Positions 1 to 64,000 of a stretch of 64,000 nt of DNA are shown here, piece after piece; position 1 is the stretch's first letter, and each line of letters begins with the position of its first letter. A program made the translations under genes and the position numbers. This DNA is from Embleya hyalina (lineage in GTDB: Bacteria; Actinomycetota; Actinomycetes; Streptomycetales; Streptomycetaceae): positions 554,651 to 618,650 of the forward strand of contig NZ_BIFH01000013.1 of NCBI RefSeq assembly GCF_003967355.1. The letters run 5' to 3'. The notes beneath the pieces are model-generated. The model worked only from the letters and a program-made list of their open reading frames with translations. It made no database searches and was not told where the DNA came from.

Positions 1-409
1 GAAAGAGCGCGTCCTCGAGCAGGCGCGTGTTGGGCCCGGCCACGTAGGTACCCGCCACCACCCGGGCGCCGTCCCGATGGGCCAGCAACGCGGCGCGCAA
101 CCGCCGTGCCAGGAACATCAGTTGCTCGTCCCACGGCCCGTCCGGCACGGGCGCGACGACCGATTCCAGCAGCCGGTCGGCCATCGCGTCGAGAAGCGCT
201 TCCTTGCTCGGGAAATGCCGGTACAGGGCCGGACCCCGAACATCGAGCGAGGCGCCGAGCTTGCGGGTCGTCAGCCCGTCGAGCCCCTCGGCGTCCAGCA
301 GCGCGATCGCGCCTTCCACCACATCCGCGCGTCGCAACAAGGCTGCGTGCTCCCTCTTCCCGGCCGTCGTCTTCTCGATGTTATCCACCCCGGCTGCTAC
401 TGTTACCAT
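1..409 (-). CDS. TetR-family transcriptional regulator, 3' end outside window
   Basis: The reverse strand stays open from an ATG at 409 to the window edge, giving about 136 residues. An N-terminal helix-turn-helix of TetR type is visible around residues 30-75, with the typical recognition run LYRHFPSKEALLDAMADRL. The following part (LLAHRDGARVVAGTY) resembles the start of the TetR class C-terminal ligand domain. The gene is divergent from the FMN enzyme gene at 476. The ATG overlaps one arm of an inverted repeat (397-437), so an in-frame GTG at 388 is a possible alternative start. It probably represses itself and the divergent pair. The ligand is unknown and the C-terminus is not in the window. 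Confidence 0.85.
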   Translation of the reverse strand, partial: MVTVAAGVDNIEKTTAGKREHAALLRRADVVEGAIALLDAEGLDGLTTRKLGASLDVRGPALYRHFPSKEALLDAMADRLLESVVAPVPDGPWDEQLMFLARRLRAALLAHRDGARVVAGTYVAGPNTRLLEDALF

Positions 410-437
410 CGATCACTGTTACCAGTGATAACAGTAG
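397..437. promoter_or_regulatory. Nested inverted repeats, likely TetR operator
   Basis: CTACTGTTA at 397-405 is the exact reverse complement of TAACAGTAG at 429-437. ACTGTTA at 415-421 pairs with TAACAGT at 429-435. Three half-sites therefore lie between the divergent TetR gene and the FMN enzyme gene, as expected for autorepression. The sequence is seen directly; binding is inferred. Confidence 0.6.
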
Positions 438-475
438 GAAAGGCTAACCTGACCGAAGCTATGCAAGGGATGGCC

Positions 476-1105
476 ATGAGCACCACCGAACTCCGCTACC
501 GCCGCCTGACGCCCGACACGGTGCGCGCGATGATCGGCAGCCCCGATCCCATGGCGAAGGCCAAGAAGCTGGATCGGATCGACGCGTACTTCCACCGCTT
601 CATCGCGCACTCGCCGTTCGTCGCCCTGGCGACCGCCGACGGCACGGGCCTCCCGGACTGCTCTCCCCGCGGCGACTACCCGGGATTCGTGAAGGTCCTG
701 GACGAGCGCACGCTGGCCCTGCCCGACCGCCCCGGCAACAAACTCGCGGACTCCTTCCACAACCTCGCCGAGAACGACGGCGTCGGACTGCTGTTCCTGG
801 TGCCCGGAGTCCGTGAGGTCCTGCGCGTCAACGGGCACGCCTACCCCAGCGACGACCCGGACGTGCTCGCGCGTATGCAGGTCGAGGGCAAGGCACCGGC
901 GTTGGCCCTGATCATCGAGGTCGCCGAGGCCTACTTCCACTGCGGCCGGGCGCTGATCCGCTCGCGACTGTGGGAGCCCGAATCCCGGGCACTGGCCGAC
1001 GAGATGCCCTCCGTCGGGGAAGTGGCCGTCGGACAGCTCGGATTGGCCGTGGAACCCGCCCTCATCGACCGGGCCGTACAGGACAACTACCACACGCTGT
1101 ACTGA
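476..1105 (+). CDS. Pyridoxamine 5'-phosphate oxidase family FMN-binding protein
   Basis: A 209-residue protein of the PNPOx-like split-barrel fold (MSMEG_1061-like group). The core PFVALATADGTGLPDCSPRGD around residues 45-65 and the segment LALPDRPGNKLADSFHNL match the flavin-binding barrel of this family. The ATG at 476 follows AAGGGA with a 5-nt gap and removes an unconvincing 5' extension; ATGs at 461 and 470 are in frame but less well placed. It is followed after 15 nt by a flavin/2Fe-2S reductase gene, so the two are probably co-transcribed and redox-coupled. Members of this group use FMN or F420 for small-molecule redox or cofactor binding; the substrate cannot be read here. Confidence 0.8.
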   Translation: MSTTELRYRRLTPDTVRAMIGSPDPMAKAKKLDRIDAYFHRFIAHSPFVALATADGTGLPDCSPRGDYPGFVKVLDERTLALPDRPGNKLADSFHNLAENDGVGLLFLVPGVREVLRVNGHAYPSDDPDVLARMQVEGKAPALALIIEVAEAYFHCGRALIRSRLWEPESRALADEMPSVGEVAVGQLGLAVEPALIDRAVQDNYHTLY

Positions 1106-1120
1106 GGAGGCCGACCACCC

Positions 1121-2032
1121 ATGCAGGAAGCGTTGATCGAACGGATCGAATCGGTGGCCCGCCGTACCGCCGTGATCACCTTGCGCCGGACCGAACTGCC
1201 GTTGCTCCCCTGGGAACCCGGGGCACACATCGACCTGTCGCTCCCCAATTGGCTCACCCGCCAGTACTCACTGTGCGGATCGCCGACCGACCCCGACCGC
1301 TACCGGATCGCGGTACGCCACGATCCGCTCAGCCGCGGCGGCTCGGAATACGTCAACCTGTTCCTTCGCCCCGGACGTCGCGTGCGGATCTCCCGGCCCC
1401 GCAACAACTTTCCGCTCGACGGCGCACGCGGATACCTCTTCATCGCCGGCGGCATCGGCATCACCGCGATCCTGCCGATGATGCGGGCCGTCGCCGATCG
1501 CCCGGGCACGGCGGCCACGCTGGTCTACATCGGCCGCACCGAGGAGGCGATGCCCTTCGTCGGGGAGATCCGGGACACCCTCGCCGACCGCGCTCGCGTC
1601 ATCGCCACCGAACGGGACGGCCGCCCGGATCTCGCCGAACTGGCCTGCGGGCTCCCGGCGGACACCTCGGTCTACTGTTGCGGGCCCGCCGGCATGCTCG
1701 ACGCCTGCGGCGCCGCCTTTCCCCCGGAGCGCCTGCACCTCGAACGATTCCGCCGAGCCGAGAAGACCTTCGCCCCGGACACGCCGTTCGAGGTGGTCTG
1801 CGCCCGCTCCGGGGACCGGGTCACGGTCGCCCCCGGCGAGACGATCCTCGACGCCCTCGCCCGCGCGGGCCGCCCGCTCGCGTCCGGATGCCGCGAAGGG
1901 GTGTGCGCGAGCTGCGAGGTGGCCGTCGTCGAGGGTGTCCCGGACCACCGCGACGACATCGGCGCCCCCGCCGGCCGCATGTATCCGTGTGTCTCGCGCT
2001 CCGTGTCGGCGCGACTCGTGATCGACGTCTGA
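1121..2032 (+). CDS. PDR/VanB-type oxidoreductase (flavin, NAD and 2Fe-2S domains)
   Basis: 303 residues in the order of phthalate dioxygenase reductase: a flavin domain with RQYSLCGS near residue 47, a nucleotide domain with GGIGITAILPMMRAV near 110, and a C-terminal plant-type ferredoxin with Cys-x4-Cys-x2-Cys (CREGVCASC) near 257 and a fourth Cys in YPCVSRS. It would move electrons from NAD(P)H through flavin to 2Fe-2S and on to an oxygenase. No Rieske oxygenase or P450 is encoded nearby, so the partner must be elsewhere or be the upstream PNPOx-like protein. The ATG follows GAGGAGG and lies 15 nt after the upstream stop. Confidence 0.88.
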   Translation: MQEALIERIESVARRTAVITLRRTELPLLPWEPGAHIDLSLPNWLTRQYSLCGSPTDPDRYRIAVRHDPLSRGGSEYVNLFLRPGRRVRISRPRNNFPLDGARGYLFIAGGIGITAILPMMRAVADRPGTAATLVYIGRTEEAMPFVGEIRDTLADRARVIATERDGRPDLAELACGLPADTSVYCCGPAGMLDACGAAFPPERLHLERFRRAEKTFAPDTPFEVVCARSGDRVTVAPGETILDALARAGRPLASGCREGVCASCEVAVVEGVPDHRDDIGAPAGRMYPCVSRSVSARLVIDV

Positions 2033-2108
2033 GCGCGACCGCGCGAGCGGATCCGACGTCGCGCCGAGAACGTCGAGGCGTCCCGGCGGGCGGACCCGCG
2101 CGGCGCGG

Positions 2109-2909
2109 TCAGGGTTTGCGGGCGACGAAGCCCCACTGGTCGACCGGGGTCGTGGTGACCGGTTCGTCGGGGCGCCACAGGGTGATCGAGACGAAGCCGG
2201 GTTCCAGGAGTTCGAGGCCGTCGGCGAACGAGCGCAGCACGTCGGCGGGCCGAGAGACGTACGGCAGGGCGCCGCCGTCGGCGTATTCGTCCGACGCGGC
2301 CCGCGTGTCCGGCGTTTCGATGGTGTCGCACAGCACGAGGTGGCTGCCGGACGGGAACGCGTCCAGGTAGGTCCGGACCAGGCCGGCGGCCTCGGTGTCG
2401 TCGGTGACGTGGCCCAGCGTGGACAGCAGCAACAATGCGATCGGGCGGGCCGGGTCGAGCGTCTCGGCGGCCTCGCGCAACACGGTCTCGGCGTCCGTGA
2501 GATCGGCCGGGACGAACGCGGTGGCCCCCTCCGACCGGCCGGTCGACAGCGCCCGGGCATGGGCGAGCACGATCGGGTCGTTGTCGACGTACACGATCCG
2601 CGACTTCGGGGCGGCCCGCTGGGCCACCTCGTGGGTGGCCTCCGCGGTCGGCAGCCCGGTGCCCAGATCGAGGAACTGCCGTATCCCGGCCGTCTCGGCG
2701 AGATGGCGTACCGCACGCGCCTGGAATCGGCGGGAGGCGCGGGCGATGTCCACGATCTGCGGGAACGACTCCTGTAACCGTGCCCCCAACACCCGGTCGA
2801 CCGGGTAGTTGTCCTTGCCGCCCAACCAGAAATTCCATATCCGCGCCGAGTGTGGCGTGGTGGTGTCGATCGCGTCGGCCCGCGTCGGGGACCACTGCTC
2901 CGCGTTCAT
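2109..2909 (-). CDS. SAM-dependent methyltransferase, DUF574/PF04672 type
   Basis: 266 residues. The N-terminus (HSARIWNFWLGGKDNYPVDR) is diagnostic of the actinobacterial S-adenosylmethionine methyltransferase family PF04672. The SAM-binding motif FLDLGTGLPT lies near residue 75 and the acidic ribose-binding strand VYVDNDP near 100. The ATG at 2909 follows GGAGCGGCACG and is preferred over longer in-frame extensions, which lack family similarity. Streptomycetes carry many paralogues and the physiological substrates are unknown. It stands alone, with 76 nt to the converging reductase gene. Confidence 0.88.
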   Translation of the reverse strand: MNAEQWSPTRADAIDTTTPHSARIWNFWLGGKDNYPVDRVLGARLQESFPQIVDIARASRRFQARAVRHLAETAGIRQFLDLGTGLPTAEATHEVAQRAAPKSRIVYVDNDPIVLAHARALSTGRSEGATAFVPADLTDAETVLREAAETLDPARPIALLLLSTLGHVTDDTEAAGLVRTYLDAFPSGSHLVLCDTIETPDTRAASDEYADGGALPYVSRPADVLRSFADGLELLEPGFVSITLWRPDEPVTTTPVDQWGFVARKP

Positions 2910-3117
2910 CGTGCCGCTCCTTCGTCGGATCCGCCCGGCCGACCACCCGGCCGCGCCGATCCTTTCACCCCGTGACCGGGTCGCGGCGCCCGGGTGCCGG
3001 TCGGCGCCGATCTCGAACACGGCTCGGACGCTAGGGAGTTCCGAGACTCGGGCGACGCGTCCGCGAACTCGGACGGGGGAGCGGCGCCACACCCGGTGCC
3101 GCCGCGCTCTCCGGGCG

Positions 3118-3567
3118 CTACGCCGTCTCGGCGGCCGGGTCGTCGCCGATGATCGAGTCGACGGTGATCCAGTCCGGCGGCATCGTGGACGGCGTCTTCC
3201 AGAAGATGTCGAGCTTGCTGATCAGTCCGTCGTCGTTCAACTCCAGGTAGTTGGCGAAGCGCATCGCGAGCGGCTGCTCGCCCCGGGCGTAGGTGATGGT
3301 CTCCACCGCCTCGTTGAACGCGTAGCGGCCGTCGTCGCTGAGGAACGTGAAGCGCGACCGCAGTTCGTGGGCCCGGGTGCGGCCGATCACGCCGGACACG
3401 AACGCGATGTACGCGTCCTTGCCGCGGCAGGTGTCCTCCTCGTTGTCGCGCATGCCGATGCGGACGAAATCGTCGGCGAGGGTGGACGCGACGAGGTCCC
3501 AGTCGTGGCTGTCGACACCCTGCCAGAAATTCGCGACGGTCTTCGCCCGCTGCTCGCGATCGCTCAT
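3118..3567 (-). CDS. SnoaL-like / NTF2-fold protein
   Basis: 149 residues from the ATG at 3567 (GGAG lies about 10 nt upstream); a longer form from 3615 is possible. The pattern KTVANFWQGVDSHDWDLVASTLADDFVRIG followed by a cysteine-free cone of alternating strands is typical of small NTF2/SnoaL-like proteins, which act as cyclases, isomerases or unknown-ligand binders. It is divergent from a MarR regulator and shares an operator-like palindrome with it, so it is probably the regulator's main target. The substrate is unknown. Confidence 0.75.
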   Translation of the reverse strand: MSDREQRAKTVANFWQGVDSHDWDLVASTLADDFVRIGMRDNEEDTCRGKDAYIAFVSGVIGRTRAHELRSRFTFLSDDGRYAFNEAVETITYARGEQPLAMRFANYLELNDDGLISKLDIFWKTPSTMPPDWITVDSIIGDDPAAETA

Positions 3568-3615
3568 GACGGCGAGGCTCCTTTCGGTGGTTTGCCCGGC
3601 CCTGCACCGAACCAC

Positions 3616-3636
3616 AGTTGCGACACTGACGCAACT
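3616..3636. promoter_or_regulatory. Palindrome between SnoaL-like and MarR genes
   Basis: AGTTGCG (3616-3622) and CGCAACT (3630-3636) are exact inverted arms separated by 7 nt, in the middle of a divergent promoter region. The size and placement fit a MarR dimer site. Confidence 0.5.
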
Positions 3637-3699
3637 ATCTTGCTAGGGTGGACCCCGCCGGGCCGCCCGGCACCACGCGACGCGACCCGGGAAGCCCAG

Positions 3700-4242
3700 A
3701 TGACCGACACCACCCCCCAGCCCGACCCGCGCCCCCGACTCAGCGAGGCCGCCATAGGCGGCGACTCGCCGCACGGTGTCTGGCTGCGCTCGGTCATCCC
3801 GCCCCTGCGCGACCTCGTGCGCGTGTCCCGGGACGACCGCCTGGTCGAACGTGTCGGACACGAGGCCGGCGTACGGGTCCCCACGCACCTGGTGCTCGCC
3901 CTGACCCGCATCGGCGACTTCCAGCCGGTGCGCCTGTCCGACCTCGCCGACCGGATGGAGGTCGGCCGCACCACCCTCAGCCGTCAGGTCGCCGAACTCG
4001 TCGCCGCCGGATTCGTGCGGCGCACCCCCGACCCCGACGACGCCCGCGCCGCCGCCCTCGAACTCACCGACCACGGCGAGGAAACGCTGCGCAGGATCTG
4101 GTCGGCGTGGAGCGACGTCATCGCCGAAGTCACCCGAGACTGGCCCGAAGCCGACCGTGAGGCCCTTCCCGTGCTGCTGGGCCGCCTCACCTCGGGCCTG
4201 CGATCCCTGACCGAGAACGCACCGAAGCCCCCGACCCGGTAA
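3700..4242 (+). CDS. MarR-family transcriptional regulator
   Basis: 180 residues with the winged helix in the middle: LSDLADRMEVGRTTLSRQVAEL as recognition region (about residues 75-95) and the wing RRTPDPDDARAAALELTDHG. The ATG at 3700 is the first in-frame start after the palindromic region; the open frame extends far upstream but that part overlaps the divergent promoter. Likely a repressor of the divergent SnoaL-like gene and of itself, with an unknown effector. A hairpin follows the stop after 5 nt. Confidence 0.85.
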   Translation: MTDTTPQPDPRPRLSEAAIGGDSPHGVWLRSVIPPLRDLVRVSRDDRLVERVGHEAGVRVPTHLVLALTRIGDFQPVRLSDLADRMEVGRTTLSRQVAELVAAGFVRRTPDPDDARAAALELTDHGEETLRRIWSAWSDVIAEVTRDWPEADREALPVLLGRLTSGLRSLTENAPKPPTR

Positions 4243-4247
4243 CCGGA

Positions 4248-4281
4248 AAGGCCGCCTTCCCGTTTCCGGGAGGACGGCCTT
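4248..4281. terminator. Bidirectional hairpin between converging genes
   Basis: 15-nt arms 4248-4262 and 4267-4281 pair with one mismatch and one wobble around a TTTC loop. It lies between the MarR stop and the converging GntP gene. No T-tract follows, as is usual in these genomes. Confidence 0.7.
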
Positions 4282-4326
4282 CGACCCGCGTGGAGCCGGC
4301 CGCGACGTTCGGGCGACGGTGCGGTG

Positions 4327-5808
4327 CTAGATCACCAGGCTCAGCGACGCCGCGACCGCGAAGCCCGCGACCGACAGGACGGTTTCGAGGACCGTCCAGG
4401 ACTTGAGGGTGTCGCGCTCGGAGATGCCGAAGTACTTGGCGACCATCCAGAACCCGCCGTCGTTGACATGGGAGGCGAAGATGGAGCCCGCGGAGATCGC
4501 CATGATGATCAGGGCGAGGTGGGCCTGCGACATGTCCTGACCCTCGACCAGCGGCACGACGATGCCCGAGGTGGCGACGATGGCGACGGTCGCCGAACCC
4601 TGGGCGACGCGCAGGACGACCGAGATCAGCCACGCGAGGACGATGACCGGGAGGCCGACGTTGTCGAAGGTCGTCGCGAGCGCGTTCGCGATACCGGACG
4701 CCTTGAGGACCGCGCCGAAGACCCCGCCCGCGCCCACGACCAGCAGGATGTTGCCGACGGGCTTGAGCGAGGCGGTCGACACCGTTTCGAGGGACTTGCG
4801 GGACCAGCCCCGGCGGATGCCGAGCAGGTAGTACGCGAGGATCAGCGCGATCGTGAGGGCGACGAACGGGTTGCCGAAGAACTCGATGACCGAACGCACG
4901 GTCGACGGGTCGAAGGCGATGGAGGAGAACGTCGCGCCCAGGATCAGGATGAGCGGCGTGCCGATGATGGCGAGCACCGTACCGAGGGCGACGGGCTTCT
5001 CCGGCGGCTCGATGCCCGAGGCGGCCTGCTCGGCGGCTACGGCGGCCTTCGCCTCCGCGGCGGCCTCGACCATGTCGTGCGGGACGTCGACGAAGATGCG
5101 CTTGCCGATCCACGCGGCGTACGCCCAGGCGGCCAGCACGGCGGGGACGCCCACGACGACGCCCATGAGGATGACCCAGCCGAGCGAGACGTCGAAGAGC
5201 CCCGCCGCGGCCACGGGCCCGGGGTGCGGCGGCAGGAACGCGTGGGTCATCGACAGACCGGCGAGCAGTGGCATCGCGTACAACAGGATCGACTTGCCGG
5301 AGCGCTTGGCGGCGGCGTAGACGATCGGCGCCAGCACGAAGATGCCGACGTCGAAGAAGACCGGGATACCGAAGATGAGGCCGGTCAGGCCCATGGCGAG
5401 CGGCGCGCGCTTCTCGCCGAAGAGGTTCAGCAGGCGGGTGCTCAGCACCTCCGCGCCGCCGGACACCTCGAGGATCGCGCCGAGCATCGTGCCCAGGCCG
5501 ATGATGATCGCCACGTGGCCGAGAATGCCGCCCATGCCCGACTCGATGACCGAGACGGCGGCGGACTTCTGGACGGTACCGAAGAGCTCGGTGACGGACA
5601 GCCCCGCGCCGAGGCCGACGGCTATGGAGACCGCGAGCAGCGCGACGAACGGCTGGAGCCTGACCTTGATGATCAGGTAGAGAAGGAGCGCGATGCCGAG
5701 CGTCGCGACGGTCAGCAGGGCGGCCGTGCCGTCGAACAGGAGCAGAAGACCGCCGGTGTGCGGTGGGGACTTGGGGGGCGGCGTCGAAGCCGGCAGCGTG
5801 GACAGCAC
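4327..5808 (-). CDS. GntP-family gluconate/sugar-acid permease
   Basis: About 493 residues and some 12-14 hydrophobic segments. Family hallmarks include GVGAGLSVTELFG-like helices, GLIFGIPVFFDVGIFVLAP and AFLPPHPGPVAAA, characteristic of gluconate:H+ symporters. The GTG at 5808 follows GAGG at 8 nt and is preferred over a GTG at 5859 lacking a ribosome site. It is the last gene of a minus-strand set with RidA, IclR and a KDG-kinase-like protein. In that setting it may import gluconate-like amino-sugar acids such as (N-acetyl)glucosaminate rather than gluconate; that substrate is an inference. Confidence 0.88.
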   Translation of the reverse strand: MLSTLPASTPPPKSPPHTGGLLLLFDGTAALLTVATLGIALLLYLIIKVRLQPFVALLAVSIAVGLGAGLSVTELFGTVQKSAAVSVIESGMGGILGHVAIIIGLGTMLGAILEVSGGAEVLSTRLLNLFGEKRAPLAMGLTGLIFGIPVFFDVGIFVLAPIVYAAAKRSGKSILLYAMPLLAGLSMTHAFLPPHPGPVAAAGLFDVSLGWVILMGVVVGVPAVLAAWAYAAWIGKRIFVDVPHDMVEAAAEAKAAVAAEQAASGIEPPEKPVALGTVLAIIGTPLILILGATFSSIAFDPSTVRSVIEFFGNPFVALTIALILAYYLLGIRRGWSRKSLETVSTASLKPVGNILLVVGAGGVFGAVLKASGIANALATTFDNVGLPVIVLAWLISVVLRVAQGSATVAIVATSGIVVPLVEGQDMSQAHLALIIMAISAGSIFASHVNDGGFWMVAKYFGISERDTLKSWTVLETVLSVAGFAVAASLSLVI

Positions 5809-5924
5809 GGAGGGGACCTCATGGTTTCCGGGCGCGTGGGGCAGGGGGGACCGCGGCACGGCGCCATGGGGGAGGAGGGCGCCGTGCCGTGGGGGACAAC
5901 CGGGAACAATACGGGCAAGAGGTC

Positions 5925-6344
5925 TCAGCCGAGAACGGCGAGCGCGTCGATCTCGATGAGCAGACCCGCGGGGAGGCCGACGTACACGGTGGTACGGGCG
6001 GAGGCGGGCGCGGTCAGACCCTGCTCCTCGAAGTACGCGTTGTAGATCTCGTTCATCTCGGCGAAGTGGCCGGTGTCGGTCAGGTAGACGCGCATCATCA
6101 TCACGTCGTCCCAGCTCGCCCCGCCCTCCTCCAGGATCGCCTTGACGTTGGCGAAGGTCTGGAGGGTCTGCTCGCGCAGGGTCGGACCGGCGGGGGTGGG
6201 CGCCCGGCCCTCGACGGCCGGGAGGAACCCGACCTGACCGGCGACCTGGAGGATGTTGCCCTTGCGCACGCCGTGGGAGAACCGGGCGGGCGGCGCGGTG
6301 TGGGTGGAGGGGGTGATCGCGGTCTTTTCGAGCTTGTCGGTCAT
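5925..6344 (-). CDS. RidA family enamine/imine deaminase
   Basis: 139 residues, the usual length of the YjgF/YER057c/UK114 family. Near the C-terminus it has the ligand-binding arginine in SARTTVYVGLPAG, followed by LIEIDALAVL, as in catalytically active RidA proteins. RidA hydrolyses 2-aminoacrylate and related imines released by PLP dehydratases. Here it sits in the same cluster as a D-serine/D-threonine-dehydratase-like enzyme, so it likely speeds release of ammonia from that enzyme's enamine product. It lies 58 nt downstream of the IclR gene and was probably co-transcribed with it. Confidence 0.9.
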   Translation of the reverse strand: MTDKLEKTAITPSTHTAPPARFSHGVRKGNILQVAGQVGFLPAVEGRAPTPAGPTLREQTLQTFANVKAILEEGGASWDDVMMMRVYLTDTGHFAEMNEIYNAYFEEQGLTAPASARTTVYVGLPAGLLIEIDALAVLG

Positions 6345-6402
6345 GAGCGTGCCTTCCGGGTCGGGGCGGTGACCGTGCGCCTGCGGCGCGGTCGTCGAGC
6401 GG

Positions 6403-7158
6403 TCATCGCGGGGGGTGGGTGGTGCCCGAGTACTCCCGCGTGATGGCGTCGGCGGTGCGGCGTACCAGCGGGAGCAGGGTCAGGAGTTCCTCGGCGGTGA
6501 CGACGACGTTCGGCGCGGAGACCGACATGGCGGCGACGACCAGACCGTCCGCACCGCGGACGGGGGCCGCGATGCAGTTGATGGACTCCTCGTGGCCACC
6601 GAGGTCGGTGGCCCAGCCCTGTTCGCGGACCGTCGCCAGTTCCCTGAGGAACGCGGCGGCGTTCGGTATCGAACGGGACGTGTACATGGGGTAGTCGAGC
6701 CGTTCGGCGACGGCGCGCCGCTCGGGCTCGGGCAGGTCGCCGAGGAGCAGCTTGGCGACGGCGGCGACGGTGATCGCGACCGGCTTGCCGACACGCGAGT
6801 ACATCCGTACCGGGTAGCGGCTCTCGACCTTGTCGATGTAGAGGACCTCGTTCTCCTCGTACACCGCCAGGTGGACGGTGTGCCCGCACTGCTCGTTGAG
6901 CGCGACCAGGTGCGGGTGCGCGATCTCGCGGACGTCGAGGTTCTCGACGGCCTCCTGGGCGAGCGCGAACAGGCGTGCGCCGAGGCGGTAGCGCTGGTCC
7001 TGCTGGCGGTAGACGAGGCCGTGCTCGTGCAGCGTGCGGAGCAGACGCAGGGCGGTGGACTTGTGGACGCCGAGGCGCTCGGCGACCTGTCCGAGATCCG
7101 CGGGCCCCTGGGCCAGCAGCGGCAGGATGCTCAGCGCTCGGTCGACGGTCTGGCTCAT
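6403..7158 (-). CDS. IclR-family transcriptional regulator
   Basis: 251 residues. The winged helix at the N-terminus (RLGVHKSTALRLLRTLHEHGLV) is followed by the IclR effector domain with segments TVHLAVYEENEVLYIDKVES and GGHEESINCIAAPVR. The ATG at 7158 overlaps the kinase stop (ATGA) and is about 10 nt from AGGAGG; an ATG at 7167 is too close to that site. It is the obvious regulator of the divergent 4327-11391 cluster, with palindromes in the control region 8320-8452. The effector is probably a pathway intermediate such as 2-keto-3-deoxygluconate. Confidence 0.9.
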   Translation of the reverse strand: MSQTVDRALSILPLLAQGPADLGQVAERLGVHKSTALRLLRTLHEHGLVYRQQDQRYRLGARLFALAQEAVENLDVREIAHPHLVALNEQCGHTVHLAVYEENEVLYIDKVESRYPVRMYSRVGKPVAITVAAVAKLLLGDLPEPERRAVAERLDYPMYTSRSIPNAAAFLRELATVREQGWATDLGGHEESINCIAAPVRGADGLVVAAMSVSAPNVVVTAEELLTLLPLVRRTADAITREYSGTTHPPR

Positions 7159-8294
7159 GGCGTACATACCTCCTGGTCCGCCCCGGTGGCGGTGGGCTCG
7201 GTCCAGCCGGGGCCGAGACGCAGTCTGCCCCAGGCCTCGTCGTCCAGCGCCGCCAGCCGATCGGCCACGGCGCGCGGCGGCGGGACGGCGAGGTCGCCCG
7301 CGACGGTGAGTGCGGCGGCGGCCATGAGGTGGCCGTGGCGGATGCGCCGGTGGACCGGGAGGCCGCGCAGGGTCGCGGACAGGAACCCGGCCGCGAACGC
7401 GTCGCCCGCGCCGACGGGAGCGGCGATGTCGACGGTGAGGGCCGGCACGAAGACCGACGGCCCGTCGTCGGTGAAGACGGTGGCGCCCGCGCCGCCCTGC
7501 TTGACGACCACGACGCCCGGCTCGGGGAGCGCGGTCCGAATCGCGTGCGCGCCGCGGATGTTCCACGCGGCCTCGGCCTCGTCCTCGCCGACGAAGACCA
7601 GGTCGGCGCCGCGGGCGAGGTCGAGCAGGACGGCGGGCTCGGCGGCCACGCTCCGGCGCTCGTCCCAGAGGTTCACGCGGTAGTTGACGTCGAAGGAGAC
7701 GAGGGGCCGACCGGGCCGGCGACGGGTCGCCTCGCGCAGGAGCGCGAGGCAGTCGTCGGAGAGGGCGGCGGTGATGCCCGAGACGTGCAGGATGCGGCCC
7801 GACCACAGGTCCCGGTCGGGTACGACGCGGGGCGACATGGCGGAGGCGGCGGAACCGGCGCGGTAGTAGACGACCTCCGCGACGGGTTCCGCGGCGGGAT
7901 CGGCCTCCGCCGCGGCTTCGGCGGTGATCGCGACGGCCGAGGCCGCGGTGTGGGGCGCGGCCCGGTCGCCGTCCCCGACGGCCCGTTCGCCCGCCGTGCG
8001 GAAGTAGACGCCGGTCGGACGGAGCCGGTCGCGCCGGACGGCCGACGTGTCGACCCCGTACGCCGCGACCGCCTCGACGAGGTGGTCGCCGAAGCCGTCG
8101 GTGCCGACCCGGCTGAGCCAGCGCGTACGGTGTCCGGCCGCGGCCAGGGCGCACGCCACATTGGATTCGGCGCCGCCTATGCCGCGCTCGAAGGACGGTA
8201 CGTCGGCGAGGCGGCCGGAGCGTGAGGGCACAAACGTGATCATGGACTCGCCGAGGCAGACGACGTCGACGGTTCCTGGTGCGGTCACGCTCAC
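7155..8294 (-). CDS. PfkB-family sugar kinase, 2-keto-3-deoxygluconate-kinase-like
   Basis: 379 residues with the ribokinase fold. The substrate-binding N-terminus (GIGGAESNVACALAAAGHRT) is followed by FDVNYRVNLW, and the C-terminal signature APVGAGDAFAAGFLS carries the catalytic Asp and anion hole. The FDVNYRxxLW element is typical of KDG and fructose-type kinases. The GTG at 8294 lies 11 nt from AGGAG, with a second GTG at 8288. The kinase opens the minus-strand operon and overlaps iclR by 4 nt. An acidic insertion near residues 135-165 is longer than usual. Its likely role is to phosphorylate KDG made by the divergent dehydratase. Confidence 0.85.
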   Translation of the reverse strand: MSVTAPGTVDVVCLGESMITFVPSRSGRLADVPSFERGIGGAESNVACALAAAGHRTRWLSRVGTDGFGDHLVEAVAAYGVDTSAVRRDRLRPTGVYFRTAGERAVGDGDRAAPHTAASAVAITAEAAAEADPAAEPVAEVVYYRAGSAASAMSPRVVPDRDLWSGRILHVSGITAALSDDCLALLREATRRRPGRPLVSFDVNYRVNLWDERRSVAAEPAVLLDLARGADLVFVGEDEAEAAWNIRGAHAIRTALPEPGVVVVKQGGAGATVFTDDGPSVFVPALTVDIAAPVGAGDAFAAGFLSATLRGLPVHRRIRHGHLMAAAALTVAGDLAVPPPRAVADRLAALDDEAWGRLRLGPGWTEPTATGADQEVCTP

Positions 8295-8319
8295 GATCGC
8301 TCGGGCTCCTGGTTCATCG

Positions 8320-8336
8320 GATGATCGAAGATCATC
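8320..8336. promoter_or_regulatory. Inverted repeat in divergent control region
   Basis: GATGATC (8320-8326) and GATCATC (8330-8336) are exact inverted arms with a 3-nt spacer, just upstream of the kinase start. A candidate operator for the minus-strand operon. Confidence 0.45.
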
Positions 8337-8380
8337 GGGCGGTCGCATCCGCCTCGTCGACGGCCGCGCGACGCCGACCA

Positions 8381-8452
8381 TTGACCCGGCGTTGGCTCGG
8401 ATGTTAGACAGCACCGAGCGATATACGCAATGGCCGTTGCACAGGATGCAAC
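8381..8452 (+). promoter_or_regulatory. Promoter and IclR-type palindrome before the dehydratase
   Basis: TTGACC at 8381-8386 and TTAGAC at 8404-8409 (17-nt spacer) resemble a housekeeping promoter, though the -10 is weak. Downstream, GTTGCA (8436-8441) and TGCAAC (8447-8452) form an exact palindrome with a 5-nt spacer near the expected transcript start, a position suited to repression. A partial third half-site (GCAA) is at about 8427-8430. Confidence 0.5.
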
Positions 8453-8471
8453 GATGACTCCGGAGGTGCCC

Positions 8472-9761
8472 ATGGCTGCCGACAACGCCGTCGGACGGCT
8501 CGCCAAGCTCGCGGACGAGCGTGTCGACCACCGTTTCAAGGCCCTGCCACCGGACGCCGAGGGCCTGACCGTCGGCGAACTGGCCGCCGAGCGCCGCAAC
8601 CTGTTCACCGGCGGCTTCACCACGCCGGTCCTGGCCCTGTCCGCCGAATCCGTCGAGCACAACCTCGCCCTGATGGAGACGTACGCGCGACGGCACGGCC
8701 TGGCGTTCGCCCCGCACGGCAAGACGTCGATGGCCCCGCAGTTGTTCGCCCGCCAACTCGAGCACGGCGCGTGGGGCATCACGGTGGCCGTCCCGCACCA
8801 GGCCCGGGTCGCCCGCGCGTTCGGCGTCCCGCGGATCTTCCTCGCCAACGAGGTGGTCGACGCGGCGGCGCTGCGCTGGTTGGCCGCCGAACTGGACGCC
8901 GACCCGGACTTCCGGTTCCTCTGCTACGTCGACTCCGTGCGCGGCGTCGCGCTGATGGACGCCGCGCTGCGCGCCGCCGGGGCACGCCGCCCGGTCGACG
9001 TGGTCGTCGAACTCGCGGCGGGCGAGGGCGCCCGCACCGGAGCCCGCACCGAGAGCGAGTGCGGCGAGATCGCCGACGCGGTCGCCGCCTCCCCGGTCCT
9101 GCGCCTGGCGGGCGTCGCCGGCTACGAGGGCGAGGTGCCGCGGGCCGACGGCGATCGGGTGCGCGCGTGGCTGCGCCGACTGACGTCCCTGGCCGCCGAG
9201 TTCGACAAGCAGGGCCGCTTCGAGCAGCTCGACGAAATCGTGGTCAGCGCGGGTGGCAGCGCCTGGTTCGACGCGGTGGCCGACGTCTTCGCCGAGCTTC
9301 CCGCCCTGTCCCGCCCGGCCCTGAGACTGCTGCGCTCCGGAGCGTACGTCTCGCACGACGACGGCCACTATCGCCACATCACGCCGTTCAACCGGGTCCC
9401 CGACGAGGGCGCCCTCCAGCCGGCCTTCCGGCTGTGGGCCCAGGTCGTCTCCCGCCCGTCCGCGACGCAGGCGTTCGTCAACGCCGGCAAGCGCGACGCC
9501 GCCTACGACCTCGACCTGCCCGAGGCACAGGTCGTGCGCTCCGCGCGCGACGGCTCGGTGCGTCCGGCCACCGGCATCGCCGTCACCGGCCTCTCCGACC
9601 AGCACGGCTGGGTCACGACCGACGCCGGCGCCGAGTTGGAGGTGGGCGACTGGCTCGGCATGGGCCTGTCGCACCCCTGTACCTCCTTCGACAAATGGCA
9701 GCTGATCCCGTTGGTCGCCGCCGACGGCACCGTGACCGACTACATCCACACCCTGTTCTAG
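8472..9761 (+). CDS. D-serine/D-threonine dehydratase-like PLP enzyme (amino acid deaminase)
   Basis: 429 residues of the alanine-racemase-fold group that includes eukaryotic D-serine dehydratase and D-threonine aldolase. FTTPVLALSAESVEHNLALM leads into the PLP lysine region APHGKTSMAPQLFARQL (about residues 75-92). The C-terminus GLSHPCTSFDKWQLIPLV carries the His/Cys pair that binds metal in this group. The ATG at 8472 sits 5 nt from GGAGG; ATGs at 8430 and 8454 are worse placed. It would eliminate water and ammonia from a D-configured 2-amino-3-hydroxy acid. D-glucosaminate has exactly that configuration, which would yield 2-keto-3-deoxygluconate. The deacylase gene follows after 10 nt. 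Confidence 0.85.
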   Translation: MAADNAVGRLAKLADERVDHRFKALPPDAEGLTVGELAAERRNLFTGGFTTPVLALSAESVEHNLALMETYARRHGLAFAPHGKTSMAPQLFARQLEHGAWGITVAVPHQARVARAFGVPRIFLANEVVDAAALRWLAAELDADPDFRFLCYVDSVRGVALMDAALRAAGARRPVDVVVELAAGEGARTGARTESECGEIADAVAASPVLRLAGVAGYEGEVPRADGDRVRAWLRRLTSLAAEFDKQGRFEQLDEIVVSAGGSAWFDAVADVFAELPALSRPALRLLRSGAYVSHDDGHYRHITPFNRVPDEGALQPAFRLWAQVVSRPSATQAFVNAGKRDAAYDLDLPEAQVVRSARDGSVRPATGIAVTGLSDQHGWVTTDAGAELEVGDWLGMGLSHPCTSFDKWQLIPLVAADGTVTDYIHTLF

Positions 9762-9771
9762 GAGCCGTCGC

Positions 9772-11391
9772 ATGGACCTCGTCATTCGCGATGCACGCGT
9801 CGTCGACGGCGCCGGTGGCGCGTCCTACCGGGCCGATGTGGGTCTGGACGGCGGTCGGATCAGCGAGATCCGGCGTGCGGGCGGTCCCCGGCTGTCCGGC
9901 CGGCGCACCCTCGACGCGGGCGGCCTCGCGCTCTCGCCCGGCTTCATCGACATGCACGCGCACAGCGACCTCGCGCTGCTGCGCGACCCGGACCACTTCG
10001 CCAAGGCCGCACAGGGGGTGACGCTCGAAGTCCTCGGCCAGGACGGGCTGTCGTACGCGCCCGTCGACGACCGCACGCTCGCCGAGGTGCGCAGCTCGAT
10101 CACCGGCTGGAACGGCGACGGTTCCGACATCGACTTCGACTGGCGCACCGTCGGCGGCTACCTCGACCGCCTCGACCGGAACTTCGGCGGGCAGGGCATC
10201 GCGGTCAACGCGGCCTACCTCATCCCGCAGGGCACGCTGCGCATGTACGCCATGGGGTGGGACGGCCGGCCCGCGACCGACACCGAACTCGCGCGGATGA
10301 AACAGCTCGTCGCCGAGGGCATGGAACAGGGCGCGGTCGGCATGTCGTCCGGGCTCACCTACACGCCCGGGATGTACGCGGACGACGCCGAACTCGCCGA
10401 ACTGTGCCGCGTCGTCGCCCGATACGACGGCTACTACTGCCCACACCACCGCTCGTACGGAGCCGGGGCGCTGCAGGCGTACGAGGAGATGGTGCGGCTC
10501 ACGAAGGCGGCCGGCTGCGCGCTCCACCTGGCCCACGCCACGATGAACTTCGGCGTGAACAAGGGCAGGGCCCCCGACCTCCTGGCCCTGCTCGACGCGG
10601 CGCTGGACGACGGTTGCGACATCTCGCTCGACACGTATCCCTACACACCCGGCTGTACGACGCTCGTCGCCGTGCTGCCGAGTTGGGCGAACGAGGGCGG
10701 CCCCGAAGCGACCCTGGCCCGGCTCCGGGACGACGCCACGGCCGAGCGGATCCGCCACCACCTGGAGGAGATCGGCTCCGACGGCTGCCACGGTGTCCCC
10801 ATCGAATGGGACACGATTGAAATGTCCGGTATCACCGACCCGGAGCTGGAAGCCTATGTGGGCCGGACCGTCGCGCACAGCGCCGCCGAGCGCGGCGAGG
10901 AACCGTGGGTCACCGCCCGACGCCTGCTGATCGGCGACCGGCTCGGCTCGACGATCCTCCAGCACGTCGGACACGAGGAGAACGTCCGGCGGATCATGCG
11001 CCATCGGGTCCACACCGGCGGCAGCGACGGAATCCTTCAGGGGGACAAGCCACACCCGCGCGCGTACGGCACCTTCCCGCAGTATCTCGGCCGGTACGTC
11101 CGCGAGTTGGGGGTCCTGGGCCTGGAGGAGTGCGTGGCGCACCTGACCTCGCGTCCGGCGGCCCGACTGCGCCTGCCCGACCGGGGTCTGGTCCGCGAGG
11201 GATACCGCGCCGACCTGGTCCTGTTCGACCCGGACACGGTCGCGGCCGGCTCGACGTTCGAAAACCCACGCGTGCCGCCCACGGGAATCCCGCACGTGTT
11301 GATCGACGGCAGGTTCGTCATCGAGGACGGCCGGCGCACGAACACCCTCGCCGGAAAGGCGATCCGCCGAACCCCGACGGCCGCCGCCTAG
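9772..11391 (+). CDS. N-acyl-D-amino-acid deacylase family amidohydrolase
   Basis: 539 residues of the amidohydrolase superfamily, D-aminoacylase branch. Metal ligands appear in GFIDMHAHSDLALL (about residues 60-73), in the HHRSYG and HLAHATMNFG strands, and in HTGGSDGI around residue 416. The length matches the family. It would remove the acyl group from an N-acyl-D-amino acid, here plausibly acetate from N-acetyl-D-glucosaminate before the upstream dehydratase acts. The ATG follows AGGAG, 10 nt after the dehydratase stop, so the two form an operon. A strong hairpin pair follows. Confidence 0.88.
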   Translation: MDLVIRDARVVDGAGGASYRADVGLDGGRISEIRRAGGPRLSGRRTLDAGGLALSPGFIDMHAHSDLALLRDPDHFAKAAQGVTLEVLGQDGLSYAPVDDRTLAEVRSSITGWNGDGSDIDFDWRTVGGYLDRLDRNFGGQGIAVNAAYLIPQGTLRMYAMGWDGRPATDTELARMKQLVAEGMEQGAVGMSSGLTYTPGMYADDAELAELCRVVARYDGYYCPHHRSYGAGALQAYEEMVRLTKAAGCALHLAHATMNFGVNKGRAPDLLALLDAALDDGCDISLDTYPYTPGCTTLVAVLPSWANEGGPEATLARLRDDATAERIRHHLEEIGSDGCHGVPIEWDTIEMSGITDPELEAYVGRTVAHSAAERGEEPWVTARRLLIGDRLGSTILQHVGHEENVRRIMRHRVHTGGSDGILQGDKPHPRAYGTFPQYLGRYVRELGVLGLEECVAHLTSRPAARLRLPDRGLVREGYRADLVLFDPDTVAAGSTFENPRVPPTGIPHVLIDGRFVIEDGRRTNTLAGKAIRRTPTAAA

Positions 11392-11435
11392 CCCCCGCCC
11401 GGCCGCCGGGGGCGCCACACCGCGCGCCGGGCCGC

Positions 11436-11649
11436 GTGGTCGACCCGCGACCACCCCACCCGACCACCGGCGGCGTTCTCGGCCCGGGAGGGTATCGCCG
11501 GGCGTGCTTCGGCTCGCTCGTCCCCGGAGCGAGCGAGCCGAAGCGCGGCTCCCCGTCGGGCCCGCTCGTGGGTACGGCGGACCCGGCGGGGGTTCTCCTC
11601 GCGTGGTGGTCCGGCCGGGTCCTCGCGGGATGCAAGCGCGAGGACCCGG
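11436..11649. terminator. Three hairpins in the gap 11392-11872
   Basis: This 481-nt converging gap contains no gene. It holds exact hairpins at 11436-11442/11448-11454 (7 bp), 11506-11520/11530-11544 (15 bp) and 11615-11627/11637-11649 (13 bp). The last two both have 9-nt loops. They are probably terminators for the deacylase operon and the converging esterase gene. Confidence 0.7.
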
Positions 11650-11872
11650 GTCCCGGTGGCGAGGCCGAGGACGCCCGCCGGGCGCCTCGTCAAGGCCCAA
11701 CGACACGGATGCCCGGGGGGAGCGGGTGCGGGGGCGGTTCACTCGAACGCGGTATGCGGCGGCATCGGCGGGTTCGCGCGCTCCGGGTGCGCGGGTGGTC
11801 GCCGCCCCCGATCCGCGCGCAACCGTGCGAGGAAGTCGGCGCGTCGGCGCGGCGCGGATCCGGCGTCGACGG

Positions 11873-12901
11873 TCAGGGGTGGTCGGCGATGCGGTGGGCC
11901 AGCCAGGCCAGGGCGGCCGGCATGCGGTACTCGACGGCGTGGTGGCCGCCCTCGAACAGCTCGAAGTGCACGATGTCGTCCGGGACTTCGATGTCGGCGA
12001 GGGCGTCGCGAAAGGCCAGTGCGCCCAGGTCGAGGAACCATTCGTCGCGGGTGCCGGCGTCGATCCGGATGCCGCGCTGCGAGCGGAGGGCGTCGGCGTG
12101 TGCGGGGGCCATGCGTACCGGGTCCCAGGCCAGCCAGCGTCGCCACTCACTCTCGCGCAGGGCCCCGGTGCGGGGGTCGAACGGCAGGGTGGGGGAGCCG
12201 TCGGGGCCGGGGGAGAAGCAGGCGGAGACGCCGAGGATCTCCAGGAGGTTCAGGTCCTCCTCCCTGGTGAAGGCGACGCGTGAGCGGAAGTCGTCCCACC
12301 AGCGGAGGATGTCGCCGCCGTAGGGCCGCAGTTGGCGGGCCGCGGTGAGGAAGTGCGGGTGGTACTGGGCCTCGGACAGCGAGTCGCCGGAGTGGGTGGC
12401 GAAGGCGCCGAACAGGTCCGGGCGCAGCATCGAGGTGATCGCGGCGCCGAGTCCGCCGCTGGACTTGCCCGCGATGGCCCGGTGGTCGCGCTCCGGAAGT
12501 GTGCGGTAGTGGGCGTCGACGTACGGCACGATCTCCTCGCAGAGGTAGGAGTGGTAGCGGCCGGTGCCGGGCGAGTCGATGAACTGGCTGCCGCCGTACG
12601 TGGTCCAGGCGTCCACGAAGACCAGCACCGTCCCGGGCGCCTCGCCGCGGGCGAAGATCTCGTCGATCAGCTCGGGGACCGGCTTGCGAAAGGCCGTGCG
12701 GTTGCCCCAGATCGGGAGGGTTCCCGCGTAGCCGAGCAGCAGATACGTGACGGGGTGGCGACGTCGCGGCGCCTCGTCGTAGTCGGGTGGGGTGTAGACC
12801 CACAGCGGGCGTCGGGTCGGGTCGCCGAGGGGGTTGCCGCGCAGCAACACACTGTCGACGACGTGTTCGTCGATGCGGCCGGCGAGGGTGAAGGTCGACA
12901 T
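11873..12901 (-). CDS. Esterase D-type alpha/beta hydrolase (PF00756)
   Basis: 342 residues without a signal peptide. The nucleophile elbow is GKSSGG (about residue 160), the fold start is HPVTYLLLGYAG, and a likely catalytic His lies in EGGHHAVEYR near the C-terminus. The layout matches putative esterases of the mycolyltransferase/esterase D family. The ATG at 12901 has no clear ribosome site, so it may be leaderless. The gene is divergent from a MarR regulator with repeats between them, which suggests ligand-controlled expression. The substrate is unknown. Confidence 0.82.
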   Translation of the reverse strand: MSTFTLAGRIDEHVVDSVLLRGNPLGDPTRRPLWVYTPPDYDEAPRRRHPVTYLLLGYAGTLPIWGNRTAFRKPVPELIDEIFARGEAPGTVLVFVDAWTTYGGSQFIDSPGTGRYHSYLCEEIVPYVDAHYRTLPERDHRAIAGKSSGGLGAAITSMLRPDLFGAFATHSGDSLSEAQYHPHFLTAARQLRPYGGDILRWWDDFRSRVAFTREEDLNLLEILGVSACFSPGPDGSPTLPFDPRTGALRESEWRRWLAWDPVRMAPAHADALRSQRGIRIDAGTRDEWFLDLGALAFRDALADIEVPDDIVHFELFEGGHHAVEYRMPAALAWLAHRIADHP

Positions 12902-12923
12902 GGGTCGGGACAGTACTACGATT

Positions 12924-12953
12924 TCAAAATATCCGAAGTCATAATTTCCGGAG
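12924..12953. promoter_or_regulatory. Two adjacent 15-bp direct repeats, likely MarR site
   Basis: TCAAAATATCCGAAG (12924-12938) is directly followed by TCATAATTTCCGGAG (12939-12953); 12 of 15 positions agree. This AT-rich patch stands out in a GC-rich region between the divergent esterase and MarR genes. Confidence 0.5.
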
Positions 12954-12967
12954 GGTAGGGTGGCTCC

Positions 12968-13522
12968 GTGACAGCACGGCATGCGGCGGCGGAACCGGCG
13001 CGGACACGAGACTCGATCGACCGGCACATCCTCCGTTGGGAGCATGAAGTCCCGGGCCTGGAACCGGATTTGGAGGGCGCCGTCACCCGCATGCAGATGC
13101 TCGTGCGACACCTGCGACACGAGAAGGAGGCCGCCCTGGCGCGGCACGGCCTGAAGTTGTGGGAGTACGAGATCCTGTGGCGCCTGCGCTCGGCGGGCGA
13201 GCCCTACCGCATGGCGCCCACCCGACTGGCCCGGGGGCTCGGCGTCCACCCCGCGACCCTGACCAGCCGCCTCGATCGCCTGCAGTCGGCGGGTCTGATC
13301 ACCCGCGAGCACACGACCGAGGACCGCCGCAGTCTTCTCGTCGGCCTGACCCCCCGGGGCGCCGAGACGTGGGCGGCGGTGATCGACGACCAGCGGGAGG
13401 CCGAGGCCGGCCTGCTGGCACCCCTGACCGGGAAGCAGTTGGGCGACCTGGCCGCCCTCCTGCGCGTCGTGGCCCTCGCCGTCGAGGAGGACGGCCCGCC
13501 CCTCATGGCGCACCTCGACTGA
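12968..13522 (+). CDS. MarR-family transcriptional regulator
   Basis: 184 residues. Winged-helix elements are RMAPTRLARGLGVHPATLTS and the wing REHTTEDRRSLLVGLTPRG, typical of MarR proteins that bind small phenolic or lipid-like effectors. Expression begins at a GTG (12968) 66 nt from the divergent esterase start. Likely controls that esterase through the direct repeats between them. It converges on the MmyB-type gene with a 52-nt gap. Confidence 0.85.
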   Translation: MTARHAAAEPARTRDSIDRHILRWEHEVPGLEPDLEGAVTRMQMLVRHLRHEKEAALARHGLKLWEYEILWRLRSAGEPYRMAPTRLARGLGVHPATLTSRLDRLQSAGLITREHTTEDRRSLLVGLTPRGAETWAAVIDDQREAEAGLLAPLTGKQLGDLAALLRVVALAVEEDGPPLMAHLD

Positions 13523-13574
13523 ATCGCCGTCGAGCGGGGACGGCAGCCCTGTCCGGCACCGAGGAGGCGGGGGC

Positions 13575-14495
13575 TCAGGGTCGCGGTCGGGCGCCGGTGT
13601 GCGGGGTGGTCGACGATGTGTCGGCACCGGGTCCGCGCGGGGTGTCGTCGGCGGACCAGGAGGCGAGGAGGCGGAGCCCTTCGTCGGCGGGGGAGCCCGG
13701 CTCGGCGGTGTAGATGGTGAGCATGAGGCCGGGCTCGGCGGCCATTTCGAGGCTCTGGTAGGCGAGGGTGACGTCGCCGACGACGGGGTGGTGGAAACGT
13801 TTGTCGCCGGTGCCGTGGCGGCGGACGTCGTGGGAGCCCCAGCGGGTGCGGAAGTCGTCGCTGCGCGTGGACAGTTCGCCGACGAGGTCGTGCAGGCTCC
13901 GGTCGTGCGGGTCGCGGCCGGCCTCGGTGCGCAGGATGGCGACGGTGGTGTCGGCCACGAGGTCCCAGTCGGGGTAGAAGCGGCGCCCGGCGGGGTCGAG
14001 GAAGATGAAGCGGGCGAGGTTGGGCCGGTGTCCGCCGCCGGCGTAGATGTCGGCGTAGAAGGCGCGGCCGAGCGCGTTGGCGGCGAGCAGGTCCATGCGG
14101 CCGTTGCGGACGAAGGCGAGGCCTCCGGTGACGGCGTCCAGGGTCCACCGCAGGCTCGGATGCGGGTTCCACGACCGGGTCGCGCGGCGCCGGGGCCGGG
14201 TGAGGGCGTCGGCACCGGTGGCGGTGTGGGCCAGGTTGAGCAGATGTGCCCGCTCCGCGTCGTCCAGGCGGAGCGCTCGCGCGACGGCCTCGAGGACGGC
14301 GGGTGAGACGCCGGCGAGGTTGCCGCGCTCCAGCTTGGCGTAGTACTCGACGCTGACGTCCGCGAGGGCGGCGACCTCGCTTCGGCGCAGGCCCGACACC
14401 CGGCGCCGGCCGCCGGCGGGGAGTCCGGCCTGCTCCGGGGTGATCCTGCCGCGCCGCGAGGTCAAAAACTCGCGGACTTCGTCATGGTTGTCCAC
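13575..14495 (-). CDS. XRE-HTH regulator with MmyB-like ligand domain
   Basis: About 306 residues. The N-terminus (EVREFLTSRRGRITPEQAGL) and the helix-turn-helix VSGLRRSEVAALADVSVEYY are signatures of the actinobacterial MmyB-like group. The C-terminal PAS-like ligand domain includes TGGLAFVRNGRMDLLAANALG. The GTG at 14495 gives the canonical N-terminus; an upstream ATG at 14546 would place the start inside an operator. These regulators commonly sit divergent from short redox genes, as here with an alcohol dehydrogenase, and are thought to bind fatty-acid-like ligands. Confidence 0.85.
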   Translation of the reverse strand: MDNHDEVREFLTSRRGRITPEQAGLPAGGRRRVSGLRRSEVAALADVSVEYYAKLERGNLAGVSPAVLEAVARALRLDDAERAHLLNLAHTATGADALTRPRRRATRSWNPHPSLRWTLDAVTGGLAFVRNGRMDLLAANALGRAFYADIYAGGGHRPNLARFIFLDPAGRRFYPDWDLVADTTVAILRTEAGRDPHDRSLHDLVGELSTRSDDFRTRWGSHDVRRHGTGDKRFHHPVVGDVTLAYQSLEMAAEPGLMLTIYTAEPGSPADEGLRLLASWSADDTPRGPGADTSSTTPHTGARPRP

Positions 14496-14530
14496 CCCTC
14501 GACCGTACGTCCTCGCCGCGCGGTGAGGGA

Positions 14531-14545
14531 TGTACCGCCGGTACA
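14531..14545. promoter_or_regulatory. Perfect odd palindrome upstream of MmyB-type gene
   Basis: TGTACCG (14531-14537), C, CGGTACA (14539-14545) is fully symmetric and lies about 36 nt before the regulator start, facing the divergent dehydrogenase gene. A likely autoregulatory operator. Confidence 0.55.
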
Positions 14546-14698
14546 CCCCACACCGGTGACTCCCTGCGGCGCGGGGAATCGGGTTGTCTCGAGGAAGTGG
14601 CGCCGCCGGGCCGCGACTTCCCCGGGCCGCCCTTCGAGGACCGGCGGGTCGGTATCCGATCCGCCGGGATGTGACCGGCGAGGCAAGGAGTACTCCCC

Positions 14699-15721
14699 AT
14701 GCGTGGTGTCGTGATGCATGCCCCCGGCGACGTCCGGGTGCAAGAGCGCGAGGACCCGACGATCGTCCACCCGACCGATGCGGTGATCCGGTTGGCGGCG
14801 ACGTGCGTGTGCGGGTCGGACCTGTGGCCGTATCGCGGGATCGATGCCGTCGACGGCCCGGCCCCGATGGGGCACGAATACGCCGGCGTCGTCGAGGAGG
14901 TCGGCGGCGCGGTCACCTCGGTCCGGCCGGGGCAGTTCGTGGTGGGGTCGTTCTTCGCCTCCGACAACACCTGCGAGATCTGCCGCGCGGGCTACCAGTC
15001 CTCGTGCGTCCATCGCGAATCGCTCGGCGCGCTCGGCGCCCAGGCGGAGCGGCTGCGCGTGCCACTGGCGGACGGGACTCTGGTGGCCACCCCCGGCATG
15101 CCGGACGACACGATGGTCCCGAGCCTGTTGGCGGCGTCCGACGTGCTCGGCACCGGCTGGTTCGGCGCGGTCGCCGCGCAGGCCGGGCCGGGACGGACGG
15201 TCGCGGTGGTCGGCGACGGCGCGGTCGGGCTGATGGCGGTGCTCGCCGCGAAGCGGCTCGGCGCCGAGCGGATCATCGCGATGAGCCGCCACGAGTCCCG
15301 GCAGCAGCTCGCGATCGAGTACGGGGCGACCGACATCGTCACCGAACGCGGCGACGAGGGCGTCGCGCGCGTCCTGGAGGCGACCGACGGCCTCGGCGCG
15401 CACTCCGTGATCGAGGCGGTCGGCACCCAGGAGTCGATGACGCAGGCCATCGGCGCGACGCGGCCCGGTGGTCACGTCGGCCACGTCGGCGTCTCCCACG
15501 ACGTGTCCCTGGACGGTCGACGACTGTTCTTCTCCCACGTGCACCTGCACGGCGGCCCCGCCCCGGTACGGCGATACCTGCCGGAGCTGATCGACCTGAT
15601 CTGGAACGGCCGCATCGACCCCGGCAGGGTCTTCGACCTCACGCTCCCCCTCGACCGGGCCCCAGAGGCATACCGCGCGATGGACGAACGCCGCGCCGTC
15701 AAGGCCCTCCTGCGCGTCTGA
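14699..15721 (+). CDS. Zinc-dependent alcohol dehydrogenase (MDR superfamily)
   Basis: 340 residues. The catalytic zinc site is visible as CVCGSD (Cys near residue 37) and GHEYAG; the Rossmann nucleotide loop is VVGDGAVGLMAVLAA near residue 170. The structural zinc loop DNTCEICRAGYQSSC has only three cysteines, the first position being changed. Overall it resembles IMP/threonine-dehydrogenase-like members. The ATG follows AAGGAG at 8 nt. It is divergent from the MmyB-type regulator, the presumed controller. The substrate alcohol is unknown. Confidence 0.85.
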   Translation: MRGVVMHAPGDVRVQEREDPTIVHPTDAVIRLAATCVCGSDLWPYRGIDAVDGPAPMGHEYAGVVEEVGGAVTSVRPGQFVVGSFFASDNTCEICRAGYQSSCVHRESLGALGAQAERLRVPLADGTLVATPGMPDDTMVPSLLAASDVLGTGWFGAVAAQAGPGRTVAVVGDGAVGLMAVLAAKRLGAERIIAMSRHESRQQLAIEYGATDIVTERGDEGVARVLEATDGLGAHSVIEAVGTQESMTQAIGATRPGGHVGHVGVSHDVSLDGRRLFFSHVHLHGGPAPVRRYLPELIDLIWNGRIDPGRVFDLTLPLDRAPEAYRAMDERRAVKALLRV

Positions 15722-15809
15722 CCCACCCCGAGCGCGCGAGCCGACCGAGCGGGCCGTCTCCGACGCGCTCGTGGCCGGCCGTCGCCGCCCGGACACCTGA
15801 CCCGGCGTA

Positions 15810-15847
15810 TTGACCGCGGGCACGCCAGCTCCTAGGTTGTCAGACAA
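15810..15847 (+). promoter_or_regulatory. Promoter overlapped by GntR operator
   Basis: TTGACC (15810-15815), 17 nt, TAGGTT (15833-15838) form a good housekeeping promoter before the aldolase fusion. The palindrome TTGTCAGACAA (15837-15847) overlaps the -10 box and transcript start. The same 11-mer on the other strand occurs at 18774-18784 beside the GntR gene, and TGTCnGACA fits the general GntR-family half-site pattern. Confidence 0.7.
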
Positions 15848-15894
15848 ATTGGCTCGGTTGGTCTGATGAATAAGAGGACGAGGACGGTGCACCC

Positions 15895-17856
15895 ATGCGC
15901 AATCGATGGTCCGACGCGGACGCCGGCGACGGTCCCCTGGGGCAGTGCGCCTACGGTTCACGGCTGATCGGCGGCGAACCCACACTCGTGCTGCACGGCG
16001 GCGGCAACACCTCGGTGAAGGCCGAGATCGCCGATGTCACCGGCGCGCCGGTCGAGGTGCTCTACGTCAAGGGCAGCGGCCACGACCTGGCCTCGATCGG
16101 CCCCGAGGGGTTCGCCCCGCTGCGCCTGGCCCGGCTGCGCGAACTGCTCACCGTCACCGCGCTCAGCGATGCCCAGATGGTCAACGAACTGCGCTGCGCG
16201 CTGCTCGACGCGTCCGCCCCCGACCCCTCCGTCGAGGCGCTGCTGCACGCGATGTTGCCGCACCGCGCGGTACAACACAGCCACGCCGACGCGATCCTGA
16301 CCCTGACCAACCTCGCCGACGGCGAGGCGGTGATCCGCGACGTGTTCGGCGACGACGTCGCGATCGTCCCGTACGTGATGCCCGGGTTCGACCTCGCCGT
16401 ACGCTGCGCCGAGGTGTGGCGCGACCGGGCACACGCCGGGACCATCGGCCTCGTACTGCTCAACCACGGCCTGTTCACCTTCGGCGACGACACCCGCGAG
16501 GCGTACGAGCGCCACCTGGACCTGATCACCCGCGCCGAGCGCCGGCTGGCCGAACACAACGCCCCCGCGCCTGCCCCCGCCCCCGCGCGGGCGCGCCCGA
16601 CGAGCGCCGAACTCGCCCTGCTGCGGCGGGAGATCAGCGAGGCCGCGGGCCGGCCGATGATCGTCGCCCGGCACGCCGACGAGGACACGGCGAGGTTCGT
16701 CGCGCGGGCCGACCTGGCCGAGGTCGCGACCAGGGGCCCGGCGACCCCCGACCACGTCATCCGCACCAAACGGGTGCCGCTGGTGGGTCGCGACGTGGCC
16801 GGCTACGCCGACCGCTACCGGGAGTACTTCGAACGCCATCACCGGCGTCGCGGCACCGAGTTGAAGCCGCTGGATCCGGCGCCGAGGATCGTTCTGGACC
16901 CCGACCTGGGCATGCTCACGGTCGGCGGCAGCGCCAAGGACACCGACGTCGCCCGCGACATCTACCGGCACACGATGGACGTGATCACCGCCGGCGAACG
17001 CCTCGGCGGCTACCGGCCCGCGTCCGAGGAGCACATCTTCGACCTCGAATACTGGGACCTGGAGCAGGCCAAACTGCGCCGGGCCGGGGCGCCGCAGGCG
17101 TTCGCCGGCGAGGTCGCGCTGGTCACCGGGGCCGCGTCGGGCATCGGCAGGGCGTGCGCACGGGCCCTGGCGGCGGCCGGCGCGAGCGTCGTCGGCTGGG
17201 ACCTCGACGCCGGCGTCACGCGGACCCTCCCGGGAGCCGGATACCTCGGGCAGGTCGTGGACGTCACCGACCGCGCCGCCGTGGAGAGCGCGCTGCGGGC
17301 CGCCGTCGAGCGCTTCGGCGGCCTCGACATGGTGGTCGCGAGCGCGGGCGTGTTCAAGGCGGGCGCGCCGATCTCGGCGCTGGACGCCGACGCGTGGCGC
17401 ACCTCGATGGCGGTCAACGTGGACTCCGTCGCCGTCCTGTTCCGTGAGACCCACCCGCTGCTCGCGCTCGCCCCGCGCGGCGGCCGGGTGGTGGTGATCG
17501 CGTCCCGCAACGTGCCCGCGCCCGGGCCGGGCGCGGCCGCCTACTCGGCGTCCAAGGCGGCCGTCACGCAGCTGTCCAGGGTGGCCGCGCTGGAATGGGC
17601 CGCCGACGGCATCAGGGTCAACGTGGTGCACCCGGACGCGGTCTTCGACACCGGCCTGTGGACCGAGGAGGTCCTGGCCAAGCGGGCCGCCGACTACGGC
17701 ATGACGGTCGAGGAGTACAAGCGGCGCAACCTGCTGCGTACCGAGGTGAGCAGCACCACCGTGGCGCAGGCGGTCACCCGGCTGTGCTCCGACGACTTCG
17801 CCGCGACCACGGGTGCGCAGATCCCCGTCGACGGAGGCAGCGAACGGGTCGTGTGA
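15895..17856 (+). CDS. Bifunctional class II aldolase / short-chain dehydrogenase
   Basis: 653 residues. Residues 1-340 are a class II (zinc) aldolase with the catalytic Glu in PSVEALLH and metal His residues in QHSHAD and LLNHGLF. Residues about 400-653 are a complete SDR with VTGAASGIG, a Ser region near VIASRN, AYSASKAA and a VDGGSERVV end. This is the RhaD/RhaE-type architecture, where a sugar-1-phosphate is split into DHAP plus an aldehyde and the aldehyde is then oxidised or reduced. In this regulon the aldehyde could be acetaldehyde or methylthioacetaldehyde rather than lactaldehyde. It has its own promoter with a GntR site. Confidence 0.88.
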   Translation: MRNRWSDADAGDGPLGQCAYGSRLIGGEPTLVLHGGGNTSVKAEIADVTGAPVEVLYVKGSGHDLASIGPEGFAPLRLARLRELLTVTALSDAQMVNELRCALLDASAPDPSVEALLHAMLPHRAVQHSHADAILTLTNLADGEAVIRDVFGDDVAIVPYVMPGFDLAVRCAEVWRDRAHAGTIGLVLLNHGLFTFGDDTREAYERHLDLITRAERRLAEHNAPAPAPAPARARPTSAELALLRREISEAAGRPMIVARHADEDTARFVARADLAEVATRGPATPDHVIRTKRVPLVGRDVAGYADRYREYFERHHRRRGTELKPLDPAPRIVLDPDLGMLTVGGSAKDTDVARDIYRHTMDVITAGERLGGYRPASEEHIFDLEYWDLEQAKLRRAGAPQAFAGEVALVTGAASGIGRACARALAAAGASVVGWDLDAGVTRTLPGAGYLGQVVDVTDRAAVESALRAAVERFGGLDMVVASAGVFKAGAPISALDADAWRTSMAVNVDSVAVLFRETHPLLALAPRGGRVVVIASRNVPAPGPGAAAYSASKAAVTQLSRVAALEWAADGIRVNVVHPDAVFDTGLWTEEVLAKRAADYGMTVEEYKRRNLLRTEVSSTTVAQAVTRLCSDDFAATTGAQIPVDGGSERVV

Positions 17857-17859
17857 GCG

Positions 17860-17932
17860 CCCGCCGTGCCCATGGCCGGGCACGGCGGGGGTGGTTGGGG
17901 CGGGTACGCGCGGAACTCCCCGCGCGTACCCG
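17860..17932. terminator. Two back-to-back hairpins between converging genes
   Basis: Arms 17860-17871/17878-17889 (12 bp, 6-nt loop) and 17901-17913/17920-17932 (13 bp, 6-nt loop) are exact. They lie between the aldolase fusion and the converging gntR gene, with one hairpin nearest each gene. Confidence 0.75.
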
Positions 17933-18025
17933 CTCGTTGCCGTGCGCTCGCGCGGGTGGGCCGGGGACGCCGCGCGCTCGTGCGGTCGGGCCGCCGGGCC
18001 GGGCGCCGGCACCGTACCGGTGTGG

Positions 18026-18757
18026 TCAGGCCGTGCGTACCAGCTGGAACTCGTAGGAGCCCTCGACGAAATAGGTCTTGCAGTACGCGAGCAGCCGGTG
18101 GTCGTCGTCGTAGTGCAGCTGGTCGAGCAGCACGAACAGGCGGTGTTTGGCCGCGTCCGGACCCCACGCGATGTGCGCCGACGAGACGGCGTGCACCTTC
18201 GCGAGGCCGAGCGTCGGATGGATGCCCAACTCGGTTTCGAAATAGGCGAACAACGACCCGCTCAGCTCCTCCGGATCGAACGCGGCCGGCAGCAGGCCGC
18301 GGGGGATCACGTCGTAGGAGTAGGCGACCACGTCGCCGTCGGCGGTCACCCGGCGGCGTAGTTCCAGCGCCTCGGTGTCGGACGGCACGCCCATGCGTTC
18401 GGCCTCGTCGGGCAGCACCTGGCGCAGCGTGCGCCGCCCGTACTCGTGCCCGGGCTCCTTGCCGCTGCGCCGGATCGACTCGGTGATCGAGCCCATGCGC
18501 TCCAGGCCGTCGCGTACCGCGGGGCGGGTGCGCACGAACGTGCCCGCGCCCTGCTGGGTGCGGATCAGGCCGAGCACGTCGAGTTCCTTGAGCGCGGTGC
18601 GCACCGTGGCCCGCGAGACCCCGAACCGCCTGCACAGATCGGCCTCGGTCGGCAACCGTGCCCCCGCGGGATGGACGCCGTCGCGGATCTCGATCTTGAG
18701 TTCCCGAACGATGTCGTCGGCCAGCGGCCGCCGTGTCTGGGTCGCCATGTCGGACAT
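18026..18757 (-). CDS. GntR-family (HutC/UTRA) regulator
   Basis: 243 residues. The GntR winged helix is clear (PTEADLCRRFGVSRATVRTALKEL reduced here to its core RRFGVSRATVRTALKELDVL), followed by a UTRA effector domain from about residue 95. The start may be the ATG at 18757 or at 18748. It lies between two transcription units for methylthioribose-type sugar use, and identical operators lie on both promoters, so it is most likely the local repressor, relieved by a sugar phosphate. Confidence 0.88.
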   Translation of the reverse strand: MSDMATQTRRPLADDIVRELKIEIRDGVHPAGARLPTEADLCRRFGVSRATVRTALKELDVLGLIRTQQGAGTFVRTRPAVRDGLERMGSITESIRRSGKEPGHEYGRRTLRQVLPDEAERMGVPSDTEALELRRRVTADGDVVAYSYDVIPRGLLPAAFDPEELSGSLFAYFETELGIHPTLGLAKVHAVSSAHIAWGPDAAKHRLFVLLDQLHYDDDHRLLAYCKTYFVEGSYEFQLVRTA

Positions 18758-18758
18758 C

Positions 18759-18787
18759 TTGACACGCTTCGAATTGTCTGACAACTT
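18759..18787 (+). promoter_or_regulatory. Promoter with GntR operator before mtnA
   Basis: TTGACA (18759-18764) is a consensus -35 box; CAACTT (18782-18787) at 17 nt is a weak -10. The palindrome TTGTCTGACAA (18774-18784) fills the spacer and touches the -10, a repressor arrangement. It is also close to the divergent gntR start, so autoregulation is likely. Confidence 0.6.
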
Positions 18788-18862
18788 CGGCGCACTCGGA
18801 TCATGAGGACGGCCCCCGGAGGCATCGACGGGTCGTCCCACGAAGAGACGGAGACGCGGCGG

Positions 18863-19933
18863 ATGCGCACGATCGACTGGATTCCCGCCGACGACGCCGA
18901 GCGGGAACCCGGCAGGGGATTCATCAGGCTGGTCGACCAAACCCTGCTGCCCGACAGCCTCGTCGAACTCGACATCCACGACCTCGACGTCCTGGTGGAC
19001 GCGATCCAACGACTCGCGGTACGCGGAGCCCCCGCGCTCGGCGTGGCCGGCGCCCTGGGCGTCGCGCTCGCCGCGCAGAACCTGCCGGCCGACCTGGCCC
19101 GGCAGGCCATCGCCGAACTGCGCGAGGCCCGGCCCACGGCGGTCAACCTGGCCTACGGCGTGGACACCGCGCTCGCCGCCCTGGAGCGCGGCGGCGCGCT
19201 CGCCGCCCTGGAGGCCGCGCTGCGGGTACGGGACGCGGACATCGCGGCCTGCGTCGCGATGGCCGAACGCGGTACCGACGCGCTGACGCGGTTGATCCCG
19301 GACCGGGCCGCGCTGACCGTACTGACCATCTGCAACACCGGCGCGCTCGCCGCCGTCGAGCACGGCACGGCGCTCGGCGTGGTGGCGAAGCTGCACCGCG
19401 ACGGCCGACTGGTGCGCGCCATCGCGTGCGAGACGCGGCCACTGCTCCAGGGCGCCCGGCTGACCGCGTGGGAACTGGGCCGCATGGGCGCGTCGTACGA
19501 CGTGATCGTGGACTCGGCCGCGGCGATCACGCTGGCCCGAGGTGGCGTCGACGCGGTGCTGGTGGGCGCCGACCGGATCGCCGCCAACGGCGACACCGCC
19601 AACAAGATCGGCACGTTCGCGGTGGCCCTGGCCGCGGCCCGGGCCGGGGTGCCGTTCCTCGTGGTCGCCCCCGAGACCACGATCGACCCGGCCACCCCGA
19701 ACGGCGACGCGATCGAGATCGAGGATCGCGGCGGCGCCGAGGTCCGCTTCTTCCGCGGTGTACGGGTCACCCCGCCCGACGCCACCGCCCTCAATCCCGC
19801 CTTCGATGTGACGCCCGCCGACCTGATCACGGCGATCGTCACCGACGCGCGCGTCATCGACGTCGTCGCGGGCGACACCCCCGCGAGCGACACCCCCGCG
19901 GCCCGGCCGGTCGCGGCCGAGACCACCGAGTGA
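18863..19933 (+). CDS. mtnA: S-methyl-5-thioribose-1-phosphate isomerase (MtnA family)
   Basis: 356 residues. The catalytic cysteine is in TICNTGALA (about residue 155) and the catalytic aspartate in VGADRIAANGDTANKIGTF (about residue 235), both hallmarks of the aldose-1-phosphate isomerase MtnA, separate from eIF2B. It converts methylthioribose-1-P or 5-deoxyribose-1-P to the ribulose form. The ATG at 18863 is chosen for the match to the family N-terminus (TIDWIPAD); an upstream ATG at 18803 is in frame. It begins an operon of six genes with short gaps or overlaps. Confidence 0.9.
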   Translation: MRTIDWIPADDAEREPGRGFIRLVDQTLLPDSLVELDIHDLDVLVDAIQRLAVRGAPALGVAGALGVALAAQNLPADLARQAIAELREARPTAVNLAYGVDTALAALERGGALAALEAALRVRDADIAACVAMAERGTDALTRLIPDRAALTVLTICNTGALAAVEHGTALGVVAKLHRDGRLVRAIACETRPLLQGARLTAWELGRMGASYDVIVDSAAAITLARGGVDAVLVGADRIAANGDTANKIGTFAVALAAARAGVPFLVVAPETTIDPATPNGDAIEIEDRGGAEVRFFRGVRVTPPDATALNPAFDVTPADLITAIVTDARVIDVVAGDTPASDTPAARPVAAETTE

Positions 19934-19943
19934 GGAGAACACC

Positions 19944-21086
19944 ATGAGATCCAAGGCCATTCGCGTGATCGGGGCCGCCGCCGTCGGAATGTCCCTGCTC
20001 GCCGCATGCTCGCAGAGCACCGACGACAACAAGGCGGAGCCCGGCGCGTCCGGCGCCGCCGGCGGCGCCGGCAACTGCGCGACCCAGCGCACCGTCGACA
20101 ACGCGCGCAAGCTGCCCGAGGCCAAGCCCGCCGGGCTGAGGGGCGACTTCAAGGTGGCGCTCGTCCGCCAATCCGGCGTCGGCGACTACTTCGAACAGTG
20201 GGGCGACGGCGCGACCAAGCAGATCAAGGCCGCCGGCGGCAGCGTCACCGTCTACGACGCGCGGGGCAACAACGCGACCCAGGTCAGCCAACTCGACCAG
20301 GCCATCAACGCCAAACCCGACGTGATCATCGTCGACCACGGCCTCGCCGACTCGGTCAACCCCAAGATCGACGACGCGATCGCCAAGGGGATTCCGGTCG
20401 TCGTCTACGACGTGGCGATATCCAACTGCAAGGCCACCTACATCTCGCAGGACGACGCCTCGATCGCCGACAAGATCCTCGGCTACATGAAGCAGGACAA
20501 CCCCTCGGGCGGCAAGCTTGCCTACGTCAACGTGTCCGGCATCGCGCCGCTCGACTCCCGCGACAAGGTGTACCAGCAGTTCCTCAAGGACAACCCGACG
20601 TTCACGCAGAAGGCGCGCTTCGGCAAGTACACCGAGTCGGTCGCGGCCGACACCGCCACCGAGGGCACCGCGGCGCTGTCCGCCGCCCCGGACACCACGC
20701 TCGCCTTCGCCGCCTACGACGAACTCGCCAAGGGCACGCTGATCGCGCTGCGCCAGAACGGCATGACGAACAAGGTGAAGGTCTACGGCGTGGACGTCTC
20801 CACCGCCGACATCCAGCTGATGACCGAGGCCGGCAGCCCGTGGCGGGCCACCGCCGCCACCGATCCGGCGAACGTGGGCGCGGTCGTGGCCCGGGCCTCG
20901 ATCGCGGCGGCCGGGAAGGTCGACCTGCCGCAGAAGATGACCATCCCCGCGACCCTGATCACCCAGGACACGCTCAAGGCGAACGGCGTGACGAACATGG
21001 ACACGCTGCGCAAGGCGCTGCCCGAACTGGCCACCCCGGACGTGCTCGGGGCACCGTGGATCACCGCGATCCGGCCGGGCGCCTGA
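19944..21086 (+). CDS. Sugar ABC transporter substrate-binding lipoprotein (RbsB-like)
   Basis: 380 residues. A signal peptide ends in the lipobox LLAAC (Cys near residue 21), anchoring it outside the membrane. The body follows the periplasmic-binding type I fold (FKVALVRQSGVGDYFEQWGDG, and the VSGIAPLDSRDKVYQQFL hinge region). It lies 10 nt after mtnA and before an ABC ATPase and permease of ribose type. It probably delivers methylthioribose or 5-deoxyribose; the ligand is inferred from context only. Confidence 0.88.
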   Translation: MRSKAIRVIGAAAVGMSLLAACSQSTDDNKAEPGASGAAGGAGNCATQRTVDNARKLPEAKPAGLRGDFKVALVRQSGVGDYFEQWGDGATKQIKAAGGSVTVYDARGNNATQVSQLDQAINAKPDVIIVDHGLADSVNPKIDDAIAKGIPVVVYDVAISNCKATYISQDDASIADKILGYMKQDNPSGGKLAYVNVSGIAPLDSRDKVYQQFLKDNPTFTQKARFGKYTESVAADTATEGTAALSAAPDTTLAFAAYDELAKGTLIALRQNGMTNKVKVYGVDVSTADIQLMTEAGSPWRATAATDPANVGAVVARASIAAAGKVDLPQKMTIPATLITQDTLKANGVTNMDTLRKALPELATPDVLGAPWITAIRPGA

Positions 21087-21120
21087 CCCACCCTCGGTCG
21101 AAACCGGAAAGGAGGCACCC

Positions 21121-22740
21121 GTGCAGCCCCGACAAGACGACGGACGCGAAGACCGCCGAGACCGCCGCCGGGACACCGTCCTCGAAGTGCGGGACATCTC
21201 GAAGAGCTACGGCCCGAACCGGGTGCTGCGCGGGGTCGGCCTCCGCATCGGCGCGGGTGACATCTACGGCCTGATGGGCGCCAACGGCGCGGGCAAGTCC
21301 ACGCTCATCAAGATTCTTTCGGGCGCGGAGTCCCCGGACGGCGGCGAGATCCTGCGCGACGGCGAGGTGGTGGTCTTCCCCGACCCGCTCGCCGCCCAGC
21401 GCAGCGGCATCGGCACCGTGCACCAGAACCCCAACGACGGGGTGATCCTCGACATGACGGTCGCGGAGAACCTGGCCCTGGACCGGCTCGGCGACCGATC
21501 CTCGCCCATCCTGTTCAGCCGGCGCCGGACCGAGGCCCAGGCCGTCGAGGTCGCGGCCACCCTGGGCCTGCGCTTCGACCGGCAGACGTTGCGCTCGCCG
21601 GTGCGCGACGTGGGCGTCTCCGAGCGGCAACTCCTGGTCCTGGCCCGGGCGTTGTCCCGCAAACCCAGGCTGCTGATCCTGGACGAACCCACTTCGGCGC
21701 TGTCCGCGGAGGAGAGCGCGCGCCTGTTCGACCTGGTGCGCGCGCTCGCCGCGGACGGCATGACCGTCCTGTTCGTCACCCACAAACTCGCCGAGATCGA
21801 CCAACTGTGCGACCGCGTCGGCGTGCTGCGCGACGGGGCCATGCAGGGCGAGTTCGAGCCCGTACCCGGGCGGGGGTTCGACTGGACGACCGTGCTGACC
21901 GCCCTGTTCGACCGCACCCCGGCCGAGTCCGAACGCGCCGAACTCCCGCCGGGGGAGCCGGTATTGGCGCTCGAAGGGGTCCGCCTGCGGGAGGACGACC
22001 CGCACTCCCTCGACCTCGAACTGCACCGCGGCCATGTGACCGTGCTGCTCGGTCTGCTCGGCAGCGGCAAGACCGAACTGCTCGAATGGATCTTCGGCGC
22101 CACGTCGATCGGCGCGGGCCGGCGAACCCTCGACGGGCGCCCCTTCGACCCCGGGTATCCGGGCGCCGCGATCAAACGCGGCGTCTACCTCGTCCCCGAA
22201 TCCCGGCACGAACAGGCGATCATCCCCGGCTGGCCGATCCGCTCCCAACTCACCCTGCCCTTCGCGAGCACGTTCACCCGGGGCACCCTGATGCGCACCG
22301 GCGCCGAACGTCGGGCCACCGCAACGATGATGCGCGACCTCGGCGTGGTGGCCGCCGGACCCGACGCGCCGATCGAGACCCTGTCCGGCGGAAACCAGCA
22401 GAAGGTGGTCATCGGCCGCTGGCTGCTCGGCGAACCGCGGGTACTGCTGCTCGACGAACCGTTCCGCGGCGTCGACATCAACGCCCGCCACGACATCGGC
22501 GCGACCGTCCGCGAACTCGCCGCGACCGCCGCGGTCCTGGTCGCCACCTCCGACGTGGACGAGGCCCTCGAGGTCGGCGACCGCATCGTGGTGCTCGACC
22601 GGGGCCGGATCACCGCCGACCTCGCCCTGGGCGACGCCGGCCGCGACCGCCTCATCGCGGCGATGAGCGTGCGCCGTACCCCGTCACCACCGCCCTCGGA
22701 GGCCGCGCCGAGCGCAGCCGGAAAGGAAAGCCACGCATGA
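21121..22740 (+). CDS. Sugar ABC transporter ATP-binding protein with two ABC domains (RbsA-like)
   Basis: 539 residues with tandem nucleotide-binding domains. The first has Walker A GANGAGKST (about residue 53) and Walker B LLILDEPTSAL. The second has a degenerate Walker A GLLGSGKTEL (about residue 315), a signature TLSGGNQQKV and Walker B LLLDEPFRGVD. This is the carbohydrate-uptake CUT2 layout. The GTG start follows AAAGGAGG. The stop overlaps the permease start (ATGA). Confidence 0.92.
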   Translation: MQPRQDDGREDRRDRRRDTVLEVRDISKSYGPNRVLRGVGLRIGAGDIYGLMGANGAGKSTLIKILSGAESPDGGEILRDGEVVVFPDPLAAQRSGIGTVHQNPNDGVILDMTVAENLALDRLGDRSSPILFSRRRTEAQAVEVAATLGLRFDRQTLRSPVRDVGVSERQLLVLARALSRKPRLLILDEPTSALSAEESARLFDLVRALAADGMTVLFVTHKLAEIDQLCDRVGVLRDGAMQGEFEPVPGRGFDWTTVLTALFDRTPAESERAELPPGEPVLALEGVRLREDDPHSLDLELHRGHVTVLLGLLGSGKTELLEWIFGATSIGAGRRTLDGRPFDPGYPGAAIKRGVYLVPESRHEQAIIPGWPIRSQLTLPFASTFTRGTLMRTGAERRATATMMRDLGVVAAGPDAPIETLSGGNQQKVVIGRWLLGEPRVLLLDEPFRGVDINARHDIGATVRELAATAAVLVATSDVDEALEVGDRIVVLDRGRITADLALGDAGRDRLIAAMSVRRTPSPPPSEAAPSAAGKESHA

Positions 22741-23876
22741 ATCTGCGCGACTCGACATCGACCGCGCGGCGGACCCCGCTTCCGGCCGCGTTCCCGGCCG
22801 CGCTCGGCGACTTCGTGGTCCGCTACGGGATCATCCTGGTGGGCGTCACGCTCTACATCGCGTTCTCCGCCACCACGACGGGCTTCGGCACCTGGGACAA
22901 CACGGTGTCGATCCTGCAGATCCAGGCGGTCGCGGCGATCGCCGCGCTCGGGATGACGCTGACCGCCATCGTCGGCGACCTCGACCTGTCGGTCGGCGCG
23001 GTCACCGGCCTGTCGGTCACCGTGGCCGCCGAGGCGATGATCCACTACGAACTCACCGGCCCGAGCGCGATCGTGATCTGCCTCCTGGTCGGCCTGCTCG
23101 TCGGATGTGTCAATGCCACCCTCATCGTGTTCCTGAACATCCCGCCGCTGCTCGCCACCCTCGGCACCATGTTCACCATCCAGGGCCTCAAACGCTGGCT
23201 CGTCGACGGTCAGACCCTGACCACCGGCATGAAGCTCGGCGACGGCACCGTGGTCAAGGGCAGGTTCACCGACGACTTCACCGCCATCGACGGCGACAAG
23301 CTGTTCGGCATCCCCTACTCCGTCTACCTCTTCCTGGTCATCGCCCTGCTGTTGTGGGTCTTCCTGCAACGCACCCGCCACGGGCGGGTGTTCTACGCCG
23401 TCGGCGGCAACGAGGAGGCCGCGCGCCTGGCCGGAACCCGGGTCAAGCGCTACAAGTTCGCCGCCTACGCCATCTCCGGCGTACTCGCCGCCACCGCAGG
23501 CATCATCCTCGCCTCGCGCCTGCGGCAGGGCGATGTCACCGCGGGCGATTCCTCGCTGCTCGACGCGGTCGCCATGACTCTGGTCGGCTACGCGGTCCTG
23601 GGCGCCAAGAAGCCCAACGCGCTCGGCACGTTCGTCGGCGCGGTGTTCATCGGGCTGATCCTCCAGGGCCTCACCATGCGCGGACTGCCCTACTACACGC
23701 AGGACTTGATCAAGGGGCTCGTGCTCATCTTCGCCCTGCTGATGTCCTTCTCCCTACGCCGCGGCCGGCGCCGCCGGGCCGTCGCGGCGACACCCGCCTC
23801 CGCCGACCCGAGCACCGGCACCGGCGCCGATGTCCCCACCACCGCACCGGCGATCGCGGAGAGCACCCATGGCTGA
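22737..23876 (+). CDS. Sugar ABC transporter permease (RbsC-like)
   Basis: 379 residues with about 8-10 membrane segments. Family motifs are LTAIVGDLDLSVGAVTGLS near residue 80 and the cytoplasmic loop GGNEEAARLAGTRV typical of CUT2 permeases. The ATG at 22737 overlaps the ATPase stop by 4 nt and follows GGAAAGGA. The C-terminal 35 residues are a polar tail rich in Ala/Thr/Pro. The stop overlaps the kinase start by 8 nt, so the genes are tightly coupled. Confidence 0.9.
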   Translation: MNLRDSTSTARRTPLPAAFPAALGDFVVRYGIILVGVTLYIAFSATTTGFGTWDNTVSILQIQAVAAIAALGMTLTAIVGDLDLSVGAVTGLSVTVAAEAMIHYELTGPSAIVICLLVGLLVGCVNATLIVFLNIPPLLATLGTMFTIQGLKRWLVDGQTLTTGMKLGDGTVVKGRFTDDFTAIDGDKLFGIPYSVYLFLVIALLLWVFLQRTRHGRVFYAVGGNEEAARLAGTRVKRYKFAAYAISGVLAATAGIILASRLRQGDVTAGDSSLLDAVAMTLVGYAVLGAKKPNALGTFVGAVFIGLILQGLTMRGLPYYTQDLIKGLVLIFALLMSFSLRRGRRRRAVAATPASADPSTGTGADVPTTAPAIAESTHG

Positions 23877-25086
23877 CCGGATCCTGACCTCCGCCGAGGT
23901 CCCCGCCTACATCGCCGAACGCGCCACGCTGCGCGACCTGATCGACCCGACGACGCTCACCGTCGCCGAGGTCGGAGACGGCAACCTCAACCTCGTCTTC
24001 GTCTGCGCCGACGCCGCGGGCCGACGGCTCGTGCTGAAGCAGGCGCTGCCGTATGTACGCCTCGTCGGCCCCGAATGGCCGATGACCGAACAGCGTGCGG
24101 TGCGCGAGGCCGCCGCCCTGCGGATCCACGGCGCCCTGTCCGAACACGTCTGCGGTCTCCTCGACTTCGACCCCGACGCGTATGTGCTCGCGCTCGAGGA
24201 CCTGTCCGACCACGAGGTGTTCCGCACCCGGCTCAATGCCGGCGGAGCACACGAGGGCGTCGCCGAACGACTCGCCGAATACCTCGCCGACGTCGCGTTC
24301 GGCACCTCGGTCGACAGCCTCACCGAGGCCGAGTTCCGGGCCCGCGCCGCCGCCGCGATCAATCCGGAACTCTGCGAGATCACCGAGGATCTCGTGTTCA
24401 CCGAGCCCTTCCTGGGCGCCGAACGCAACTCGGTGCGCCCGGTTCTCGACGCGGCCTACGCCGAACTGCGGGCGGACCGGGCGTGGCAGGCCGCCGCGAT
24501 GGCGATGAAGCACACGTTCCTCACCACGCAGGAAACCCTGCTCCACGGCGACCTGCACACCGGCAGCGTCTTCGTTCGGGGCGGCGCGCACGACGGCGAC
24601 CTGTCGGTGCGGGCGTTCGACCCCGAGTTCGCGTGCTACGGGCCGATCGGTTTCGACCTCGGCATGTTGTGGGCGAACCTGCTCTTCGCGGGCGCCCGGG
24701 CCGCGGCGCTGGGCGAACAGGGGCGCGCGGAGGCCCTGTTCGGGACGCTCGCGACGAGCTGGGACGGGTTCGGCGCACGGCTGCGCGGGCACTGGCCGGG
24801 GCGGCGCGCGCCGGAGCGCTACCCCGACTCCTACCTCGACGGGCGGCTGCCGGCCATCCTCGCCGACGCGTTCGGCTTCGCGGGCTGCGAGGCGGCCCGC
24901 CGTACCGTGGGGTTGGCCAAGGTGAGCGATCTGGAGACGCTGGACGACGATCGGTACGCCGTCGTCGGTGCCGCGATGTTGCGGCTGTCCCGAATCCTGC
25001 TCGTGGACCGGGCCACGCTGACCCCGGCGCGTGTCGCCGAGGCCGCGTCCGCCCTGGTGGGCGCCGAGGGACGCGGGCCCCGATGA
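23869..25086 (+). CDS. mtnK: S-methyl-5-thioribose kinase (MtnK)
   Basis: 405 residues of the aminoglycoside-phosphotransferase/choline-kinase fold, MtnK branch. The catalytic loop LLHGDLHTGSVF and the metal-binding segment AFDPEFACYGPIGFDLG match MtnK closely. It phosphorylates methylthioribose, or 5-deoxyribose in related DHAP-shunt operons, at C1. The ATG lies 8 nt before the permease stop and follows GGAG. With mtnA and the next aldolase it forms a complete pathway from free sugar to DHAP. Confidence 0.9.
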   Translation: MADRILTSAEVPAYIAERATLRDLIDPTTLTVAEVGDGNLNLVFVCADAAGRRLVLKQALPYVRLVGPEWPMTEQRAVREAAALRIHGALSEHVCGLLDFDPDAYVLALEDLSDHEVFRTRLNAGGAHEGVAERLAEYLADVAFGTSVDSLTEAEFRARAAAAINPELCEITEDLVFTEPFLGAERNSVRPVLDAAYAELRADRAWQAAAMAMKHTFLTTQETLLHGDLHTGSVFVRGGAHDGDLSVRAFDPEFACYGPIGFDLGMLWANLLFAGARAAALGEQGRAEALFGTLATSWDGFGARLRGHWPGRRAPERYPDSYLDGRLPAILADAFGFAGCEAARRTVGLAKVSDLETLDDDRYAVVGAAMLRLSRILLVDRATLTPARVAEAASALVGAEGRGPR

Positions 25087-25715
25087 CGGCAGAGCACATC
25101 CTCGCCGCCCTGGTCGACGCGGGCCGACAGTGCGTGGACAGCGGCCTCGTCCTTGCGAGCGGCGGCAACCTGTCCGCCCGGCTGCCCGGCACCGACACCT
25201 TCGCGGTGACGGCTGCCGGCAGTCGGCTCGACCGGCTGACCGAACGGGACTTCGCGATCGTGCGCCTCGACGGCGAGCCGCGCGCGGGCACGGATGCGGC
25301 GACACCGTCCAGCGAATGGCGCCTGCACCGACACACCTACCTGGCCCGACCCGACGTCGAGGCGGTGGTGCACGTCCACCCCGAATACGCGGTGCTCGTC
25401 GACGCCATGGGCGAGCGCATCCGCCAACTCACCCTCGACCACGTCGCCTACGCCCCCGTCATCACCCGCGTGCCGTTCCACCCCAACGGCTCCCTCGAAC
25501 TGGCCGAAGCCACGGCGGCCGCGACCCGCCACAGCGACTGCGTGGTCCTCGCCCACCACGGCTGCTCCACGGTGGGCACATCCCCCCAGGACGCGCTACG
25601 CAAGGCCCAAAACCTGGAAAGCGCCGCCCGCTACACCTACCGCCTACTCACCCTCGGCAACCACACCACCGAATTCCCCCAACCCGCCCGCACATCGGCA
25701 ACCCAACACCACTGA
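25083..25715 (+). CDS. Class II aldolase (DrdA/MtnB/FucA-like)
   Basis: 210 residues. The active-site Glu lies in TPSSEWRLH and zinc His residues in VVHVHPEY and VLAHHGCS, as in fuculose-phosphate aldolase and 5-deoxyribulose-1-P aldolases. Start at 25083, overlapping mtnK by 4 nt (ATGA). It would cleave methylthioribulose-1-P or 5-deoxyribulose-1-P to DHAP and an aldehyde, unlike the MtnB dehydratase of the classical methionine salvage route; no other Mtn enzymes are encoded nearby, which favours the aldolase route. Confidence 0.85.
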   Translation: MTAEHILAALVDAGRQCVDSGLVLASGGNLSARLPGTDTFAVTAAGSRLDRLTERDFAIVRLDGEPRAGTDAATPSSEWRLHRHTYLARPDVEAVVHVHPEYAVLVDAMGERIRQLTLDHVAYAPVITRVPFHPNGSLELAEATAAATRHSDCVVLAHHGCSTVGTSPQDALRKAQNLESAARYTYRLLTLGNHTTEFPQPARTSATQHH

Positions 25716-25753
25716 CACCCCTGCCCACGATGCGTCGAACGCGCGGGGGTGTC
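25714..25753 (+). terminator. Operon-end hairpin
   Basis: GACACCCC (25714-25721) pairs exactly with GGGGTGTC (25746-25753); the left arm starts in the stop codon of the last gene. The 24-nt loop contains a smaller GCG/CGC stem. Confidence 0.6.
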
Positions 25754-25817
25754 GGGTCTCGGGTCCGACATGCGCGGGGGCGGGTGGGTTGTGCGTCCCG
25801 AGTGTGCCGCGAGGCGG

Positions 25818-26474
25818 TCAATCGCGCGGGTGCCAGGGGCCGATGCCGAGGCGTCCGGTGTTGCCGAGGTCGATGCCGCCCGGGACGGCTATTCGTTGGC
25901 GGGCTTGGCCCGGAAGCGGCTCTATGTCGAGGTAGAGGCCGTTTTGCGCGGAACCTGGCGCGTTCGTAACGGTGTTGCGCCATACGACCACGGAGACCGC
26001 CTGCTCGCCGGGGCGCAGCGTCACCGGTCGGGGCTCGGCCTGGAGGCTTTCCGTGGTGGTGATCGACGCCGCCCCCGGATCGATCTCGACCCCGAGCCCG
26101 GCTCGGTCGGCGTCCAGGACCCGCAGGCCCGGATATCCGGTCACGGTACGGGGCGCACTCCCGCAGTTGACCATCGTCAGGGTCATCGCCCGCAGTCCCA
26201 TCGCCGCACTGGGCTCCTCGCCCGTGACCCGCACGCCCGACTCCGGACAACCGGCGGGCGTGGCCGGGGCGGTCGGCTCCGTCGGCACGCTCCGGGGCGT
26301 GTGCGCGGACGATGGCCCGCCGCCTTCCCGGGCCGTCGGAGCGGACGTCGACCCGCCCCCACCTGCGTGTGCGGTCGACCCCGACTCGTCCCCGCATCCG
26401 CCGGCACCCATCACGACGGCCGCCACGAGCAGGCTGTAACTCCACGTCCGCCGGTCACGCCACACTGTGATCAT
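25818..26474 (-). CDS. DUF4232 domain lipoprotein
   Basis: 218 residues. A signal peptide ends in the lipobox GAGGC (Cys near residue 27) and is followed by a Ser/Thr/Pro-rich linker. The rest matches the DUF4232 beta-fold with paired strands around ALTMVNCGSAPRTVTGYPGL, including two cysteines that probably form a disulfide. The ATG at 26474 follows GGAGG at 8 nt. The family is common in actinobacteria and has no proven function. It is divergent from the TetX-like gene. Confidence 0.82.
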   Translation of the reverse strand: MITVWRDRRTWSYSLLVAAVVMGAGGCGDESGSTAHAGGGGSTSAPTAREGGGPSSAHTPRSVPTEPTAPATPAGCPESGVRVTGEEPSAAMGLRAMTLTMVNCGSAPRTVTGYPGLRVLDADRAGLGVEIDPGAASITTTESLQAEPRPVTLRPGEQAVSVVVWRNTVTNAPGSAQNGLYLDIEPLPGQARQRIAVPGGIDLGNTGRLGIGPWHPRD

Positions 26475-26552
26475 TCGGGGATCCTCCCATCTTCCTGGTG
26501 GTCGGCGGCGCGGGGGTGGGACGGCGGCCCGGTCGGGGCGCACCTCGCAGTG

Positions 26553-26583
26553 TTGCGATGCACTGTAGCGAGCCAATACAGTG
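26553..26583 (+). promoter_or_regulatory. Promoter and operator of TetX-like gene
   Basis: TTGCGA (26553-26558) and TACAGT (26577-26582) with an 18-nt spacer place the transcript start at or next to the ATG at 26591, suggesting a leaderless message. CACTGTA (26561-26567) and TACAGTG (26577-26583) form an exact inverted repeat over the promoter; a further CAGTG lies at about 26548-26552. Confidence 0.55.
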
Positions 26584-26590
26584 TATCGAC

Positions 26591-27709
26591 ATGAGACAGC
26601 GCATCGCCGTAGTCGGAAGCGGCCCCGCCGGCCTGACCTTCGCCCGCGTTCTGCACCGCCATGGCCACCCCGTCACCATCCTCGAACGAGATCCCTCCCC
26701 CGACGCGCGCCCCCCGGGCGGCACGCTGGACCTGCACGAGGGCACGGGCCAACTCGCGCTGGAGAAGGCCGGGTTGTCGGCGGAGTTCCGGGAGCTGTCC
26801 CGCCCCGAGGGGCAGGCCATGCGCATCCTGGACCCGACCGGGACCGTCCTGCGCGACTGGCGACCCCGTCCCGACGACCGCGCCAACCCCGAGATCGACC
26901 GCGGGCAACTCCGCGACCTGCTGCTCGGCCCGCTCGACGTCCGGTGGGGGAGCGGCGTCACGGAGGTGGTGCCGCGGGCCCGGGACGGCGTGTCGGTCCG
27001 TTTCGCGGACGGGCGACAGGAGACGTTCGACCTCGTGGTGGGTGCGGACGGTGCCCGGTCCCGGGTCCGCCCGGCGGTCTCGTCGGTGACGCCGCACTAC
27101 ACCGGGGTCACCATGGTCGAGACCTCCCTGGACGACGTCGACACCCGCCACCCCGACCTCGCCCGGATGATCGGCGACGGCTCCATGGCCGTGTACGGCG
27201 TGAACCGGGGTCTCGTCGCCCAACGCAACAGCGGCGGCCACGTCAAGGTGTACGCCCAGTTCCGCGCGCCGCTGGACCGGCACACGAACCGGGAACCGGC
27301 CGACGTCGACGCCGTGCGATCGAGCCTGTCGGCCCTGTTCGACGGCTGGGCCCCTTCAGTGCTCGACCTTCTCCGCCACGGCACCGATTTCGCCCACCGC
27401 CCGCTCTACGCCCTGCCCGAGTCCCACACCTGGACCCACGTCCGCGGGGTGACGCTCCTGGGCGACGCCGCCCATCTGATGCCGCCCCTGGGGGCGGGCG
27501 CGAACCTCGCGATGTCGGACGGCGCCGAACTCGCCGAGTCCATCGCCGCCGGCTCGGGGGATCCGGACGACGCCGTCCGCGCGTTCGAGGAACGCATGTG
27601 GGTACGGGCCGCCAGGTGGGCGAGGATCACGACGGCCGGCCTGGCCCGCCTCGTCGGCCCGAACCCCGCCGACGCCATCGCCCTCTTCGACGAGGTCCAG
27701 TCCCCCTGA
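26591..27709 (+). CDS. FAD-dependent monooxygenase, TetX-like
   Basis: 372 residues of the class A flavoprotein hydroxylase family. The FAD-binding GxGxxG motif is VVGSGPAGLTFARVL, followed by the NPEIDRGQLRDLLL strand and the second FAD motif GVTLLGDAAHLMPPLGAGAN with a GD dipeptide. The order and spacing resemble TetX and related hydroxylases that modify aromatic or tetracycline-like substrates. Whether it inactivates an antibiotic cannot be told. No TetR gene lies adjacent, though a clear operator does. Confidence 0.88.
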   Translation: MRQRIAVVGSGPAGLTFARVLHRHGHPVTILERDPSPDARPPGGTLDLHEGTGQLALEKAGLSAEFRELSRPEGQAMRILDPTGTVLRDWRPRPDDRANPEIDRGQLRDLLLGPLDVRWGSGVTEVVPRARDGVSVRFADGRQETFDLVVGADGARSRVRPAVSSVTPHYTGVTMVETSLDDVDTRHPDLARMIGDGSMAVYGVNRGLVAQRNSGGHVKVYAQFRAPLDRHTNREPADVDAVRSSLSALFDGWAPSVLDLLRHGTDFAHRPLYALPESHTWTHVRGVTLLGDAAHLMPPLGAGANLAMSDGAELAESIAAGSGDPDDAVRAFEERMWVRAARWARITTAGLARLVGPNPADAIALFDEVQSP

Positions 27710-27800
27710 CCACCGATCCCACACCGTCGGGAGCCTTCCGGTCCGGCTCGGGGATCGTCGGGGATCCTTCCGCCCCGGATCGACGGCTTCGCCGGCCGGA

Positions 27801-28322
27801 TCAGGAACGACCCGGCACCGGTTGTGCGGCTCCGTAGGCGGCGGCCATGGGGGAGTTCGCGTTGGTCACGAAGCTCCGGATGCCCGCCAGGTAGGCGTCG
27901 CGGTCGACCAGTCCGTCGCGGTCGGTGTCGAGGGCGTCGAATGCCGCTGCGGCGTCCGTTTCCGCGTTGCCCCCGGCCGTACGCAGGCGGATGAACCGGT
28001 CCCGGTCCAAGCGTCCGTCGGCATCGGTGTCGGCGATGTCGAACAGGGAACCCAGGGCGGGTCGGCAGGAGCGTTCGAACGCGTCGTGCCCGACCCACGT
28101 GCGGTATTCCTCGAACGTCACGCGCCCGTCGCGGTCGGCGTCCATGTCCCGGAAGACCGCCTCGTGAGCGGTCCGCGACGCGGCGACGATCGCATGGTCG
28201 GCGTCGCGGCCGACGGCGGAGGCGACGCGGTCGACCCGTGCGAGGTATTCCTCGTGGGTGATGGCGCCGTCGCCGTCCACGTCCAACATGGCGAAGATGC
28301 GGTGTTGCGGCGAGTCGGACAC
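27801..28322 (-). CDS. EF-hand calcium-binding protein
   Basis: 173 residues with four EF-hand loops: DVDGDGAITHEE, DADRDGRVTFEE, DTDADGRLDRDR and DTDRDGLVDRDA. It resembles calerythrin-type sarcoplasmic calcium-binding proteins of actinomycetes. The GTG at 28322 lies 7 nt from GGAGG. It has no signal peptide, so it should act in the cytoplasm. It is divergent from a PP2C phosphatase gene across an AT-rich stretch. Confidence 0.88.
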   Translation of the reverse strand: MSDSPQHRIFAMLDVDGDGAITHEEYLARVDRVASAVGRDADHAIVAASRTAHEAVFRDMDADRDGRVTFEEYRTWVGHDAFERSCRPALGSLFDIADTDADGRLDRDRFIRLRTAGGNAETDAAAAFDALDTDRDGLVDRDAYLAGIRSFVTNANSPMAAAYGAAQPVPGRS

Positions 28323-28371
28323 TGCGTTTCCTCCGGGTGCTCCGCGGTTTGGCAACCGCAAGATACCCCGG

Positions 28372-28428
28372 GAGTTCCAAAATGCTCATAAGCCGAATAA
28401 ATAATATAAAGGTCTCAAAAGGAACGAA
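28372..28428. promoter_or_regulatory. AT-rich island between divergent genes
   Basis: This ~57-nt stretch is mostly A and T (for example AATAAATAATATAAA near 28396-28410) in an otherwise GC-rich region. It sits between the EF-hand and phosphatase genes and probably contains one or both promoters, perhaps for an alternative sigma factor, though no box could be assigned with confidence. Confidence 0.4.
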
Positions 28429-28517
28429 AGTCGCCTCCGAGTCCGAAGGCTCGGGACCCGGCTCCGGCCCGCGGGGCCGGGCTCGGTGTGAAACTGGGCG
28501 AGGAAGGGGTGGTCCTC

Positions 28518-29726
28518 GTGTCGGACACACCGCACGTCTTCTCCGTTCCCGACGGCGGCGTCGACGAGAATCGCCTGGAAGAGCTGATCATCGAGGCGCA
28601 GACCGCACTGCCGGTCGAGTTGCCCGCTCTGGCGAATCGGTGCGCCGACCTCCTCGGCCTGGACACCGCGTCGATCTACCTCGTCGACCTGCAACAACGT
28701 CTGCTCGTGCCACTCGACGAGATCGGCGAGCCGTTGCGGGTGGATCGCACGTCGGCCGGTTGGGCGTATCGCACGGTCTCCCCGCGGGTGGCCGAGGTCG
28801 ACGACGGCCTGATCCTGTGGATGCCCCTGGTCGACGGCGCGGAGCGGCTGGGCGTGCTGAGGGTGCGGACCGCCTCGCTCGACGCGGTGCGCATGCGCCG
28901 CGGCCGGATGCTGGCCCATCTGCTCGCCATGCTGATCACCTCCAAGCGGGCCTACAGCGACTGGCTCGCCGCTCTCACCCGCACCGAGTCCATGGGGGCG
29001 CCCGCCGAGATGTTGTGGGCCTTCCTGCCCCCGCGCACCATCGGCAGCAGACGGTGCGTGTCGACCGCGGTCCTGGAACCCGCCTACGACGTCGCGGGTG
29101 ACGCCTTCGACCATTCGGTGGTCAAGAACATCCTGCACACCATGATCCTCGACGGCATGGGTCACGATCTGACCGCCGGCCTGACCACGTCGGTCGCCAT
29201 GGCGGCGGCGCGCAACGCCCGTCGGGAAGGTGCCGACCTGCCCGACATCGTCGGCTCCGTCGACCGGGCGCTCGCCCGATGGCTGCCCGACCACTTCTGT
29301 ACCGGCGTGCTGTGTCGGCTGGACGCGGAGACCGGGGTGCTGCACTGGGTCAATTGTGGTCACCCTCCGCCGCTGTTGATCCGCGCCGAGCGGGTGCTCG
29401 CCGGGGCGCTGGACCGACCCCCGCAACCGCCGATCGGCCTGGCCGGCGCCCTCGCCCCGGCGGCCCGGGACGTCCACGAGACGACCCTGGAACCGGGCGA
29501 TTGTGTGCTGCTCTACACCGACGGTGTCGTGGAGGCGCGCGACGCGAACGGCGTGGAGTTCGGCCTCGACCGGTTCACCGACTTCATCATCGGCTCCTCC
29601 TCCGCCGGACAGCGCCCGGCGGAGGTGTTGCGGCTGCTCATCCACGCCATCCTCGACTACCAGCGCAACCCGCTGCGCGACGACGCGACCATCATGCTCT
29701 TCGAATGGAGTCCGCAGCCCCGGTGA
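28518..29726 (+). CDS. PP2C-type (SpoIIE) serine phosphatase
   Basis: 402 residues. An N-terminal GAF-like sensor (about residues 25-140) is followed by a SpoIIE phosphatase domain with metal-binding acids in GDAFDH, ILDGMGHDLTAGL, TDGVVEARD and a C-terminal DDATIMLFEW. It probably controls an anti-sigma-factor antagonist. The GTG at 28518 has AAGGGG 8 nt upstream; a GTG at 28488 is an alternative. No anti-sigma partner is adjacent. Confidence 0.87.
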   Translation: MSDTPHVFSVPDGGVDENRLEELIIEAQTALPVELPALANRCADLLGLDTASIYLVDLQQRLLVPLDEIGEPLRVDRTSAGWAYRTVSPRVAEVDDGLILWMPLVDGAERLGVLRVRTASLDAVRMRRGRMLAHLLAMLITSKRAYSDWLAALTRTESMGAPAEMLWAFLPPRTIGSRRCVSTAVLEPAYDVAGDAFDHSVVKNILHTMILDGMGHDLTAGLTTSVAMAAARNARREGADLPDIVGSVDRALARWLPDHFCTGVLCRLDAETGVLHWVNCGHPPPLLIRAERVLAGALDRPPQPPIGLAGALAPAARDVHETTLEPGDCVLLYTDGVVEARDANGVEFGLDRFTDFIIGSSSAGQRPAEVLRLLIHAILDYQRNPLRDDATIMLFEWSPQPR

Positions 29727-29763
29727 CGCGGCCGGGCCCGCCGCGACCGCGAGCGGATCCGGG

Positions 29764-32700
29764 TCACCCCGCGCCGCACGTGTGTCGATAGGGCCGTTCC
29801 GGGATCAGCCGATGCCATTCCTCCCGGGTCAGGTCGCGGGCGAGGGTGGCGCACAGGTCGGTCGCCGTGCGGGCGGGGTCGGTGTCCCACAGGCGGACCA
29901 CGCGGTCGTCGCCGCCGGTGGCCAGGGTGTGACCGTCGGGGCCGAAGGCCACGGTGCGGACCTGTCCGGTGTGACCCGTCAGGGTGGCCAGACGCGTGCG
30001 GTCGGCGACGTCCCAGATCATCACGGACGTGTCCGCGTTGGCCGTGGCCAGAGTGCGGCCGTCGGGGCTGAAGGTCAGCGAGATCGTGGTGCCGGTGCTG
30101 CCCGCGAGCACGGCCCGTCGGGTGTGTCGGGCGGGGTCCCACAACTGCACGGTCTGATCGATGCCGGCGGTGGCCAGGGTGCGGCCGTCGGGGCTGAAGG
30201 CCACCGCGCGGACCTGCCCGGTGTGTCCGGTGAGGACGGCCGTACGAACCCACCGGGTCGTATCCCACAGGGTGACGCGTCCGTCGTAGTTGGCGGTGGC
30301 CAGGGTGCGGCCGTCGGGACTGAACGCGATCGCGTTGACCCCGCTGCCCTCCGCGCCGGTGTCCACGACCAGGCGGGCCGATTGTGTGTGCCGCACGGCG
30401 TCCCGGACGATGACCGTCTTGTCGACGCTGGCGGTGGCGATCGTGCGACCGTCGGGGCTGAAGGCCACGTCCGTCACCCGTTCGGCGTGGCCGATCAGCC
30501 GCACCGGCGGGCCGCTCCCCGCGAGGTCGAAGAGCGTGAGGACCTGCTCGTCGGGGTCGGGGGGTTGGGCGGGGCCGTTGGTGCTGTCCGGGGAGACGCC
30601 CGCCACGGTGGCCAGGGTCCGGCCGTCGGGGCTGAAGGCCACCGCCCGGATCGCGCTCGTCCCGGGGGCGAGCGCGCGCGGGCGGGAGCCGCGAGCGAGA
30701 TCCCACAGCAGGGTGGCCCGATCGGTGCCGACCGTGGCCAGGGTGCGGCCGTCGGGGCTGAACGCGATGTCGTTGACCCGGTCCGAGTGCCCGTCGAGCG
30801 GACGCCTGGTCGGATCCCACAGGGAGACCGTGCCGCTCTCGCCCGCCGCGGCCAACCGGTCGCCACGCGGATGGAAGGCGAGGCCGTAGATATTGGAACC
30901 GTGCCCGACGAAGGTGGCCCCGAGCGTGTGCCGCGCCGTGTCCCACAGCTTGATCAGATGGTCCTGGCCGGCGCTCGCGAGCGTGCGGCCGTCGGGGCTG
31001 AAGGCCACCGCCCTGACCTCCGCCTCGTGGCCGCGCAGGACGGCCACGCTCGTGCCGCGGGCGATGTCCCACAGCTGCGCGGTGCGATCCTGGCTGCCCG
31101 TGGCCAGCAGCGTTCCGTCCGGGCTGAACACCACGGAGTCGACGGAGGCGGTATGGCCGGTCAACACGGCCAGCGGGGCGCCGTCCTCGGTGCGCCACAG
31201 CCGGGCCGTGCGGTCCGCGCCGGACGTGGCGATCGTGCGGCCGTCCGGGCTGAACTCCACCGACCACACCCGGCCGGCGTGCCCGGTCAGGGTCAGCCGT
31301 CGCTGCCCGCTCTCGACGTCCCACACCGCGGTGGTGCCGTCGTCGCCGGCCGCCGCCACGGTCCGGTCGTCGGCGCCGAACGCGACACCCCTGATCGAGG
31401 CCCCGTAGCCGGTCATGGCCGCCCTCGGCCTGCGCTGCGCCACATCCCACACCACGACCCGGCCGTCGTCCCCACCCGTGGCCATCGATCGCCCGTCCCG
31501 GCTGAAGGCCACCGCCCGCAACCAACCGGGATGAGCGGTCAGCGTCGCCAGGAGGACGCGGCGAAGGGAGTCCCACAACATGACCTTCCCGTCCCGCCCG
31601 ACGCTCGCCAGGGTGCCGTCCGGGCTGTACGCCACCTCCGACACCGCGTCGGCGTGACCGGCCAACTCGGCCTGATAGAAGCGACGCGTGGACATGCTCA
31701 GCAGGGCGCCACGCGCCTCCGCGGTGTGCGCGGTGCGATACGCCTCCACACTCAGCAGCATCGCCGTCCCGGGCCGGGAATCGGCCAGGTTCAGCGCCTG
31801 GGCCGCCAACTGGCGCGACAGCGCGGTCTCCCGGGAGCGCAGGGCGCTGCGACGCTGCTCCAGCGCCACCGCGCCGACGACCGTCACCGCGACCAGCAGC
31901 AGGGCCAGGCCCGCCGCGAGATACCGCAGACGACGGGTGCGCCGGGCCGCCGCCGCCCGCTCGCGGTCCTCGGCGGCGATGCTCGCGGCGAGGAAGTCCT
32001 CTTCGCGTTCGGTCAGTTCGTCGCGATGGCGATCCCGGTCGGCCCACTCCCGCGCCACCGCCAGCCGGGTGCCCCGGTACAGCGTGCCCGGGTCGCGCGC
32101 GAAGTCGGCCCACGCGCCGGCCGCCTCCGTCAGCCGCCGGTGGGTGAGGATTCCCTCGCGGTCCTCGTCGATCCAGGCCCGCAGCCGGGGCCAGGCGGTG
32201 ATCAGCGCCTCGTGGACCAGATCGACGTTGTCCCCGTCGAGGGTGACCAGACGGGCTTGCACGAGCTGTTCGAGGATCGACGAGATGCCCTCCGCCCGCC
32301 CCGTCCCGTGCCCGGGCCCGCTCGTACCGACCCCCTCCAACTCGGCGCGGGCGACCGGACGTCGGGTGTCCTGCGCTCCCTCGCCCGGCGTGATCAGCCG
32401 CAGCAACACCCGGCGGACCAGCACGAGTTGCTCGGCCGGAAGCCCAGCGCACACCTGTTCCGCGGTGGCCGCGATCGCGCCGTGGACGCCACCCGCGGCC
32501 TCGTACGCCTCCACCGACAGGGTTCGGGCGCGACGTCGGCGCCAGATCTCCCGCATCACGTGCGACAGCAGCGGCAGTCCGCCCGGTTCGCCCCGCACCT
32601 CCTCCACCAACCGTGCGGTCAGGGCCCGTTCGACGATCAGGCCGTGCGTCTGGGCGGGCCCGACGACGGCCTGACGCAGTTCGGCGGGCGTCATGGGGCC

Positions 32701-33546
32701 CACCAGGAGGGTGGTTTCGCGCAACGCTTCGGCGAACTGCCGGTGTTCGGCGCAGCGACCGTAGAAGTCGGCGCGTACCGCGATGACGACGCGCACCCCG
32801 CTCTCGGGCCGGCGGACGGCCGCGATCAGGCCGTTCAGGAACTCGGTGCGTTCGGCCCGGTACCGGCAGAGCGTGAAGATCTCCTCGAATTGGTCGACGA
32901 TCACGACGATGTCGCCGGTGTGCCCGTCGGCGTCCCCGCCCACGTCCGCTTCCCCGTCGCCGCCCCGAGGGGCGAACGCGGTGAGCACATCGGCGGGATG
33001 CGACCCGGGGGTACGGATCCGGATCTCGGGGGGACTCGCGAACGGGGCCGCGGCGCCGGGGTCGCCGTCGGGTCGCCGCAGCCGGGGGATCAGCCCGGCG
33101 CGCAGCAGCGAGGACTTGCCGCTGCCCGAAGCCCCGACGAGCGCGGCCAGCCGACGGGTGCGCACCAGGTCGAGGACGTCGTCGACCAGTCGATCCCGGC
33201 CGAAGAACCGCTCGGAGTCCTCGATCTCGAACCGGGCCAGGCCCGGATAGGGCGACGGGACGTCGTCGAGCGGCCGGGAGTCCTCGTCCGCCGCCTCCTG
33301 CCATCGCCGCTTCCAGGTGTCCGGATCCCCACCGCACGCGGCGACATAGGCCAGCGCGACCTTCAGGGTGGGCAACTGCTCGCCGGCCGCCGCACGGGAC
33401 AACACCGTGACCGAAGAGCCGGCCTGCCGAGCCATCTCGCGATACGTGGGGCCGCCCGCGTCGGCCCGTAATCGCCGGAGTTCGTACGCGAACCGCTGCA
33501 CCGGCCCGGCACCCGGGTCCAGCGGCTTCTCCGGACGTCCCGCCAC
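29764..33546 (-). CDS. HTH-STAND NTPase-WD40 signalling protein
   Basis: About 1260 residues. The order is: an N-terminal helix-turn-helix of XRE type (about 15-75), an nSTAND-type NTPase with Walker A GASGSGKSSLL (about 120) and Walker B VVIVDQFEEIF, a helical part, a single membrane helix (LAAGLALLLVAVTVVGAVAL, about 570), then fourteen WD40 repeats. Fourteen repeats suit two seven-bladed propellers. The GTG at 33546 follows GGAGGGG. Such proteins are large stress or signal sensors in actinomycetes; the ligand is unknown. Confidence 0.9.
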   Translation of the reverse strand: MAGRPEKPLDPGAGPVQRFAYELRRLRADAGGPTYREMARQAGSSVTVLSRAAAGEQLPTLKVALAYVAACGGDPDTWKRRWQEAADEDSRPLDDVPSPYPGLARFEIEDSERFFGRDRLVDDVLDLVRTRRLAALVGASGSGKSSLLRAGLIPRLRRPDGDPGAAAPFASPPEIRIRTPGSHPADVLTAFAPRGGDGEADVGGDADGHTGDIVVIVDQFEEIFTLCRYRAERTEFLNGLIAAVRRPESGVRVVIAVRADFYGRCAEHRQFAEALRETTLLVGPMTPAELRQAVVGPAQTHGLIVERALTARLVEEVRGEPGGLPLLSHVMREIWRRRRARTLSVEAYEAAGGVHGAIAATAEQVCAGLPAEQLVLVRRVLLRLITPGEGAQDTRRPVARAELEGVGTSGPGHGTGRAEGISSILEQLVQARLVTLDGDNVDLVHEALITAWPRLRAWIDEDREGILTHRRLTEAAGAWADFARDPGTLYRGTRLAVAREWADRDRHRDELTEREEDFLAASIAAEDRERAAAARRTRRLRYLAAGLALLLVAVTVVGAVALEQRRSALRSRETALSRQLAAQALNLADSRPGTAMLLSVEAYRTAHTAEARGALLSMSTRRFYQAELAGHADAVSEVAYSPDGTLASVGRDGKVMLWDSLRRVLLATLTAHPGWLRAVAFSRDGRSMATGGDDGRVVVWDVAQRRPRAAMTGYGASIRGVAFGADDRTVAAAGDDGTTAVWDVESGQRRLTLTGHAGRVWSVEFSPDGRTIATSGADRTARLWRTEDGAPLAVLTGHTASVDSVVFSPDGTLLATGSQDRTAQLWDIARGTSVAVLRGHEAEVRAVAFSPDGRTLASAGQDHLIKLWDTARHTLGATFVGHGSNIYGLAFHPRGDRLAAAGESGTVSLWDPTRRPLDGHSDRVNDIAFSPDGRTLATVGTDRATLLWDLARGSRPRALAPGTSAIRAVAFSPDGRTLATVAGVSPDSTNGPAQPPDPDEQVLTLFDLAGSGPPVRLIGHAERVTDVAFSPDGRTIATASVDKTVIVRDAVRHTQSARLVVDTGAEGSGVNAIAFSPDGRTLATANYDGRVTLWDTTRWVRTAVLTGHTGQVRAVAFSPDGRTLATAGIDQTVQLWDPARHTRRAVLAGSTGTTISLTFSPDGRTLATANADTSVMIWDVADRTRLATLTGHTGQVRTVAFGPDGHTLATGGDDRVVRLWDTDPARTATDLCATLARDLTREEWHRLIPERPYRHTCGAG

Positions 33547-33884
33547 CGGTTCCCCTCCCACGAGCGTTGCCGAGAAACCCGAATCCCACGCCACCCGGAA
33601 CGGTACCCGCGTCCCGCCGGCCCCGACCAGTGGCGAATCCGGCCGGATCCCGAAGATCACCCCGGGAAACCCGTTGATCCCGAGGATTGTTTCGGTCGCC
33701 CGACCCGCCTGCGCAACAATTCCCCGCCCCCGAAGGCTTGGACGTGTCCCCGGCGGCACGACCACCGGACCGCGCCGGGGCACGGGGCCGGGCCGGCGAC
33801 GGCCGTGTCGTCCACGTACCGGGAGTCGCCCGCACGTCGGGAGTCGTCCGGTCGGAGAGTCCGGTCGATCCGAACGGGGGAATC

Positions 33885-34973
33885 ATGGAAACGGTGTTCG
33901 ACAAAGAGGCGTTACCCCGGGACGGCAGCCCGGCCCGGGCGCGGGGGACGGGCGGGCCGGCGCGGGGGACGGACACGCCGCAATCGACGATCGCGGCGTC
34001 CGAGCCGCCGAACCCACCCGCCCACGGAGCGCGCGTGTCGATCGTGACCCGGGGGATCGTCCGGATATCCGCGGTCTCCCACGGGTCACGGGTATGTCGG
34101 CGGACCCCGGCGGCGATCCGGCGCGCGGACCCCGAGGTGTATCTGCTCGCCCTGCTCCGCCACGGACGTCAGGGTGTCGAACAGGCCCACAACCACGCTT
34201 CGTTGGGACCGGGCGACCTCGTCCTGGTCGACAGCTCCCGCCCCTTCGACGTCCGTGCCGAGGACTGTGACACGGCGTCCGGGTCGGTACTGCTGCAGTT
34301 CCCGAAACGACTGCTGCCCGTACCGGAGCCCAGGGTCGCGCGACTGCTGGCGACCCCCCTGTGCGGCACTCGCGGAGTCGGCCGGCTCCTGGCCCGGTTC
34401 ATGACCGACGTGGCCGACGAGCCCGCGCTCTACACACTCGACGACCATGCCCGGCTGGGCCATGTCGCGCTCGACCTGGCCGCGGCCGTGGTGGCCCACC
34501 ACGCCGACGGCGAGGGCGCGCCGGCGTCGGGATCCTCGCAGCACGTCCTGTTCCTGCGGATCGTCTCGTTCGTCGACCGTCACCTGCACGTCCCGGAACT
34601 GAGCCCCGCGGCGATCGCGGCGGCCCACCGGATCTCGACCCGCTACCTGCAGCGGATCTTCCGGTCGCACGGCACGTCGCCGAGCGCCTACGTCCGCCAC
34701 CGGCGCCTGGACCGTTGCCGACGGGACCTGGCCGACCCGGCCATGGCCCACCTGCCCGTGCACGCCGTCGCCGCCCGCTGGGGATTCACCCGGCCCGCCG
34801 AGTTCAACCGGGCCTTCCGCACCGCCACGGGCATGCCCCCCGGCGCGTACCGCGTCGCCGCCGTCGCCGAGGACGTCCCCACGACGGGTACCCGACCGCG
34901 CCCGCCCACGCCCGTCGGCCCGCCCGGGCGGCCCGCGGCCACGACGTGGCAGCGCAGGCTCCGCACGGCATAG
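33885..34973 (+). CDS. AraC-family regulator with degenerate N-terminus
   Basis: 362 residues. The C-terminal AraC HTH is clear (RISTRYLQRIFRSHGTSPSA and VAARWGFTRPAEFNRAFRTA). The middle (DPEVYLLALLRHGRQGVEQAH and LGPGDLVLVDSSRPFD) is the usual AraC-type ligand domain. The first ~65 residues, after METVFDKEALPRD, are low in complexity and lack the expected tryptophan-rich start, so part of the sensor is lost or rearranged. The gap 33547-33884 (338 nt) before it holds no gene, only the promoter area shared with the STAND gene. Confidence 0.75.
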   Translation: METVFDKEALPRDGSPARARGTGGPARGTDTPQSTIAASEPPNPPAHGARVSIVTRGIVRISAVSHGSRVCRRTPAAIRRADPEVYLLALLRHGRQGVEQAHNHASLGPGDLVLVDSSRPFDVRAEDCDTASGSVLLQFPKRLLPVPEPRVARLLATPLCGTRGVGRLLARFMTDVADEPALYTLDDHARLGHVALDLAAAVVAHHADGEGAPASGSSQHVLFLRIVSFVDRHLHVPELSPAAIAAAHRISTRYLQRIFRSHGTSPSAYVRHRRLDRCRRDLADPAMAHLPVHAVAARWGFTRPAEFNRAFRTATGMPPGAYRVAAVAEDVPTTGTRPRPPTPVGPPGRPAATTWQRRLRTA

Positions 34974-34975
34974 GC

Positions 34976-35009
34976 CCGGCGCGCGGCCCGGCGCCGGGCC
35001 GCGCGCCGG
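34976..35009. terminator. 34-bp perfect palindrome after AraC gene
   Basis: Bases 34976-35009 read the same on both strands (starting CCGGCGCGCGGCCCGG). It begins 3 nt after the AraC stop and would form a very strong stem, serving as terminator between converging genes. Confidence 0.7.
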
Positions 35010-35146
35010 AACCCGTCGCCCGCGGATCACCGTCCGGGGCCCTGTCACGCTGGGCGAACCACGTCGCGGCCCACCGGATCCCCGGCGCGGGACGACGGTG
35101 ACGGGAAGGTTGTGCGGCTTCGGCCGAGGCATGGTGCGGGCCGGGA

Positions 35147-35956
35147 TCACGGTCCGGTCGTGAGCATCGCGAGCAGGACGACGACGAGTAGGGCGATGTA
35201 GGCGATGGAGTGGACGCGGTCCGGGACGCGGCGGCCGATGCGCTTCACCAGGGCGATCGTGGGCAGCGAACCGCAGAGCAGCGCCGCGGAGGAGATCAGG
35301 TCGACGTAGCCGACCCGGCCCGTGTGCGCCGAGGAGGTGGCGGCGAGCGCGTACACGATGCTCCCGACCACGGCGACGGGCAGGCTCAGCGGGTTCGCCA
35401 TCGCGGCCGCGTCGGCCATGGGGAGGCCCCTGCGCCGCAGGAGCGGAACCGTCATGACGCTTCCGCCCACTCCCAGGCACGCGGCGACCGCGCCGATCCC
35501 GGCTCCGCCGAACGTGGTGGTGAGCCGTCCGAGGGGCGCCGGTCGTACCGCGTGCGCGGGTACGAGGAATCCCTTTCGCAACAGGCTGTCGATGATCGTC
35601 ACGGCCAGATAGACGGCGAAAAGGAGGTGTAGCAGCGGGCCTTCGACCCAGGTGGTCGTGAGGGATCCGAGTCCGGCGCCGATCGCGACGAAGGCCGGCA
35701 GCGGCCACATGTACTCCCGGCGGAGCCGCCCGTGGCGCAGCTGTACCAGGGTGGCGGTCAGCGAATTCACCAGCATGACCGCCGTCGACGTCGCCACCGC
35801 GACATGCATCGCGTCGGCGCCGGAATCCGCCGTGACCGTCCGGAAGCCGTAGACGACCGGAACGGTGATGAAACCGCCGCCGAAACCGAAGAGCACCGTC
35901 GTGACGCCGGTCAGGCAGCCGAACAGGAAGAGGACGAGGAAAGAGGTGGTCGGCAC
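35147..35956 (-). CDS. TauE/SafE-family sulfite/organic-acid exporter
   Basis: 269 residues with about eight hydrophobic helices in two halves. The characteristic repeated motif is GFGGGFITVPVVYG near the N-terminus and GVGGSVMTVPLL in the second half. The family exports sulfite, sulfoacetate or other organic anions. Divergent from an AraC-type regulator, which probably controls it. The ligand is unknown. Confidence 0.85.
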   Translation of the reverse strand: MPTTSFLVLFLFGCLTGVTTVLFGFGGGFITVPVVYGFRTVTADSGADAMHVAVATSTAVMLVNSLTATLVQLRHGRLRREYMWPLPAFVAIGAGLGSLTTTWVEGPLLHLLFAVYLAVTIIDSLLRKGFLVPAHAVRPAPLGRLTTTFGGAGIGAVAACLGVGGSVMTVPLLRRRGLPMADAAAMANPLSLPVAVVGSIVYALAATSSAHTGRVGYVDLISSAALLCGSLPTIALVKRIGRRVPDRVHSIAYIALLVVVLLAMLTTGP

Positions 35957-35966
35957 TGCTGGAACG

Positions 35967-35984
35967 CTACGGACGTGCGTAGCC
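35967..35984. promoter_or_regulatory. Inverted repeat between TauE/SafE and AraC genes
   Basis: GCTACG (35967-35972) and CGTAGC (35979-35984) form an exact inverted repeat with a 6-nt spacer, in the 92-nt divergent region. Candidate regulator site. Confidence 0.4.
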
Positions 35985-36048
35985 GGCGGGCAATCGATCG
36001 ATCGCCATGTTCCTACGCGCAGCGGACAGGAGGAGGTAGCTTCGTTTC

Positions 36049-36846
36049 ATGCGCAACATCCCCGTCGCGGAGGTGGACGACCTCGACCGCGCCGTGCTGG
36101 CCGTCGGCACCGACTATCCCCACGACCACCTGCTCCCGTTCCACGAGCATCGGCGGACCCAGTTCCTGTACGCCGTCACCGGCGTCATGCGGGTGGAGAC
36201 GATCGACGGCACCTGGACCGTCCCCGCCGACCGCGCCGTACTGATCCCACCCCTGACCGCCCACCAGGTCACCATGACGGGCGTCCGTACGCGCAGCCTC
36301 TACATCGAGCCGAGCGCCGTCCCGTGGTTCCCCTCGCGCTGTCGCGTCGTCGACGTCTCCGCGCTGCTGCGGGAGCTCATCCTCGACGCCGTCGACATGG
36401 AGCCGCGCTATCCCGACCACGGCCGCGACGCCGTCGTCATCGAACTGCTCCTCCACGAGATCAGAAACCTCACACCGCTTCCGCTCGACGTGCCGCTTCC
36501 CGCCGATCCGGGGCTGCGCCGGTTGTGCGACGCGTTTCTCCGCGAGCCCGACATCCACGACCCGCCGGCTCGCTGGGCGACCGCCCTCAACGTGAGTGAA
36601 CGCACTCTCGGTCGTCTGTTTCGTGCCGGTACGGGCTTGAGTTTCACCCAGTGGCGACAGCGTGCCTGCGTTCTGCACTCCCTGCGGCACCTGGCGGAGG
36701 GGGTGCCGGTCTCCCGGGTCGCGACCTCACTCGGCTACGAGAACCCCGCCGCGTTCACCACGGCGTTCGGAACCCTCCTCGGCAGCCCACCGACCGCGTA
36801 CGGACCGGCACCGGTCCGCCGAGCCGGCGTCGAGCGACGGCGGTGA
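36049..36846 (+). CDS. AraC-family regulator
   Basis: 265 residues. An N-terminal cupin-like sensor (HDHLLPFHEHRRTQFLYAVTG) is followed by the AraC HTH pair LNVSERTLGRLFRAGTGLSF and VSRVATSLGYENPAAFTTAF. It belongs to the group with a cupin sensor, often controlling a neighbouring transporter. It is divergent from the TauE/SafE gene, the most likely target. Confidence 0.85.
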   Translation: MRNIPVAEVDDLDRAVLAVGTDYPHDHLLPFHEHRRTQFLYAVTGVMRVETIDGTWTVPADRAVLIPPLTAHQVTMTGVRTRSLYIEPSAVPWFPSRCRVVDVSALLRELILDAVDMEPRYPDHGRDAVVIELLLHEIRNLTPLPLDVPLPADPGLRRLCDAFLREPDIHDPPARWATALNVSERTLGRLFRAGTGLSFTQWRQRACVLHSLRHLAEGVPVSRVATSLGYENPAAFTTAFGTLLGSPPTAYGPAPVRRAGVERRR

Positions 36847-36945
36847 GCGGGCCGGTGGTCGGGCCGTTCGGTTCGTGCGCCGGAGGAGAGGTCCGGTGCC
36901 GCTCCTTGTCGAGTCGGTCCGGCCTTCTTGGGGTCGGCAGGGGGG

Positions 36946-37896
36946 TCACGGGACGAGGACGAGTTTGCCGCCGGGGTGGCCGGAGCGGCTGAGTTCGGCC
37001 GCTTCCCGGATGCGGTCGAGCGGGTAGGTGCGGGCGACCGGTACGACCAGGACGCCTTCGCCGGCGAGCCGGGCGAACTCGTCCATCCGGTCATAGCGGA
37101 TCTCGGTGGTGATCCGGACGCCCAGTTCGGCCGCGGCGGCGAAGTCCGAGACGGTGAGGACACGGTCGGGATCCCCGGTCAGTTCGATCAGGGTCGGCAG
37201 CGACCCGCCGGCCGGGCCGGGCCGGTCGGCGCGGTCGATCCGCCCGCCGGTCGGCGCCGTGTCCAGGGCGCGGTCGACGCGGCCTTCGACCAGTGCGCCG
37301 ACGCGTTCGGACATGCCCGGGCCATAGGCGACCACCCGGGCGCCGATCCCTTCCAGGGCGGCGGCCCGAGTCGGCCCGGCGGTGGCGATCACCCGAATAC
37401 CCCGGTGCAGCGCGAAACGCACCGCCGCCTCGCCCACGGTGGAACCCGCGCCGTGGACGAGCAGCAGCTCACCCGGCCGGACGCCCAGGTCGTCGAGCGC
37501 GCGCCAAGCCGTCTCGGCCGCCATCGGCAGTGCGGCGGCCTGCTCGGAGGTGACGCCTTCGGGGATGTGTGCCCAGGCCGGCATCAGCGCGTACTCGGCG
37601 GCGCCGGCCGTCGGGCCGTCGAAGGCGGCCGGGCCGAACACGCGGTCGCCGATCCGGACGCCGGTGACGCCCTCGCCGAGCGCGTCGACGGTGCCCGCGA
37701 CCTCGAGGCCGAGCCCGCGCGGCAGCGGTGGCAGCCGGTCGGCGAGGAGACCGTCGACGACGTGCCAGTCGGCCGGTGTCAGGCCGCACGCCCGCACGGC
37801 GATCCGGATCCGACCGGGTCCCGGCTCCGGCTTCGCGACGTCGCGGAGCACGATCACGTCCGGGGAACCGAACCGGTCGAATTGAAGAGCCCTCAT
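36946..37896 (-). CDS. NADP-dependent quinone-oxidoreductase-like MDR protein
   Basis: 316 residues. The N-terminal domain (FGSPDVIVLRDVAKPEPGPG) and the nucleotide loop LVHGAGSTVGEAAVRFAL are typical of zinc-free quinone oxidoreductases of the medium-chain dehydrogenase superfamily. The start at 37896 follows GGGAG. It is divergent from a TetR regulator with two operator-like repeats between them, suggesting induction by an electrophile or xenobiotic. Confidence 0.87.
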   Translation of the reverse strand: MRALQFDRFGSPDVIVLRDVAKPEPGPGRIRIAVRACGLTPADWHVVDGLLADRLPPLPRGLGLEVAGTVDALGEGVTGVRIGDRVFGPAAFDGPTAGAAEYALMPAWAHIPEGVTSEQAAALPMAAETAWRALDDLGVRPGELLLVHGAGSTVGEAAVRFALHRGIRVIATAGPTRAAALEGIGARVVAYGPGMSERVGALVEGRVDRALDTAPTGGRIDRADRPGPAGGSLPTLIELTGDPDRVLTVSDFAAAAELGVRITTEIRYDRMDEFARLAGEGVLVVPVARTYPLDRIREAAELSRSGHPGGKLVLVP

Positions 37897-37917
37897 GACG
37901 ATCTCCCACGCCGAAAT

Positions 37918-37974
37918 GATGACAGCATCTGTTGTCATCGACCGTACCAGCTGATGACAGCTTCTGTTGTCGTA
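37918..37974. promoter_or_regulatory. Two tandem TetR-type operators
   Basis: Site 37918-37939 has exact arms GATGACA and TGTCATC with an 8-nt spacer. Site 37953-37974 repeats it with three changes. Centres lie 35 bp apart, between the divergent oxidoreductase and TetR genes. Confidence 0.6.
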
Positions 37975-37985
37975 CTCTGACGGGT

Positions 37986-38567
37986 ATGCCGAGATGGGAA
38001 TCCGACGCACAGGGCCGGCTCGAGCGCGCGGCGCTCGAACTGTTCGAGACACAGGGCTTCGAGCGCACGTCGGTCGCGCAGATCGCGGGCGCCGCCGGTC
38101 TTAAAGAGCGCTCCTTCTACCGCTACTTCCCCGACAAGCGGGAAGTCCTCTTCGCCGGCGACGAACTCGAGGCCCACCTCGTCGCCGGGGTCGAGGCGAC
38201 CGACCCGGACCTCACGCCGCTCGAGGCACTGCTGACCGCGCTGAGAACCGCCGAGGAGACCTTTCGCCCGCGCGAGTTCCTGCTGCGTCGCGCCAAGGTG
38301 ATCGCCGCCAATCCGGCACTGGCCGAGCGCGATCTGATCAAGCTCGCCGACATCGCCGACGCGCTGGCGCGGGCGCTCGAGCGCCGCGGCGTCGAGCCCG
38401 GCAGGGCACGCTTCATCGTCGACGTGGTGCTGGCGATCCACCGCCGCGCCGCGTCCCGATGGCTGACCGACCCGGACACGACCCTCTCCCGGCTGATCAC
38501 CCGGGCCGCCGACGAACTGCGCGAGGAGGTCACGCCGCCGACTCCGCCGGCCGACGTCGCTCCCTGA
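37986..38567 (+). CDS. TetR-family regulator
   Basis: 193 residues. N-terminal HTH around residues 12-55 (FERTSVAQIAGAAGLKERSF and YRYFPDKREVLFAGDE). The ATG at 37986 lies just past the second operator. Likely represses itself and the divergent oxidoreductase. Confidence 0.87.
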   Translation: MPRWESDAQGRLERAALELFETQGFERTSVAQIAGAAGLKERSFYRYFPDKREVLFAGDELEAHLVAGVEATDPDLTPLEALLTALRTAEETFRPREFLLRRAKVIAANPALAERDLIKLADIADALARALERRGVEPGRARFIVDVVLAIHRRAASRWLTDPDTTLSRLITRAADELREEVTPPTPPADVAP

Positions 38568-38636
38568 CCTCCGGTTCCGACCGCGACCGGACACGAACCG
38601 AGTGGCTACGTCGGCGAGTTCACCCGAGGGACGGGA

Positions 38637-38659
38637 GCCGGGGCGACCGCCGCCCCGGC
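38637..38659. terminator. Hairpin between converging TetR genes
   Basis: GCCGGGGCG (38637-38645) pairs with CGCCCCGGC (38651-38659) around a 5-nt loop, in the 166-nt gap between two converging tetR genes. Confidence 0.6.
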
Positions 38660-38733
38660 GGCCCGCCCGTCGACCTGCCGGTGGCACGTGACGCCGGTCC
38701 GGTCGCTCCGCCGCGTGTGGTCCCCGGCGGGCG

Positions 38734-39309
38734 TCAGCGCGTTTCGGTGTCGGCGCTGCCCGTGCCGGTCAGGATCGCGTTCGCGATGACGTCGAAGAGG
38801 TGATCGGCGCGTGGCGCGAGTGCGGGCTGATCGCCGAGCCAGGCGAGCATGGCCACCAGCGCGAACAGGTCGTCGCCGTCGAGGTCGCTTCGTGCCGTGC
38901 CCGCCGCCTGGGCGCGGGTCAGGAGCCGCGCGCCGGCCGCGCGCAGGGTGACGCACGAGGCGTGGAGTGCGGAGTCGATGTCCGCGATGGCCGCCGCCAT
39001 CAGTACGGTCACGCCCCGATACTCGGTTGTCCACGCGACACAGTCGCGCACCCACGAGACGAGGGCGTCCTCGGGCGGGCTCGACGTCTCGGCGAGTTCG
39101 CCCGCCCGTGCGGTCAGTTCGTCGAAGTTCGTGCGGAGCAGGGCTTCGAGCAGCGCCTCGCGGGTCGGGAAGTGCCGCAGCAGCGTGGCGAGTCCGACAT
39201 CGGCCCTGCGCGCGATGTCGCGCATCGACACGTCGATGCCCTGCTCGGTGAGGGCGGTGCCCGCCACTGCGAGCAGGTGGTCGCGGTTCTTCCTGGCGTC
39301 GGCCCGCAT
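38734..39309 (-). CDS. TetR-family regulator
   Basis: 191 residues. The HTH includes VSMRDIARRADVGLATLLRHFP near residue 40, followed by a helical ligand domain. The ATG at 39309 is supported by GAGGGA. It faces the divergent oxidoreductase gene across three 21-bp repeats. Confidence 0.87.
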   Translation of the reverse strand: MRADARKNRDHLLAVAGTALTEQGIDVSMRDIARRADVGLATLLRHFPTREALLEALLRTNFDELTARAGELAETSSPPEDALVSWVRDCVAWTTEYRGVTVLMAAAIADIDSALHASCVTLRAAGARLLTRAQAAGTARSDLDGDDLFALVAMLAWLGDQPALAPRADHLFDVIANAILTGTGSADTETR

Positions 39310-39322
39310 GCGCACGTCCCTC

Positions 39323-39387
39323 TTGACTATCCGGTTCAGTGGTCCATATATTCGGATCAGTGATCCACATATGCGGATCGCTGATCC
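39323..39387. promoter_or_regulatory. Three 21-bp direct repeats over a promoter
   Basis: Units start at 39333, 39354 and 39375, each a GGATCnnTGATCC-type palindrome (first copy GGTTCAGTGGTCC) followed by an AT-rich 8-mer. The 21-bp period puts all sites on one face of the helix. TTGACT (39323-39328) and TATATT (39347-39352) with an 18-nt spacer give a promoter reading toward the oxidoreductase, with the repeats across it. Confidence 0.65.
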
Positions 39388-39424
39388 GAATAAGCGTATC
39401 CCGTGGCCTTGACAGGAGAGAACG

Positions 39425-40435
39425 ATGCCGACACGCACCATGAGGGCGATCCGGCTCCACGCGCACGGCGGCCCCGAGGTGCTGCGGTACGAGGAGGTGC
39501 CGATTCCCGAGCCGGGGCCGGGCGAGGTGCTCGTCCGCGTGCGGGCGGCCGGCATCAATCCGCCCGACTGGTACCTGCGCGACGGCATGTCCAACCTGCC
39601 CCCGGAGACGAGGCCGCGGTTCGACCTGCCCGTGATTCCGGGGACGGACCTGTCCGGCGTCGTCGAGGCCGTCGCCGCCGACGTGGACGGCCTCTCCGTC
39701 GGCGACGAGGTCTTCGGCCTCCTGCGCTTCCCCGGCTTCGACGGCCACACCTATGCCGAGTACGCGACCGCGCCCGCGGCCGACCTCGCCCTCAAGCCGG
39801 CCGGCATCGACCACGTGCACGCCGCCGCGGTACCCATGGCCGGGCTCACCGCGTGGCAGTTCCTGATCGAGCTCGGACACGATCACCCGTCGCCGTTCCA
39901 GGCGGCGAGGCATCGTCCGGTACCGCTCGGCGCCGACGTGACGGTGCTCGTCAACGGTGCCGCGGGCGGCGTGGGGCACTTCGCGCTACAGCTGGCGAAA
40001 TGGAAGGGCGCACGGGTCGTCGCGGTGGCATCGGGCGCGCACGAGTCGTTTCTGCGCGGGCTCGGCGCCGACGAGTTCATCGACTACACCAAGAGCCGAC
40101 CCGAGGACCTCGTACGCGACGTCGACCTCGTCCTCGACACCGTCGGCGGCCCCGACAGCAGGCGCCTCCTGCGCACGCTCAAGCGCGGCGGCTCCCAATT
40201 CCCGGTATTCTTCGGCGAGTTCGACGAAGCGGAAATCGCCGAGCTGGGCGTCACGGTCACGGGCACCCAGGTCCGTTCGAACGGCGCGCAACTCGCCGAA
40301 CTGGGACGCCTGCTCGACGCGGACACGATCCGCGTCGCGATCGACGCCACGTTCCCACTCGCGGACGCCAGGGCGGCGCACGAACGCGCCGCCCGAGGCC
40401 ACATCCGGGGCAAGATCGTACTCACGATCCCTTAG
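39425..40435 (+). CDS. NADP-dependent oxidoreductase (MDR, quinone reductase-like)
   Basis: 336 residues. N-terminal GPEVLRYEEVPIPEPGPGEV and nucleotide loop LVNGAAGGVGHFALQLAK are typical of the quinone-oxidoreductase branch without zinc cysteines. The ATG follows AGGAGAG. It is controlled most likely by the divergent TetR protein. The stop overlaps the converging gene's stop by 4 nt. Confidence 0.87.
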   Translation: MPTRTMRAIRLHAHGGPEVLRYEEVPIPEPGPGEVLVRVRAAGINPPDWYLRDGMSNLPPETRPRFDLPVIPGTDLSGVVEAVAADVDGLSVGDEVFGLLRFPGFDGHTYAEYATAPAADLALKPAGIDHVHAAAVPMAGLTAWQFLIELGHDHPSPFQAARHRPVPLGADVTVLVNGAAGGVGHFALQLAKWKGARVVAVASGAHESFLRGLGADEFIDYTKSRPEDLVRDVDLVLDTVGGPDSRRLLRTLKRGGSQFPVFFGEFDEAEIAELGVTVTGTQVRSNGAQLAELGRLLDADTIRVAIDATFPLADARAAHERAARGHIRGKIVLTIP

Positions 40436-41790
40436 GACACGTTCACGGTGATATCCGTTCCGGTCGGCGTGCCGCCGGCCGGTGTGTAGGACACGTGTAC
40501 CGTGGCGTGGCCCGCGCTCGAAGCCTTCACCTGTTGCCGGGCCGTACCCTGGATTCCGTCGACGGGTCCGGTCCGGACCTGCCCCGACAGCGGCTCCGTG
40601 AGGCTCAGACCCGTCGTGCCGGGGTTCGTCACGGTGAACACGACCGTCTTGTCGTCGATTCCGTGTCCACCCTTTGTCAGCACGGCTTTCAGGTCCGTCG
40701 GCACACCCGCGTTCGTGTTCACCGGAGATACCGGCGTCAGCGTCCACTCGTCCGTCACCACATCCCCGACCTTGAAGTCGATCTCGCCGACCTTGGCTTC
40801 GCCTACGAACACGTCGACGGTGAAGTAGCCCTCGTGTCCTCCCGCTTTCACGACCCCGGTCGCCAAAGACACGTATCCCTCGGAGTCCGTGCTCGTGTCC
40901 CGTGTCGTCTGTTCGCCGGACGTGAAGTGCGCGCCGGTGCCCTGCGGCTTCAGCGCCAGGCGGACCTGGGCGTTCGGCAACGGCAGATGCTCCTTGTCGT
41001 CGACCACCCGGAATCCCACCTCGCCGAACTTCTGGTTCACCGGGGCCGTCACGGGCTCCTTGGGGCTCACCTCCTCGATCTCGTACGTTCGAGCGGGAAC
41101 GGTCTCCCGCACGCTCACATCGGTGAGCTCGACACCCGTGTGACCCAGGGCGTCGGGATCCGACAGGTCCAGTGGCACACGGGCACTCCTCCCGGCGTTG
41201 CCGAACCGGATCGTGGTTCGACTGCTTCGGGCAACGAACTCCAGCGTGACGGCTCGCCAGTTCGGCGTGTTCCGCCAGTCCAGTCCCTGCGGTGTGTACT
41301 GCCCCGTGCGGTGGCTCGGAATCACGTCGACGCGGTCCGCCAAAGGAACTCCGAGGCGCGGATCGCCGAACCCTCCGTCCATGACGGTGGCCCGGATGGA
41401 AGGGCTGAATCCCTGGTCGTGGTTGTTGGACTCGGGATATCCGATGAAGTATTTCAGCTCGTAGGACGTACCCTTCTGCGTCACGATCGTCTGTTCGAGC
41501 CAGCCGAGTGTGTTGTAACCATTCACGTCCACGACGTTGGATCCCATGGCATCCATTCCGGGGGCGGTCATCTGGGAGTGCAGGCCACCCCGGTCCAGGG
41601 GATCATTTCCGCTCAGGACATCCACGTCACTGCGATCGGTGGCGATGTATTGTCCGGTTCGCCAGCCTCCGAAGGAAGAAGACCTGAAGTAGTTGTCTCC
41701 GGTCACCCGAATGCCGAGGCGAGTGATGTAATTGAAGTGCGCATCGTCGGAAAAGTTACCGTTCGTCACGAGATGACCCGTCCAGGTCAT
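40432..41790 (-). CDS. Lectin-like and Ig-like multidomain protein, no signal peptide
   Basis: 452 residues. The N-terminal ~210 residues begin HLVTNGNFSDD and contain GGWRTGQYIA and SNVVDVNGY, as in galactose-binding-like (DUF642) domains. The rest looks like two Ig-like domains of bacterial Big_1 type (QKFGEVGFRVVDDKEHLPLP, and VPTDLKAVLTKGG). No signal peptide or membrane helix is visible, unusual for such domains. Start at 41790 follows AAAGGACGG. Base use is less GC-rich than the flanks. Function unknown; possibly a carbohydrate- or surface-binding part of the neighbouring peroxidase island. Confidence 0.7.
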   Translation of the reverse strand: MTWTGHLVTNGNFSDDAHFNYITRLGIRVTGDNYFRSSSFGGWRTGQYIATDRSDVDVLSGNDPLDRGGLHSQMTAPGMDAMGSNVVDVNGYNTLGWLEQTIVTQKGTSYELKYFIGYPESNNHDQGFSPSIRATVMDGGFGDPRLGVPLADRVDVIPSHRTGQYTPQGLDWRNTPNWRAVTLEFVARSSRTTIRFGNAGRSARVPLDLSDPDALGHTGVELTDVSVRETVPARTYEIEEVSPKEPVTAPVNQKFGEVGFRVVDDKEHLPLPNAQVRLALKPQGTGAHFTSGEQTTRDTSTDSEGYVSLATGVVKAGGHEGYFTVDVFVGEAKVGEIDFKVGDVVTDEWTLTPVSPVNTNAGVPTDLKAVLTKGGHGIDDKTVVFTVTNPGTTGLSLTEPLSGQVRTGPVDGIQGTARQQVKASSAGHATVHVSYTPAGGTPTGTDITVNVS

Positions 41791-42038
41791 TATTCCGTCC
41801 TTTCACGTTCCGTCATCGCAGAGACGACCCATGGCGGTCATTAATTAATTTGGTGTGACAAATATGCTATGGATGCGGGCCGCGCAGCCGGGCGAAACCG
41901 AAAGGAAGTGCGCGGTGAATTCGGTCGAGTGGAGCGTTTCACCCGTTTGGCCTCGTGCAATGAGAGGCGTCGAGGCCGGATCATCGAGAGCGGGCGGCCT
42001 CCGAAGGTGAGCGATCACCCGGCATGAAAGGAATACCG

Positions 42039-42656
42039 ATGAACGGGTACGGAAGCACCAGAGGAATTGCGATTGTGAATGTGATCGCCGCTTTGTTGTC
42101 CGCGTCGTCGTTCCTCGTGTATCCGGCGGCTGCGACGGAATCGCAGTTGATTCGAAACGGCGACTTCGAACGACCCGCTGTCGGGGGGTACGACTACAGA
42201 CTTGTCGACGAATCCAATCAATTCCTGCTCGAGGGGTGGAATCTGATCGCACCTCGCGTGGGGGTGAAGGTGTACGGCACCACTTTTTCGCGCAATCAAT
42301 ATCAGGCGTTGGGTCTCAACGGCGACGACAAGAGCGGTATCGCGCAGAGCTTCTATCCCGGCCGCTTGCACTCGAAGGTGACGATCACCTGGCGGCATGC
42401 GCAGAACCCCTACCAATACGAGGGGTGTCCCACGGCACCCACGCAGTCGTACGACGCGAGTGTGAAGGACACGACCGGACGGATCGTTGCGAGTGATGTG
42501 TACGAGCCCGTCGGTGGCCCGGGTAACTGGGCGGCCGCGAAGGCATTGACCTTCGATGTCACCGACAACCACTACACGCTCACGTATGCCTCTCGCACCA
42601 ATGGAGTGTGCGGCGCGGTCGTCACCGACGTCATCGTCGACGAGTACCACCCCTGA
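42039..42656 (+). CDS. Secreted lectin-like protein
   Basis: 205 residues. A hydrophobic signal segment (AIVNVIAALLSASSFLVYPA) is followed by LIRNGDFERPAVGGYDYRLV and a galactose-binding-like body with two or more cysteines near the C-terminus. It resembles the N-terminal domain of the flanking proteins (NGDF and NGNF starts). The ATG at 42039 is preferred because AAAGGA is 6 nt upstream; an ATG at 42024 also fits. It is the only member of the group with a visible export signal. Function unknown. Confidence 0.7.
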   Translation: MNGYGSTRGIAIVNVIAALLSASSFLVYPAAATESQLIRNGDFERPAVGGYDYRLVDESNQFLLEGWNLIAPRVGVKVYGTTFSRNQYQALGLNGDDKSGIAQSFYPGRLHSKVTITWRHAQNPYQYEGCPTAPTQSYDASVKDTTGRIVASDVYEPVGGPGNWAAAKALTFDVTDNHYTLTYASRTNGVCGAVVTDVIVDEYHP

Positions 42657-42668
42657 TCCGCTGCGCAC

Positions 42669-43580
42669 TCACCCGATCCACCGGAAGAGAATTCGGTTGT
42701 AATCCCCCTCGACCCGCCGGGCCTCGAGACCATTGGGCAGGTTTGTTTCGTCGGCATCGATATCGATGCGGCCGGTGGCGCGATCCAAGGTGAAAGCGAT
42801 GAAACCGGCGGCCTGATCCACCGCGTCGCGAAGCACGGTCACCGTGTGCCCCCTGGTCACGTCGCCATGTCGTATCTCCGGAGTGAACGAGGCCGGATAA
42901 GGGCGGGCCCGTCCGGCCTCGACATCGACCCGCCGTGCGTTCTGCTCCAGGCTCAGCACGAATCCGGGATCCGCGGCGAACGCCACGCAAATCTCCGTTG
43001 TGCCCAGTCGCCCACAGTCGTCCACCGGCGAGGGCGGTGTCGACTCGAGTTCGACCCTGGCGATGAAGGCACCCAAATAACCGACACGATCGGCCGCGAA
43101 CTCGACTTTGGTCCGGGTGGTCGTGGGTGTGTACTCGAACGTCCGGGAGACCCAGTCGCGCGGGCCGGCACCGGACGGGTGGTAATCCCGACGCAGCGAG
43201 TCCGTCGAACCGTCCGTCGGCCCGATGGTGACCGAATACCACTGTTGTTCGGGCGCTCCGGTGTGATCGTCCTCGACGAAATCGGGCGCATCCATCCAGG
43301 CGATGACGATCGCACGTCGAGGGACGGTATCGATGGTCTGGTGGACGGCTCCCGGCAGGTCGATCTCGCTTGCCGGTGGGTTCCCGCCGCTCTTCAGCCG
43401 CAGCGCCTGGGTTGTTCCCGGGCATCGGTGTCCCGGCTCGAGGGCGTGGAGTTCGACCCCGTCCCGGGAGACCGTCCAGCCCGGGATTCCGGGGGAGCGG
43501 TCTCGGGTGTAGGTCTCGGCGCGTGGGGGCGGACCGAGATCCGGCCGATCGAACGAGGCGTTGTCGAAGCCGACGGTCAT
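42669..43580 (-). CDS. Lectin-like protein, unknown function
   Basis: 303 residues. The first ~185 residues (VGFDNASFDRPDLGPP, IPGWTVSRDGVELHALE) look like a galactose-binding-like domain; the last ~100 form a beta-rich part with two cysteines (DDCGRLGTTEICVAF). No signal peptide. Encoded between the secreted relative and two small Ig-like proteins. Not recognised beyond fold type. Confidence 0.65.
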   Translation of the reverse strand: MTVGFDNASFDRPDLGPPPRAETYTRDRSPGIPGWTVSRDGVELHALEPGHRCPGTTQALRLKSGGNPPASEIDLPGAVHQTIDTVPRRAIVIAWMDAPDFVEDDHTGAPEQQWYSVTIGPTDGSTDSLRRDYHPSGAGPRDWVSRTFEYTPTTTRTKVEFAADRVGYLGAFIARVELESTPPSPVDDCGRLGTTEICVAFAADPGFVLSLEQNARRVDVEAGRARPYPASFTPEIRHGDVTRGHTVTVLRDAVDQAAGFIAFTLDRATGRIDIDADETNLPNGLEARRVEGDYNRILFRWIG

Positions 43581-43652
43581 GTGCCCTGCTTCCTTCCGCA
43601 GGCGGACGATGTGCTTCTTCCGGGAGGCGGAGGCAAAGAACGGCGTCGATTC

Positions 43653-43961
43653 CTAGGTGGGGACGAAGGCGATGTTCATCGAGTTGCTCCTGACGCCGAA
43701 TTCCGTCTCCACGCAGACGGCCACGGTTTGCGGTGCGAGGTTGTCCCACGGGCGACGCGACCGTGCCTCCGAGTCCTTGCCGAAGGGTTCGGCCGGCGCG
43801 CGCCCGATCATCTCGCCCACCCGATCCCCATCCAGGCGGAAGAAGACCGCCTGCGTCACCTGAAGCAGATCCCGGCCTCTGAAGACGATCTCGTCGCCCC
43901 AGGCGAAGCCGTGTTCGGCGTACAAAACACTCGTGATCCTCGGCGTGACGACGTCGGTCAT
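43653..43961 (-). CDS. Small IPT/TIG-like protein, copy 1
   Basis: 102 residues from the ATG at 43961. The pattern PRITSVLYAEHGFAWGDEIVF, then V-rich strands and a C-terminal SNSMNIAFV, suggests a single Ig-like (IPT/TIG) domain. It is clearly related to the next gene (shared GDEIVF/GEEIVF, GKDSE and LxLxVxT blocks). No signal peptide. Function unknown. Confidence 0.65.
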   Translation of the reverse strand: MTDVVTPRITSVLYAEHGFAWGDEIVFRGRDLLQVTQAVFFRLDGDRVGEMIGRAPAEPFGKDSEARSRRPWDNLAPQTVAVCVETEFGVRSNSMNIAFVPT

Positions 43962-44111
43962 CCGCGCGGACTCCGTTTCCTTCCGGGCGATCGGCGTCCG
44001 GCGACTCGCGGGAGAACGAAGGGCTCTCCGACGCGGCCGCAGGAGCGGTCGTCGCCGTCCTGGGGGGACGTGGAGGCGGCCGGGCGGCCCGGAGGCCACC
44101 CGGCCGTATTC

Positions 44112-44417
44112 CTACGGGTTCACGAACCGGACCGGGCCGGCGAGATTGCTGGAGCGACTTCCGTCCGCGGTGACAAGCTGCAGGTACACCTGCTGCTCCT
44201 TGAGCTTGTCGTCCAACGAGCGCCGCGCGGCGACCTCCGAATCCTTGCCTTGCGGGTGGGCTTCGAGCAGCACGCCCAAGGACTGTTGGTTCTTGTCGTA
44301 GACGACCGCGTGATCGACATCCTCGAAGTACTCGCCGAGGAAGACGATCTCTTCGCCCGGGGCAACCCCGTGCTTGTCGTCGTAACGCAATGCATCAATT
44401 CTGGGTGAATCGGACAT
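44112..44417 (-). CDS. Small IPT/TIG-like protein, copy 2
   Basis: 101 residues, a paralogue of the preceding gene: SPRIDALRYDDKHGVAPGEE matches PRITSVLYAEHGFAWGDE, and PQGKDSEVAARRS matches PFGKDSEARSRRP. Likely a single Ig-like domain without export signal. It lies just downstream of the peroxidase gene on the same strand and may be co-expressed. Confidence 0.65.
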   Translation of the reverse strand: MSDSPRIDALRYDDKHGVAPGEEIVFLGEYFEDVDHAVVYDKNQQSLGVLLEAHPQGKDSEVAARRSLDDKLKEQQVYLQLVTADGSRSSNLAGPVRFVNP

Positions 44418-44545
44418 GAATTAAACTCCGCCTTTTCGCTCGTGGGAAGTCTCGGATGCCGGATGCCCCCGAGACGAGATGTGGAATTCGGTGACCCGCA
44501 CCGACAGCCGGAGGCGGATTCATCCGCTCCCGGTCGGGCGAGCCG

Positions 44546-46342
44546 TCAGACGGTCCCGGCGACGCGCAGCAGGTCGGACATGTAGAACGTGCCGCCCTTT
44601 TGGCCGAGGGTCGGTTGCCACTTCGTGTCCGCCGACGCATTATGCATGAGATAGGACTCGGGATCGGCCTTCACCAACGCGAAGATCACCTCGCCGACGA
44701 TCGCGCTGCCGACGATGCCGAGTTTGAGGCTTCCGACGTCCGGGCGCTTGGCCTTGACCTCGTCGATCGCGCCCTCGCCGAGGATGTAATACCAGAGCGG
44801 GACGTTCGCGAAATCCTTGGTGAAGCCGGCCGTCTTCGTCAGGTTGAAATCCTGCACCGTGTAGGGGTCCCGCTTGATTTCGTATGCCTTGAACACGGCT
44901 GCGGCCACGGCTTCTCCGGACGGAAGTCCCTTGCCGTGTTTTCCGGTGAAACTGTTCGCCCGTCTCATGTTGCGAATGGCGATGGAACACAGCGGAGCGT
45001 AGTCCTGATCCTGGTACGGAGCGGTTTTCGGCAACGGCTTTCGGTCGGCCGAGTTCTCCAGCCAGTTCAACGGACTGTCGATCGGCGGCGGCATCTGCAG
45101 GAACCCGTGGATGACGCGCCGATCGAACCTCTTCGCGTATTGGGTCTGTGGTGCGTCGCCGCCGTGTGATCCGGTTGCCGGTACGACGAAGAACCGTCGC
45201 CAGTCGACGACCCGGCTGGGGCGCAGGCGGGAGAACGGCCTGCGCAGGTCGAAGAGGTGCCCGGTCGTGACGTCGTTGAGTGTGTATTCCTCGACCGGGA
45301 GGGAGTGCAGTCGATATGCGGCCGCAGTGAACTCGACGGGCAGGGCGACGGGTTTCGCGGGATCGGGGTTGAAGAGCGGGAACCGGGCCTTCGGCTCCTC
45401 GGCGATCTTCCGGAGCCTGTCGTAGACGTCCTTCGCCAGGATTCTCGGAAGCCAGTCGTTCAGGATCATCCACTGGTAGTGCCAGACGACCTGCCGTTTC
45501 GCCTCGGTGAACAGGGAGGCGTCCGGGACCGAACCCTTGAGCATGTCGACCACGGCGTTGTGAAACTTCATGAACGCCAGATGCAGTTGAATCGTGATGA
45601 TCGTGTTGTCGTCGCGTGGATCCGCGATGACGGGCACGTCCTGGGGGTTTCGCGGAACGTCGTACTCACGATCCGGGTCGATCCAGAACTTCCCGGCTTC
45701 CACGTTGTCGTAGAACGCGAACGACTGTGTCTTCGGGCCGAGGCCGTACACGTGCGAAAGATCGACCCGGGCGTCGCGATAGTTCGTCGTCTTGGCCGGA
45801 TCGTTCCGGTCGAACTCGGCGTCGGCCTGGAAGGTGATGTTGTGGTCCAGGAACTGACCGACGTACGTGTATCCCGCCGGGATGCCGGCGTCCGCGGGGG
45901 TGGTGCTCGACAGGTCGGCCGGTTTCGCCAGGTAGGCATCCGGGATGCGTTCGCCCGGCTGGGCGCATCTCTTGGTCTTCGGGTCCGGTCGGTTGACGTC
46001 CATCGGGCCGCCGGGAGTACCGAGTTCCTCGATCTGGTCGTCGCCCGGCGCGTAGGGACCCAGGTCGAGAAAGAGTCTTTCGTACACACCGGTTTCCACC
46101 ACCGGCCCCTCCGGGGCGGTGCCCCCGCCGCCTCCCGCGCCGGGGCCGGCTCCGTCGAGCGAAGGCAGTCGGAGGGGGCATCCGTGGCTCGTGAAGGTCG
46201 GGTCCGCGATCGGGCCGTGGACGAGGCCGAGGGGGACGTGCCCGTCCCCGTTCCCCAGGAGTTGGTCGAGAAGTCGTGCGCGGACCCGCCCGCGGAGGGC
46301 GGTGACATCGTCGGGAGCTTCGGTCGGCGTAGCCAGGGCCAT
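44546..46342 (-). CDS. Haem peroxidase of animal-peroxidase fold
   Basis: 598 residues from the ATG at 46342 (a longer form starts at 46369). The distal haem histidine is in VGQFLDHNITF (near 167), the catalytic arginine in IADPRDDNTI (near 240), and the proximal histidine in AAYRLHSLP (near 346). These are signatures of the cyclooxygenase/peroxidasin superfamily (PF03098), rather than of catalase-peroxidases. No signal peptide. It is divergent from a ferritin-like gene. Bacterial members have uncertain physiological substrates. Confidence 0.85.
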   Translation of the reverse strand: MALATPTEAPDDVTALRGRVRARLLDQLLGNGDGHVPLGLVHGPIADPTFTSHGCPLRLPSLDGAGPGAGGGGGTAPEGPVVETGVYERLFLDLGPYAPGDDQIEELGTPGGPMDVNRPDPKTKRCAQPGERIPDAYLAKPADLSSTTPADAGIPAGYTYVGQFLDHNITFQADAEFDRNDPAKTTNYRDARVDLSHVYGLGPKTQSFAFYDNVEAGKFWIDPDREYDVPRNPQDVPVIADPRDDNTIITIQLHLAFMKFHNAVVDMLKGSVPDASLFTEAKRQVVWHYQWMILNDWLPRILAKDVYDRLRKIAEEPKARFPLFNPDPAKPVALPVEFTAAAYRLHSLPVEEYTLNDVTTGHLFDLRRPFSRLRPSRVVDWRRFFVVPATGSHGGDAPQTQYAKRFDRRVIHGFLQMPPPIDSPLNWLENSADRKPLPKTAPYQDQDYAPLCSIAIRNMRRANSFTGKHGKGLPSGEAVAAAVFKAYEIKRDPYTVQDFNLTKTAGFTKDFANVPLWYYILGEGAIDEVKAKRPDVGSLKLGIVGSAIVGEVIFALVKADPESYLMHNASADTKWQPTLGQKGGTFYMSDLLRVAGTV

Positions 46343-46618
46343 CGAGGGTGTGCCTTTCGCGTACGGCATCGCGTGTGGGCGTTGGGAGGACGCGGGAAGC
46401 GCTCGGTGACCGGATGGTCCGGACCCGCCGAGACGCAGCCATGGTTGCCCCGCGTCGGCCCCTTTGGCGTCCCAGGGGAGACAAAGTCACTACAACGGGT
46501 TGGTTGTTTGCTCTGGATGGCGGTCAAGAGGTCGCCGGCCGACCGTGCCGGGCGCACGCTCGGACCGTCGAGCGCCCTTCGGCGCCACCGCTCGTCCATC
46601 GACCCACCGGAGGATCAG

Positions 46619-47653
46619 ATGACCACGACCCTCGTCGAACCGTCCCTCGCGGAGCGGATCTCTCACCACGTCCTACGCGACAACTCGAAGGACATGGACG
46701 AGATCCGGGATCAGCTGCAGTGCGCGATCGACCTGGAACTCGCCACCATCCCGGCCTATCTCTGCGGCCTGTGGTCGATCAAGGACAAGAAGAGCGCCAC
46801 CGGCAAGCCCGCGTACGACCTGATCAAGAGCGTCGTCCTGGAGGAAATGCTCCACATGGGCCTGGCCTGCAACATGCTCACCGCCATCGGAGGAGAGCCG
46901 AAGATCGATCCTCCCGCCTACCCGAAGACTCTGCCGGGCGGAGTGGGCGGCGACCTGGTCGTTCACCTCCAGGGCTTGACCAAGGACTACGTCAAGGGCA
47001 CCTACCTGGCCATCGAAGCCCCGGAAATCCCGTCCCTTCCGCCGCTGACGACCGGCACTCCGGTCACGATCGGGTCCTTCTACGACACGCTGCTGAGACG
47101 GCTGAGGCGGCACAGTCCGGCACTCACGCGCGCGCATCAACTGGGCGACGTGGGACTCGGTCTCTTCGAGATCCAGGACTTCGCCGACATCGAGCGTGCG
47201 ATCGCCGAGATCAAGGCACAGGGCGAAGGTACGGCAACCGTCCCCGGCATCTCCGACGAACCCGATGAACTCGCCCACTACTACAAGTTCGCGCAGATCG
47301 TGGCGGGTGGCCAACTCGTCAAGAAGGGCACGGGACGATGGGAGTACAGCAAGGACCTGCCCGTGCCCTTCCCCGAGGCATGGCCCATGGTCGAGGTACC
47401 CAAGGGCGGTTATGCGACCAAGTACACGGTGAGCGCGGACGTCCAGAAGAAGATGACGGCTTTCAACGGCGCGTACAAAGTCGTACTCGGGCTCCTGCGG
47501 GACGCGTGGACGACATCCGGGGACGGGCGGAAGTCGCTGTCCGCGGCGGTCTCCGCGATGGGAAAACTGGAGAGTCTGGCGACCCCGCTTCTCGAGGAGG
47601 CGGACCCCAAGAACCCGGCACAACACTTCGGACCGGAATTCCTCGGCGCGTGA
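46619..47653 (+). CDS. VioB-type ferritin-like protein (PF12902-like)
   Basis: 344 residues. Helical iron-binding segments are CAIDLELATIPAYLCGLW, SVVLEEMLHMGLACNML and DEPDELAHYYKFAQIV, giving Glu and Glu-x-x-His ligands of a ferritin-like diiron site. The group includes the ferritin-like domain of VioB, which couples imine intermediates in violacein biosynthesis. Start at 46619 follows GGAGGATCAG. A partner to the divergent peroxidase and the downstream PLP enzyme is plausible; the actual reaction is unknown. Confidence 0.75.
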   Translation: MTTTLVEPSLAERISHHVLRDNSKDMDEIRDQLQCAIDLELATIPAYLCGLWSIKDKKSATGKPAYDLIKSVVLEEMLHMGLACNMLTAIGGEPKIDPPAYPKTLPGGVGGDLVVHLQGLTKDYVKGTYLAIEAPEIPSLPPLTTGTPVTIGSFYDTLLRRLRRHSPALTRAHQLGDVGLGLFEIQDFADIERAIAEIKAQGEGTATVPGISDEPDELAHYYKFAQIVAGGQLVKKGTGRWEYSKDLPVPFPEAWPMVEVPKGGYATKYTVSADVQKKMTAFNGAYKVVLGLLRDAWTTSGDGRKSLSAAVSAMGKLESLATPLLEEADPKNPAQHFGPEFLGA

Positions 47654-47738
47654 AGAACTCCGCCGCCGCAGGACGTGGGGATCGTTCGATCCGTGCGTCG
47701 CACCCGTCAAGTCACCGCAACGTCAAGGAGCTTGAATC

Positions 47739-49118
47739 ATGACGACCACATCTTCGCGGAAGACCGTCGCACCGGACGCGGATGTCGCCCTTGCCTCGAG
47801 TGTCGACCGGGCGGTGTCGATCGAACGCCTGAGGCGGATCGCCGACCCCGAGGAACGCCTTGTCGCATACACGCGGATCGTCACGGAGAAGGTGTTCAAC
47901 CTCGGCATCGCGAACAACGTCCTGTTGTTCGACATGCTGAACAAGGAAGTGTTCACCCAGGTGAAACTCGCAGAGCCGGACGCCGAGTACGTATTGCCGC
48001 CGTACGGACAGCAGGACCTGCTCGATCCGATCACCACGTTCCTGCAACACACCTTCTCACCCGCCATCGATGCCGAGTACGACGTGTACGCCACCGCCGG
48101 TGGTTCGGGGGCGCTGGAGTCGTTGGCGTTCGCGCTGATCCACGGCGGGGTGCTGGCCCCCGGCGACCGGGTTCTGTTGCCGGCGCCCTTTTGGCCCGGC
48201 TTCCTGTGGTGTTTCGAACAGCGCCCCCAACTTCGGTGCGTACCCGCGCGCCTGGACGGTCCCGATCGACTCGACCTGACCGTGGACGCGTTGAACCGCG
48301 CCTACGAAGCCGTATCGGATCCCAAACCCAAGCTGCTCGTACTCACCAATCCGCACAACCCGCTGGGCGTCAACTACGAGAAGAAGTTGCTGGAGGACGT
48401 GTGCCGGTGGGCACTCGACCGCCAGATGCACATCGTCTCCGACGAGATCTACGCGCATTCCCAGAGCACGGGTAAGGGCGGATTCACCAGCGTCCTGTCC
48501 CTGGACGCCTACGCCACCGCCCCCGACCGCATCCACCTTGTGTACGGTCTGACCAAGGACTTCGGCCTGTCGGGGTTTCGCATCGGCTTCCTGGTCTCCA
48601 AGTCGAACGACGTTCGCAAGGTCATGCAGGGCGACGAGACCTGGAAGTCGTTGTCGTGGTTCGGCCCGCTCGACTCCCTCAAGGCCGCATACGCGCGCAA
48701 GATGTTCGGCACCACCCACGAACCCGGCGACTTTCCGACGAAGCTGATGCAGCACTACGCCACACAACTGAAGGCCGCCCACGACAAGGCCGCCAAGAAG
48801 CTCGACGACGAGCAGATCGCCTACGTGGGAAAGGGCCAGAACGGCCGCAATGCCGCCCAGTTCTTCCTGCTCGACCTGAGCAAGTACCTGGACAGCGCCA
48901 AACTTCCGGATGACCTGGTACTGATCAACCACGAGATCGATCGACGAGAAGCCCGTCTGGAGGCGTTCCTCCGCACGGACGCCAAGGTGCTGCTCCTGCC
49001 CGGCGGAGAAATGCACTGTCCGCGTCCCGGCTTCTTCCGGCTTTGCTACACCGCCGACACGGTCGAGCGAGTCGGCACGGCGATCACCAACATCGCCACT
49101 TCACTCAAGAAACTCTGA
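47739..49118 (+). CDS. Fold-type I PLP enzyme, ACC-synthase/aminotransferase-like
   Basis: 459 residues. Motifs: TNPHNPLGVNY, IVSDEIYAHS, PLP-binding YGLTKDFGLSGFRIGFL, and a substrate-binding Arg in FFRLCYT. The KDxGLxGFRxG block resembles ACC synthases and related PLP enzymes more than standard aspartate aminotransferases. It lies 85 nt after the ferritin-like gene. An imine-forming step feeding a ferritin-like/peroxidase pair would fit a small-molecule pathway, but substrate and product cannot be inferred. Confidence 0.8.
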   Translation: MTTTSSRKTVAPDADVALASSVDRAVSIERLRRIADPEERLVAYTRIVTEKVFNLGIANNVLLFDMLNKEVFTQVKLAEPDAEYVLPPYGQQDLLDPITTFLQHTFSPAIDAEYDVYATAGGSGALESLAFALIHGGVLAPGDRVLLPAPFWPGFLWCFEQRPQLRCVPARLDGPDRLDLTVDALNRAYEAVSDPKPKLLVLTNPHNPLGVNYEKKLLEDVCRWALDRQMHIVSDEIYAHSQSTGKGGFTSVLSLDAYATAPDRIHLVYGLTKDFGLSGFRIGFLVSKSNDVRKVMQGDETWKSLSWFGPLDSLKAAYARKMFGTTHEPGDFPTKLMQHYATQLKAAHDKAAKKLDDEQIAYVGKGQNGRNAAQFFLLDLSKYLDSAKLPDDLVLINHEIDRREARLEAFLRTDAKVLLLPGGEMHCPRPGFFRLCYTADTVERVGTAITNIATSLKKL

Positions 49119-49177
49119 GCCTCGGTACCCGCGTCGCGACGACGTCGACCGACGTCGGTCCGGTCCGGTTCGGCAGG

Positions 49178-49222
49178 GCGTACCAGGGGAGGCGGCTCGG
49201 TTGTCGGTCTCCCCTGGTACGC
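49178..49222. terminator. Hairpin between converging genes
   Basis: 14-bp exact arms 49178-49191 and 49209-49222 (GCGTACCAGGGGAG and its reverse complement) with a 17-nt loop, between the PLP enzyme and the converging AhpD-like gene. Confidence 0.7.
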
Positions 49223-49242
49223 GGGTGTGTGGAGGTCTCGGG

Positions 49243-49716
49243 TTATCCGTGTTGCCCGGGGTGGTAGTCGCCGGCGGGCGTTTGGATCATCACGTTCCCT
49301 CGGTTGAAGGCGTTGATGATGGCGATCTGGGCGACCAGGTCCGCGAGTTGGTCCTCGTCGTAGTACTTGGCGGCATTCGCCCAGACCTCGTCCGGGACGC
49401 CGCCCGCGGCGTCGGCGATGCGGGTGCCCTGTTCGGCCAGTTCCAGGGCGGCGCGTTCGGCATCGGTGAACACGGTGGCCTCCCGCCAGGCCACGACCAG
49501 GTTCAGGCGTACCGAGCTTTCCCCGGCGTGGGCAGCGTCCTTGGTGTGCATGTCGATGCATCCGGCACAGCCGTTGATCTGACTGGCGCGAAGCATCACC
49601 AGTTCCCGCGTCGCGGCCGGCACCGTCGAGTCCGCGAGCGACCTGCCTGCCGCGATGAGGTGCTTCATGGCCTTGGCCGCGACGGGGCTGGTCATGAAGT
49701 TCAGACGGGCGTTCAT
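49243..49716 (-). CDS. Carboxymuconolactone decarboxylase / AhpD-like protein
   Basis: 157 residues. The CxxC active-site pair is in GCAGCIDMHTKDA near residue 51, with a conserved region LNLVVAWREATVFTDAERA. The family includes alkylhydroperoxidase-like and CMD-like proteins. The ATG follows GGGAG. Divergent from nothing; it lies downstream of the TetR gene on the same strand, so it may share its regulation. Confidence 0.85.
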   Translation of the reverse strand: MNARLNFMTSPVAAKAMKHLIAAGRSLADSTVPAATRELVMLRASQINGCAGCIDMHTKDAAHAGESSVRLNLVVAWREATVFTDAERAALELAEQGTRIADAAGGVPDEVWANAAKYYDEDQLADLVAQIAIINAFNRGNVMIQTPAGDYHPGQHG

Positions 49717-49750
49717 GGTGCGCTCCCTGCTGTTGTCCGCTGTTGCCCCT

Positions 49751-50617
49751 CTAAGACAGGGCGCCTCGGCGGCTTGTGACAGGTGCGGGTGTGACGTGCG
49801 TCTCCCGGTCGGGCGGTGACGGTGCGCCGGGGGCCGGGTCGGGTGCGGCGGGGTCGTTCCCGTCGGATGTGGGCCGTCGAGGGGGTTGGGCGAGGAGGCC
49901 GTCGATGATCACCCGGAGTTTCCAGGCGGCCCTGGCGTCCTGGTCGCCGCCGGTGAGTCTCGGTGCCAGGGCCCGCAGGGTGGGGTACCGGTCGGCGGGC
50001 AACGTCCGGAAGGTGGCGTCGAGTCGGGCGGTGAACGTCTCGGGCACGGTCGGGTCGGTGTCGGTCGCGGTGTCGGTCGTGGTGTCGGCTCCGGTATCGG
50101 ACGAGGGTGCCGCGGGGGGCCGCCGGGAGTGGGGGGCGCCGGTGTTCTCCAGGGCGGTCGAGTAGATGTACTGGCCGAGCAGGTCGATGGCCCAGGAGCA
50201 GGCGTCGTCGTCGAGCCCGCCCGCCCGAAGCAGGCGTGCCATCTCCTCGGTCAGGCGCAGGCCGTGCCGGCCGGGCAGGGCGTCCCGCAGGCCGACGGAG
50301 GCGATGTCGTTGTGGCGGGCCAGGGCCGCGACGATGCGCCCGACGAGCAGTTCGAGGCGGGTACGCCAGTCCCCGGCGCCCTCGTCGGGCACGACCACGT
50401 CCGCCACCGCGTGGTCGAGGACGAGCGCCATCAGCTCCTGCCGGTCGCGGACGTAGACGTAGAGCGAGGCGGGACCGGTCTCCAGGGCCTGGGCGACGCG
50501 TCGCAGGCTCACCGCTTCGCAGCCCAGCTCGTCGACGAGCGTGATGGTCGCGGCCAGCACGGCGTCCAGGCCGAGCATGGATTTCGAGGGGCGGGAGCGT
50601 GAGCGGGCTTGCGGCAT
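49751..50617 (-). CDS. TetR-family regulator
   Basis: 288 residues. The HTH (AVSLRRVAQALETGPASLYV) is near residue 40, followed by a TetR-class C-terminal domain (LELLVGRIVAALARHNDIAS, GLDDDACSWAIDLLGQYIY). An Asp/Thr-rich low-complexity insert lies around residues 170-195. Divergent from an MFS exporter with two operators between. Confidence 0.87.
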   Translation of the reverse strand: MPQARSRSRPSKSMLGLDAVLAATITLVDELGCEAVSLRRVAQALETGPASLYVYVRDRQELMALVLDHAVADVVVPDEGAGDWRTRLELLVGRIVAALARHNDIASVGLRDALPGRHGLRLTEEMARLLRAGGLDDDACSWAIDLLGQYIYSTALENTGAPHSRRPPAAPSSDTGADTTTDTATDTDPTVPETFTARLDATFRTLPADRYPTLRALAPRLTGGDQDARAAWKLRVIIDGLLAQPPRRPTSDGNDPAAPDPAPGAPSPPDRETHVTPAPVTSRRGALS

Positions 50618-50630
50618 GGCATGAGCCTAC

Positions 50631-50685
50631 CTTGACGAATGCTGTTCGTTAAGGGCACTCTGCTTGACGAACAGTGTTTGTTAAG
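50631..50685. promoter_or_regulatory. Two 23-bp TetR operators
   Basis: Near-palindromes at 50631-50653 and 50663-50685 both begin CTTGACGAA and end GTTAAG; their centres are 32 bp apart, between the divergent tetR and MFS genes. Confidence 0.65.
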
Positions 50686-50702
50686 CGTGTGAGGGAGACC
50701 CG

Positions 50703-52142
50703 GTGACCGTTCCCGCTTCGACGTCGGCCGTCCGTACGGCGCCGCCGACCGCCCATCCGCATCGGTGGCGGGTCCTGGCGGTGGTGCTGCTCGCCCAGGC
50801 CCTGGATCTGCTGGACGCGACCGTGATGAACGTGGCCGCCCCGTCGGTCCGCGCCGGGCTGGGCGGTGGCGCGGCGATGATGCAGTGGCTCACCGCCGGG
50901 TACACGCTCGCCTTCGGCGTCCTGCTGATCATCGGCGGGCGGCTGGGTGATCGGTGGGGCCGGCGGCGGTTGTTCGTCCTGGGCGCCGCCGGGTTCACGG
51001 TGGCCTCCGCGGTGTGCGCGGCGGCACCTTCGCCGATCGTGCTGGTCGCGGCTCGGGTGGTGCAGGGCGCGCTCGGCGCGTTGATGATCCCGCAGGGGTT
51101 CGGCGTCCTGACCTCGGTGTTCGACGAACGCGAACGCGGCCGCGCGTTCGCGACGTTCGGGCCGGTGATGGCGCTCGCCGGGGTCGGCGGCCCCGTCCTC
51201 GCGGGCGGCCTCATCGCCCTGGACCCGGTCGGACTCGACTGGCGGCTGATCTTCCTGATCAACCTTCCGCTCGGCGCGTTGGCGGTGGCCGGGGCGCTGC
51301 GGTGGATGCCGGCCGACCCGGGGGACCCGCTCGTGCGGATCGACCCGCCGGGTGCGCTCCTGGTCGCGGCGGGGTCCGCGCTCGTCGTGCATCCGCTGAT
51401 CCAGGGACGGGAGGCGGGTTGGCCGTGGTGGACGTTCGCGGAGATCGCCGCCGGTGTCGCGGCCTTCACCGCCTTCGGCCGACGTCAACGCACCAGCCGC
51501 TCGCCGGTGCTGGTGCCGAGCCTGCTGCGCAAACCCGCGTTCGTCGGGGGTCTCGCGGTCACCGCGGCGTTCTTCACCGGCCTCGGCGGACTGCTGCTCG
51601 TCCTCTCCCTCCACCTCCAACTCGATCTCGGCCGGTCCGCGTGGGGAACCGCGCTCTGCCTGTCGCCGCTCGCGGTGGGTATCGGGCTCGCCTCGCTCTT
51701 CGCCCCGGCGGCGTCGGCCCGGCTCGGCCGCTCGCTCCTGCATCTGGGGCTCGGGGTCGAGGCGCTCGGCACGCTCGGCCTCGCGGCGGCGGCCGCGTCG
51801 GGATCCCCGGTCCCGGCGTTGTCGATACCGACTCTGGTCGTGGGCCTGGGAGTGGGACTGGTGTCCGGCACGCTGGTCCGGTCGATCCTGGCGGCGGCCG
51901 AACCCGCCGAGACGGGCAGCGCGTCGGGAACGCTCAACGCACTCCAACAACTCTCCACCGCCCTGGGCGTGGCGGTGTTGGGGACGGTGTACTTCGCCGC
52001 GCACGATGCCGGTGCCCCGGAGGCGGGAGCGGACGGGCTGGTCATCGGTGCGTTGGTGGTCACGGCGACCTGTCTGGTCGGCGCGGGCCTCGTGTTCCTG
52101 CTGCCTCGCACACGCGACGAGCGACCCGCCCCAACCCCTTGA
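50703..52142 (+). CDS. MFS drug-efflux transporter (DHA2-like)
   Basis: 479 residues with about 12-14 hydrophobic segments. DHA2-type features: LDLLDATVMNVAAPSVRAGL in helix 1 region, QWLTAGYTLAFGVLLIIGGR, and the A-loop GGRLGDRWGRRRLF. The GTG start follows GGGAG. Regulated most likely by the divergent TetR protein. The exported compound is unknown. Confidence 0.88.
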   Translation: MTVPASTSAVRTAPPTAHPHRWRVLAVVLLAQALDLLDATVMNVAAPSVRAGLGGGAAMMQWLTAGYTLAFGVLLIIGGRLGDRWGRRRLFVLGAAGFTVASAVCAAAPSPIVLVAARVVQGALGALMIPQGFGVLTSVFDERERGRAFATFGPVMALAGVGGPVLAGGLIALDPVGLDWRLIFLINLPLGALAVAGALRWMPADPGDPLVRIDPPGALLVAAGSALVVHPLIQGREAGWPWWTFAEIAAGVAAFTAFGRRQRTSRSPVLVPSLLRKPAFVGGLAVTAAFFTGLGGLLLVLSLHLQLDLGRSAWGTALCLSPLAVGIGLASLFAPAASARLGRSLLHLGLGVEALGTLGLAAAAASGSPVPALSIPTLVVGLGVGLVSGTLVRSILAAAEPAETGSASGTLNALQQLSTALGVAVLGTVYFAAHDAGAPEAGADGLVIGALVVTATCLVGAGLVFLLPRTRDERPAPTP

Positions 52143-52196
52143 ACCCCTTCGACCCCTTCGACTCCGGCAACCCATCGACCACGTGAGGACCCCGTC

Positions 52197-52844
52197 ATGA
52201 GCAACGTCATCGTCTTCGGAGCCAACGGCCGTACCGGACACCTCGTCGTCCGCGAAGCCCTGCGACTGGGCCACGACGTCACCGCCGCGGTGCGCGACCC
52301 GGCCCGGTGGCAGCCCCCGGCCCCGGACGACTCGCCCGGTACGGGGAGGTCGAACGTCGTGCGGGCCGACGTGCGCGACGCCGCCGACGTGCGCTCCGCC
52401 GTCGAGGGCCACGACGTCGTGGTCTCCGCGATCGGCCCGCCGGGGCGGCACGCGCACCGGCTCTACTCCGACGCGGCGCGCACGCTGGTGTCCGCGATGG
52501 AAGGCGCGGGGGTACCGCGGTTGATCGCCGTCACATCGGGGGGTGTCCACCACCGCGACCCCAACTTTCCCTGGTGGTACCGCAATCTCGTCACCCCCCT
52601 GGTTCGGGAGTTGTACGACGACATGCGGTTGATGGAAACGATCGTCCGCGGAAGCACCGTCGACTGGACCTTCGTCCGCCCCGCCCGATTGCAGGACGAA
52701 CCCCCCACCGGCAACTACCGCGTCCTCGACGCGAGCAACCCCAGGGGCGGCCGGAAGGTGACCCGCACCGACCTCGCCCGCTTCATCGCCCGCGAACTCG
52801 ACGAACACCGCTGGTCCCACGCCGCACCGACCCTCGCCGAATGA
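52197..52844 (+). CDS. NAD(P)-binding NmrA/SDR-like protein
   Basis: 215 residues. The Rossmann start MSNVIVFGANGRTGHLVVREA and segments VVSAIGPPGRHAH and AVTSGGVHHRDP place it with NAD(P)H-binding proteins of the atypical SDR type. It lies 54 nt after the MFS gene on the same strand and may form an operon with it. Confidence 0.85.
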   Translation: MSNVIVFGANGRTGHLVVREALRLGHDVTAAVRDPARWQPPAPDDSPGTGRSNVVRADVRDAADVRSAVEGHDVVVSAIGPPGRHAHRLYSDAARTLVSAMEGAGVPRLIAVTSGGVHHRDPNFPWWYRNLVTPLVRELYDDMRLMETIVRGSTVDWTFVRPARLQDEPPTGNYRVLDASNPRGGRKVTRTDLARFIARELDEHRWSHAAPTLAE

Positions 52845-52877
52845 CACCCCGGGTGCGGGCGCTCCGGCCGACCGTCC

Positions 52878-53720
52878 CTATCCGAGCGTGAGCATCGCCT
52901 CGGTGACCTCGCCGACCGCCGCGTCGGGGATCACGGTGGCGGCCTCCTCGAGGACGAGCAGCCGGGCCCCGGGGATCTCGCGTGCGATCGCCTCACCGTT
53001 GCCGACGGGGAAGAACGGGTCGCGGCGACCGTGGACGACGAGCGTGGGGATCTCGATCCCGGGCAGGCGCTCGCGCCAGCGGGGTGCGCAGTCGAGCCTG
53101 GCGAACACCATGCCCATCTGGTTGGCCATCTGGACCGGGGGCGCGGTGCCGGGCGTGCGGTCCCAGATCCGCGCGGCGATCGCGTGCGCGGCGACGGGGT
53201 CGTTGCCGAGGATCTCCGCGCCGGCGGCGGTGAACTCCGCGACCGCCGCGAGGTCGCTCCAATCGGGCATCGCCCGCGCGAACAACCGGCCCATCGTCGC
53301 CCGGTCGTGTTCGGGGAGGTCGTCGTCGGCCGGGCCGGGGGCAACCGCGCGCGTGCCGACCAGGGTGAGCGCCGAGAACGCGCCCGGATGGTCGAGTACG
53401 GCCACCTGGGCGACCATGCCGCCGACGCCGATCCCGGCGAGGTGCGCGGGCCCACCGCCGAGCGCGTCGACCAGGGCCGCCGCGTCGGCGGCGAGGTCGC
53501 GCAGGGTGTAGGCGGGCGCCTCCGGGTCCGCCGTCGTCGACTCCCCGCTGTCGCGCAGGTCGTAGCGCACCACACGGCGCCCGCGGGCGGCCAGGCGCTC
53601 GCACAGGGTGTCGGGCCAGGAGAGCATCGTCGTCCCGCCCGCGAGCAGGACGAGCGGCGCGTCGTCGGCACCGAACGACTCGATGCCCAGGGCGACTTCA
53701 TTGACATTGACAGTGGTCAT
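52878..53720 (-). CDS. Alpha/beta hydrolase with degenerate catalytic site
   Basis: 280 residues. The fold is clear (PLVLLAGGTTMLSWPDTLCERL, VVRYDLRDSGEST, and the acidic strand VVHGRRDPFFPV). The nucleophile elbow reads AGIGVGGM where most homologues have a serine at the centre (GxSxG), so Gly replaces the Ser. The usual C-terminal His is also not seen (EEAATVIPDA). It may be inactive or a ligand-binding protein. Start at 53720 is the best in-frame ATG, without a strong ribosome site. Downstream of a reductase remnant. Confidence 0.75.
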   Translation of the reverse strand: MTTVNVNEVALGIESFGADDAPLVLLAGGTTMLSWPDTLCERLAARGRRVVRYDLRDSGESTTADPEAPAYTLRDLAADAAALVDALGGGPAHLAGIGVGGMVAQVAVLDHPGAFSALTLVGTRAVAPGPADDDLPEHDRATMGRLFARAMPDWSDLAAVAEFTAAGAEILGNDPVAAHAIAARIWDRTPGTAPPVQMANQMGMVFARLDCAPRWRERLPGIEIPTLVVHGRRDPFFPVGNGEAIAREIPGARLLVLEEAATVIPDAAVGEVTEAMLTLG

Positions 53721-53725
53721 CGGGA

Positions 53726-53905
53726 TCACCGGGAGACGTCGTGGGTCGGGTGGGTCGCGGTCGATGTCGAGAGCATGCTCCGCCGTACCGGCGGGCGCGG
53801 CGCTCCGCCGCAGGTGTCGGTGCCGGGGCCGCTGCCCGGGCCGGGGTCGGGCCCGGTGACGAAGCCGCCGAGGGGGGCGGAGATGCCGGCGATGAGGAGA
53901 GTCAT
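53726..53905 (-). pseudogene. Remnant of dihydrofolate-reductase-like protein (RibD C-terminal type)
   Basis: A 59-residue reading frame from an ATG at 53905 to a stop at 53726-53728. Its start, TLLIAGISAPLGGFVTGPD, resembles the N-terminus of RibD_C-type dihydrofolate reductases, but it loses the family pattern after about 35 residues. It looks like the front end of a decayed gene just upstream of the hydrolase. No start site for expression is evident. Confidence 0.5.
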
Positions 53906-54443
53906 GCCAGGTTGGACCCGACCCGTCGCCCAAACTCATCGCTCACGCACGAAACGCGCGGCGGAAACGAACCCGACGGCCCGCCGCACGGGCCCGTCCC
54001 GGTGGCGCGCGGAGGGGGTCATCGGCTCCGCTGAGGCGCCTGATCGCGAACTCGACGGCCACTCGCACATCGGGCCGCGGATCGATCACGACGCGTTCGA
54101 CACCGTCGACGGGTTCGGGATCGCCGGGGCGAGCCTGCCGGGGTACCCCGAACCTCGCGTGGCATGGACCACCGCTTCGTGCTCGCCGACGGGCGGTACC
54201 GATCCGGGCCGGCGGCGCTGCCGCCGCAGGAATCCGATCCGCTGCCGAGCGAGGATCGGATAGGGATGGGCCGGCCTGGTCATGTGGCGAGTCTCCGGCC
54301 CGCGTCGGCCGAAGTGAACCCGCCCCGGGAGGAATCGACGGAACCGCCTCCGCCGCGCCATCGCCCCCGGGCCCGCCCGGAGTTCGGGGGCGGGGCCGGG
54401 GGCGATGGGAGGTGGAGCGTGGTCGGGGGTGACGACTACCGGG
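53906..54443. other. Non-coding stretch, nothing recognised
   Basis: 538 nt between the reductase remnant and the trypsin-like protease gene. Frames are open over parts but none looks like a real protein. No repeat or RNA was identified. Confidence 0.5.
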
Positions 54444-55187
54444 TCAGACGCCCGCGACGGACTGGATCCAGGAGCGGTACGCGGTCACGTTCGTGTAGGC
54501 GGTGGTGCTCTGTCGGTCGCTGGTGGAGGCGACGCCGACCTGAATGCCGTTCGCGTTCATCGGTCCACCCGAGTCGCCGCCCGCGGTGATGCCGTTGCCG
54601 TAACGGGCGCAGATCGCCGAGCCGTTGTACGCGTCGCGGCAACCGCCGGTGACCGTCACGTTGGCGACTTTCAGGAACTGCGACTGGCAGTTGATCTCCT
54701 GGCCGCACCGGGACGTCGCGCCCCAGCCGTAGACCTGGACGCTCTGACCCACCGTCACCGATCCCGGCTGCCCGAGTCGGGCGTAGGTCGCCGAGACGGA
54801 GCGGTCCAGGCGTACCAGGGCCAGGTCCGCCGACGGACTGGTGTAAGTCTGGGCGCCGTTGGCCACGGTGCCACCGGAACTCTGGTCGAGGCTGCCGATC
54901 CGGAACGTCAACTGCCCACCGCTGACGCAGTGTTTGGCGGTCAGGATCCAGGTGGGGGCGATGATGGTCGAGGTACAGGTCTGCCTGCCGGCGGAGAACA
55001 GGCGGGCCGCCCATGGGGCGTTCTGGGCGGGTCCGCCACCGATGATCGGCCGGGGACCGTCGGCCGACGGGTTCTCGTTGGAAACCCCCACCGGAGCGGG
55101 GGAAGCGGTGGCGGTGGCGGTGGCGCCGAGCGTGAACACCATGAGCAATGCGGCCAAGAGGGCGGGGACGATCTTGGTTGTTCGCAA
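54444..55187 (-). CDS. Secreted trypsin-like serine protease (S1)
   Basis: 247 residues. The signal peptide covers about the first 29 residues, followed by a short propeptide and the mature start IIGGG near residue 48. The triad is visible as TAKHC, ADLALVRL and GDSGGP. The only plausible start for the family-like N-terminus is a TTG at 55187 with GAGGA close by, which is uncommon. It would act outside the cell. Confidence 0.85.
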   Translation of the reverse strand: MRTTKIVPALLAALLMVFTLGATATATASPAPVGVSNENPSADGPRPIIGGGPAQNAPWAARLFSAGRQTCTSTIIAPTWILTAKHCVSGGQLTFRIGSLDQSSGGTVANGAQTYTSPSADLALVRLDRSVSATYARLGQPGSVTVGQSVQVYGWGATSRCGQEINCQSQFLKVANVTVTGGCRDAYNGSAICARYGNGITAGGDSGGPMNANGIQVGVASTSDRQSTTAYTNVTAYRSWIQSVAGV

Positions 55188-55605
55188 AGTTCCTCGTTTC
55201 CGACGACACGCGATATCTCACACGTGGGATACAGGGGATACCAGGATCCCCAACGTCGGATTCCACGGGTAATAGCAATCTCCCCTCTCGGTGATGTTAT
55301 GGACCGGAGGGCACCGCTCCGGTGTCGGCGGGAGTCGAACCGTTCCTCGGCTGCCGCCATCCTCCGAAAGGGCCGTGCTCCGTCGCCGGTGCGGCCCGTC
55401 GAGCCGGTGGTTGTGGCTTCGGTCATGGCGGCTTTCGACGTGGACGCGGATGATCCTGTGGAGCGCGATGTCCGTGCTCGACGCTCGACGACGTGCGGAT
55501 GGACGATTCGTACGCCGACACCGGCTCGTCGTCCGGCCGCGCGACGCAACGCGACGTGACGCGCCGGATGGAACGGCCCACAACAGACGGGAAGCCCGAC
55601 TCATC
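55188..55605. other. Intergenic region between protease and DUF3152 gene
   Basis: 418 nt. GGGATAC occurs twice 9 nt apart near 55225-55241, within the expected promoter area of the protease. No gene or RNA recognised. Confidence 0.4.
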
Positions 55606-56331
55606 GTGAACTCGGCCCTCAAGTCGCTCCTCGCCGCCCTCCTGGCATCCGGCCTGCTCGTGGCGACTTCCGCCTGCCGACTCTCGGACCGGAAAGACGA
55701 CAAGGACGAGAAGTACGTCACGGGCGCGGCGGACACCCGCCCGTACGAGGAGTGGCTCGCGGCACGCTCGGAGATACCGGCCGACCTCGCGCTCGCGGGA
55801 GGGTTCCGCACCGTTCCGGGCCACGACGAGGCCAGGGGCGGGACTCGTGTGCTGCGCTATCGCATACAGATCGAGGAGGGCCTGTCGATCGATGCCGCCT
55901 ACTTCGCGCGCGCCGTGCACGAGACGCTCAACGACACGCGCAGTTGGGGCGGCGACGGGACCATCGCCCTGGAACGGGTGGCTTCGGGCGAGTCCGACTT
56001 CGTCGTGACCCTCGCCAGTACGGGAACGGTCAACACGTGGTGCGCCAAGGACGGTCTGGACACCGGCGAACAACGTGTCTCGTGCAACGTCGCCTCCACC
56101 CGGCGGGTGATGATCAACGCGTGGCGGTGGGCGAAGGGATCCACGACGTACGGCGACGACCTGGCGAACTACCGACGCATGTTGATCAACCACGAAGTCG
56201 GCCATCGCCTCGGCCACATGCACGAGACGTGTGATCGGTCGGGCGCCCCCGCGCCGGTGATGATGCAGCAGACGTTGACCCTCGTCACCGGCAGTGCCAC
56301 GTGCTCGCCCAACCCGTGGCCTCGCCCATGA
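55606..56331 (+). CDS. DUF3152 lipoprotein, metzincin-like
   Basis: 241 residues. A signal peptide ends in a lipobox-like LVATSAC (Cys near residue 24). The C-terminal half carries HEVGHRLGHMH, which matches the HExxHxxGxxH zinc site of metzincin-type metalloproteases. The start is a GTG at 55606; the ribosome site is weak. DUF3152 proteins are found in actinobacteria and are secreted; proteolysis has not been established. Confidence 0.82.
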   Translation: MNSALKSLLAALLASGLLVATSACRLSDRKDDKDEKYVTGAADTRPYEEWLAARSEIPADLALAGGFRTVPGHDEARGGTRVLRYRIQIEEGLSIDAAYFARAVHETLNDTRSWGGDGTIALERVASGESDFVVTLASTGTVNTWCAKDGLDTGEQRVSCNVASTRRVMINAWRWAKGSTTYGDDLANYRRMLINHEVGHRLGHMHETCDRSGAPAPVMMQQTLTLVTGSATCSPNPWPRP

Positions 56332-56520
56332 CCGGAATCGGGTGAATCGTCCCTTCGGAAGCGCCTGCTCCCGTCCGCCCAGCCCGCGAGATTGTCGGCC
56401 CCACCCTCGCAGTCTCGCCACCTGAACCACTAGGCAACGGCGCGACACCGGCGCAGGATGGTCGCCGGGGTTGGTCGCCCCACCGGGGAACCGCACCCGC
56501 GGTGAACCGGATTTCGGGGC

Positions 56521-56535
56521 CTGTCGTTTCGACAG
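56521..56535. repeat. Short hairpin before zinc-ribbon gene
   Basis: CTGTCG and CGACAG flank a TTT loop at 56521-56535, in the 276-nt gap before the next gene. Role unknown. Confidence 0.3.
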
Positions 56536-56607
56536 CGTCGTCGAAGCGTGGACAGGCTCCGAGCATTCGGCCGGGCAATGGCCCGAGCCTCATTCTCGGA
56601 GGAACAG

Positions 56608-57564
56608 GTGACCGTCACTCGGCACGGTGACAGGCTCAACGGCGAGCCTGTCACGATCGCGGCATCCACCACGCGGATCGCATCGTGGTTGGAGGACATC
56701 GCGACGGTGGACCGGATCCACCACTACCTGGACGCGCAACTCCGGAACCGGACGACGGATCCGGGCGCGAGATCGTTGCGGGCGATGCGCCTGCACAACG
56801 ACGAGGCACAGGCCTCGATCCTCACGGCCGTACGCGCCGGTGTCGCCGATGCCGGCCTCACGGCCACGACGCGTGCCGCGCTCGAGCGGGAGGTGAGCGA
56901 GCACGCGTCGCGGTGGACGCACGCGTTGGCTCGTCTGATCGAGCACGCGGGATGGTTCGACCATCTCTGCGACGCACTGATCGCGACACACCAGGTCGTG
57001 CGGGTCGGTCCCGCCAAACCCTGCGGTCGCTGCGGGAACGACGGCGAGCGTGTGGTGTACACCAGCCTGTACCCCGGCGTCATGGACCGGGTCACCGTGT
57101 CCTGCGACCCGTGTGGTCGAACCGCCCATCATCCCTACGGCGAACCCGGTCCCGAGATCGACGTCCGGCTGGTCGCCCGTGCGGGCTCCGCCGTCCTGGA
57201 GATCACGACGGTCGCGGATCCGCGAGCGGTCGCCCCGACCGCGATGCACGTGCGGTTCGCTTCCGGCGACGTGGCGGGCGGCCCGGTGAAGCCGTCGCCC
57301 GGGAAGCACTTCCGGTTGGAACCGGGTGGGCGTGCGACCACGACGACGGAACTGCCCGACGCCGTCGGGGTGGGCGCCCGACTCCAAGTCCTGTGCGTCA
57401 GCGGTTTCCAGGTCTCGACCCGGAGCTTCGCGCTCCCCGGCCCGGCCGCGATCCCACGCCCCCGCGCCACGATGTCCCGCCGCCGAGACGTCCGCAAGGT
57501 CGCGCCGAAGCGCGGTGCGGCGACCACCGACCCGGCGGTCGCCGCCGTCTCCGCGAAGGCCTGA
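56608..57564 (+). CDS. Unknown protein with zinc-ribbon
   Basis: 318 residues from the GTG at 56608, which has GGAGG at 5 nt; earlier starts at 56548 and 56578 are worse. An N-terminal helical part is followed by a zinc-ribbon-like CGRCGNDGERV ... CDPCGR around residues 145-175 and a beta-rich part ending in a basic tail. No family was recognised. It lies alone between the DUF3152 gene and the DinB-like gene. Confidence 0.65.
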   Translation: MTVTRHGDRLNGEPVTIAASTTRIASWLEDIATVDRIHHYLDAQLRNRTTDPGARSLRAMRLHNDEAQASILTAVRAGVADAGLTATTRAALEREVSEHASRWTHALARLIEHAGWFDHLCDALIATHQVVRVGPAKPCGRCGNDGERVVYTSLYPGVMDRVTVSCDPCGRTAHHPYGEPGPEIDVRLVARAGSAVLEITTVADPRAVAPTAMHVRFASGDVAGGPVKPSPGKHFRLEPGGRATTTTELPDAVGVGARLQVLCVSGFQVSTRSFALPGPAAIPRPRATMSRRRDVRKVAPKRGAATTDPAVAAVSAKA

Positions 57565-57635
57565 CACCGGCCCGAGGCCCGACGTCGGACCCCCGTCCGG
57601 CGTCGGGCCCCGGAGTACCCGCGCGGCGGTCGACG

Positions 57636-58310
57636 TCAGGGCGTGCGGCCGATGAAGGCCAGCAGGCGGGTTTGTGCGTCGGCGTCCTCCGGGACCTCGA
57701 CCCGCGGGCCGTAGTGGCCGCTGTCGCGCAGGACTTCGTCGAGCGGCAACATCCCCTCCAGGAGTCGGGCGCACGTGGCCGGGTCCAGGCGTTCGTCCTG
57801 GCCGGTCGCCCGGGCCAGGTCCCAGGTGTGCAGGAAGACGTCGACCGTGTAGAACCGGTCGATCGCCTCGCTCAACGGGAGTTCGCCGATGTGCGGGTTC
57901 GCCAAGACCTTGCCGGCGGTGGCGGGGTCGTCGAGGAGGGCCTGTACCGCCTCGTTGTGCACGATCCAGGCGGCCCGCGGGTCGTCGTCCACCGGCGGCC
58001 CCTTCGGCAGTTCGATCCCCGCGCCGGATCGGAGAAACGCCGGGAACCACTCGACCAGGTGGCGCACCACGTCGCGCGCGGTCCACCCCTCGCACGGTGC
58101 CGGGTCGTTCCACGCCGCGGCCGGCACGCCGAGCACCCGCTCGGTGAACACGCCCGCGACGCGGCGGTGTTCGGCCGCGGCGGCGGTTTCTTGCCGGAGT
58201 TCGTCGAGTCGTTCCGAATCCTCGCGGACGCCGTGCTCCGCGCCGCTCGCGATCATCGCGTCGCCCTCGATCGTCGTCTCGTCGTGGTGCGGGTCGTTCG
58301 TGGCAGTCAT
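57636..58310 (-). CDS. DinB-like / mycothiol-dependent isomerase family protein (TIGR03086 type)
   Basis: 224 residues. Metal-binding helices carry WTARDVVRHLVEWF and DVFLHTWDLARATG, as in maleylpyruvate-isomerase-like/TIGR03086 proteins. The ATG at 58310 overlaps the upstream regulator stop by 4 nt and follows GAGGAGG. These proteins use mycothiol or bind metal; the substrate is unknown. Confidence 0.82.
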   Translation of the reverse strand: MTATNDPHHDETTIEGDAMIASGAEHGVREDSERLDELRQETAAAAEHRRVAGVFTERVLGVPAAAWNDPAPCEGWTARDVVRHLVEWFPAFLRSGAGIELPKGPPVDDDPRAAWIVHNEAVQALLDDPATAGKVLANPHIGELPLSEAIDRFYTVDVFLHTWDLARATGQDERLDPATCARLLEGMLPLDEVLRDSGHYGPRVEVPEDADAQTRLLAFIGRTP

Positions 58311-60313
58311 GATGCCGCCTCCTCGGTGCGGGATACCGTACCCGAGCGTGCCGCACGCGGTTGCCGATCGGGGCGTTCGGTCGGGCGTTCGGCGAGTTGG
58401 TGCAGGCGCAGGGCGAGTTGCAGTTCCAGCGCCTGCTGCGGCCGGTTCCAGTCCGGTCCCAGGAGGGCTTCGACGCGCTCCAGGCGTTGTACGACCGTGT
58501 TGACGTGGATGTGCAGCTCCTCCTTGGCCCGGGTCAGGCTGCCGCCGCACGCGAAGTAGGCCCGGAGCGTGCGCACCAGTTCGGTGCCGCGCCGCGCGTC
58601 GTACGCCAGCAAGGGGCCCAGCGCGTCGCCGACGAACGTGTCGACGTCCTGCCGGTCGCCGAGTACGACGCCCAGGAACCCCAGCTCCGCGGCGCACGCG
58701 CCGTCGCCGGTGCGGCCCAGCACGATCAGGGCGCGCAGGCAGCGGGCGGCCTCCGCGTGGGCCGCCGCGATGCCGCGCGCACCCGCGGCGGGGCCCGCCG
58801 CGGCGACCGTGACCGGCGCTCCGGTACGTACCCCGAGCCGGTTCGCGGCGCGTCGGGCGGCCTCGCCGGGCGGCGTGCCGTCGTCCGGCAGGAGCAACAC
58901 CGTGGACCCGGCGTGCTGCGCGGTCACGCCGCTGCCCGCGAACAGGTATTGCCGGGCGCGCGCCGCGAGCCGCTCCCGGCCCGAGGTCGCGGTATCGGCC
59001 ACGAGGACCAGGTGGGGGCGGTCGAGGTCGATACCGGAACGCCGCGCCCGGGCCGACAGGGACGCGGGATCGCGGTCGGGATCGGTCAGCAGGTCGGCCA
59101 GCAGCTCGCCGCGGACCCGGTTCTCGGTCTCCGCGACCGAGCGGCGCAGCAGCAGCAGGAGCGCGGCCACGACGCCGGCCCGCTCGAACACGTGCCGGTC
59201 GGCGTCGTCGAGATCGGCGCGACGCAGCACCAGGCTGCCCAGGGCCTCGGGCCCGGCCAGGACGGCGCAGACCCACCCGCCGTGCCACGCCACCGCGCGT
59301 CCGAGCGCGTGCGACTCCTCGGCGGCCCGGACCAGTTCGGCGCCGCCGAGCGGGGTGGCGTCGGCGTCCGTCGCGGGGCCGGTCAGGTCCAGACCGGCGG
59401 TGTCGTGGATGGCGACCGACCCGCCGAGGAGGTCGGCGACCGCGGCGGCCACGTCCGGCAGGTCGCCGCCGCGCAACACCAGGTCGGTGAGTTTGTCGTG
59501 CGCCTCCTCGGCGCGCTGCACCGCGTTGGCGTGGGCCCGGATGACGGTGTTCGCCTCGGCCAGTTCCGCGAGCGCCGCACGGGTGTCGGCCATGGCGCGC
59601 GCGGTGTCGATGGCGATGGCGGCGTGGGTGGCCAGCGAGCTCATCAGCGCCACTTCGTCGCCGCCGAACGCGCGTGGGGCCCGGTCGGCCGCCATCAGGA
59701 CGCCGACGACCTTGCCCCCGTCCCCGCGCGTCGAACCCAGCAGGAGGGGCACGCCGAGGATCGCGACCAGGCCCTCGTCGAGCACTCCCTCGTCCACCCG
59801 GTCGACGTGCCGAAAGCGGGTGTCCGTACGGTAGTCGGGGGTCGCGTACGGCCGCGCGGTCTGCGCGACGAGCCCGCCGAGCCCGTCCCCGAGCCCCAGG
59901 CGCAGGGCCTGGAAGATCGGGGAGACCGACCCGTCGGTCACCCGCATGTAGGTGTCGCCCGCCTCCTCGTCCGGCAGCGTCAGGTACGCGGTGTCGGTGC
60001 CCAGCAACATCCGCGCCCGCCGGACGATCGAGCGCAGCACCGAATCCAGGTCCCGCAGCGCCGCCAGGTCGCTCGCGGTGTCGAACAGCGCGGTCAACTC
60101 CCGCTCCCGGCGCCGGTGTTCACGCAGCGTGCCGCGGATGCGCAGGGCCTTCGCGGTGGCGTCGTCGAGGTCCGCGAGCTCGTCGGGTGCGGCACCGGCC
60201 GCGCGGGCCTGTGCGGACAGGGCCCGGAAGTCCTCGGCGGGCGCGTCCGCGGAGAGGAGGTCGAGGAGGTCCCGGGTGAACCGCGCGGTTCGCCCGGGGT
60301 GTTGCTCTGCCAT
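58307..60313 (-). CDS. GAF-PucR type transcriptional regulator
   Basis: 668 residues. An N-terminal GAF domain (about residues 80-230, SLATHAAIAIDTARA near its end) leads to a central GGDEF-like/CdaR-type part and a C-terminal PucR helix-turn-helix (YFACGGSLTRAKEELHIHVN). Such regulators often control polyhydroxybutyrate or purine use. It is followed with a 4-nt overlap by the DinB-like gene, and preceded by 3-hydroxybutyrate dehydrogenase on the same strand, which suggests control of hydroxybutyrate use. Confidence 0.87.
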   Translation of the reverse strand: MAEQHPGRTARFTRDLLDLLSADAPAEDFRALSAQARAAGAAPDELADLDDATAKALRIRGTLREHRRRERELTALFDTASDLAALRDLDSVLRSIVRRARMLLGTDTAYLTLPDEEAGDTYMRVTDGSVSPIFQALRLGLGDGLGGLVAQTARPYATPDYRTDTRFRHVDRVDEGVLDEGLVAILGVPLLLGSTRGDGGKVVGVLMAADRAPRAFGGDEVALMSSLATHAAIAIDTARAMADTRAALAELAEANTVIRAHANAVQRAEEAHDKLTDLVLRGGDLPDVAAAVADLLGGSVAIHDTAGLDLTGPATDADATPLGGAELVRAAEESHALGRAVAWHGGWVCAVLAGPEALGSLVLRRADLDDADRHVFERAGVVAALLLLLRRSVAETENRVRGELLADLLTDPDRDPASLSARARRSGIDLDRPHLVLVADTATSGRERLAARARQYLFAGSGVTAQHAGSTVLLLPDDGTPPGEAARRAANRLGVRTGAPVTVAAAGPAAGARGIAAAHAEAARCLRALIVLGRTGDGACAAELGFLGVVLGDRQDVDTFVGDALGPLLAYDARRGTELVRTLRAYFACGGSLTRAKEELHIHVNTVVQRLERVEALLGPDWNRPQQALELQLALRLHQLAERPTERPDRQPRAARSGTVSRTEEAAS

Positions 60314-60481
60314 GGTGTCCGTCCATCCGCCGAGGTGGTGGCAGGGAAGGGATGTGTGCGCCACCGTAGGCGTCCCCGCCGAGGCAGGACATGGTGCCAC
60401 GGCACACGACCGGGCATCGACGAGTATGAGCCGGCGCCATGACGAGCGCGGCGCCGCCGGGGCGTGACCTCGACGCGCGAG

Positions 60482-61282
60482 TCAGTGCGCGGTCCAGCCG
60501 CCGTCCAGGACGAACGAGGTTCCGGTGACGTGGCGGGCGTGCGGCCCGCACAGGTACAGGGCCGCCTCGGCGACCTCCTCGGGCTCGATCAGCCGTTTGA
60601 TCGCCGTGCGTTCCAGCAGGATGTCGCGGACGACGTCGTCGGCGGGGATCCCGTGCGCGACGGCCTGGGCGGCGATCTGGCCCTCGATCAGCGGCGTGCG
60701 GACGTAGCCGGGGCAGACGCAGTTGCTGGTGACCCCGTGCGGGGCGCCTTCCAGGGCGGCGACCTTGCTGAGTCCCTCCAGGGCGTGCTTCGCGCTCACA
60801 TACGCCGACTTGAACGTGCTCGCCCGCAGACCGTGCACCGAGGAGATGTTGACGATGCGCCCCCAGTTCCGCGCGTACATGTGCGGCAGGACCCGGCGCA
60901 TGATGCGAAAGGGCGCCTCCACCATCACCTTGTGGATGAGGGTGAACCGTTCGAGGGGGAACTCCTGGATCGGCGCCACGTGTTGCAGACCGGCGTTGTT
61001 CACCACGATGTCGATCCGGGCCGGCAGCGTGTCCACGGCGTCCGGATCGGCCAGGTCGGTCCCGTGCGCGGTGCCGCCGATCTCCTCGGCGACCGCCTCG
61101 GCCGCGTCGACCGCGATGTCCACGACGTGCACGTGCGCGCCCGCGGCGGCGAACGCGAGGGCGCAGGCACGTCCGATCCCGCTCGCCGCCCCGGTCACCA
61201 ACGCGACGCGTCCGGCGAGGAAGGGGGCGTCGGGGGGAGTGGGCGAGAGGTCGCCGGTGATCGCACTGGTTGCCATGGCCAT
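60482..61282 (-). CDS. 3-hydroxybutyrate dehydrogenase-like SDR
   Basis: 266 residues. NAD-binding GAASGIG, NNAGLQ, and the catalytic YVSAK are present, with the HBDH-like segment QHVAPIQEFPLERF. The start is an ATG at 61282 or 61276, without a clear ribosome site. Oxidises (R)-3-hydroxybutyrate to acetoacetate in its family. It lies between the PucR regulator and a tannase-like hydrolase. Confidence 0.82.
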   Translation of the reverse strand: MAMATSAITGDLSPTPPDAPFLAGRVALVTGAASGIGRACALAFAAAGAHVHVVDIAVDAAEAVAEEIGGTAHGTDLADPDAVDTLPARIDIVVNNAGLQHVAPIQEFPLERFTLIHKVMVEAPFRIMRRVLPHMYARNWGRIVNISSVHGLRASTFKSAYVSAKHALEGLSKVAALEGAPHGVTSNCVCPGYVRTPLIEGQIAAQAVAHGIPADDVVRDILLERTAIKRLIEPEEVAEAALYLCGPHARHVTGTSFVLDGGWTAH

Positions 61283-61438
61283 ATCGTAGGAAAAGCGAGC
61301 CTGCGGGCACATGGAGTCCGTCGCCATAGTCGCGGGGTGCGCCGTGGGCCGAGGCGCCATGCCGAGCCCGTGGGCACGGCGGCGCCGCCGGGCGGGCCGG
61401 AAGCGGCGCGTGCCGCACGCGGAGCGGCCGTGCGCCGA

Positions 61439-61452
61439 GCCGGCGCGCCGGC
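61439..61452 (-). terminator. GC-rich palindrome after tannase-like gene
   Basis: GCCGGCGCGCCGGC is a perfect palindrome 7 nt past the stop of the minus-strand hydrolase gene. A possible terminator, with no T-tract. Confidence 0.4.
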
Positions 61453-61458
61453 CGCGGG

Positions 61459-62781
61459 TCACCAGGTGCCGATGTCGCCGTCGTCGACCCGGTCGTTCCA
61501 GGCCACCGTGCGGCTCGACGGCGGGTTCGTGTCGTGCTCCACCCAGTCTTCGAGGGCCTTGAACACGGTGCGGTACGCGGGCAGGAGGGGACGCAGCCGA
61601 GCGGGGAAGAGGTCGCAGAATCCGTCGACGTGGTTGCCGCCCTCGACGCGGTACTGGCGATGCAGCCGGCCGCGACCGGCGGCGGCGACGAGGTCGGCGT
61701 AGCGGTCGGAGTGCAGCGTGATGGGCAGGAACGCGTCGAGGGTCCCGTGCAGGGAGAGCAGCGGCTTGCCGATCGCCCCGGTGAGCGCGACCCGGGCGAC
61801 GGCCTCGTGCACGGCGGAGGGGCGGTTGGGGTAGTCGTAGTCGGCGTCGCTGCCCGCCTCGCCGGGGCCGGCGAAGGGGACACCGGCGGGCGGTAGACCC
61901 GGACCGGGGTGGTGCGGGTCGAAGACGGCCCGGTAGGTGCGTTGCGTGACGTCCCAGTAGGTCCGGTGGTGGATGTCCCACAGGAACTCCGACCCGGCCG
62001 GCAGTCCCGCTTCGATCAGCCGTGCCGCCGCGTCCGGATCACCGCTGTCCCGGTAGCGCGGATAGTGGGCCAGGACCGTCGGCAGATACGTGAACAGGTT
62101 GGGTCCTTCGGCCATCCACAGCGGGCCCTCCCAATCCACGCCGCCGTCGTACAGGTCCGGGTGCCGCTCCAGCTGAGCGCGGGTCAGGTAGCCGCCGTTG
62201 GAGATCCCGGTGACGTAGGTGCGGTGCGCCTCCGTGCCGTAGTGGCGGCGCACCGCCAGGCGTGCGGCGACGGCGAGTTCGTACAGGCGGTCGGACCAGT
62301 CGACGAGCGTGTCGCCGGGGTGGTGCCCCGCGGTGTGGAAGTCGGGGCCGGAGTTGCCCTTGTCGGTGGCCGCGTAGGCGTAGCCGGCGGCGAGCGCCCC
62401 GTCGGAGATGATGCGGTCGGTGGCGTATTGCCGTCGGATCCCCGGAGCGGCGGTGACGACCAGTTTGCCGTTCCAGTCGTCGGGGAGGCGCAGTACGAAC
62501 TGTGCGTCGTGGTGCCAACCGTGATGCGGGTTCAGCCGGGTCTCGGCGGGGAAGCAGCCGTCGATCTGCAGTCCCGGCACCGGACGTTCCGGCCGTGGGG
62601 TCCCGGACGCGTGCAGGTTTTCCCAGTCCGCGAGGACGGTGTGCCCCGCGACGGCGGTGCCGACGGTGGTCAGATCCCCGAGCCGCACGACCTGTTGGCG
62701 TTCGGCTCCCGGGACGCGGACCGTCCGGCCGGCGTCGACGCCCACGGCGCGCGCGGCGCCGCCTTCCGTGGTGTCCGCCAT
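61459..62781 (-). CDS. Tannase/hydroxybutyrate-oligomer-hydrolase-like protein
   Basis: 440 residues. The nucleophile Ser lies in TGISNGGYLTRAQLE (near 165) and an acid in HGTLDAFLPI; the C-terminal His may be in GGNHVDGF. It resembles tannase/feruloyl-esterase or 3-hydroxybutyrate oligomer hydrolases, without a signal peptide. The start follows AAGGAG at 6 nt. Probably hydrolyses soluble hydroxyacid oligomers, feeding the dehydrogenase. Confidence 0.75.
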   Translation of the reverse strand: MADTTEGGAARAVGVDAGRTVRVPGAERQQVVRLGDLTTVGTAVAGHTVLADWENLHASGTPRPERPVPGLQIDGCFPAETRLNPHHGWHHDAQFVLRLPDDWNGKLVVTAAPGIRRQYATDRIISDGALAAGYAYAATDKGNSGPDFHTAGHHPGDTLVDWSDRLYELAVAARLAVRRHYGTEAHRTYVTGISNGGYLTRAQLERHPDLYDGGVDWEGPLWMAEGPNLFTYLPTVLAHYPRYRDSGDPDAAARLIEAGLPAGSEFLWDIHHRTYWDVTQRTYRAVFDPHHPGPGLPPAGVPFAGPGEAGSDADYDYPNRPSAVHEAVARVALTGAIGKPLLSLHGTLDAFLPITLHSDRYADLVAAAGRGRLHRQYRVEGGNHVDGFCDLFPARLRPLLPAYRTVFKALEDWVEHDTNPPSSRTVAWNDRVDDGDIGTW

Positions 62782-63134
62782 CGCCGGCTCCTTCGAGTGT
62801 GGTGGGCCCGTATCGCTCCGGAGCGCCGTGCCGGAGCGCCGTGCATCCGCACGACGGTATGGCCGTACCGGGACCTCGTCCATGGCGTCGTGCCCCATTC
62901 ACCGTCGTTCGAGCATGTTCGCGGAGCACACCGGCCGCGGCATCGACCGCCGGTGGACGGCGATTCGACCGGCACATGGGCCGACACGTCGTCGCTCGGT
63001 CGACCGCGGGCCAGGGGTGCGACCCACACCTCCGGTCGCTCGTCGTGTGGGCCGTCCTCATGGGCCCGGCCCGCCCGTCCCGCCTACCGTGTCGGGGCGG
63101 GCCGCTCCGGGCCCGCCGGGCGGAGGAGTTGACG
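62782..63134. other. Intergenic region with tandem repeat
   Basis: 353 nt between the divergent hydrolase and lipase genes. A 13-bp unit (CCGGAGCGCCGTG) occurs twice in tandem at 62818-62830 and 62831-62843. No gene was recognised. Confidence 0.4.
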
Positions 63135-64000
63135 ATGGTGCGGAAGTCGGGCGGCTGGATCCTCGCGGTGTTGCTCGCGCTGCTGACCGGGCTCGTCGGA
63201 GTACCGGCCGCCTCGGCCGCGCCGCCGACTCATCTCACGATGGAGGCGAGCTACAACTCGCCGGCCAATGGCTGGGAGCGCGTCGAGCGTTATCTCGACA
63301 CCACCGCAGGGTTCCGCCAGGAGCAGTACCCGCCGGACGGTCGCGGTGACCAGGACGGTCAGCGCCTGACCTTCTTCGGCGGGGTGAAGCAGCCGTATTC
63401 CGGGCGCTTCCTGCTCTACTCCGCACCCGGCTGGAACAGCGGCGCACACCAGGTGCCGGTGCTGCTGGTGCACGGCGCCAACGACAACCCGGACCGGGCC
63501 TGGGCCAACCCGGGCGAGTCGGGCGGCTACGGCTGCGGGACGGCGTCCTGCCCGAACACCGGCCTGATGCAGTACCTCTCCACGCGGGGATACCGGGTCT
63601 TCGCCATCGGCTTCGCGCACAAGCAGGGCGACAACCTGATGCAGGCGCAGGAGGTGGGCGACGCGGTCGCGTTGATCCGTGCCCGGCTGGGCGTCCCCCA
63701 GGTGGATCTGGTCGGCTGGAGCAAGGGCGAGATGTCCACCCGGGCGTACGTCTCCTCGGTCAAGCCCTCCTGGGGGCGCCCGTATGCCGGCGACGTCCGG
63801 CGGCTGGTCACCCTGGGTGGCCCGAACGGCGGCTACGACTACCCCTTCGCGCACGGCTGGGCGCACGATTTCAGCATCTGGCCGGAGTGCGGCGGCAAGG
63901 TCAACGCGCCCTCGCCGCATCTGCGCATGACGTGCTACGGGACCTATCAGGCCCACCCGGAGTACGCGTTCACCCCGACCGGCGGCTACGACGACTACCC
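63135..64000 (+). CDS. Secreted lipase/depolymerase-like alpha/beta hydrolase, 3' end outside window
   Basis: At least 288 residues. A clear signal peptide (GWILAVLLALLTGLVG ... ASAAPP) precedes a lipase fold with VPVLLVHGANDN and the nucleophile elbow DLVGWSKGEMSTRAY. The ATG follows GGAGGAG at 6 nt. It runs off the window end. It is divergent from the tannase-like hydrolase and could be an extracellular polyester depolymerase or lipase; the rest of the pathway lies on the other strand. Confidence 0.8.
   Translation, partial: MVRKSGGWILAVLLALLTGLVGVPAASAAPPTHLTMEASYNSPANGWERVERYLDTTAGFRQEQYPPDGRGDQDGQRLTFFGGVKQPYSGRFLLYSAPGWNSGAHQVPVLLVHGANDNPDRAWANPGESGGYGCGTASCPNTGLMQYLSTRGYRVFAIGFAHKQGDNLMQAQEVGDAVALIRARLGVPQVDLVGWSKGEMSTRAYVSSVKPSWGRPYAGDVRRLVTLGGPNGGYDYPFAHGWAHDFSIWPECGGKVNAPSPHLRMTCYGTYQAHPEYAFTPTGGYDDY

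Follow-up and report, generated by a model that had tools for sequence, protein, structure and literature searches.

A conserved gene cluster of Embleya hyalina as the proposed core of an actinobacterial regulon for N-acetyl-D-glucosaminate catabolism

Gene content of the locus

The window analysed here is a stretch of 64,000 nucleotides from Embleya hyalina (contig NZ_BIFH01000013.1). It contains two divergent units, one on the minus strand encoding a permease, a RidA protein, a regulator and a kinase, and one on the plus strand encoding a PLP-dependent dehydratase and an amidohydrolase, hereafter the deacylase:

4327 to 5808, minus strand: GntP-family permease (PF02447, E 5.6e-126; TIGR00791, 383.5 bits against a cut-off of 292.75)
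5925 to 6344, minus strand: RidA-family enamine/imine deaminase (PF01042, E 2.9e-25)
6403 to 7158, minus strand: IclR-family regulator (PF01614 and PF09339, both above the Pfam cut-off)
7155 to 8294, minus strand: PfkB-family kinase (PF00294, E 3.2e-44), proposed 2-keto-3-deoxygluconate (KDG) kinase
8436 to 8452, strand not applicable: palindrome GTTGCACAGGATGCAAC, proposed IclR operator (no binding data)
8472 to 9761, plus strand: fold-type-III PLP dehydratase, D-serine-dehydratase-like (PF14031, E 5.6e-19; PF01168)
9772 to 11391, plus strand: amidohydrolase of the GQDG subfamily (PF07969, E 3.2e-48), proposed N-acetyl-D-glucosaminate deacetylase

Pfam, NCBIfam and the translations agree that the genes named in an earlier, sequence-only reading of this DNA are present and belong to the families claimed, including the IclR regulator, for which that reading gave no position. 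The regulator's start at 7158 overlaps the kinase stop, with an alternative start at 7167. The permease could start earlier, at 5859. The longest reading frame of the dehydratase begins at 8430, and the start at 8472 is favoured because GGAGGTG lies directly 5' of this ATG. By exceeding its NCBIfam cut-off, the permease qualifies as a GntP gluconate:H+ symporter; we propose that it carries an aldonate, N-acetyl-D-glucosaminate (GlcNAc1A), by proton symport, a substrate that is inferred. RidA scored below the cut-off of the NCBIfam model TIGR00004. An Rfam search of the window returned no matches, and no DasR dre site was detected in it at up to three mismatches from the dre consensus.

The kinase meets the definition of the PfkB family. 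Its designation as KDG-type, also made from the sequence alone, holds at the family level only, because the best NCBIfam match, a KDG/KDGal kinase model, gave 169.5 bits where the equivalog cut-off is 400.

Relation to the marine ong enzymes

A pathway of similar logic had been said to exist in marine bacteria, and it does: the ong cluster of Pseudoalteromonas prydzensis is described as an oxidative chitin pathway and involves the same reaction types (PMC9537276). In the part of this source that was available, ong clusters are reported from Gammaproteobacteria and one Achromobacter, and are defined by at least four co-occurring genes that are more than 30% identical to those of strain ACAM 620. 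With the proteins of Pseudoalteromonas sp. CF6-2 as stand-ins, the cluster studied here does not meet this definition (deacylase 28% identical, dehydratase 30%, kinase 28% over 113 residues, RidA 24% over 112 residues). Both systems comprise a D-aminoacylase-like deacetylase, a fold-type-III PLP deaminase, RidA, a PfkB kinase and a GH20 hexosaminidase in the same proposed order, and a KDPG (2-keto-3-deoxygluconate 6-phosphate) aldolase in some relatives. They differ in the regulator, which is of the IclR family here and of the MurR/RpiR family in ong, and in import, for which the actinobacterial system has GntP and ABC transporters instead of an SSS symporter and a TonB receptor. Moreover, GH20 and aldolase genes of Streptomyces lie, unlike in ong, at separate loci with a palindrome in common.

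The relatives of the deacylase in the PDB are solved D-aminoacylases and PpOngB (PDB 9kb1), a GlcNAc1A deacetylase with Ser292 and Gln298 as specificity residues, according to the accessible part of its description (PMC12017989). Identity to the OngB family is 28-31%, and the HxH motif, the other two His ligands and the catalytic Asp align with PpOngB, consistent with a common superfamily. In contrast, Cys97 and Lys254 of PpOngB correspond to Asp91 and Thr257, Ser290-291-292 correspond to Gly-Cys-Thr at 294-296, and a longer segment takes the place of the Gln298 loop. With Thr296 at the Ser292 site and this loop replaced, membership in the OngB family is not met, and neither is the criterion for subtype V amidohydrolases (D-aminoacylase/OngB), a Cys/His/His metal site with a catalytic Asp. 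Asp91 replaces the cysteine in 6/6 A1 and 22/22 A3 sequences, with His225, His255 and Asp419 invariant. The D-aminoacylases AfDam (1m7j) and BbDam (3gip) are homologous to the deacylase (E 2.5e-69 and 1.9e-64) and likewise carry Thr at the Ser292 site, but the window protein has GQDG for their GNCG, hence no metal Cys, and lacks the carboxylate-binding Lys. By this alignment, the deacylase does not belong to the OngB family, and the absence of the residues that confer GlcNAc1A specificity on PpOngB counts against the proposed substrate. An AlphaFold model built with 22 close sequences reached a mean pLDDT of 60 and a pTM of 0.56 and was, on these values, set aside as active-site evidence.

For the dehydratase, the nearest solved chain is 3gwq, a 'D-serine deaminase' (E 1.7e-77). 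This Burkholderia-type protein and the OngC family have the same domain composition and the HGKT and SHPC motifs, which are invariant in the A2 sequences and are presumably the PLP lysine motif and the His/Cys metal motif. Together with PF14031 and PF01168, these motifs satisfy membership in the D-serine-dehydratase-like fold-type-III PLP enzymes. The window enzyme belongs to a lineage of its own and shares 28-30% identity with a Pseudoalteromonas OngC. We propose that it is a D-glucosaminate dehydratase/deaminase yielding KDG and NH3, a reaction that is inferred.

The PF14031 and D-aminoacylase families would also suit the scavenging of N-acyl-D-amino acids, in which the amidohydrolase would release D-serine or D-threonine, the PLP enzyme and RidA would produce 2-keto acids, and the kinase and the permease would be used otherwise. 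D-Ser and D-Thr are likewise among the substrates of OngC (PMC9537276). In addition, plasmid-borne dehydratases of Pantoea and Azospirillum, about 39-41% identical, lie beside amino-acid ABC transporters. The gene neighbourhoods described below bear on this alternative.

Distribution, gene neighbourhoods and a shared palindrome

A deacylase match (E <= 1e-100) was found in 141 of the 147 genomes of the order and in 128 of the 132 sampled from the window's family. The cluster is a near-universal trait of this family and not a speciality of one chitin degrader. Distribution was judged from this genome set because the best 80 loci of a contig scan were nearly all from Streptomyces (79 so titled, one '[Kitasatospora] papulosa'). 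Of the 80 loci fetched from the named collection, 60 are from Streptomyces and exceed 19 kb; these contain the IclR gene in 60 cases, the dehydratase and RidA in 59 each, the kinase in 57 and GntP in 52, a co-occurrence far beyond chance. The most constant pair is deacylase and dehydratase, observed together in 36/36 loci of the window's family, as against 19 with the kinase and 13 with GntP. This constancy is hard to reconcile with plain sugar-acid metabolism (gluconate or uronate to KDG) with deacylase and dehydratase placed there only by accident, a reading that we regard as barely credible, even though GntP, a PfkB kinase and the aldolase are present and one locus (L222) has UxaC, mandelate-racemase-type and mannitol-dehydrogenase-type genes by the cluster.

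Further neighbours fit the deacetylation-deamination route. A KDPG aldolase gene adjoins the deacylase in all eight fetched loci of family f3 (by tblastn; seven as called ORFs), on a Tsukamurella plasmid (L098, annotated), at L185 and, by similarity, in 9/20 loci of family f10; a lactonase (PF10282) is close to the cluster in f3 and f10. At L186, deacylase and GH20 hexosaminidase are fused in one protein of 1060 amino acids (PF00728, E 3.1e-90), beside nagB, a ROK kinase, a ROK repressor, the dehydratase and RidA, and at L236 the deacylase is fused to the PfkB kinase (917 amino acids). Elsewhere, a GH20 ORF includes just a C-terminal portion of the deacylase, with no dehydratase seen nearby (L219, genome G784), and genome G741 has deacylase and GH20 at two contig ends; therefore, the intact deacylase-GH20 fusion is known from one genome only.

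Kinase and aldolase are inherited together. At thresholds of E <= 1e-40 (kinase) and E <= 1e-60 (aldolase), a KDPG aldolase was found in 112/114 genomes of the window's family with the kinase and in 0/18 without it (n=132). A careful tree gave six independent pairs, all in agreement (sign test, p 0.031), and a quick tree gave three when only firmly supported branches were counted (p 0.25). For the careful tree, the kinase state was also used as the aldolase state, since the two do not differ in any of the 59 rows. The aldolase stands alone in most Streptomyces sampled and lies in an Entner-Doudoroff operon in the window's genome. The edd gene (TIGR01196, E <= 1e-100) was found in 1/147 genomes, by a search that would miss phosphogluconate dehydratase homologues unless close. 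For S. coelicolor, the Entner-Doudoroff pathway is called incomplete, yet three putative phosphogluconate dehydratase homologues are named (PMC7494193, available in part).

The kinase is absent from the cluster in 16/128 deacylase-bearing genomes of the family, which speaks against the proposed route and for N-acyl-D-amino-acid scavenging. Four of these loci (L043, L044, L095, on a short contig, and L096) are reduced to dehydratase and deacylase only, and decay of the whole operon into D-amino-acid use is not excluded in lineages without the kinase.

The palindrome GTTGC-N7-GCAAC (searched as RTTGC-N7-GCAAY) precedes the dehydratase in 117/139 distinct loci and does not occur elsewhere in the 2.6 Mb of these loci. 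It also lies upstream of the remote KDPG aldolase in 11/11 loci. In 11/13 genomes it precedes a GH20 gene or a sugar-ABC/GH20 operon, this third site being absent in G001 and G107. In other genomes, some sites precede a further IclR gene that has GMC-type oxidoreductase genes (named by eye) as neighbours. Only 5/19 distinct upstream regions of f10 have the palindrome. In the window's own genome, a sugar-ABC/GH20 operon is flanked by genes for a second dehydratase (47% identical), a PfkB kinase, RidA and an IclR protein; the palindrome was found neither at this operon nor at the aldolase, nor in the five 3.5-kb loci of this genome's AA10 genes. This genome has 14 sites against seven for a control pattern, mostly chance. 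Binding of the palindrome by the IclR protein, and its control of a regulon, are inferred from conservation and placement, without binding data.

The KDPG aldolase, lactonase, GH20 and nagB genes seen at such loci are unsuited to amino acids, as are the fusions, the co-loss of kinase and aldolase and the common palindrome. Thus, we consider N-acyl-D-amino-acid scavenging very unlikely.

The proposed catabolic route and its implications

As far as comparative evidence allows, the locus is very probably the central part of a regulon by which actinobacteria catabolise GlcNAc1A. The sequence-only reading had proposed a route from GlcNAc1A via glucosaminate and KDG to KDPG; without assays, this chemistry is supported by the aldolase and lactonase neighbours, the GH20 and kinase fusions, the kinase-aldolase co-loss and the common palindrome. 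GlcNAc1A would be the C1-oxidised end unit left on chitin by AA10 LPMOs. Oxidised chito-oligosaccharides of the GlcNAc-GlcNAc1A type would be imported by an ABC transporter for sugars whose genes lie outside the cluster, then cleaved by the GH20 hexosaminidase, whose cytoplasmic location is inferred, and free GlcNAc1A would enter via GntP. The GQDG amidohydrolase may then remove acetate to yield D-glucosaminate, a D-2-amino-3-hydroxy acid, from which the fold-type-III PLP enzyme would eliminate water and ammonia, with RidA hydrolysing the imine to KDG. The PfkB kinase would convert KDG to KDPG, and the aldolase would split this into pyruvate and glyceraldehyde-3-phosphate, under putative control of the IclR protein via GTTGC-N7-GCAAC. 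This variant of a known pathway is well supported and unproven, with all substrates, reactions and enzyme activities inferred.

The suggested comparison with LPMO genes was run and turned out uninformative either way, because AA10 is near-ubiquitous (145/147 genomes) and the exceptions do not track the deacylase: both AA10-less genomes carry it and all six deacylase-less genomes carry AA10. LPMO co-occurrence was therefore rejected as a test of the pathway. The same lack of tracking, which with the kinase-less clusters and the missing remote palindromes of the window's genome counts against the proposal, would suit the same chemistry on N-acetylgalactosaminate or N-acetylmannosaminate, or on GlcNAc1A formed by an oxidase or dehydrogenase instead of an LPMO. 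NCBIfam cannot separate KDG from KDGal kinases here, and no chitin gene is visible at the Tsukamurella locus. We nonetheless judge such a substrate or source unlikely: GH20, nagB and the ROK kinase by the fused deacylase point to GlcNAc, and the model for 2-dehydro-3-deoxy-phosphogluconate aldolase (cut-off 320) gives the stand-alone aldolase 282.9 bits, compared with 102.7 bits from the phosphogalactonate aldolase model.

Streptomyces rank among the foremost degraders of chitin in soil and producers of LPMOs, and the fate of oxidised chitin ends in them is undescribed in the literature found. No report of GlcNAc1A catabolism in actinobacteria was found in the open-access literature searched, and the available main text of PMC9537276 and PMC12017989 mentions neither Streptomyces nor Actinobacteria.

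Probably, Actinobacteria have built their own oxidised-chitin pathway apart from ong, and its GlcNAc1A deacetylase would be of a new class that has Asp for the metal Cys. Streptomyces would then have an IclR regulon of three sites: one where chitobionate-type oligomers are imported and cleaved by GH20, the core cluster, and the stand-alone KDPG aldolase. This aldolase, which these bacteria otherwise seem to keep for no evident purpose, would be retained without edd mainly to finish the catabolism of oxidised chitin, and the palindrome would be a short operator for finding further regulon members. If right, this proposal would provide a function for a cluster seen in 128/132 sampled genomes of the family, and a testable joint meaning for the genes that annotations call 'D-aminoacylase', 'alanine racemase' and 'sugar kinase'.

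The cluster, its deacylase and their distribution

All six genes that the sequence-only reading had assigned to the cluster were found in place by translation and by Pfam and NCBIfam searches:

4327-5808, minus strand: GntP
5925-6344, minus strand: RidA
6403-7158 or 7167 (alternative starts), minus strand: IclR
7155-8294, minus strand: PfkB kinase
8472-9761, plus strand: fold-III PLP enzyme (dehydratase)
9772-11391, plus strand: amidohydrolase (deacylase)

Compared with PpOngB, the N-acetylglucosaminate (GlcNAc1A) deacetylase of the oxidative chitin (ong) pathway of Pseudoalteromonas prydzensis, the deacylase retains the HxH motif (62, 64), His225, His255 and Asp419, whereas Cys97, Lys254 and Ser292 of PpOngB are replaced by Asp91, Thr257 and Thr296. 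Asp91 is invariant in two deacylase alignments of 6 and 22 rows (A1 and A3). Because of the residue differences from PpOngB, the published GlcNAc1A rules for the deacetylase (Ser292 and Gln298; PMC12017989) neither predict nor exclude GlcNAc1A activity here. A predicted deacylase structure was set aside owing to poor model quality.

Of the order's 147 genomes, 141 contain a deacylase match at E <= 1e-100: 128/132 in the window's family (f1), 13/14 in f3 and 0/1 in f2. With the Tsukamurella deacylase as query (E <= 1e-130), 15 of 396 genomes in a phylum-wide draw matched, twelve of them f1 and three others. The suggested comparison of cluster conservation with LPMO genes (AA10) was run and proved uninformative, as AA10 occurs in 145/147 genomes, with five genes in the window's own genome (12.05 Mb, 78 contigs). 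Both AA10-less genomes carry the deacylase and all six deacylase-less genomes carry AA10, so this sample shows no tie between the cluster and the presence of AA10.

Elsewhere in the window, 18026-25715 holds one row of a GntR-type gene, an IF-2B-family (MtnA-like) gene, an ABC transporter, an APH-family (MtnK-like) kinase and a class II aldolase, which looks like methylthioribose/5-deoxyribose use (three genes by Pfam, the others named by eye). At 15988-17856 a class II aldolase domain is fused to a short-chain dehydrogenase domain, and 44546-46087 partially matches animal haem peroxidase (PF03098, E 1e-14).

Co-occurrence of kinase and KDPG aldolase

Within f1, the kinase is matched in 114/132 genomes (E <= 1e-40) and a strong PF01081 aldolase in 112/132 (E <= 1e-60); the latter accompanies the kinase in 112 of 114 genomes and is matched in 0 of the 18 others. 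Two genomes break the pattern: G064, with no kinase gene in its cluster (L069), and G109, in which the deacylase is not matched. In every one of the 16 deacylase-bearing genomes scored as kinase-less, no kinase was seen in the fetched locus. Because weaker PF01081 paralogues occur in 15 of the 20 f1 genomes without the strong type, the statement is limited to that type. When 63 loci were placed on a careful tree, six changes of kinase state were counted, and kinase and aldolase states agree in 6/6 independent pairs (p 0.031); a quick tree gave 3/3 (p 0.25).

The aldolase gene stands alone in the 11 f1 genomes examined, beside yaaA and an RNase H/phosphatase fusion (named by eye). Phosphogluconate dehydratase (edd) was found in one of 147 genomes, the window's own, where eda lies downstream of edd and glk (both named by eye). 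In f3, KDPG aldolase follows the deacylase in 8/8 fetched loci by tblastn (7/8 as called ORFs), and a PF10282 lactonase adjoins RidA in 3/8. A Tsukamurella plasmid is annotated RidA-IclR-sugar kinase / alanine racemase-D-aminoacylase-KDPG aldolase-gluconate:H+ symporter, an order shared by locus L185. Among 20 loci of family f10, similarity identified an aldolase in nine and a separate kinase in eight. L236:8899-11652 is a single 917-residue deacylase-PfkB kinase fusion. At L222, UxaC, mannitol-dehydrogenase-type and mandelate-racemase-type genes adjoin the cluster, which by inference would fit a shared KDG pool. At L065:3355-5066, G064 also has a different PfkB kinase, grouped with a weaker homologue of KDPG aldolase and with genes resembling dehydrogenases and transporters.

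A putative operator

A palindrome sits in the gap between the divergent kinase and dehydratase genes:

8436-8452, between kinase and dehydratase: GTTGCACAGGATGCAAC

The pattern RTTGC-N7-GCAAY occurs in 119/141 dehydratase upstream regions, or 117/139 without duplicates (the f1 loci L071 and L086 share their dehydratase upstream region with the named Streptomyces contigs L107, S. flavidovirens, and L142, S. lateritius, respectively), and nowhere else in 2.6 Mb of those loci. By group, it is present in 1/1 (own), 101/109 (f1), 8/8 (f3), 2/2 (Mycobacteriales-type) and 5/19 (f10). It also lies 5-139 bp ahead of the stand-alone aldolase, measured to its called start, in 11/11 loci; it was not found upstream of the G064 aldolase or of the window genome's own Entner-Doudoroff operon.

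Of 13 Streptomyces genomes inspected, all with the deacylase, 11 have a third site ahead of a GH20 gene or a sugar-ABC/GH20 operon (strict in nine, L267-L274 and L281; relaxed in two, L297 and L298), and none was found in G001 or G107; Pfam confirmed GH20 in five of these genes (E <= 2.5e-113). The strict form numbers 0-4 per genome versus 0-2 for a control pattern (16 genomes). Further sites lie elsewhere, e.g. ahead of a different IclR gene adjoining GMC-oxidoreductase-like genes (named by eye):

L278:4145, L282:3862 and L285:4162: palindrome ahead of a different IclR gene

The half-site may thus be common to related IclR proteins. The window's own genome has 14 sites versus 7 for the control; beyond the cluster site none precedes an evident pathway gene, and its GH20 operon has none.

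GH20 and relation to the ong pathway

In L186 (G395, one contig), deacylase and GH20 hexosaminidase are fused in 1060 aa without an internal stop (PF00728, E 3.1e-90). Next to the fusion gene lie dehydratase, RidA, two ROK-family genes (one repressor, one kinase) and nagB, which scores above the TIGR00502 cut-off. In the known pathway a GH20 enzyme, OngA, releases GlcNAc1A from GlcNAc-GlcNAc1A (PMC9537276). The fusion as query matched 37/299 f10 genomes (E <= 1e-120), 21 in the deacylase part and the remainder in GH20 by our own reading of the list. It is intact in G395 only; G741 has the two parts at contig ends, and G784 has a truncated deacylase part. The G784 GH20 ORF (L219:8557-11082) keeps only the deacylase's C-terminal remnant, near a SIS and glutamine-amidotransferase (glmS-like) gene. 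In L226, a weaker GH20-like ORF (PF00728, E 6.2e-08) overlaps the end of the dehydratase. The window's own genome holds a second set, divergent from a sugar-ABC/GH20 operon:

G000:C15:about 65300-74400 (L300:11319-12734, L295:850-8408): second dehydratase (47% identity to the window's), PfkB kinase, RidA and IclR, with the ABC/GH20 operon

By the features tested, the window deacylase falls outside both the OngB family and subtype V, and the published criterion for an ong cluster would not be fulfilled by these loci. This would explain why actinobacterial loci went unseen when 2,455 marine and 12,220 terrestrial genomes were screened by that criterion, for which PMC9537276 reports Gammaproteobacteria and one Achromobacter. 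The GlcNAc1A route of the sequence-only reading, via glucosaminate and KDG to KDPG, from which the aldolase would give pyruvate and glyceraldehyde-3-P, is retained as the best explanation and is considered probable, with every catalytic step and the regulator binding inferred and unproven; it would work in the same way as the ong pathway.
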